In this document: positions 1 through 23,416 of the stretch, piece after piece
Layout of the letters: each line of letters opens with the position of its first letter
Position numbering within the stretch: the stretch's first letter is position 1
Virus record (IMG/VR): IMGVR_UViG_3300036981_000146
Location: 1 to 23,416 of that record
From: a virus
Reading direction: 5' to 3' (one strand)
Length of the DNA stretch: 23,416 bases
The notes under the pieces: model-generated
Seen by the model: the letters and a program-made list of their open reading frames with translations, nothing else
Databases searched by the model: none
Told to the model about the DNA's origin: nothing
Position numbers and translations under genes: made by a program

Positions 1-3000
1 GTATAGTTCGCCGCCGCCGCTGTGATGTAGGTAGTGCTGATTTTACGGCCAAGGTCGTCATTTGTCGCGCCTATGGCCAGAGTTGCCAGAGTTGCTGTTC
101 CTGCGTTGCCAGTAGTGTTTGCGCCTATAAGTGCCGCTAAACGGTTTGTTGGAACCGTCCCACCTGTAAGCTGGCTGGCGTCCAGTGCAGTCAAATCTCC
201 ACCATTGCCCACAAACGAGTCTGCGGCCAAATCACCCCCAGCCATGTTCAGATTGCCGGACAGGTAAAGCGTGCCCGGAACATTTGTCAAAACAGACGTT
301 CCGATAATGATGCCTTTTGTGGCATCTACTTTTACCTGGTTCTTGAAATCGTTTGTCCCTGTCCAGTCGTTTGTGCCGGCCAATGGAGCATACGTCGTGC
401 TGATCTTCCGGGCGAGATTGTCGTTGGTCGCGCCTATGGCCAGAGTTGCCAAGGGAACCGTTCCTGTGAGTTGCGCCGCGTTCAACGATGCCGCTCCGGT
501 CAGCAAATTAGTAACCTGCCCACCAGTTGTGGCAGACCCGTCCGCATTGACCGGAACAGCGCCCGAGGCCGCCCCGCTAACCATCTTCAAGTTTGCGTCA
601 GACATGACCATCCTCGAAGCCGTCAGCGCCGCATTAGTTAAACTAGTAACTGCCACATTTCCCAAGACTACAGCAGCAGCATGGTTGTTGGTCAGAATCT
701 TGTCGTTGGCTAATGCCTGCATGGTCGCCCATGTCGTGCTCGGCGTCATGTCCACCCATTCCCAAGTCAGCGCCCCGCTCGCCACGGCTGGAATCTTGCT
801 CTGCTCCGGACCAGCCGCGAGCCGTGCCGGTGCCCAGAGGACGTTTGTCGCGTTAATTACGTAGGTTTGCGAGGCCAACCCGTTCGTAACCGGGCCGCCC
901 GTGGCGTTTGACGCCGCCACCGCAACCGTGCCTGTCGTCAAATTGGATGCGTTATGAGCCGCAAGATTCGTCCGCGCTGCTCCAGCGTTCGCCACGTCGC
1001 TCAAATTGTTGGTGCTGAATAGGTCGCCTCCACCCGCACCACCAGGCACCTCCCAAGTTCCGTCACCCTTCAGGAACTTCGATGCCGTAATCCCCGTCGC
1101 CGCCAGGGCTCCGACCGGGATATTCGTCAACCCCGCCCCACTGCCAACAATTCCATGCTTCACCGTTAAAGCGGCGTTGATGTCCAGTGTCTGGCTCGAT
1201 GATGCCGCGTTGAACACGCCATACATTAAGCTGTTCGTTTTCGCCGCAGCAAGCGATCCCCGGCTTATCGTATCGACGTAAAACTGTCCATTCTCCGTGG
1301 TGACATAATTGCCAGCGGTATAGCCGAGAGCCAGCCCGTAATCTCCTGTCGTCAAAGCCCCGAATGCTCCATACCCAAGCGCCGTGTCCGTAACGGCATC
1401 CCCGGCTAAGGTCATCGCCCCGTGCCCAATCGCGGTGTTTCCCGCCGTGGTTGTGACGTTTTGCAGATTTGCGGAACCAATCCCGATATTTCCCGCTCCA
1501 CTCGTAACCTGCCGCAGCGCCCCAACTCCCAGTCCGATGTTTCCATAACCAGACGTAAAAAGTCCTACCGCACCAGCCCCGCCGAACATCCAGTTCGCAT
1601 TCGTCTGCGGCCTGCTCAATGCCTCTCCGTCACCTCGTAAAATGCTGTCCGTTGTCAGGTTAGTCGCTATCAGCCTGCCGGTGACGCCCGAAGCCACAAC
1701 GGCTGATACTGCATCGTAAACCTGGGTCACGGCAGCCGCGGCGCTGTCCATCCGAATGGTCAACAGCCGTAAATCCTGCCCCGGCACCGCGCTGGTGATC
1801 GAGGCTGTAGCGTCCATCGATGCGAAGTTGGTCTTGTTCCAAATATCCCGCACGACGACCGTTCCAACAAAGCCGAAGCTCGCTGGCGAGAACACAATGT
1901 TGGTCGTCACAGCGTTGGTGTTCAACAGCGCAACCGCGAAGTAACGGCCAACCCCTTTCCCCAGTCGCTTGCCATAAATCCTCTTGTCCGAGCTGCTTGA
2001 AACAAGTTGCTGACACGTCTCCGCAAGCGGGTCTTGCAAAACCTCATAAACCTCGTCATTGAACATGAAAGGGTGGTACGACCAGTAATTGGAGTTGGCC
2101 AAGCTGAACGACGCGAACATCATCGGCGTGCTCAGCATCGCAACCATGCCCATTTGCGCCCGGAAAGAGCCGAGCGTAGCTCCGGCCATGCCGTTGTTGA
2201 TGATCGAGAACCCGTTGTATTGTCCCGGCTGACCCTGCCCGGCGTGCGCCATCACGTAATCAATCCGCTGCACCGTATTGCTGAATTGCCCAAGGATTTC
2301 TTGGATTTGAACACCGCCCGATCCATAGACTGCGTTCTCGTAAATATCGGCATAACCAGATTCAAGCGTGTGCGTGGTTCCAATCACATCGTAGATGATT
2401 GGCTTCTTGCCGAACCACAACGCGTTGGTCCTGAGCATGAGCGAGTCGTTATAGACGTTTGTGGTCATTGATCCACGCAGCCACGTGATGCCGGACGCCA
2501 GGTAGTTGGTGATCTCCGCAACCAGGTTGGTCGGACCGGCCAGCCCGTCATTGCCCACGCCGGCCGCGTTCGCGGGCTCCATGTAGATGCCAAGGTTGAC
2601 GCCGATTGCTTTACCGTAGTCCGCGAGCGTTTTCAGCGTGTAATCCGGGAACCTGGCAGGATCAAGTCTCAGCAGCCCGTTTGCTCCGCGATTCGTGTTC
2701 GCGCACTGCCACGCCTCGATAATGACCGTTGGCGAGTAAGGCATCTTGTTCGTGCTCAACATCGCCATAAAGTTCGTCACGTCGCCCTGGTTCAACGTGC
2801 CGGAATACATGTCCCACGCTATGGGCGGCACCGGATAGAGACCTTTTAGATAACCGCGATTCGAGGATAATGCGCTCGCAGAAGTAAGGAAATTCGACCC
2901 GCCGACCTGCGCCCCGACCGCCGCCGCCTTCATGTAACCGTTGGTTTGTGTCTGAACATACAGCTCCGTTGCCAGTCCGTTCGTGACGGTTCCTCCCGTA

Positions 3001-4226
3001 GCGCTCGCCGTGGTAGTCGCTGTTGCCGCATTACCGCTCACGCTGCCGATTATGGTTTGGCTGTAAGTGTTCACTCCGGTGAACGTCTGGTTTGCCGCCA
3101 GGTAAGCGTTTCCCGACCCCGCGCTTGCCCCAGACAGCGAGATGTGCGACTGGCTGTTCGTGCCGATATGGAACACGACATCAGACGCGTCTGGCGTTAC
3201 CTGCGCCACAACCTTGATCCTGCGCATGACATAAAACCCCGTCGCGTTTGTCGTTGAATAGCTCGGATTCGACACCGTCCACGAATAGAGATTCGTCACA
3301 CCTTCCGTGATGGCTTGAGCTTGGCTATCCCAATCTCCAAACCAGTTCGTTCCGTCATACGAGACATAAATCTCAGGTTTTACCGTAGGGCCCACCGTTC
3401 CCGACCCGGTCAGGCTCTCCAAATAGGCGTTCACCGTCACGCCGGAGTTGAGTTGCAGTAATTTGTTGGTGGTCGTAACGCTGCCAATATACGTGCCGTT
3501 GGCCGGTTCGGTGTATGTCCTGGAGCCGATGTATGCCGGGATCGCTGTGCTGAATGAATATACGACTTGCGCCGTGTCGTTGTTCGTGAATCCAACAGCT
3601 ATGTTCGTTGTCGCATAGTAGCTCACGCCCGAGCCATCGAACAACCCCCGCACCCAGCCCGCTGTTGCCAGCTCGTTGTTGGCCGGAGCGTTGGTGGTTA
3701 CGGATAGGCTAAAGACAGAGCCGTAGAACGATCCACCATTTGTGGTAATGACGGTCGATGTGTCGATGCCGTTGGTTCTGACAACAATCCCGCCCGCTGT
3801 GATTCCCCAGTCGGTTAGCATCCCGTAGCCTGGAGCAAATGCCAGCCCGGAGGCGTTGTAGGGATTTATCTGCGATGCGGCCCAGTTGGTGTAGATGTAG
3901 AATGGAACGTTGGTCAAGTTGGCACCATTGCCGTAGAATCCCGCCACGGAGTTGTTTGTTAGTCCTGACGAGAGCGTGCCTCCAGACAGGGGAAGATAGT
4001 AAGTCGAGACGTATCCAGTGCCAGCAATCCCTGACAGAATCAGGTTGGTCAGCACAGAGAACGACGAGTAGTATCCCTGCACGCCAGGATTCTCCCACGG
4101 CATCCGGTAGGTATCAGGAATGGCGGCGAGCGCTCCGCCTGGAGCATTGGCAATCGTGGCATCGGCGGCGTTGGATCGCAGCGCAAGGAAGAATAGAGTC
4201 GTCGCTATCAGTAGTAGTTTTTTCAT
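1..4226 (-). CDS. Giant exported fibre-like protein with embedded GH27-like domain (3' end beyond the window)
   Basis: One reading frame stays open from the ATG at 4226 to the left edge (1408 full codons, no stop), so the C-terminus is missing. It begins with a clear Sec signal peptide: Lys2-Lys3, a hydrophobic run at residues 4-16, and a likely cleavage near Ala20/Ala21. Thr/Asn/Gly-rich fibre-type sequence follows, with repeated F-x-GNG-x2-LT motifs (near residues 80, 1020 and 1340), two copies of an ATGG-x-VTNGLA motif (near 405 and 1090), and an [13 protein letters not shown] motif like those in phage tail-fibre repeats. Residues about 465-825 resemble a complete GH27 alpha-galactosidase, and about 890-980 contain YadA-head-like GN-x-AIG repeats. 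The start overlaps the stop of the collagen-like gene as ATGA. The likely role is a receptor- or glycan-binding appendage. The signal peptide is unusual for a virion fibre, so a host-surface or secreted adhesin is the alternative. Confidence 0.85.
34..451 (-). repeat. Direct repeat pair near the C-terminal part of the fibre-like gene
   Basis: Positions 34-88 and 397-451 repeat each other with an offset of 363 bp (121 codons, in frame). Positions 64-88 and 427-451 are identical over 25 bp. Both encode [10 protein letters not shown]-x-L-x-RKISTTY. The repeat shows that the fibre shaft grew by in-frame duplication of a roughly 120-residue unit, and it could mediate unequal recombination. Confidence 0.8.
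1290..1550 (-). repeat. YadA-head-like GN-x-x-IG protein repeats
   Basis: About residues 893-979 of the fibre-like protein contain degenerate repeats of about 14 residues: [49 protein letters not shown]. This pattern is known from the left-handed beta-roll head of trimeric autotransporter adhesins and from phage tail fibres. It suggests the protein is trimeric here. Confidence 0.6.
1752..2849 (-). other. GH27 (alpha-galactosidase)-like domain with degenerate active site
   Basis: Domain inside the fibre-like protein, about residues 460-825. It opens with [11 protein letters not shown], as GH27 proteins open with PPMGWNSW. Then come VIIEAWQ (family: IDDGWQ), [19 protein letters not shown] followed by [10 protein letters not shown] (family: FPxGMKxLADYxHxKGLKxGIY), [10 protein letters not shown], and [17 protein letters not shown] (family: WAMMxAPLLxGND). 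A C-terminal sandwich follows, with [25 protein letters not shown] and LRLLTI in the usual order. The segment aligned with the nucleophile motif YLKYDNC reads WLRGSMT (582-588), and the segment aligned with WNDPDML reads YNGFSII (670-676). The catalytic Asp therefore appears absent, which suggests a binding module, not an enzyme. The alignment was made by eye. Confidence 0.65.
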
Positions 4227-4774
4227 GGGAGTAGAATAGTTCCACCGCTTGGCCACAGGATGTATCCTCCACCAGGCCAGATCCAGGATGGGCCGTGAGC
4301 AGGTGGAACTATGATTCCTATGGCAATCAGCAGTCCGTTGGAGAAGTTGAGCGTATTAGTTAATCCGGTGTCGGCAAAGATTACAGGGAAATTGGTGGTC
4401 AGCCCTATCGTCACGTTGGTTCCCGATGGTCCGGGAGGACCTTGTGGGCCAGTCGCGCCGTTGGTGCCATTGATGCCGTTCGTTCCGTTCAATCCTGGGA
4501 TGCCTTGGATTCCTTGAATGCCCTGAATTCCCTGAATGCCTTGCGGGCCAGGAGGCCCAGGCGGTCCTGGCGGGCCTATTCCTCCAAACGCATTGATGAC
4601 TACTCGGTTGTTGGTGTAGGTGAAAAGGACGTTAGTTCCAGGAAGCATGAAGTATGCCTGGGCCTGCTTGGCGTCTGGCTTAGGTTGCCAACCCTGGAAC
4701 CAATAGCTGACGTTCTGCGCTTGAATGGCGCAGGACGCCAGCATTAGAAACACGGTGACGAGAAACCGATTCAT
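4223..4774 (-). CDS. Exported collagen-like protein
   Basis: 183 aa. A hydrophobic leader at residues 1-19 carries a possible lipobox Leu12-Ala13-Ser14-Cys15; cleavage by signal peptidase I after AIQA is the alternative. Residues 64-117 form 18 uninterrupted G-X-Y triplets (GPP, then a GIQ run, then GTN/GIN), a collagen triple-helix sequence that would drive trimerisation. The C-terminal about 65 residues are Gly/Pro/Trp-rich with a hydrophobic stretch and probably form a globular or trimer-capping part. Collagen-like segments are common in phage tail fibres, but an N-terminal export signal on one is not. Its start overlaps the upstream stop as ATGA and its stop overlaps the giant fibre gene as ATGA, so the two are probably made together. 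It could be a stalk or adaptor for the giant fibre-like protein. Confidence 0.8.
4424..4585 (-). repeat. Collagen G-X-Y coding repeats
   Basis: A run of 18 in-frame Gly-X-Y codon triplets. Its core is a near-perfect 9-bp tandem unit encoding Gly-Ile-Gln. The repetitive DNA may contract or expand between isolates. Confidence 0.8.
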
Positions 4775-5019
4775 GGAGCATCCGGATCGCTCAACAGCGC
4801 CAGCTTCGCCTTGAACTCGTCTATCTCCTGCTGCGTCGGCGGATTCCCCTCAACCCATCGCTGAACCTGGGAAGCCAGATCGGGAAGAATCTTGTCCACC
4901 GCCTTGCCGATGATGATGAAGGGTATCAAGCCGGGGGCAAGAGTCGAAGCCATGTCGGCTCCAACTTCCAGCCCGGAGATGATGTTCTCCAGAAGGTCGT
5001 GTAGTTCTTGTGATGTCAT
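4771..5019 (-). CDS. Small protein with one hydrophobic helix, unknown function
   Basis: 82 aa. An acidic N-terminal helix (to about residue 25) is followed by a hydrophobic Pro-containing segment, [15 protein letters not shown], at about residues 27-41, then a charged C-terminal helix with an [15 protein letters not shown] motif. I do not recognise the family. It lies between a probable outer-membrane lipoprotein gene and the collagen-like gene, joined to both by ATGA overlaps, so it belongs to the membrane/export cassette. It may be a membrane-associated accessory of lysis or of the fibre proteins, but nothing in the sequence decides this. Confidence 0.7.
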
Positions 5020-5393
5020 GGTGCGCTCCTGTAGTACCGAATTAACCAGACTATATTGGACCCTTGGTCAATCATCGAAGCAATCCCCGCCTCAAGTGGC
5101 TGTTTCAGGACTGAATTCGATCCATAGCTGAGGCGCATGGCCTCGATGGTGCCGACCGTGGCAGCGAAGCGCAGGCGGGCCTGCTTCACTTCGTTCGATG
5201 CCGTGGTCAGCGACATGCGTTGCTGCGGCGTCAGGTCCGGCTTGGCCGAAGCTGTAATGATCCAGTTTGTCCAGCCGATGTAGCTGCCGTAGGCCAGCGT
5301 TACCGCCGTTTGCTCCGTCCGAAAGACGTGCGTGGAGAAGCTGGCGCACCCAACAAGGAGAGCCAGCAATGGGATGATCAATAATTTCTTCAT
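5016..5393 (-). CDS. Probable outer-membrane lipoprotein, spanin-like candidate
   Basis: 125 aa. A textbook lipoprotein signal is present: MKK, hydrophobic residues 4-14, then Leu13-Val14-Gly15-Cys16, so Cys16 should be acylated. The mature part is mostly helical, with residues about 55-95 containing a heptad-like charged helix and a Trp/Tyr-rich C-terminus. It directly follows the holin-like gene by an ATGA overlap. In phages of diderm hosts a small lipoprotein beside a holin is often an outer-membrane spanin (Rz1-like), which acts with an inner-membrane partner to disrupt the outer membrane. At about 110 mature residues it is longer than classical Rz1. It could also be a superinfection-exclusion lipoprotein. 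Confidence 0.75.
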   Translation of the reverse strand: MKKLLIIPLLALLVGCASFSTHVFRTEQTAVTLAYGSYIGWTNWIITASAKPDLTPQQRMSLTTASNEVKQARLRFAATVGTIEAMRLSYGSNSVLKQPLEAGIASMIDQGSNIVWLIRYYRSAP

Positions 5394-5629
5394 ACCTTAT
5401 CCTGCTTCGCCGCCAAGGCTTCCGCAACCTCAACTTTTGTCGGGGCAGCCTTGCGGATGATGTTTATGACGCCCACGATGCCCAGGCCAATCGCGGTGAT
5501 CTTGGCGGCCTGCTCCGGGTCCAGGGCGATGCCAACGCCGGTCAGCGTCAGGATTATCCCGCGCCAAGTGGAGTTTTCCGACAGCCGAGCCAGTATCCAG
5601 TCCAATGCTGATTTCAGTTTTGTGCTCAT
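5390..5629 (-). CDS. Holin-like small membrane protein
   Basis: 79 aa. An amphipathic N-terminus is followed by STWRGIILTLTGVGIALDPEQ (about residues 20-40) and a second hydrophobic segment, ITAIGLGIVGVINIIRK (about 44-60), with a charged tail. The pattern of W-R-G, a hydrophobic helix, L-x-PEQ-x-x-x-I and a second hydrophobic helix matches a common class of small two-helix phage holin-type proteins, which form the inner-membrane hole at lysis. ATGA overlaps join it to the membrane/coiled-coil gene upstream and the lipoprotein gene downstream. No endolysin gene lies within the cassette, so the partner enzyme must be elsewhere. Confidence 0.6.
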   Translation of the reverse strand: MSTKLKSALDWILARLSENSTWRGIILTLTGVGIALDPEQAAKITAIGLGIVGVINIIRKAAPTKVEVAEALAAKQDKV

Positions 5630-6006
5630 AGTTTTTTCAAGTGCTCTTTCAGAGCTTCTTCAATTCTCAACTGCCCTTCATGGAGGCCGCGAATCTCAAC
5701 CGCTATGCCTTTCAATTCAGAAAATGCGATCACGGCCTGTTCCAGCCTTTGAATCCGTTCTTCGTGCGCCTTGGCAATCGCTTTATCCTCGCCTTCATGC
5801 GTGGCAAGTCCCGGGGTTCCAATCGCTCCGTAGCGAATTATCGCATCCGTGTTGATTCCAATCTGCGTGCCATGCGATGCCAGTACGTTTCCGTGGACAA
5901 TCACCAGAGACGCGAGCCAGACGTTCAAGCCAACGGTCATGGCAAGAATGACAGACTCGACTACGTTATAGACCAGCCCAGCCTTGGCTCGCGTTTCTTC
6001 TTTCAA
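5626..6006 (-). CDS. Membrane-anchored coiled-coil protein (possible inner-membrane spanin partner)
   Basis: 126 aa from a TTG start at 6006, behind AAAGGAG about 12 bp upstream; no ATG fits better. A short charged N-terminus and one transmembrane segment at about residues 15-40 (ESVILAMTVGLNVWLASLVI) are followed by a Gly/Ala linker and a charged coiled-coil helix from about residue 72 to the end. One N-terminal membrane helix plus a periplasmic coiled coil is the layout of an inner-membrane spanin (Rz-like), and the gene heads the cassette with holin-like and lipoprotein genes. Small phage membrane proteins of unknown role have the same layout, so the name stays provisional. Confidence 0.65.
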   Translation of the reverse strand: MKEETRAKAGLVYNVVESVILAMTVGLNVWLASLVIVHGNVLASHGTQIGINTDAIIRYGAIGTPGLATHEGEDKAIAKAHEERIQRLEQAVIAFSELKGIAVEIRGLHEGQLRIEEALKEHLKKL

Positions 6007-6030
6007 GAGCGTGATGTTCTCCTTTCAGAT

Positions 6031-6423
6031 TTATGGAATGGCAGGAGTCCCAGATGATTCGTTTGAGTTCGCGCTCTCTCCGCAGGCGTTCACCGCTGAA
6101 ACAACGTAGTAATAAGTCGTTCCATTAACCGCCGTTGCGTCAGTGTATTTAAGCAGGATAGTTCCAACAAGCGTGGTGTATGGTCCTCCAGCGACGAGAG
6201 AACGCTTGACGTTGTAGTAAAGGGCATCCGCCACAGCAGTCCATGTTAACTTGTTCTCGTTGTTTCCAGCACCGACAGCCAGATTTCCAGGTGCGGCTGG
6301 CAGTTCACATTCAGCACTCGCCCATTGGCACAGCAGATAAATGTCAATCCCTCCAAATGCTCCTTTTGGGATGCACCTGAGGCACTTGGCGGCCTCCAAC
6401 AGGGCTTTCGGGTCGCAGTTCAC
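6031..6423 (-). CDS. Cys-module plus fibronectin type III protein
   Basis: 130 aa from a GTG start at 6423 that shares its first base with the TAG stop of the gene upstream, which suggests re-initiation. Residues 1-38 are one copy of the Cys-X2-Cys helical module found in the next two genes upstream (CDPKALLEAAKCLRC, ending IDIYLLCQW). Residues about 42-130 form a clear fibronectin type III domain: PGNLAV, LTWTAVADALYYNVKRS, GGPYTTL, TYYYVVSAVNACGESANS, ending in TPAIP. FN3 domains on phage proteins usually sit at the particle surface and bind carbohydrates or cells weakly. A role as a small virion decoration or tail accessory protein fits but is inferred. Confidence 0.8.
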   Translation of the reverse strand: MNCDPKALLEAAKCLRCIPKGAFGGIDIYLLCQWASAECELPAAPGNLAVGAGNNENKLTWTAVADALYYNVKRSLVAGGPYTTLVGTILLKYTDATAVNGTTYYYVVSAVNACGESANSNESSGTPAIP

Positions 6424-6653
6424 TAGGCGCTAGAGGCTATAGAGCACAGCAGATAGGCAATCACCGCGTCCCGGCTCTTTTGATCGGGAAAGCAGTAGCA
6501 GGCCGCCGCCTTTGCCAGTTCCGCTGGCGTTGCCGTGTTTTCGGCAATCTGCGCCAGAAGGTAAATCAGGATCGCATCACTGTCCTGTTTTCGGGGAAAA
6601 CAATAGCACGCGCTCGCCCGTGCGAGATCGCTCGGATCGCATGAAACAGCCAT
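6423..6653 (-). CDS. Small protein of two Cys-X-Cys helical modules
   Basis: 76 aa made almost entirely of two copies of a module of about 37 residues: CDPSDLARASACYCF up to ILIYLLAQI, and TPAELAKAAACYCF up to VIAYLLCSI. Each has a polar helix, a Cys-Tyr-Cys turn and a hydrophobic helix ending in Y-L-L. No signal peptide or known enzyme motif is visible. Its stop is shared with the GTG start of the FN3 gene, and a GC-rich hairpin lies just upstream of its ATG. The start has no clear Shine-Dalgarno. It is probably a small structural or assembly protein; the family is not one I recognise. Confidence 0.7.
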   Translation of the reverse strand: MAVSCDPSDLARASACYCFPRKQDSDAILIYLLAQIAENTATPAELAKAAACYCFPDQKSRDAVIAYLLCSIASSA

Positions 6654-6665
6654 AGGTTAAAGGGT

Positions 6666-6701
6666 GCCGGGACACCCAGCCACCAGCCTGAATGTCCCGG
6701 C
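6666..6701 (-). terminator. GC-rich hairpin between two Cys-module genes
   Basis: A perfect 9-bp inverted repeat (GCCGGGACA at 6666-6674, TGTCCCGGC at 6693-6701) with an 18-nt loop fills most of the 56-bp gap between the genes ending at 6710 and starting at 6653. On the minus strand it is followed by only a short T stretch (CCCTTT), so it may be a weak intrinsic terminator, an attenuator or an RNA-processing stem that sets the level of the downstream genes. Confidence 0.45.
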
Positions 6702-6709
6702 GTTGGGGG

Positions 6710-7051
6710 TTAATCGCTGACCCACGCCTCGAAGTCGTGGCATAGCAGCCACATGATGGCCGCAAGCAATTGCTTCTCGCTCGCGCATTCCAGGCACCGG
6801 ATAGAATCGATGATCTCGGGAACGGTCTGCCGATCCAGAAGCCCTTGGCCCATGATGGAAACCAACCCGACGAGGAGTTGCTTCTTGCTCATGCAAGTAA
6901 AGCAGGCCGAGCTTTTCATCACGTCCGTTACCGCGTGCTCCTCCGCTGCCGCGAATATGCCGACCAAAGCCGACAGAAGTTCCTTTTCTGACAGGCAGGG
7001 CAGGCAGGGATTCAGTTTCAACAGTTCCGATGGTGTGCAGGTAAATGCCAT
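6710..7051 (-). CDS. Protein of three Cys-X2-Cys helical modules
   Basis: 113 aa with three tandem copies of the same module: CLPCLSEKELLSALVGIF, CFTCMSKKQLLVGLVSIM and CLECASEKQLLAAIMWLL, each preceded by a short polar helix. It has no leader peptide and the C-terminus is acidic (DFEAWVSD). A strong ribosome-binding site, GGAAGGAG, lies 7 bp before the ATG, in contrast to its neighbours. It lies between the capsid region and the FN3 gene, so a virion-associated role is likely. The Cys pairs could bind metal or form disulfides, but in a cytoplasmic assembly context metal binding seems easier. Family not recognised. Confidence 0.75.
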   Translation of the reverse strand: MAFTCTPSELLKLNPCLPCLSEKELLSALVGIFAAAEEHAVTDVMKSSACFTCMSKKQLLVGLVSIMGQGLLDRQTVPEIIDSIRCLECASEKQLLAAIMWLLCHDFEAWVSD

Positions 7052-7053
7052 AG

Positions 7054-7386
7054 TTAAGCTCCTTCCGACGCCATAGCCGAGAAGTCTTTCTCGGTCGCAG
7101 CGTTCATACCGTCATTGGTTGACTCACCGGCCTCCTCGCCCTCGGGCTTGCAGGTCATGCTGCATTCGTCGCCGAAGTCTTTCTTCAACGTCATCATGCA
7201 GGTGTCCCCTTCTTTCATCCCCGAAGGCAGGTTCTTTTTGGAAACCAGTATCTCACTCTCCCCGGCGTTCTGCTCGTCCACTGTCTGACTTTCATCAGCA
7301 GCGGCCGGAGCTTCGACCGGAGGCGCGGCGGCGGGCTTCTCAGCGTAGCCGTCCATTTCACCATCTTCTGGTACGTATTTCGGCAT
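7054..7386 (-). CDS. Acidic Pro/Ala-rich small protein, unknown function
   Basis: 110 aa, strongly acidic, with a disordered Pro/Ala/Glu-rich N-terminal half (PAAAPPVEAPAAADE) and a more ordered middle, SEILVSKKNLPSGMKEGD, followed by a Cys/Met-rich stretch (DTCMMTL, CSMTCKPE). GAAAGG lies 7 bp before the ATG. It is the first gene after the major capsid gene, separated by a GC-rich hairpin. In many phages the slot next to the capsid gene holds a head decoration or completion protein. Here that is inference from position only, because no family signature is visible. Confidence 0.65.
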   Translation of the reverse strand: MPKYVPEDGEMDGYAEKPAAAPPVEAPAAADESQTVDEQNAGESEILVSKKNLPSGMKEGDTCMMTLKKDFGDECSMTCKPEGEEAGESTNDGMNAATEKDFSAMASEGA

Positions 7387-7412
7387 TTTGTTGCCTTTCG
7401 CAGGTGGGGGAA

Positions 7413-7446
7413 CGCTGCGCCGGAGAATCCACCAACCGGCGCAGCG
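7413..7446 (-). terminator. Strong GC-rich hairpin after the capsid gene
   Basis: A perfect 11-bp inverted repeat (CGCTGCGCCGG at 7413-7423, CCGGCGCAGCG at 7436-7446) with a 12-nt loop lies in the 81-bp gap behind the capsid stop codon. There is no T-tract on either side, so it is more likely a partial terminator or 3'-end stabilising stem that lets capsid mRNA exceed the downstream genes than a full stop. Confidence 0.5.
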
Positions 7447-7467
7447 CCAACCCTATCCGCAACCAAA

Positions 7468-9084
7468 TTACGGCGTGTCCTTCCAGGGAATCTCGATGCT
7501 GGAGCAGCTTGCGCCAGTCAGCGTGATGCTCGGGTTCGCATCGGTCCAAACGCCCATGGCGCTCAGCTTGGCGTTCAGTTCGACCACCAGCAGCGCAATC
7601 GTGGTGCTGCCCGAGATAGCCGGATGAACGATCCCCATGCCGTTGCACTTGATGCTGTTCGCGGCGACCTGATAATTCGCAGTCCCGCCTGTGTGCGTGT
7701 TGATGATCGGCACTTGGCTGATGACGTAAGCCGACGCATTCGTCGAGCACACATCGTTCGCGCTTTCGTAGTGCTGATACGGGTACGGGCTCGGATACGG
7801 CGTGCAGGTCGGCAGATCGACGATGCAGGCCGGTTCGCGCAGACTGATGAACACTTCGGCCAACTCGGGATACTCGGCCTTGATGGCTCCGCCGAAGGTC
7901 GTGCGGAATTTGCCCTTGTTCCGAAGCTCGTTGTTGACCGCAATCGGCACCTCGATGTTGGTCCCGGTCAGTTGATCGGCCACCTGCATCGTGCCGCAGG
8001 TCAGATTGTCCATCACGAACTGCCACTTGCCGGCGAAATCCCGGGCCGCAAACGGCATCTCAGGGTTGATCGCCTTGGCGTCCCGGACCAGCGACGTCAT
8101 CGCTTTCCGATGCCAAATGAAGTCCGCCTGGACCCCGGCGTTGTCGTAGTCGGCATTGACATCTTCCTTGATGCCTTCCGTTGCCGCGATGTTCGTGTAC
8201 GGATACACCACGTTCAGAACCACCTGGGCCGCCGTGGCCGAGACGATGTTGAACCGCAGCGAAAACGCATCCGAACGGAGCCCGAAATTGCCAACGCTCC
8301 CGGTCCAGCCGTACTTGTAGTACTTGGCCGCATCCGTGAAACTCTGGAAACGCCAGTGATCCGTCAGGTTCGTGTCGCCCTCAACCAACCCCCACACGGT
8401 ATCCATGTTCGTGACCAGTTCCAGCATCGGCTGCATGTTCTTGTTGATCGTTGGCCCTTCCGCGCCAGCCCGGATCTGCGGGTCAACGCGCCGTTGGAGG
8501 TGGCGCGCGGTGAGCTTGCTGGTCGGAATCACCGACTGGCCAGCCGTTACCGGCGTCAGGGTCAGCATCGTCATGGCAGCGTTCCAGGTCGCATTCGCCG
8601 CGGTCATGCCGTTGCCACTCAGCACCCAGCGATATTTGGCGATCCGGAGAGCTTCTGTGCGGAACCGATAGGACCATACGATGGTCGAAATCCGGCGCAA
8701 AACCCGGACGAAATGAGCGAATTGCTGCGTAGCCCGATCTGCGCTGAGAATCTGGTCCCAGCAGAAGATGTCGGTCGCGTAATCCGTCTGTTGGAGCCGG
8801 TAGCTGTCCCGGGTGAACCCCAGGCCAACCTTGGTGACAGCGGGATCGCACGGAGCCCCGACGCAGGAGGCATTCTGGATGTCGTTCCAGGCCCCAAGCT
8901 TCGGGAACACGTTCTCGAACCGGTCGAAGGTGTGTTCGATGCCATCCTCGGCAGCAAAGCGCCCTGTGGACACGTGGCCGACCCATTGCGAGTCGAGCGG
9001 GTGCATGGAAAGGATGATGTTGTCATCCAGGTGTTCAGTCTTTTTTGCGATGTAACTTGCGAACGCGGAACATGAAATAGCCAT
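7468..9084 (-). CDS. Probable major capsid protein
   Basis: 538 aa, no leader peptide and no enzyme motif. The call rests on size, position (after portal, scaffold-like and GroES-like genes, behind its own 205-bp leader) and a mixed alpha/beta composition typical of HK97-fold capsid proteins. A long charged helix region lies near residues 120-160 (FAHFVRVLRRISTIVWSYRFR), and beta-rich segments alternate from about 240 onward. Residues 340-357 (NPEMPFAARDFAGKWQFV) recur in the 77-aa gene at 11481-11714. The C-terminal third is Cys-rich and ends in IEIPWKDTP. Strong expression is expected from the isolated leader in front and the hairpin behind. An abundant tail or vertex protein is the alternative. 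Confidence 0.75.
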   Translation of the reverse strand: MAISCSAFASYIAKKTEHLDDNIILSMHPLDSQWVGHVSTGRFAAEDGIEHTFDRFENVFPKLGAWNDIQNASCVGAPCDPAVTKVGLGFTRDSYRLQQTDYATDIFCWDQILSADRATQQFAHFVRVLRRISTIVWSYRFRTEALRIAKYRWVLSGNGMTAANATWNAAMTMLTLTPVTAGQSVIPTSKLTARHLQRRVDPQIRAGAEGPTINKNMQPMLELVTNMDTVWGLVEGDTNLTDHWRFQSFTDAAKYYKYGWTGSVGNFGLRSDAFSLRFNIVSATAAQVVLNVVYPYTNIAATEGIKEDVNADYDNAGVQADFIWHRKAMTSLVRDAKAINPEMPFAARDFAGKWQFVMDNLTCGTMQVADQLTGTNIEVPIAVNNELRNKGKFRTTFGGAIKAEYPELAEVFISLREPACIVDLPTCTPYPSPYPYQHYESANDVCSTNASAYVISQVPIINTHTGGTANYQVAANSIKCNGMGIVHPAISGSTTIALLVVELNAKLSAMGVWTDANPSITLTGASCSSIEIPWKDTP

Positions 9085-9242
9085 AAAAACTCAGTCTTTC
9101 TGTGTTTGAACGGCCAGAGGCAGGTACTCAAGTATCGCGTGGACGTTCGGTTAATGATTTGTCCACGGCACTTGCAGCCGCGATTGAAGCTGGCGAGGCT
9201 TCTGGAGCGCCAACGGTTGTCGAATCCGCTTACGACAATCCA

Positions 9243-9271
9243 GCTATCGCATAGGGGTCAAATTCTGTCAA
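9243..9271 (-). promoter_or_regulatory. Promoter-like site in the capsid leader
   Basis: On the minus strand a perfect -35 box TTGACA (9271-9266) is followed after 17 bp by GATAGC (9248-9243), a weak -10 that matches the consensus at three positions. It lies in the only sizeable gap of this part of the operon (9085-9289) and would give a leader of about 150 nt to the capsid gene. No other gene was seen in the gap. Confidence 0.35.
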
Positions 9272-9289
9272 ACGGAAAAGTGAGAATTT

Positions 9290-9622
9290 TTATGGCAGCA
9301 CAGCCAGCACGTCCTCCGTTCGCAGCATTTTGAGTCTGCCCGAGGTTTCCCAGTTCATCGTGACGCCGGACCCTGGGCGGACCAGCACTCGAGCTCCCAT
9401 GCCGAATTCAGGCATGACCGCCAGCCCGTTCTTGAGCCGGGGCCAGGGACCGATCTCCACGACCTTGCCGGTGATGCCGCGAGGCTTGGACGGCATCTTG
9501 TCAGCCTGCTGGTGTTCCTCAGCCGACATGGTGCGCTCCGGGATGTGCAGGCCGGTGAGCGTGAGCTTTTCGGGCGCGTCCAGTTCGACGAGGACGTATC
9601 CGGTCAGGGGCGTGATGCGCAT
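9290..9622 (-). CDS. GroES-like co-chaperonin
   Basis: 110 aa from the ATG at 9622. The frame is open further upstream, but homology begins at MRITPLTGYVLVELD, the GroES N-terminus pattern (KIRPLxDRVLVK). LTGLHIPERT corresponds to the mobile loop that binds GroEL (GGIVL in E. coli). TGKVVEIGP, MGARVLVRPGSG and the C-terminal RTEDVLAVL match GKVVAVGxG, xGDxVLF and SESDILAIV. The protein should cap the host GroEL ring and help fold phage proteins. T4 gp31 sets the precedent, and the capsid gene lies immediately downstream. The start overlaps the upstream gene by 19 bp and has no clear ribosome-binding site, which suggests translational coupling. No GroEL gene is present. Confidence 0.85.
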   Translation of the reverse strand: MRITPLTGYVLVELDAPEKLTLTGLHIPERTMSAEEHQQADKMPSKPRGITGKVVEIGPWPRLKNGLAVMPEFGMGARVLVRPGSGVTMNWETSGRLKMLRTEDVLAVLP

Positions 9623-9894
9623 TGGGGAGGAGACTTTGAATCGACACGAAAGCTCAACTTCTGGACTGCCGAAGCCAGCGCGTGGAATGCCAAATCGAGA
9701 TGGTTTGCATCTGCGGCTTTGTGGGCCATTTCCAGCCAACATTGAACTGAATCCTTTTCCGGCTTGTCTTTCTCCTCCACACCATTCAAATGCCGTAGCG
9801 CCTCGCACAAACTCAAAATTGCCTGGTCTGGATGATTCTTCATCAGGCTGTTATGCGCCTCCTCAACCGCCAAATCGCACAAAATGCTTTTCAT
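9604..9894 (-). CDS. Small helical protein, unknown function
   Basis: 96 aa, predominantly alpha-helical: two helix pairs around EEAHNSLMKNHPDQAILSL and LEMAHKAADANHLDLAFHAL, which look like a degenerate TPR-type hairpin repeat. It lies 5 bp after the scaffold-like gene and overlaps the GroES-like gene by 19 bp, so it belongs to the head-assembly operon. A TPR-like adaptor in head assembly is possible, but no close family comes to mind. Confidence 0.65.
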   Translation of the reverse strand: MKSILCDLAVEEAHNSLMKNHPDQAILSLCEALRHLNGVEEKDKPEKDSVQCWLEMAHKAADANHLDLAFHALASAVQKLSFRVDSKSPPQCASRP

Positions 9895-9899
9895 GGCGA

Positions 9900-11207
9900 T
9901 TAACGACGGTCCAGCGCCTTCAATTCATCAGCGACCTGCTCATCCCACGGCTTATCGCCCGCTTTAGCCCCGCTGCCAGACTTGCCGGCTGGCGGTTCTG
10001 ACTGCTCGTATTCGGCCAGGGACTTCTCAAGCTCGGCGATCCGGGCAGTGGCTTTTTTCAACTGAACGACTTTCCTGTCGTGATTCGCCATCTTGATCCG
10101 GGCCAGGGCGTGCAACTGGACTTTTTGCTCCGCCGACAATGGCTGACCGGCCTTCACGGTCTCGCGGAAACCCTGGGGCAAGGCTTCCTTCTGTTCTGGC
10201 GTCAGCGCGCCATTCCCCAGGAACAGCAAATCCGCCAGCGCAAACCCCTTGGTATGGCTCGCTACGTCATCGGCATCCAGCTTGTCCACCTGAAAGGCTT
10301 TCGGGAACTTTTCTTCGAGCGACTTGTTGATCTCGTTCCAGGTATTGCTGAGGGCCTGCTCGTGCTTCTGTGATTCCAGCGTCTGCATAGCGCGGACCTC
10401 TGTGGCCTTGGTCGCCGCCTCCTGTTCTCCGCGCTGTTTTGCCTGCCAAAGCTCCTGGACCTTCTCAACGTAACTGATCGCGCGCGCGGCTGAATCGCCA
10501 AACATGGCTTTCGCCGTTGAATCCATCTTGCCGATGGGCATCCGCGACAATTCGAGCAGATCGTTTGCGTCAGCCGTTCGCTTGGTCTCTGTGAACTTGA
10601 TGTCCCCCATTTCATCGACGCCATCCTCGATCTTTTGGGAAACCTCAAGCTGCCCGAAAACTCCAACTGCCCGCTGCCAGGCATCGGTGAATGGCTGCTG
10701 ATACTTTGAAACGTACTCGTTGGACTTGGTGTAGTCCACGAATTCGATCTGCTTTTCGAGCTCCTGATTTCGCTTCTCCAGCGCCGTCATCTTGGCGATC
10801 ACCGGGGCTGTATCTTCGGGCTTGCGCGATTCAAGCTCCTGGACCTTCGACTTGAGGCTTTGAAGCTGGGGCTCGTACTCCTCCTTGACGCGCTTCTTGA
10901 GCCCCTCGTAGGCAGTCCGAAGCTCGGCGGCCTTCACCGGTTTGACGGGCTCCGCCGCGGCGGCCTCATCCTTGGGCGCGTCGGCGGGCTTCTCGACCGG
11001 CTCGGCCGGTTTTACGGGGTCAGCCTTATTGGCTGCGGGCGGTGGGGCCTCCGGCTCCTTGTTGGCAGCCATGTCGGCAAAGTCGTTCTCCGCGCCTCCC
11101 ATCCAATCGGTGGGGTTGCGCTCGGTTGGCGCAGGAGCGGCGGGGGCGGCGGGTGCGGTGTTGGGTGATGGTGCGGGCGGCGGTGCGGCGATTGTGGATT
11201 CAGCCAT
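9900..11207 (-). CDS. Scaffold-like head assembly protein
   Basis: 435 aa, highly charged and low in aromatic and Cys residues. Residues 1-90 are disordered Pro/Ala-rich sequence, about 95-160 are coiled coil (LRTAYEGLKKRVKEEYEPQL, then LEKRNQELEKQIEF), 160-360 are mostly helical, and a second coiled coil near 375-405 (VVQLKKATARIAELEKSL) precedes a charged tail ending DELKALDRR. Together with its place between portal and capsid genes this is the profile of an internal scaffolding protein that guides procapsid assembly and then leaves. AAAGGAA lies 11 bp before the ATG. No protease motif is visible. An internal core protein would look similar. Confidence 0.65.
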   Translation of the reverse strand: MAESTIAAPPPAPSPNTAPAAPAAPAPTERNPTDWMGGAENDFADMAANKEPEAPPPAANKADPVKPAEPVEKPADAPKDEAAAAEPVKPVKAAELRTAYEGLKKRVKEEYEPQLQSLKSKVQELESRKPEDTAPVIAKMTALEKRNQELEKQIEFVDYTKSNEYVSKYQQPFTDAWQRAVGVFGQLEVSQKIEDGVDEMGDIKFTETKRTADANDLLELSRMPIGKMDSTAKAMFGDSAARAISYVEKVQELWQAKQRGEQEAATKATEVRAMQTLESQKHEQALSNTWNEINKSLEEKFPKAFQVDKLDADDVASHTKGFALADLLFLGNGALTPEQKEALPQGFRETVKAGQPLSAEQKVQLHALARIKMANHDRKVVQLKKATARIAELEKSLAEYEQSEPPAGKSGSGAKAGDKPWDEQVADELKALDRR

Positions 11208-11484
11208 AATTCAGTGTGTTCCTTTTTTCGTCTGTGGGTGGTTTGATGGGGTCGGCTATCGTTTGGAGAATTTCCAGCACGCGGCGAGCGCCGTGCATTT
11301 GGGCATTGGCGTCGAGGCCAACGTAAGGGTCGGTCGGCAGGCTCGGGTGGCAGTTGTGCGGCATCTCGATTGCCAGTTGCAGCAGGGCGTATTCGCAGGC
11401 GGTCTCGAATGCCTCGTTTCCAACGCAGCGCCGAAACTCAGCCGCCTTGCCGCTTACCTGAAAGGATTCACGTGGGGTTTTCAT
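11200..11484 (-). CDS. Small unknown protein between Tat-leader gene and scaffold gene
   Basis: 94 aa, no leader and no motif I recognise. Two helical regions can be seen (about residues 10-40, EAFETACEYALLQLAIEM, and 60-80, AQMHGARRVLEILQTIAD) with an HNCHPSLPTDPYVG link between them. ATGA joins it to the gene upstream, and it overlaps the scaffold-like gene by 8 bp, so it is translated with the head-assembly set. Confidence 0.65.
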   Translation of the reverse strand: MKTPRESFQVSGKAAEFRRCVGNEAFETACEYALLQLAIEMPHNCHPSLPTDPYVGLDANAQMHGARRVLEILQTIADPIKPPTDEKRNTLNYG

Positions 11485-11714
11485 TGAGGAACAAATAGCG
11501 GGCCAATGTCACCCTTAACGAATCTCCATTGGCCATAAAAATCTCTGACCATGAATGGCATATCAGGGTGACAGATAAACGACGATTCAAGTGTGGCAGT
11601 TTCGTAAATGGATTTTGTCGGTTTCCAAATCCGCTCGTAAGTCAGTGCGCTCGGCAAAATGGAGAAAACCGCTGTGGCTGGCAGCAGCGTTGAAAAGAAT
11701 CCACGTCGATTCAT
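11481..11714 (-). CDS. 77-aa protein with Tat-like leader and a capsid-like peptide
   Basis: The N-terminus MNRRGFFSTLLPATAVFSIL has the twin-arginine pattern (RR-x-F-F) followed by a hydrophobic stretch, as in Tat export signals; an Ala is present near residue 23 but the cleavage site is not clean. Residues 49-66 (HPDMPFMVRDFYGQWRFV) match residues 340-357 of the probable capsid protein at 11 of 18 positions. GGTGAG lies 3 bp before the ATG. Function unknown. The leader suggests export, while the peptide suggests shared ancestry with, or mimicry of, a capsid element. The gene is small but its tight spacing (4-bp gap upstream, ATGA downstream) argues that it is real. Confidence 0.65.
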   Translation of the reverse strand: MNRRGFFSTLLPATAVFSILPSALTYERIWKPTKSIYETATLESSFICHPDMPFMVRDFYGQWRFVKGDIGPLFVPQ

Positions 11715-11718
11715 AGAC

Positions 11719-11940
11719 TCACCAAAAACGCACGTCTCGCGGGTCCCGCTTGACGGGTTTCTTTTTCCCGGCCTTGCTCATCGCAATGGCAACCGCCTGC
11801 TTCTGCGGCCTGCCCTCGTGCATCAGCCTTGAAATGTTCGAGGATACGGCAGATTTCGACTTTCCCTTTTGGAGTGGCATAACGGTTATTGGGACAGTTT
11901 CGAGTTTCGGTTGAGGTCGCTTTTGAATCTCAATCATCAT
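11719..11940 (-). CDS. Small basic phage protein (PQKQAVAIA family)
   Basis: 73 aa, strongly basic. The core MPLQKGKSKSAVSSNISRLM, followed by EGRPQKQAVAIAMSKAGKKK, matches a widespread small phage/bacterial family of unknown function with the signature M-P-L-x-K-G-x-S, NI, and PQKQAVAIA; I recall it as a DUF (possibly DUF6496) but cannot confirm the number. Such genes often lie near portal and terminase genes. The start overlaps the portal stop as ATGA, and a second ATG follows at once. The basic charge would suit DNA or RNA binding, but that is a guess. Confidence 0.75.
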   Translation of the reverse strand: MMIEIQKRPQPKLETVPITVMPLQKGKSKSAVSSNISRLMHEGRPQKQAVAIAMSKAGKKKPVKRDPRDVRFW

Positions 11941-14240
11941 TCTTTGGGAGCTTGGGCGTCCGTTCCCGCCTCGGCAAGCCTTTTCAAGCGGTTGGCCATT
12001 AGATCGTGCCGAGTAATGGCCCCGGTGCGCTCGATCTGCGCCGTGGCTTGGAGGTCCTTCCGGGCTTCATCGGCCTGGAACTGCTTGTCCTTGTGCTGCT
12101 CCTTTAGCTGTGCCGTGGCCGTCAGCGTGTCGGCCTTCGCCTTGGACTGCATCATCATGGATTGTACCTTTGCCGCCGCTGCGGGGTCCTCCTGGGGCGC
12201 TGCGCCGTTGCCCTGGGCCTGCTTCTGCATCGATTGCTGCAACCGTTGCGCGAGCCCTTTGACGTGGTTCATTAGCTGGCCGAAGGCATCCTCATACTGC
12301 CGAACCTTCTCCTTTTCGTCAGGATTGCTGGCCATGATCGCCAGGAAGTCGCCGATATGCTTCCCGATATTCCCCAGGCCGGTCAACTCATCGGGCGTGG
12401 CCGTGTCGCCGCGCTCCAAGATTTTCTTGAGCATCAGCCCCATGTCCTTGAGCCATACCAGAACGTAATCCTCGAAAATGGCATCCTTGGGCGCTTCAAA
12501 CGGCAGCCCGCGTAACAGGCGCTCTGTCGCCAGTTGAGCCACGTTCGTTGAATTGCTGATCGGCGTCTTTTCGCCCAGTGGCGCAATTTGCTCTGCCAAA
12601 TCCGGCTGGTCGGTCGCCGCCTCGACGCTGAGATGGTCCACGATCCGCTGCCCGTCAGGCGGCAGGTTCCTACGGATTTCATTCAGGAAGCCCACGGTCG
12701 CCATTTGCATCGTCTTGTTGCCGCCGCCAATGACCTGCTCGGGCTCGATGTTCCACTTGTCCACGTCCAGCATTTCCTCCGGGATGCCATCCTGGAGGCA
12801 GCCCAGGCGGAATTCCCGCGCCATCGGGTCCGTGCTGTTCTTGATGCACAACCGACGAAACATCTCCCGATACTTGAACGTCTCGTAGATGTAGGCCATT
12901 TCCTGGATGCCGGATGCCAGGGATTGGCTGGAGTTGACTATGGCCATTGTCTCGGTCGCCGTGCGCCCGCCCTTTTGCGCGTTGTTGTCGTAAGCCTGGG
13001 TGTAGCTGGTCGAGCTTTGGCTCATCAGAAATTGGTTCCGCGCGAATCCCATCTCCAGCAATTGGGAATTCGGGGTGAACCTCTCCGCCGCGGTTAAGAA
13101 CTTGATCCCTTGCGGAATAATGCCCATGTGCTCGAAGTTTGCTTTCTTCAACCGAATCAAATCCTGGTTGCCCGCCGTCTGGAAAAACCACATCAACTGC
13201 TCGAACAGCGACTCGTTGAACTTGCAGTGCAGCCGATTCTGCAACTCGCAGACCCCCCAAAGCATCCAGCCCAAGCCCCGGATGCTATGGTATTTCACGG
13301 GCGCATACGGGGAGCAGTCGCCAAACTGGCAATGAATGATTTCGTCTGCGGTGTTGGCGTATTTCCGTTTCCCGCTGCTGTAGATGAAGCCTTCGCCGTT
13401 TCGGGAGTCCGGCCTCGCGCTGGTGATCTCCTGTCCGGCGTTCCAGTCCAGGATAATTCTTCGATACCAGCCGTTCCCATCTTCACAGCGGTTGTAGAAA
13501 TCCCAAACATCCACCGTGGGGACCGCGTCGCTTCCGTATAACCCCTTGTCTTGCTTCGCCAATTCTTCGATCCGCTCGGGCATGTACTGGAAGGCCAGGG
13601 AGTTCGGAGACTTCCTCAAGTCATCCTTCACGTAATCATAGGCCGACTGGACAACCTTCATATTCCAGCCCGGGTCAACCTTCGGCCCATGGGTCATGGC
13701 ATAAAGCTGCGTCAGGGTCCACTCCCGGAACACGGCGAAGCATTCGAGATTGTCGAAGTCGTCGATCTCGGTTTCGCTCGGTATCAGCAGGCTGCCGACC
13801 GGGATGGCGACCGGGATAACCGACCGGCGATCCTTCCAGTTGACCGGCCCGATGCCAAACAGCATCGTATTGGCCCCCGTATTCTTGACCTGCCCAACCA
13901 TCCGCCGATCCCGTTTCAATGGCCGGTTCGCGCGCGCGGTTGCAAAATGAGACCACTCCATCCGCTTGTGCCCAGGACCGCTATCTGGTTTCGCGGTGAA
14001 GAAGTACGACGGCTTCAAGTGTGCGTTGTTCCACTGCCGCCGCGCCATGGCCAGCAGGTTTGGGCCTGAAAGGTCGCTGATATTGATCTGGATGTTGTTC
14101 TCCTCAGCGGTCGCATCGTCGAAAGGAGGATTCCCGTTATACAAACGGAGAAGCGTGGTCCGATCTGCTGCTCGCGGCTGGTCCGCAAGTCTCATGTCCC
14201 AGCATTTCTCCTCAACCGCTGCTACTGTATCAAAGCGCAT
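11937..14240 (-). CDS. Portal protein
   Basis: 767 aa, the size of large podovirus-type portals (P22 gp1 is about 725). The N-terminal half is mixed alpha/beta with many Trp residues. Residues about 30-70 (RLYNGNPPF through LLAMARRQWNNAHLKPSYFF) resemble the start of the clip/wing region, and TATETMAIVNSSQSLASGIQEM near 440 resembles the stem/crown helix region. The C-terminal about 150 residues are coiled coil (MKQAQ-type and KEQHKDKQFQADEARKDLQATAQIER segments), as in long portals with a helical barrel. Portals form the dodecameric DNA gate at the head vertex and bind terminase. In most phages the portal gene follows the terminase gene directly, but here about 6 kb of accessory genes lies between them. 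Confidence 0.8.
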   Translation of the reverse strand: MRFDTVAAVEEKCWDMRLADQPRAADRTTLLRLYNGNPPFDDATAEENNIQINISDLSGPNLLAMARRQWNNAHLKPSYFFTAKPDSGPGHKRMEWSHFATARANRPLKRDRRMVGQVKNTGANTMLFGIGPVNWKDRRSVIPVAIPVGSLLIPSETEIDDFDNLECFAVFREWTLTQLYAMTHGPKVDPGWNMKVVQSAYDYVKDDLRKSPNSLAFQYMPERIEELAKQDKGLYGSDAVPTVDVWDFYNRCEDGNGWYRRIILDWNAGQEITSARPDSRNGEGFIYSSGKRKYANTADEIIHCQFGDCSPYAPVKYHSIRGLGWMLWGVCELQNRLHCKFNESLFEQLMWFFQTAGNQDLIRLKKANFEHMGIIPQGIKFLTAAERFTPNSQLLEMGFARNQFLMSQSSTSYTQAYDNNAQKGGRTATETMAIVNSSQSLASGIQEMAYIYETFKYREMFRRLCIKNSTDPMAREFRLGCLQDGIPEEMLDVDKWNIEPEQVIGGGNKTMQMATVGFLNEIRRNLPPDGQRIVDHLSVEAATDQPDLAEQIAPLGEKTPISNSTNVAQLATERLLRGLPFEAPKDAIFEDYVLVWLKDMGLMLKKILERGDTATPDELTGLGNIGKHIGDFLAIMASNPDEKEKVRQYEDAFGQLMNHVKGLAQRLQQSMQKQAQGNGAAPQEDPAAAAKVQSMMMQSKAKADTLTATAQLKEQHKDKQFQADEARKDLQATAQIERTGAITRHDLMANRLKRLAEAGTDAQAPKE

Positions 14241-14251
14241 AATGCGTGAAC

Positions 14252-14797
14252 TTACGTCTGTTTGGCAGAATCACAACGGGTATTTCTCCAACGGCTCCTA
14301 CGATTGTTTGCCTGCGCCTTGCGCGTAGCCCACACGCAATTGTCTGGCGAGTAATCTCCGTCGTTGTCCTTTCGCTCAATGGTGTATTTACGGGATGGTC
14401 TAGGCCCCATATCCCACGCAAACTTTGAGAAGGAGTGCAGCCACCTTGGGCAAACACGAATTCCCCTGCCTCCCCAATTCATCCATCCTTTCCGTTTCGG
14501 ATCATCACAGCGCCGCTTCATATTTTGCCAAACAACGTAGAGGGCCGACTGTTTTCCGTTGGCCGTACCACCGTGAATCAGCCTTGAAGCTCTTACCCTT
14601 TCTTCTCTAAGGCATCCACAAGATTCGGTATGCCCGTTTTTAAGGTGCCGACCAGCAACAACCGCCAAATTTGAACATCTACAGCGGCAACTCCAAAACA
14701 CAGTTGTATCATAATGCGGCGACCCGCTTCTGGAAATATGGTGAATCCCCAATACCTTTAACCGACCAAATCTTTTTCCGGAAAGCGATGCAATCAT
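14252..14797 (-). CDS. HNH homing-endonuclease-like protein 1
   Basis: 181 aa. The N-terminal zinc-ribbon-like part has [11 protein letters not shown], then CRCRCS and TESCGC, the usual opening of a large family of phage HNH proteins (GKxFGRLTV, SCGC). The C-terminal domain has [57 protein letters not shown] and NNRR, the conserved core of that family. Such genes are selfish: they cut cognate alleles that lack them and spread by repair. It lies between the sugar methyltransferase and portal genes with 11-35 bp gaps and looks more AT-rich than the portal gene. A paralogue is encoded at 19288-19728, so the two could have carried the cassette between them. Confidence 0.85.
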
Positions 14798-14832
14798 TCG
14801 TGCATTTTAGAAAACGGTGTGCTCTTTTCAAG

Positions 14833-16047
14833 CTAAATTACTTCTATCTTTGGAACTGGGATGATGAACTTGACGCCTTTGGACCGCGCCAAGGCGAATT
14901 TTTCCAGGCACTCCCCCAAAAAGTTCCAGCAGAAGATTATCAGGTAGTCAGGTTCTTCTCGCAGAATCGCGCCCTCGTCCACGATGGGAATATCTGTCCC
15001 CGGGCTGACCGTCAGTTGTTTCTGCGGCGTGTTATCGGCAATGAAAGCGACGTCTTTCCGGGTGAACCCGCAAGCGTTGATCCAGACCGTTGACTTGGCG
15101 GATGCCCCGAGCGCGGCCACGCTCTTGCCCTGGGCTCGAAAGGCTTGAACGGTGTTGCGAAGGCGATCAATCTGCGCCCGGGCTTCGATGCCGAACGCTT
15201 TCCAATCCTCGACCGTGATGCTTTCTTTCCAGTCCAGAAGCGCCGTGGCTGATCCGACCTTGAGCATTATCAGGATGGCCCCGCCGTGAATTGGGTATCT
15301 GGTGATTTTGTGGATGTGCAAGCAGGAGTCCCTCAAAAGGTAGAACATCGAACCGATTGACAGAAACGACAGGTGTTCGTGATAGACTTGATCGAATTCG
15401 CAGTTCTTGAGCGTGTCACCGGCGTAAGGCACCTCGATGCAAATCAGCGTCTCTTTATGCGAGACCGCTTCCAGTCCTCGAATGAAATCTTTCCAGTCAT
15501 CGACATGACAGAAAACGTGACGCGCGATCACGATGTCCACTTGCGGCAGCATTCGAGCGAAATCTTCATTGAAGAAACCCGACTGCATCGACACCCCATT
15601 GGCCGATGCTGCTTCCGTCAGATTCTCGGCCGGATCAACGCCTTGGACGGTGTAACCTTTCTTCTGCATCATGGCCAGCAGGCGACCATCGTTGCTGCCG
15701 ATCTCCAGAACGGAGTTGCCATCCGTCTCAGACTGGATATTGGCGATGAGCTTCTCGAAGTGCGCCTCCATCGTGGCCGAGGGGCTCGTCACGTAGGAAT
15801 AGTTCCGGTATAGGACTTCCGGGCTCACCACCACGCTCAACTGGGCCAGCGTGCAGCGCGGGCAGAACATCACCTTGAGCGGGGCGTACCCGGCCCGCTC
15901 CTCGCCCTCCCTCCGGAAGTCGTTAGCGAGAGGCTGGACCCCGAGGTCCAGGACTTCGATCAGTTTATCCGTTTGGACGGCCTTGATGCCTTGGGCTCCA
16001 GCCGTGGCGTAGCCACAGGCGCGGCAGTAATTATGGAGTTGGTACAT
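14833..16047 (-). CDS. Sugar C-methyltransferase (TylC3/NovU/TcaB9 type)
   Basis: 404 aa, full length for the family. An N-terminal zinc-binding domain has Cys8-x2-Cys11 and Cys62-x2-Cys65 around VLDLGVQPLANDF. The SAM-binding Rossmann motif is VLEIGSNDG (113-121), with a CHVDDW motif at 180-185, the family active-site signature Tyr222-His-Glu-His225, and a C-terminal domain with ALGASAKS and ADNTPQKQ. Relatives add a methyl group to C-3 of a 4-keto-6-deoxy nucleotide sugar on the way to branched deoxysugars. The start overlaps the radical SAM gene by 17 bp. No nucleotide-sugar dehydratase is visible, so the phage probably takes a host 4-keto sugar as substrate. The protein appears catalytically intact. 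Confidence 0.88.
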   Translation of the reverse strand: MYQLHNYCRACGYATAGAQGIKAVQTDKLIEVLDLGVQPLANDFRREGEERAGYAPLKVMFCPRCTLAQLSVVVSPEVLYRNYSYVTSPSATMEAHFEKLIANIQSETDGNSVLEIGSNDGRLLAMMQKKGYTVQGVDPAENLTEAASANGVSMQSGFFNEDFARMLPQVDIVIARHVFCHVDDWKDFIRGLEAVSHKETLICIEVPYAGDTLKNCEFDQVYHEHLSFLSIGSMFYLLRDSCLHIHKITRYPIHGGAILIMLKVGSATALLDWKESITVEDWKAFGIEARAQIDRLRNTVQAFRAQGKSVAALGASAKSTVWINACGFTRKDVAFIADNTPQKQLTVSPGTDIPIVDEGAILREEPDYLIIFCWNFLGECLEKFALARSKGVKFIIPVPKIEVI

Positions 16048-17134
16048 TGTTCATCCCGTCCCATTTGTTGCAGTCAACTACATGATAGAAAAGGTTCAAA
16101 CGGAATCGCTGACATTCATCACAGAGGGGATGCCCTCGCCGTGCTTCGCTCATTTGGTCCTGAGTCATGTCCAGATATTTGCCCATCGTCAATCTCCGAT
16201 CATCGGTCCAGCAGCAGTGCTGCACTGATCCATCACAGCGGATTAGCGTGAAAACGTCAGCGATGATGCATACCGAAGGTATGGGGAAACGCTTGTAAAG
16301 CTGCCTGGCTTTAATCGGATGAAAGCGCAGGCGATCCATAGCTTTCTCATATTGAATCTTAGAAGCAGGCAAAGCCGTATTCAGGTCCAAGCCGTCTGCT
16401 GCGATGCGGTAGAGCGGCACGGTTTTACCATGCTTTCGCTCGATCTCACGAAGGCTTTGGATGGTGTTCTCCAAGCTGATCGTGCGTGCCCATGAAATCA
16501 TAAACAGAAAGCCGAGCGGCTTAACGAAGTCCTCCATCTGCTGCATTTCTTCTAAATTGTCGTTGTACATGTGATAGCTGACGGCAATTTGGACAGAGCC
16601 ATTCCAGCGATTACACGCATCTTTGAGACGATGCAGGTTGTCTTTGACCTTCTGAATATCACCCCCAATGTGAGTCTTTTCGTAAGTCGATTGCGTGAAT
16701 CCTGACACGCTGACGATGAATAAGTCCGGGGCCGCCTTTAGAAAATCCTCCAGCCGATTGAGGTGGTTCAAATTGCTAGACACTTCACAGCGCAGTCCCC
16801 GGCTTTTGATTGCAGTAACACATTCGGGCAGGTGGGGATGCAGGAAGGGTTCGGAATTGCAGTAGCCGCATACGATGGCACTCGGATTTTCAGACTTTAT
16901 CTTATCCAGAATCTTGCCCAACAGGTCCATGTCCATGATTCCCGGTTTATACTCGTAGCCCTCTCGGTTGCCAGCGTGGCACAGAGCGCACTTGAGATTA
17001 CAGTTGCTGTTGATCTCCAACACGTAGCGCCAGGATTTCGTGTCAAGCGCACTTGCGGGAATTGGCCCATCGGCCTCGATGTAGGGACGCTTGGAAAGGG
17101 CGTAAGCGGCTACTAATTCAGATGAGAGTGGCAT
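16031..17134 (-). CDS. Radical SAM enzyme with SPASM-like C-terminus
   Basis: 367 aa from the ATG at 17134; ATGs at 17152 and further upstream are possible but overlap the previous gene more. Cys45-x3-Cys49-x2-Cys52 (CNLKCALC) binds the 4Fe-4S cluster that cleaves SAM. GYCNSEPFLHPHL, ISVSGFTQSTYE-like and VSSNLNHL segments follow the radical SAM barrel pattern. A C-terminal Cys group (Cys near 289, CDGSVQHCCW, then LCDEC near 340) looks like a SPASM/Twitch auxiliary-cluster domain. Such enzymes modify peptides or sugars. Because the next gene is a deoxysugar methyltransferase and the previous three are glycosyltransferase-like, a sugar substrate seems more likely than a peptide, and no precursor-peptide gene was seen nearby. 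The SPASM call is less certain than the radical SAM call. Confidence 0.8.
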   Translation of the reverse strand: MPLSSELVAAYALSKRPYIEADGPIPASALDTKSWRYVLEINSNCNLKCALCHAGNREGYEYKPGIMDMDLLGKILDKIKSENPSAIVCGYCNSEPFLHPHLPECVTAIKSRGLRCEVSSNLNHLNRLEDFLKAAPDLFIVSVSGFTQSTYEKTHIGGDIQKVKDNLHRLKDACNRWNGSVQIAVSYHMYNDNLEEMQQMEDFVKPLGFLFMISWARTISLENTIQSLREIERKHGKTVPLYRIAADGLDLNTALPASKIQYEKAMDRLRFHPIKARQLYKRFPIPSVCIIADVFTLIRCDGSVQHCCWTDDRRLTMGKYLDMTQDQMSEARRGHPLCDECQRFRLNLFYHVVDCNKWDGMNNVPTP

Positions 17135-17139
17135 AGTAT

Positions 17140-17835
17140 TTATATTCTGCATGTGTCCATTTTTGAAGGGTTCCATAAAGGGCCATGATAGTCTTTCACT
17201 CGCGGAAGTCGAGGACCGTTTCCAATCCAAACCTCGCTCTCGTACCGGCTTTCAATCGAATCGATTCCTGAGAGCTTGATCCTGTCGCGTTCCATAATCG
17301 AAGGCAGGGTAGCAAGGAATGACGCCTTTGCCCACCAAAAATTGCCAGCCCAAATGGATTGGCCTGGAGGGGTTTGATCCCCAGTCATCCAATGCGATCC
17401 GACCGACTCCCATCCCGAATCCAAGTCTTGCACGCATGTTCGCCAGTTTTTTACAGCGTTCTTCATCATGCACTTTCTCCATGTTTCGGTGTAATCGTTT
17501 GGCGGATGAGTGGCTCCTTTGGAATGGAAATAGAGGACGTTCCAATCTACGTGGCCCGGAAGCCACTGCTCAATCATCCTTAGCGTGCGGCACTCGTTTT
17601 TGCACTGCAAACCGTGCAGCGTGATCTTTGCCTTGGGCGGGATAAGCAGGTTCGCAATCTGGCGACTCTCGACGCCCCCGTTGATTCCAACGTGAAATTC
17701 AGTTGCCGTGTTCAGCAGGCCGTTGCTCCTGATCTCGTTCATCTGATCTCGAATGATGGGGATCGATGGTTCCAGGAGGTTCTCCTCTGTGTCCTGAAAG
17801 AATAGGCAGTGATAGAAAATGGCAATCGGTTTCAT
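17140..17835 (-). CDS. Glycosyltransferase-like protein 3 (FHSKG type)
   Basis: 231 aa. The start at 17835 (MKPIAIFYHC) is chosen because it forms an ATGA overlap with the upstream stop; the frame is open for nine more codons. Key features: NVLYFHSKGATH (99-110), TETWRKCMMKNAVKNW (117-131) and WAGNFWWAKASFL (162-174). The pattern FHSKG, WR-x-x-M and GNFWWA recurs in uncharacterised glycosyltransferase-like proteins and echoes the HTKK motif of RgpF-like rhamnan synthesis proteins. It probably transfers a sugar in the cytoplasm, since no membrane segment is seen. It directly precedes the radical SAM gene by 5 bp. Activity and acceptor unknown. Confidence 0.7.
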   Translation of the reverse strand: MKPIAIFYHCLFFQDTEENLLEPSIPIIRDQMNEIRSNGLLNTATEFHVGINGGVESRQIANLLIPPKAKITLHGLQCKNECRTLRMIEQWLPGHVDWNVLYFHSKGATHPPNDYTETWRKCMMKNAVKNWRTCVQDLDSGWESVGSHWMTGDQTPPGQSIWAGNFWWAKASFLATLPSIMERDRIKLSGIDSIESRYESEVWIGNGPRLPRVKDYHGPLWNPSKMDTCRI

Positions 17836-18593
17836 GCGGCGACGTTCATTAGACACGGCCAACAGTTATCTCCGCTCCACGGCGAGCAGTACGCGAATGA
17901 ATTCTTCTTGCACATATTGGACTCGAAATAGGGTCGCTCGCACATTCGATCTCCTGCCAGCATATCGCGTTGCTGCCCTCTTGCGTATCCTTGCGGATCA
18001 GAATCCCAGTCTCTCCAGGTCAAATCTTTTGTGCGCGTGATCACCCAGGATTCAATCCCTTTAGACTTCAACCATTCCGTGAAACAATTTCGACCGTGCT
18101 CGAATGGGTGGCGCTGGTCCGGGCTCATTACCTGAGTCGGATAGCCGTTCATCAATTCCGGATTCATCCAGAATGCCGTGGTGCGAATATGCGGCCAGAC
18201 GTTCACCGATGGATTGCCCCGGTTCCCCATCGCGCCGTATTGCGCATTGCCATGATTCCTGAACGCTGAGGCCATCCTCAAGAGCCATCCGCCGCGCGTG
18301 AAAAAGGTGGAAGCGCCAAAGAATACCATCATGTCGCAAGGCGCGTTCCTGGCCGCGCATTGAAACGCGCCGATGTCGTAGCCCGAATTGTCGTGTTCGA
18401 TAAAACCGCAATTTTTCAAGGGAGAAAACAGGCATGTGATTTCGCTCGTAGCCCTGATTCCGTTCAGGACAATAACGGTTTCATGCTCGATCCCGGGCGG
18501 AAAATCGTGGTAGCATTTCAAAAACCGAAACAAATAGTTGTCGCAGTTAGCGCCAGACCCGGGGGCATAAACATAGACGACAACGACTTTCAT
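17832..18593 (-). CDS. Glycosyltransferase-like protein 2 (RgpF-like)
   Basis: 253 aa from the ATG at 18593, placed by its ATGA overlap with the preceding stop. A Rossmann-like N-terminus (MKVVVVYVYAPG) is followed by NSGYDIGAF (69-77), which resembles the N-x-GRDIGPF motif of RgpF/rhamnan-synthesis proteins. Then come CDMMVFFGASTFFTRGGW (86-103), a TTAFWMNPEL segment and a PFEHGRNCF motif. It aligns along its length with the next gene upstream, so the two are paralogues. The C-terminus is Cys/Trp-rich (SPWSGDNCWPCLM). It is likely a cytoplasmic glycosyltransferase acting on a phage- or host-derived glycan. Confidence 0.72.
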   Translation of the reverse strand: MKVVVVYVYAPGSGANCDNYLFRFLKCYHDFPPGIEHETVIVLNGIRATSEITCLFSPLKNCGFIEHDNSGYDIGAFQCAARNAPCDMMVFFGASTFFTRGGWLLRMASAFRNHGNAQYGAMGNRGNPSVNVWPHIRTTAFWMNPELMNGYPTQVMSPDQRHPFEHGRNCFTEWLKSKGIESWVITRTKDLTWRDWDSDPQGYARGQQRDMLAGDRMCERPYFESNMCKKNSFAYCSPWSGDNCWPCLMNVAA

Positions 18594-19303
18594 TTGTACG
18601 GAATGTCGATCAGCCTTGACCACTGGACTTTCCTTTTAGGCGTTTCGTGATGCCAGTTGTCTGTGTGCGAACACCACATCAGGCAATTGCTTTGATCGTC
18701 TCTCCACAGGATGTTCTTTGGACTGCGCCATTGGCGCGGCTCCCATTCTCCATCCCATGTCACCATCCGCACTGGCAATCCCCGGGCCTGTGCTCGTCTC
18801 CAGAGTGAGTTTGCGCCGTGCTCGAATTCATACCGTGTCTTTCTGTCCACAGCCAAATACGGGTAGGCCGCAATCAGTTTTGGGGTGGTGAAAAACGCAG
18901 TCGTGTTTAGGTGAGAGCGAACGAGATTGCTGCTGAATGGTCCGTACATTCCCGGGCCGTGCTGTTCCCAGGCGTCAACCAGCCGCTTGAGCCAGCCGGA
19001 CCTGTGAAAGTAGTTGGACTCGCCGAGACACAGCATCGCGTCGTAATCCGCGCACGGCCCCCGGGCTGCATCCTGATAAGCGCTCACGTCCCGGCCTGGA
19101 TCGTTCGCCCTTGGGTAGAACAGCGGATTAAGCGGAGCGAAGATCATCGCCAGTTCCGTGCTCAACGGCCCCCCGTTGCAAATCACCATCAAATCTGCAT
19201 CAGCCCCAGGCGGATACTCGTTGAACGTCGCTACGAACCGGCTGGCGTAGTCGGCGGTGATCGGGCCGAGGGTGACTGCGATATAGGCTATGCAGACGCG
19301 CAC
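18590..19303 (-). CDS. Glycosyltransferase-like protein 1 (RgpF-like)
   Basis: 237 aa from the GTG at 19303, chosen because it aligns with the N-terminus of its paralogue (MRVCIAYIAV against MKVVVVYVYA). An ATG at 19345 is the alternative but would overlap the HNH gene by 58 bp. NDPGRDVSAYQ (67-77) is a good RgpF-type N-x-GRD motif; DYDAMLCLGESNYFHRSGW (86-104), NTTAFFTTPKL and YEFEHGANS also match the paralogue. Tandem paralogues of this type usually add different sugars or act at successive steps. The 5' end is entangled with the HNH gene, so the original start may have been remodelled when that gene arrived. Confidence 0.7.
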   Translation of the reverse strand: MRVCIAYIAVTLGPITADYASRFVATFNEYPPGADADLMVICNGGPLSTELAMIFAPLNPLFYPRANDPGRDVSAYQDAARGPCADYDAMLCLGESNYFHRSGWLKRLVDAWEQHGPGMYGPFSSNLVRSHLNTTAFFTTPKLIAAYPYLAVDRKTRYEFEHGANSLWRRAQARGLPVRMVTWDGEWEPRQWRSPKNILWRDDQSNCLMWCSHTDNWHHETPKRKVQWSRLIDIPYK

Positions 19304-19728
19304 GGTTTTCGACCGAAGGTAGTGAGAGCTTTCTCCATCGTCCATCCCCTGGACAAGCGATTCAGTATCACAGAAGAATGAACTCCAAGCGTTTTAGCAA
19401 ACTCCGTGAGGGTGTACCTTTTCCCATTCCGCTCAATGTAGTGCATGTTCCGTCTGTTTTGATTCTGCTCAAACATCGTGGCCCATCGGCAGTTTCCTGG
19501 CTCATAGTTTCCGTTGCTTTCAATACGATCAAGCGTGTGCTTCTTGGTTGGCCTTGGTCCCATGTCTAAAGCAAATAATGGAAAACTGTCCCAACGTTCG
19601 CAGATCGTCACACCGCGTCCTCCATAATACTTGAATTTAGGATGCTTCGGATTATGACAACGATCTCTCATGTGATTCCATGCAGAATATGAGTCATGCC
19701 GAGTCCGTGTGCATCGGGGAAATGTCAT
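19288..19728 (-). CDS. HNH homing-endonuclease-like protein 2
   Basis: 146 aa. It has the same catalytic core as the protein at 14252-14797: SAWNHMRDRCHNP, YYGGRGVTICERW, FALDMGPRPTKKHTLDRIESNGNYEPGNCRWAT, QNRR. It lacks the N-terminal zinc ribbon but carries a C-terminal helix-turn-helix of the NUMOD kind (YTLTEFAKTLG, then ILNRLSRGWTMEKALTT), used for site recognition. Its start overlaps the upstream stop as ATGA and its end overlaps the glycosyltransferase gene, so it is spliced tightly into the operon. Probably a mobile selfish gene. Confidence 0.85.
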   Translation of the reverse strand: MTFPRCTRTRHDSYSAWNHMRDRCHNPKHPKFKYYGGRGVTICERWDSFPLFALDMGPRPTKKHTLDRIESNGNYEPGNCRWATMFEQNQNRRNMHYIERNGKRYTLTEFAKTLGVHSSVILNRLSRGWTMEKALTTFGRKPCASA

Positions 19729-20396
19729 GTCAACGCTCCATCCTTATTTTTTATCCAACACGCCACGGGAAATTCGTCCATCACTTCCGTTTTGGTTCCC
19801 TTGAGAATGTGGTCCAGTGGACAGAAACATTTCAATTTTAGGAGACAGCGGCACACGTTGCACGATTGAAGTTTCTCGTCGAATGGCGTCTCAAGTTTCA
19901 AATCAGAACGTGCTGACAGCGTTGCTCGAATCAGTTCTGCTGGAGAAGTTGTGTACCAGTCGCCAGGAACATTCATCGGGCAGGCCACGCACACCTTTGC
20001 CCGCGCATCAGCCAGTTCTTGCGCGACTGGCTTTCCGCCGCTTGTCAACCAGTCGAGGATAACGGCTGTCCCCTGGGCAGCACGGCGGATATTACCTGCC
20101 ACAGCAACCACGCGGCTTGGGAGGCGGCTCGTCTGTGGCGAAAAAAAAACAGGGGCGACTTGTGGAATTCCCAACCTCGCCCGGGTGTACTTCTCCAATT
20201 CATCCCCCACAGCCACCGGATCGGTGCTCAGGTTATGCTTGGCGGTGATTGCCGGATTCTGTTTCCGATGCTTCACAATCGCATCGACGGAAGCCTGGAA
20301 TCCAACCATTGCCATTGGGTTAGTCCAACCTGTTTGAGGCTGGCGGAATGACCAGCCTTGATTTGGAAACTGATGTCTGTTGAAGGTGTCTGCCAT
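19725..20396 (-). CDS. Cys-rich terminase-linked protein, unknown function
   Basis: 223 aa. The first half contains FNRHQFPNQGWSFRQPQTGW and a middle GNIRRAAQGTAVILDWLTSGG. The second half holds eight Cys residues: VCVAC, SCNVCRC, KCFC and a final ACW, spaced like a zinc-ribbon or double zinc-knuckle. I have a sense of similar proteins in environmental phage genomes but no functional name. It lies 3 bp after the terminase gene, so a role in packaging (a small-terminase substitute or DNA-binding partner) is possible but unproved. A run of nine T residues in the coding strand (20149-20141) is in frame but prone to slippage. Confidence 0.75.
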   Translation of the reverse strand: MADTFNRHQFPNQGWSFRQPQTGWTNPMAMVGFQASVDAIVKHRKQNPAITAKHNLSTDPVAVGDELEKYTRARLGIPQVAPVFFSPQTSRLPSRVVAVAGNIRRAAQGTAVILDWLTSGGKPVAQELADARAKVCVACPMNVPGDWYTTSPAELIRATLSARSDLKLETPFDEKLQSCNVCRCLLKLKCFCPLDHILKGTKTEVMDEFPVACWIKNKDGALT

Positions 20397-20399
20397 AGT

Positions 20400-22184
20400 T
20401 TATGAATAGTTCAGTGCCATTCTCTTACGCCCCTGCCGGTATTTCGTCAATTCGGATTGCAGGTAATCGTCATCCATCTTATTTGCGCCCTGGTACTCGG
20501 GCAGGCTCTCGATCATAAAGCCCAGCCGCCGCGCCCCTTCGATCAGGATCGCCAGCCAATCGCCCAAGTCAGGAGAAACGCCTGTTCGATCTTTGGTGTC
20601 CTCTTTCTTCTCAAGCTCGTATTTGTCGCCCTTCTCTTTCGTCCATTCTCGAAGGTAGAACTCCTCGGCCACGTCGCGCGGCAACTCCCGAATCTGACGG
20701 GACATCACCGAGAGGCGAACGCTGAACCATAGCTCTGTCACGAATTTGATGTAGTGCTCGTCGCACCGCTTTAGCCGTTTCGCGCCCGTTTGACGGTCCA
20801 CAACGTATTCATCGCCCGAAACCGGTCGCTTGCTCGGGCTGCCGCCGAAGTTCACCGCGTTGGCGTCCGTGCTGAAAAGTTTGCTCATTGCCACCGCCGC
20901 GGTCGCCCTCATGCCGGCGTCGTAGAACATGTGCGCCCCGGGTATGCCCAGCGCCTTGCACTCGCTGGCCACGTACATAGCGATCTGGTCCTCTGGCTCC
21001 GGGGTCACGCTGATCTGGATGTTGGATGGGGGGTGGACGCAGAATATCACCGCGCCGGTGACGTCTTTGCCGAATTCACCCCAGCCCGCCGTCGCGCGGT
21101 CGCCGCCAAACCCCATGTCGCACGCGTACACCCTCGTCGTTTCTTCCCCGCTCCATACTACCTCCTTGAATGCGTGGTAACGCTCGCACATTTCCTGGGT
21201 AAGAACGCGATGGGCAAACAATCCCGGCTTTCGGAATCCGGCGATCTGGCTGTAATACTGCTCGCTGTTGCGGCCGTAACGGTCGCCTACGCTCTTTTCA
21301 TCTGTCCGACTCACCAGATACGGATACCTGTCCGGTTCGGTCTCGGGGAAATCGTAGTTCGGCGAGTCCGGCCCTACGAGGGTGATCGTGTGCCCACCAT
21401 AGCGGTTCGGGAAAACCTCCGTCTTGACTGGGTCCGGATGGTTTCCCCAGCCTTCCACCGGTTCGGAAATCTTGTCCAACGCCTTGAAATTCGCAATCGC
21501 GTTTCCAACGAAAACGCCTTTAAAATCGCCCTTGTCCAGATTGCTGAGAATCGTCAGGTACTCGGCGGTCATAAACTGGGCCTCATCCCCCAGGACCCGC
21601 CGCCGCTTCTGCTTGATGCCGACGAACTTCTCAAGCCCGCCGACCCAGGTGCCGCGCCGGTCGAGGCAGGGAATGCAAATGATCCCCTTCCGGATGTCCC
21701 GGATGGGCGTGTCCTCTCCCAGCTTGTCGGTGAACACGCCATGCAACGATTCGACAACGTGGCCCGGGAGCCAGGGATGCAGTTCCTTGGCTTTGATAAG
21801 CAGATCCTTGATGTCGCCCCACACGCGCAATTGCAGGCCGCGTAAATCCGTCGAGCTTATCAGAATCAGGGTTTCATGCGGGAACACGAAGTAATCCGTA
21901 AGGCCGAAGCGGGACAAGGCGACGTGCGTTTTGCCTGAATCTCGTGATCCGCTGATTGCCGTGATCCGGTTGGCCAGGATTTCAGACAGCATCAGGTCGC
22001 TCCAGCGATGATGATCTTCGGTGGTCGGCCAGATCAGGCTTTGCAGGGCTCGGTAATGGGCGAACAACCCTTCTCCGTACTTTTTGCCGTCCACCGTCAG
22101 AAATCCTCCGGCCCGGATGAACTCCATTTCAACTTGTAAGGGGCTGCTTTGTGGGGACCATTTCAGTCCGTAACGCATCGGCAT
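20400..22184 (-). CDS. terL: Terminase large subunit
   Basis: 594 aa. The ATPase domain has the Walker A GSRDSGKT (79-86) and Walker B VLGDE (197-201, Asp200-Glu201). The RNase H-like nuclease domain has Asp356 in ACDMGFGGDRA, Asp422 in MFYDAGM, and Asp539/Asp542 in SPDLGDW, consistent with the acidic metal-binding set. It is the motor that packages DNA into the prohead through the portal and cuts concatemers. MPMRY is taken as the start; the second ATG, two codons later, is equally good. No small terminase gene is recognisable. It is the first gene of the leftward operon, opposite the divergent structural gene at 22338. Confidence 0.92.
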   Translation of the reverse strand: MPMRYGLKWSPQSSPLQVEMEFIRAGGFLTVDGKKYGEGLFAHYRALQSLIWPTTEDHHRWSDLMLSEILANRITAISGSRDSGKTHVALSRFGLTDYFVFPHETLILISSTDLRGLQLRVWGDIKDLLIKAKELHPWLPGHVVESLHGVFTDKLGEDTPIRDIRKGIICIPCLDRRGTWVGGLEKFVGIKQKRRRVLGDEAQFMTAEYLTILSNLDKGDFKGVFVGNAIANFKALDKISEPVEGWGNHPDPVKTEVFPNRYGGHTITLVGPDSPNYDFPETEPDRYPYLVSRTDEKSVGDRYGRNSEQYYSQIAGFRKPGLFAHRVLTQEMCERYHAFKEVVWSGEETTRVYACDMGFGGDRATAGWGEFGKDVTGAVIFCVHPPSNIQISVTPEPEDQIAMYVASECKALGIPGAHMFYDAGMRATAAVAMSKLFSTDANAVNFGGSPSKRPVSGDEYVVDRQTGAKRLKRCDEHYIKFVTELWFSVRLSVMSRQIRELPRDVAEEFYLREWTKEKGDKYELEKKEDTKDRTGVSPDLGDWLAILIEGARRLGFMIESLPEYQGANKMDDDYLQSELTKYRQGRKRMALNYS

Positions 22185-22337
22185 GAAGGTTTCTTACCTT
22201 GACTTGCTCGTTTTATCAAGCGAAGTATGCTCGCATGGTTAGCTGACGGTTATGTTTTTAGACCCATACCAGATACGGCGGGCAATTCGAGACGGAATCA
22301 GTCTTTCGGTCGTGGGGACACTTGTAAAATCCTAATT
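22185..22337. promoter_or_regulatory. Divergent intergenic region with promoter-like sites
   Basis: 153 bp separate the terminase (minus) from the plus-strand gene, so both transcripts probably start here. On plus, TTGCTC (22204-22209) with TATGCT (22226-22231, 16-bp spacer) is a weak promoter, and TAAAAT at 22325-22330 lies only 7 bp before the ATG. On minus, TTGCCC with TCTAAA at 17-bp spacing is similarly weak. A near-palindrome (ACTTGCT at 22202-22208, AGCGAAGT at 22219-22226) could be an operator, and a small stem (AAGGT/ACCTT, 22186-22200) abuts the terminase start. None is strong by eye. Confidence 0.35.
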
Positions 22338-23416
22338 ATGGCCAGCAAAAACACCAGCCCGATTTATCTGCCAGACGGCTCTTTCGATTGGAGCGGCGGC
22401 GTGGACTCGTCGCTGGTGCCAACGCTGCGATCAGACCTGAATCCGACTGGTCTTGGCCGGAACCAGTTGGCCTGGATGAACAATTGCACCGTGCGCGGCG
22501 GCGGCATCACCCAGCGCACAGGCTTTCAGCCGTTGCTCAAGGTTCTCGCCGGCGGCCGCTGGCAGGGCGGATTCATGTACGAACCGGATGGGGGCAATCC
22601 GTATCTGGTTTGTCAGGTGGACGGGATTCTCTACAGCGTTCTCCTCGAAGCGCCATTCACCGTCACGGACCTTACCGGTGGGAATGTGACGCTGCGAAAC
22701 CCTGCTTCGGCTGAAATCGCATGGTTCGAGCAGGGAGAGAATTATCTCATCGTCCAGGCAGGCGACTATTATACGGGTCCGGCCACCATCACGGTGAACG
22801 ATTACGGCCAGCCGCTCATCGAGACCTCTACCACGCTGCCGCTGTTTTGGAATGGAACCACGCTACGCCGGTCGCGCGGCATCACTACTGCGGCACCTCC
22901 GCTTGCTCCCAACTTCAACGAAATCCCGGCAGCGACCTGCATGAATTACTTCGCCAACCGCCTTTGGTACGCCCAGGCACGACGCTATTCAGCCGGGGAC
23001 ATGGTGGGCGGCGCGGCGGGCACGATAGCGAACCGGAGGCGCGATGCGATTCTCAATGTGACCGAAAATCCGCTGTGTGCGGGCGGCGACGGGTTCACCG
23101 TGCCGACGAATGCAGGAAATATCCGTGCTTTAGCGCATACATCTACTGCCTCTGTGAATGCCAATGCCGACATCGGGCAATTCTACATTTTTACGCGAAA
23201 ATCCATTTACACTGTTCGTATTCCGACTTCACGCACTGATTGGATTGGTGCAGACGCAAGTAACGGCCCCTATCAATCGGTGGTTCAGATCAATAACGGA
23301 TCGGTGAATGACCGTTCCATTGTGGCGGTCAACGGCGATCTGTTCTACCAGAGTTTCGATCCGGCAATCCGTTCTCTTACGAATGCCGTCCGGAATTTCC
23401 AGCAGTGGGGCAATAC
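22338..23416 (+). CDS. Virion structural protein, probable tail hub/beta-propeller type (3' end beyond the window)
   Basis: At least 359 codons, open to the right edge. N-terminal segment: PDGSFDWSGGVDSSLVPTL, then GLGRNQLAWMNNCTVRGGGI and TQRTGFQPLL. The motif of leading loops, 'N-x-x-V-R-G-G-x-I-x-x-R-x-G-F', recurs in beta-rich phage hub or stabilisation-type proteins (for example the P22 head-tail class and related propellers). The rest consists of regular beta strands and turns with NYLIVQAGDYY, RLWYAQARRYSAGD and GQFYIFTRKSIYTVRIP, resembling propeller blades. It is the only plus-strand gene seen, diverging from the terminase. There is no Shine-Dalgarno in front of the ATG. Structural role probable; exact position in the particle inferred. 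Confidence 0.6.
   Translation, partial: MASKNTSPIYLPDGSFDWSGGVDSSLVPTLRSDLNPTGLGRNQLAWMNNCTVRGGGITQRTGFQPLLKVLAGGRWQGGFMYEPDGGNPYLVCQVDGILYSVLLEAPFTVTDLTGGNVTLRNPASAEIAWFEQGENYLIVQAGDYYTGPATITVNDYGQPLIETSTTLPLFWNGTTLRRSRGITTAAPPLAPNFNEIPAATCMNYFANRLWYAQARRYSAGDMVGGAAGTIANRRRDAILNVTENPLCAGGDGFTVPTNAGNIRALAHTSTASVNANADIGQFYIFTRKSIYTVRIPTSRTDWIGADASNGPYQSVVQINNGSVNDRSIVAVNGDLFYQSFDPAIRSLTNAVRNFQQWGN

Follow-up and report, generated by a model that had tools for sequence, protein, structure and literature searches.

A GH27-type domain without the catalytic nucleophile in a phage fibre-like protein: a candidate pseudoglycosidase binding module

A phage known from metagenome sequence (IMG/VR virus record IMGVR_UViG_3300036981_000146) encodes, in the 23,416-nt stretch of DNA analyzed here (hereinafter, the window), a long fibre-like protein with an internal domain of the GH27 fold in which the catalytic nucleophile is replaced by serine and most of the galactose-contacting residues are lost. 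The best explanation, in which we place about even confidence, is that this domain is a GH27-derived pseudoglycosidase module for surface binding in an adsorption protein. A bacterial enzyme of the GH27 alpha-galactosidase type would have been built into a phage surface fibre, with a shaft-like region on either side of it; the barrel and the C-terminal sandwich would have been retained, and the nucleophile and most of the residues that contact galactose lost. In adsorption, the domain would then function as a binding module without catalysis, with the remodelled pocket or the barrel surface contacting a host-surface glycan or another host-surface polymer rather than a simple alpha-galactoside. 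Active glycosidases or lyases are common in the adsorption proteins of phages, and a natural case in which the whole fold persists without its nucleophile would illustrate how a protein can pass from cutting a sugar to holding it. The domain would also be a concrete object for testing whether such modules help to set the host range of uncultured phages.

The fibre-like protein (positions 3 to 4226 of the window, minus strand) consists of at least 1408 amino acids, is open at the contig end and starts with an ATG at 4226 that overlaps the stop codon of the preceding gene (ATGA). This directly upstream gene (4223-4774, minus strand) encodes a collagen-like protein of the tail-fibre type with its own signal peptide, and overlaps its own predecessor in the same manner. 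The predicted architecture of the fibre-like protein, with all parts on the minus strand, includes a 21-residue Sec-type signal peptide (4164-4226; recognized from the sequence and a heuristic, with the cleavage site placed by eye), an N-terminal shaft-like region with phrases such as GNGANLTNV and GNAATAT (residues 22 to 454; 2865-4163), the GH27-like (beta/alpha)8 barrel (residues ~463 to 735; 2022-2840), the GH27 C-terminal beta-sandwich (residues ~739 to 826; 1749-2012) and a C-terminal shaft-like region that runs off the contig end (residue 827 onward; 3-1748). The latter contains phrases of a 10-residue type along with phrases of 18 residues. Neither of the two regions flanking the GH27-like domain produced a PHROG, Pfam or PDB match, and accordingly, neither was assigned to a recognized fibre or anchor family.

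Judging from the sequence matches, the GH27 identity of the phage domain is far beyond chance. Residues ~463 to 826 contain both GH27 Pfam domains, in the right order and above the curated cut-offs, namely Melibiase_2 (residues 492 to 705; E-value 1.5e-7, 31.4 bits with a cut-off of 23) and Melibiase_C (E-value 1.3e-6, 28.8 bits with a cut-off of 22.9). A phmmer search against the PDB aligned the domain end to end (residues 27 to 378 of the 386-residue query) with the Nicotiana alpha-galactosidase 6f4c (E-value 1.6e-8), and plasmid-borne GH27 proteins matched it with E-values of 2e-12 to 3e-12, covering 94% of the phage domain. The order of the Pfam domains and the full-length alignment with 6f4c agree with the original prediction, according to which the order of GH27 landmarks is preserved over about 360 residues, including the C-terminal sandwich.

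The AlphaFold2 model of the domain (pLDDT 79.6, pTM 0.83) contains eight barrel strands and the C-terminal sandwich, but the input alignment held 32 bacterial GH27 sequences, so that the model is biased towards the GH27 fold and this evidence is partly circular; folded without an alignment, the phage domain gave no usable model (pLDDT 37). In a Foldseek search with the domain model, GH27 structures ranked first, and with a second structure aligner, the best PDB neighbours were all GH27 proteins (Z 30 to 40), with superposition on the human and rice alpha-galactosidases yielding Z values of 39 to 40, compared to ~23 for GH36. The GH27 claim is thus carried by the sequence matches, and the predicted structure agrees with them. 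The alpha-galactosidases and alpha-N-acetylgalactosaminidases of the GH27 family (human 1r46 and 3hg3, rice 1uas, Nicotiana 6f4c) share with the phage domain the same barrel and sandwich, with 17-20% identity over ~350 residues and Z of ~40. The phage domain differs from these enzymes in the presence of Ser586 and Glu643 at the aligned catalytic positions, in the loss of most of the galactose contacts and in its location within a fibre-like protein.

The nucleophile Asp of the retaining enzymes (D170 of human alpha-Gal A) is present in all 36 aligned bacterial GH27s, whereas the phage domain has Ser586 (codon at 2469-2471, minus strand) in every alignment made. This serine belongs to the motif WLRGSMT (residues 582 to 588, window positions 2463-2483, numbered from the ATG at 4226), which had been predicted to replace the nucleophile motif; the prediction holds, and the coordinates and the placement given for this motif and for YNGFSII (residues 670 to 676) are correct. 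A retaining reaction requires a nucleophile, and the normal GH27 reaction is not expected with Ser in its place. Because the most of the galactose-contacting residues are lost together with the nucleophile, no activity of the domain as a retaining GH27 glycosidase is expected. In the better alignments, the acid/base motif WRTTGDI aligns without gaps to GVQIQEI of the phage domain, so that the acid/base Asp (D231) becomes Glu643 (codon at 2298-2300, minus strand). This correspondence is likely rather than certain because an earlier alignment of ten sequences placed Gln647 at the acid/base position and because the model is weak around Glu643 (pLDDT ~56); the register is supported by the nearest relative of the domain, L029 (see below), which has GQDI at the same place.

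With respect to substrate recognition, the motif WNDPDML, which holds D264 and D266 of human alpha-Gal A, is a substrate-contact motif, the acid/base residue being located in WRTTGDI instead; the galactose contacts are given in the numbering of the well-characterized human alpha-Gal A. The replacement of WNDPDML by YNGFSII (2199-2219, minus strand), with the loss of D264, D266 and M267, is real, but it affects substrate contacts and not, as the original pairing of motifs could imply, the acid/base residue. In the alignment with the 36 GH27s, the contacts D92, C142 and R227 are lost as well, the replacements including Ile503 for D92, Val639 for R227, Ser674 for D266 and Ile675 for M267. Two changes are conservative, namely D93 to Glu504 (codon at 2715-2717, minus strand, adjacent to Ile503) and K168 to Arg584; the W47 and Y134 positions are retained (W471 and Y548 in the phage domain), and the E203 position is variable within the GH27 family. 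Given this remodelling of the pocket, simple alpha-galactosides are unlikely as the ligand, and the suggestion that the domain recognizes host galactosides is not supported, with D92, C142, R227, D266 and M267 all replaced.

The phage domain retains 29 of the 78 columns that are near-invariant among the 36 bacterial GH27s, many of these being Gly, Pro or aromatic residues. Near-invariant columns of the active site are kept in 2 of 12 cases compared to 27 of 66 for the other columns, a difference that is not significant (Fisher p 0.19), and we therefore reject a concentration of changes in the active site in favor of general divergence. Thus, the fold is indeed kept and the active site lost, as had been noticed, but the contrast between the two was overstated. 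In the phylogenetic tree, the end branch of the phage domain amounts to 9.9 changes per site, compared to a median of 0.25; a branch of this length would equally be expected under relaxed constraint or if the domain were pure scaffolding. These features, along with the largely erased galactose pocket and the small number of conserved columns kept, would fit a dead GH27 fold that lacks a ligand of its own and functions as a structural spacer or knob, providing bulk, protease resistance or trimer packing. We consider such a role unlikely, albeit deserving of some weight: the charge of the pocket is kept at two acidic positions and one basic position (E504 and E643; R584), W471 and Y548 are retained, and a globular domain of 365 residues would be costly for mere spacing.

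The interpretation of the domain as a binding module draws on the analogy with pseudoglycosidases and with the inactivated K1F endosialidase. Glycan-binding pseudoglycosidases have been described from animals and protozoa, and the endosialidase of phage K1F with a mutated active site still binds polysialic acid with nanomolar affinity (PMC7828330). Similarly to the phage domain, YKL-39, klotho and CyRPA possess a glycosidase fold without the catalytic residues that is reused for binding (PMC7828330); however, these proteins belong to other GH families, do not come from phages, and bind their ligands demonstrably, whereas binding by the phage domain is putative. K1F endosialidase, a phage tailspike enzyme, resembles the present case in that a glycosidase domain resides in an adsorption protein and that the inactivated form binds its glycan (PMC7828330), but natural K1F is active and has another fold, whereas here the loss is natural and the barrel is of the GH27 type. 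Phage tailspike glycosidases and binding pseudoglycosidases are both known kinds; the present domain, a GH27 fold that has naturally lost its nucleophile within a fibre-type protein of a phage, is a single case, with no other in the collections and literature searched.

The sequence nearest to the phage domain, by both tree path and E-value, is the GH27 protein L029 of Pseudokordiimonas caeni (E-value 7e-24, 27% identity), which shares with it the PGQ-[WY]N-x-F motif variant but, unlike the phage domain, retains all the catalytic Asp residues and is a cellular rather than a phage-encoded protein. The 80 genome loci examined were fetched with patterns that included active-site motifs, so that the selection itself accounts in part for their intact active sites. 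Another set of GH27s, free of this bias, was obtained by using the phage domain itself as the query against 388 Verrucomicrobiota genomes, and both catalytic Asp residues are kept in all 24 loci from this set. In these comparisons, the phage domain comes out as an exception and not as a member of a visible inactive branch of GH27, although such a branch may exist elsewhere in bacteria.

Neither the 2.9 million viral contigs nor the 50,697 phage records searched yielded another fibre with a GH27 domain. When the domain or the fibre flanks served as the query in single-protein scans, viral and genome contigs gave no relative, and tblastn searches of the 50,697 GenBank phage records with the flanks, the capsid protein and the portal protein found nothing resembling this phage. 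The 66 fetched loci that matched a DNA pattern for the strand-3 motif likewise included no GH27 from a viral contig. The viral structure library held a single close GH27 fold, the alpha-galactosidase of Tetraselmis virus 1 (BFVD A0A2P0VP48), which, however, is a stand-alone protein of an algal virus and not part of a phage fibre. None of the literature searched describes a GH27 domain within a phage fibre and, in the collections searched, GH27 folds appear to be very rare in phages. The lack of phage relatives both of the fibre and of this domain variant, which leaves no basis for measuring purifying selection on the domain, weighs against the binding interpretation. Two candidates were rejected. 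The sole match among the phage records, MT835685.1 (L002), listed in GenBank as 'Bacteriophage sp.', is probably mislabelled: it reads as part of a Bacteroides chromosome, in which SusC/SusD-type genes accompany a GH27 that is intact. In L028, an intact secreted GH27 enzyme (118-1728) is encoded at the edge of a prophage-like contig, not in a fibre, and is perhaps the product of a flanking host gene.

The fibre-like protein is encoded in a cluster of phage structural and lysis-type genes, in accord with the phage setting proposed originally. The minus strand of the window also carries the genes for the terminase large subunit (20400-22184), a presumed portal protein (11937-14240; so assigned from its size and position, and kept in 13 of the 16 related loci) and a presumed major capsid protein (7468-9084; so assigned from its position and conservation). 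Using the presumed capsid protein as the anchor, we identified 16 related viral contigs (34-69% identity), some or most of which have the presumed portal, scaffold-like and terminase genes in common with the window. Capsid, lysis-type and collagen-like genes all precede the fibre-like gene within a single series of coupled genes. The GH27 domain and the fibre flanks are found in none of the 16 related contigs, where the same slot is occupied by other large, variable proteins. In L014, these include a protein of 613 aa that weakly matches the YadA head and a right-handed beta-helix protein of 692 aa that weakly matches a GH141 domain; in L016, there is a protein with a weak LamG-like match. The locus would thus encode variable adsorption proteins, the modules of which can be exchanged. 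A search for the host by means of the capsid protein found nothing in Verrucomicrobiota, Acidobacteriota and Planctomycetota.

The designation of the protein as a fibre is likely but unproven: its gene comes after structural and lysis-type genes and the flanks of the domain are fibre-like, yet the protein starts with what the heuristic recognizes as a textbook Sec signal, which is unusual for a tail fibre. In a study of Bacteroides phages, the lack of signal peptides was taken as support for the phage origin of variable proteins (PMC6199706). Under a strict home-made rule, applied to the window and 15 relatives, some of them near-duplicates, signal peptides were predicted for 13 of the 82 genes located after the capsid gene and for none of the 112 genes up to and including it (p 8e-6, which is only a guide). 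Sec signals are present on large fibre-type proteins encoded after the capsid gene in the window (4164-4226 and from 4774 downwards, minus strand) and in the related loci L003, L010, L014 and L016. Either this phage group exports its fibre-type proteins prior to assembly or else they are secreted proteins, and the signal peptides raise the question of the route and the site at which proteins of this type would join the virion. Secretion would make the fibre-like protein a late protein that is released through the Sec pathway to the periplasm or outside, or displayed on the surface, as an adhesin, decoy or superinfection-exclusion factor. The clear signal peptides of this protein and of the preceding collagen-like protein, as well as the skewed distribution of signals around the capsid gene, are compatible with this possibility; nevertheless, we deem it quite unlikely, given that the signal-bearing proteins fill the expected tailspike or fibre slot, some of them with beta-helix or YadA-like matches, that the related loci are partly redundant and that the signal predictor is home-made.

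A switch of mechanism, with catalysis continuing on the fibre, would compete with the loss of catalysis that is implied by a binding module. Ser586 would leave room for water, Glu643 would be the acid, and Glu550, located where barrel strand 3 ends (codon at 2577-2579, minus strand), or Glu504, in strand 2, would be the base, as in inverting GH97; Glu550 is a candidate general base only under this scheme, from structure, alignment and the published data on GH97 (PMC2670981). The domain would then be a GH27-derived, nucleophile-less inverting glycosidase that arose independently of inverting GH97 and has as its substrate a glycan of the host surface that is not an alpha-galactoside. The inverting BtGH97a (SusB), which is structurally related to GH27, has Gly469 at the nucleophile position and Glu532 at the acid/base position (PMC2670981). 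The replacement of one Asp by a small residue and of the other by Glu in the phage domain resembles this pair; furthermore, GH97 aligns over the barrel with a GH27 profile that includes the phage domain. However, GH97 differs in having an extra N-terminal domain and a calcium site, and both sequence and Z values (~40 compared to ~22 for GH97) assign the phage domain to GH27. An inverting enzyme is, in our assessment, improbable: D92, R227, D266 and M267 have been replaced, Asp already occupies the Glu550 position in many active GH27s so that there is no clear gain, the equivalence of Glu550 with GH97 Glu439 in strand 3 is putative, and the model is weak around Glu643. Finally, it is highly improbable that the domain is a decaying passenger, that is, a captured enzyme gene degenerating without function, as might be thought from the lack of relatives and the very high divergence, considering that the frame spans 1408 codons without stops, its third-position GC (0.73) is near that of the terminase large subunit and portal genes (0.74-0.77), both domains are intact, and the domain is too diverged for a recent arrival and yet fold-compatible according to the model.

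Several other features of the window deserve mention. Between the terminase and portal genes (14836-20396, minus strand), there is a conserved gene set, the members of which are found in 3 to 9 of the 16 relatives, that encodes a C-methyltransferase of the sugar type (Methyltransf_13/23/14) along with a radical SAM protein and several unassigned proteins of 223-263 aa, and is possibly a modification cluster. Two small HNH-endonuclease-like proteins, which are alike by eye and have no Pfam match, are encoded on either side of this modification-type cluster (14255-14797 and 19291-19728, minus strand); because each is matched in only one of the 16 relatives, the respective genes may be mobile insertions. 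Adjoining the capsid gene is a gene for a GroES-like co-chaperonin (9293-9667, minus strand; Cpn10, E-value 7.5e-8). At 6426-7051 (minus strand), the window encodes small proteins that begin with a Cys-rich segment (SCxPxxLxxxxxCxxC type), and a similar start heads low-complexity proteins of 320-834 aa in L004, L005, L007, L008, L009, L011 and L013, on the strength of which this Cys-rich start may be a virion anchor.

Follow-up and report, generated by a model that had tools for sequence, protein, structure and literature searches.

Predicted Sec-type leaders on fiber-like proteins in a family of uncultured tailed phages

Synthesis and attachment of tailed-phage fibers are assumed to take place in the cytoplasm. 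In the Ff phages a receptor-binding virion protein, pIII, is synthesized with a Sec leader that is then cleaved; it stays anchored in the membrane until assembly, and the particles are extruded through the membrane without lysis. Exported phage products of another kind are T5 Llp and Cor, phage-encoded superinfection-exclusion lipoproteins with a lipobox. Superinfection exclusion by phage lipoproteins has also been described for the mEpimmI coliphages, whose Lpp is likewise phage-encoded, exported and equipped with a lipobox (PMC11893012). PblA and PblB, encoded by phage SM1, act at the surface of the host cell, which they reach via permeabilization by holin and lysin, with no Sec-leader route as far as that paper states (PMC2920869). 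Trimeric autotransporters of the YadA type carry a Sec leader, and the known members of the T4 gp9/gp10 connectors (PHROG 677, Pfam T4_gp9_10_N) begin directly at their N-domain.

The window analyzed here, meaning the whole stretch of DNA, is a linear virus record of 23,416 bases. On its minus strand it encodes, in order, a terminase, sugar/SAM-type genes, the portal (11937-14240), a twin-arginine mini-protein, a putative scaffold and the major capsid protein (7468..9084); these are followed by three small Cys-module proteins, two small membrane proteins, a lipoprotein and an 82-aa protein, and finally by a collagen-like protein and a giant GH27-containing protein that runs off the window. Only the terminase, among terminase, capsid, portal and nozzle, has a clear PHROG match, and the other three are named from their place in the gene order and their conservation across the phage family. 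Read by eye, a small protein encoded between the scaffold-like and capsid genes (9290-9622, minus strand) is GroES-like, and the open reading frames at 14252-14797 and 19288-19728 (both minus strand) share a motif, in one form GNYEPGNCRWATMFEQ, a pattern that we take to be associated with phage HNH-type endonucleases.

The collagen-like and the GH27-containing protein resemble pIII in bearing a predicted Sec leader ("Sec-led" in the following) and, in the reading preferred below, would likewise be receptor-binding virion proteins; unlike Ff, however, this phage has the gene set of a tailed phage (terminase, portal, capsid and lysis genes), and its relatives' proteins mostly lack a clear second membrane anchor. 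The exclusion lipoproteins Llp, Cor and mEpimmI Lpp are small, whereas the window proteins are fiber-like and measure 183 and more than 1408 aa. Relatives such as L013 and L100 contain YadA-head-like repeats, but no C-terminal barrel or anchor family of the autotransporter kind was matched in the scanned relatives, and the C-terminus of the window protein lies off the contig.

The collagen-like protein (4223..4774, minus strand; 183 aa) matches Pfam Collagen over residues 67-119 (E=3e-9), and its matches to tail-fiber PHROGs are confined to the collagen repeats. The GH27-containing protein (3..4226, minus strand; at least 1408 aa, open at the window edge) shows two fiber-type sequence motifs when read by eye and returned no match in a PHROG search. 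The predicted leaders occupy 4715..4774 and 4167..4226 (minus strand), the latter with cleavage predicted between SNA and AD, and both consist of a charged n-region, a hydrophobic core and small residues at the -3/-1 cleavage positions. A simple home-made scorer, which gave 5.4-7.9 for 11 E. coli control leaders, places them within this range at 5.7 (collagen-like) and 5.5 (GH27-containing). When N-termini from proteins of the family were shuffled, 1.06% reached a score of 5, and the real scores were equalled in 47/5000 and 170/5000 shuffles of the proteins' own N-terminal 45 residues; taken alone, these statistics make a modest case for leaders, and the comparative evidence given below weighs more.

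The start codons are tied to the operon structure. The collagen-like gene overlaps the upstream gene (4771-5019) as ATGA, and the ATG of the GH27-containing gene at 4226 overlaps the collagen-like gene in the same way, which makes shorter, leaderless starts of either gene unlikely; a GTG at 4256, which would give the longest reading frame for the latter, was set aside in favor of the coupled ATG. The collagen-like leader contains a lipobox, LASC (pattern [LVI][ASTVI][GAS]C), at Cys15 (codon 4730-4732), and a few residues on a possible signal-peptidase-I site between IQA and QN: the protein may thus be a lipoprotein, or may instead be secreted. No lipobox was found in the leader of the GH27-containing protein. 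The sequence-only reading had proposed Sec-type leaders on both proteins and a possible lipobox on the first; the leaders hold up, and the lipobox is there, with the signal-peptidase-I site close by.

The same reading had labeled the giant protein as containing GH27. As a fold this is well founded: residues 492-823 (1758..2753, minus strand) match Melibiase_2 and Melibiase_C above the Pfam cut-offs, corresponding to a GH27-like (beta/alpha)8 domain with a C-terminal beta-sandwich, and align with the alpha-galactosidase 6f4c (E=2.8e-8). The catalytic part of the label does not follow. The nucleophile motif LKYD (KxD) is not conserved, being aligned with LRGS against 6f4c and with a gap against the Verrucomicrobiota GH27 protein L350; the usual substrate aspartates (IDD, WNDPD) are also altered, and at the acid/base position one alignment places a Glu and another the Asp of ADIY. 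With the canonical nucleophile motif absent, the domain is probably not an ordinary alpha-galactosidase and enzyme activity seems doubtful; from its sequence, a binding role in place of a hydrolytic one appears likely. A single-sequence AlphaFold2 model of this domain had a mean pLDDT of 39 and was discarded.

To place the window among relatives, viral contigs were collected by searches with its capsid protein as the query (30 contigs) and with a portal alignment (80 contigs), the two sets partly overlapping. The complete-looking members are uncultured phages of ~50-58 kb. Neither capsid nor terminase matched any of 50,697 annotated phage records, and the GH27-containing protein used as a query found no relatives among the viral contigs. 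Sec-led proteins nevertheless recur in the slot between the capsid and the lysis/nozzle genes: they are present in 11 of 29 hand-labeled genomes of the capsid-based set, and sizeable ones occupy the same slot in ~12 further genomes of the portal-based set, so that about two dozen relatives in all encode Sec-led, N/T/S/G-rich proteins after the capsid gene, one of them (G012/L013) with four or five in a single genome. Their domains include the right-handed beta-helix, YadA head, Ig, SBBP propeller and lectin-like types. The trait changes at least six times on the capsid tree, and led homologues retain the character of a leader (charged n-region, core, AxA-like sites) at 29-65% leader identity. 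A clear second membrane segment is missing from most of the mature proteins, and the genomes of many relatives contain genes for long proteins of both kinds, Sec-led and leaderless. Predicted export leaders on fiber-like proteins are a repeated trait of this phage family and extend beyond one contig.

Outside the family such leaders are rare. The scorer found no leader on any of the 79 collagen-like proteins from viral contigs, and 66 of 67 fiber N-domains of the gp9/10 type in viral contigs had a possible start codon no more than 12 residues away. Predicted export leaders on fiber-like proteins are a real finding and one that is unusual for viruses. The sole led N-domain of this type among the 67 belongs to a relative of the window (L009): PHROG 677, the T4 gp9-type connector, aligns from residue 21, and cleavage is predicted after residue 18. 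A leaderless cousin in the same phage family (L005) aligns to PHROG 677 from residue 1, showing that in L009 the leader precedes a domain whose known relatives attach fibers to the particle.

A second feature links the led proteins of relatives. In 13 of them the hydrophobic leader is immediately followed by a tag that approximates AQ-(0-3)-P-[VFYIL]-[RHQ]-[SNQ]-x-[FWLVM]-TT-[NQ], and the bodies behind it fall into ~8 groups without detectable mutual similarity. A tag HMM gave its next match after these 13 at E=0.86; since 12 of the 13 also served to build the model, with only L293 new, this indicates confinement to the position behind a leader and is not an independent rate. Connector domain and tag stand behind predicted leaders in relatives only: in the two window proteins we found neither a recognized virion-docking domain nor the tag. 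Three fibers of ~990-1580 aa (L286, L293 and L301) depart from the pattern, with the leader-like stretch ~65 residues inside the protein and the TTN tag behind it, and no better start codon was found for L286 and L301. A swap of led and leaderless forms between L300 and L301/L286 was withdrawn because the latter two carry this internal stretch. For the 'PN..GDxFLL' N-domain, no leaderless homologues were found.

The window has two further export signals. Four such signals in one late operon had been counted from the sequence, and the count is correct. The lipoprotein (5016..5393, minus strand; lipobox LLVGC) is kept in most relatives and looks like ordinary equipment of a putative lysis cassette, and the twin-arginine mini-protein (11481..11714, minus strand; 77 aa, beginning MNRRGFF, with the motif RRGFF) adjoins the portal gene ~6.7 kb from the fiber-like genes. 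Relatives encode homologues with RRxF[FL]; members of this family are found in L309, L340, L307, L121, L320, L323, L299, L293 and L303. Several of these mini-proteins continue after the leader with a segment similar to the major capsid protein of the same phage: in L320 it corresponds to the N-terminus of that protein (57 aa, 47% identity, HMM E=1e-13), in the window it resembles capsid positions 345-369 (E=2.8e-9), and in L307 and L121 the resemblance is weaker, with the best shuffled control at 9e-4.

The three small Cys-module proteins of the window (6031..7051, minus strand) are encoded at 6031-6423, with an fn3-like tail, 6423-6653 and 6710-7051. Their repeat, C..L..AAKCFxCIP....V..YLL, is found in many relatives, either in small proteins or at the N-terminal end of large fibers without a leader; AlphaFold2 predicts helical repeats at low confidence (pLDDT 64). 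The K+E content of mature Sec-led proteins (3.0%) is close to that of Cys-module fibers (3.4%), against 7.8% for the capsid, a match which says that the Sec-led proteins are of the same sort as these fibers and bears on composition, not destination. In the small hand-labeled set, Sec-led proteins and long Cys-module fibers are negatively associated (Fisher p=0.0012); the association is weaker in the wide set (p=0.09 and 0.04), and tree-aware independent contrasts are too few for a test. Mutual exclusion is therefore suggestive and not robust, and we do not claim a strict replacement of one kind of fiber by the other.

A search for portal homologues in 84,980 prokaryote genomes found three short MAG contigs only, two in Verrucomicrobiota MAGs (Pedosphaera and a Verrucomicrobiia bacterium) and one in a Hydrogenedentota MAG. 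The Pedosphaera MAG also contains a capsid homologue, while the capsid alignment gave no confirmed match in the prokaryote genomes, and a portal scan of 387 Verrucomicrobiota genomes recovered one of the three known contigs and none new. The host is thus probably a member of the Verrucomicrobiota, an assignment by MAG binning that is suggestive and not proof.

From the leaders we infer, in a straightforward step, that both window proteins would be exported by Sec. In the reading that we prefer, at a probability of roughly 45%, they are fiber proteins that dock on virions at lysis and serve for receptor binding. The host Sec machinery would carry these fiber-type, probably glycan-binding proteins across the inner membrane late in infection, and the leader would be cut off or, in the collagen-like protein, possibly exchanged for lipidation. 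This would leave a pool, soluble or tethered to the outer membrane, in the periplasm or on the cell surface. At lysis this pool would meet the progeny particles, on which the freshly exposed N-termini would dock to form receptor-binding fibers. Nearly equal weight goes to a close rival, in which the proteins never join the particle and act as exported binders: secreted or outer-membrane-tethered lectins or adhesins that hide receptors on the infected cell and its debris, prevent superinfection, or weaken the polysaccharide coat ahead of release. Phage lipoproteins are known in superinfection exclusion (PMC11893012), the collagen-like leader has a lipobox, the domains found in relatives are those commonly seen in extracellular binding proteins, most of the mature proteins lack a clear second membrane segment, and, as many genomes also encode leaderless fibers, the Sec-led ones could be extra. 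Sizes of up to 1408+ aa, however, are far beyond those of the usual small exclusion lipoproteins, and free binders leave the L009 connector domain and the shared tag unexplained, unless their partner is a phage-encoded surface anchor. It is this domain and this tag that put docking on virions slightly ahead. The sequence-only reading had posed the choice between an exported product and an unusual route of assembly: export is upheld, sequence cannot separate the two, and the comparative evidence leans slightly to assembly.

Other explanations fare less well. That the hydrophobic stretches are uncleaved helices, with folding and assembly in the cytoplasm and no export, would fit L286, L293 and L301, in which the stretch behind ~65 residues is no standard leader; we consider it unlikely, as led homologues preserve the charged n-region, the core and the AxA-like sites despite sequence drift and the sampled fibers of other viruses have no such segments. 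Recent capture of host secretome genes as exoprotein cargo, with leaders retained by descent, draws on the fact that Verrucomicrobiota encode Sec-led GH27 enzymes, including a led homologue at 27-28% identity. Yet the GH27-like domain matched, distantly, only 1 of the 387 Verrucomicrobiota genomes at E<=1e-15, that homologue has the canonical KYD motif missing from the phage domain, and the N-domain of L009 is of phage type, which leaves capture improbable. Least probable of all is lysogenic conversion by prophage-borne surface adhesins, which had been raised from the sequence: the fiber/adhesin domain types and the precedent of PblA/PblB on the cell surface (PMC2920869) speak for it, but the portal homologues, confined to the three short MAG contigs in the scan of 84,980 prokaryote genomes, come without prophage signs, and the genes sit among capsid and lysis genes, so that late expression is expected.

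Extended beyond the window, Sec export with docking at lysis becomes a more tentative proposal, which we regard as possible though somewhat doubtful: that a family of tailed lytic phages may route its receptor-binding fibers via Sec and store them outside the cytoplasm, that leader cleavage would expose an N-terminal docking segment, and that particles would be fitted at or after lysis. We found no tailed phage with Sec-routed fibers in the open-access literature searched, and to our knowledge none is known. Export leaders on fiber proteins, including a T4-gp9-type connector, would point either to part of the assembly taking place outside the cytoplasm or to fiber-like exported tools. Either reading would alter the interpretation of fiber genes in phage genomes and the places in which the receptor-binding proteins of uncultured phages are sought.
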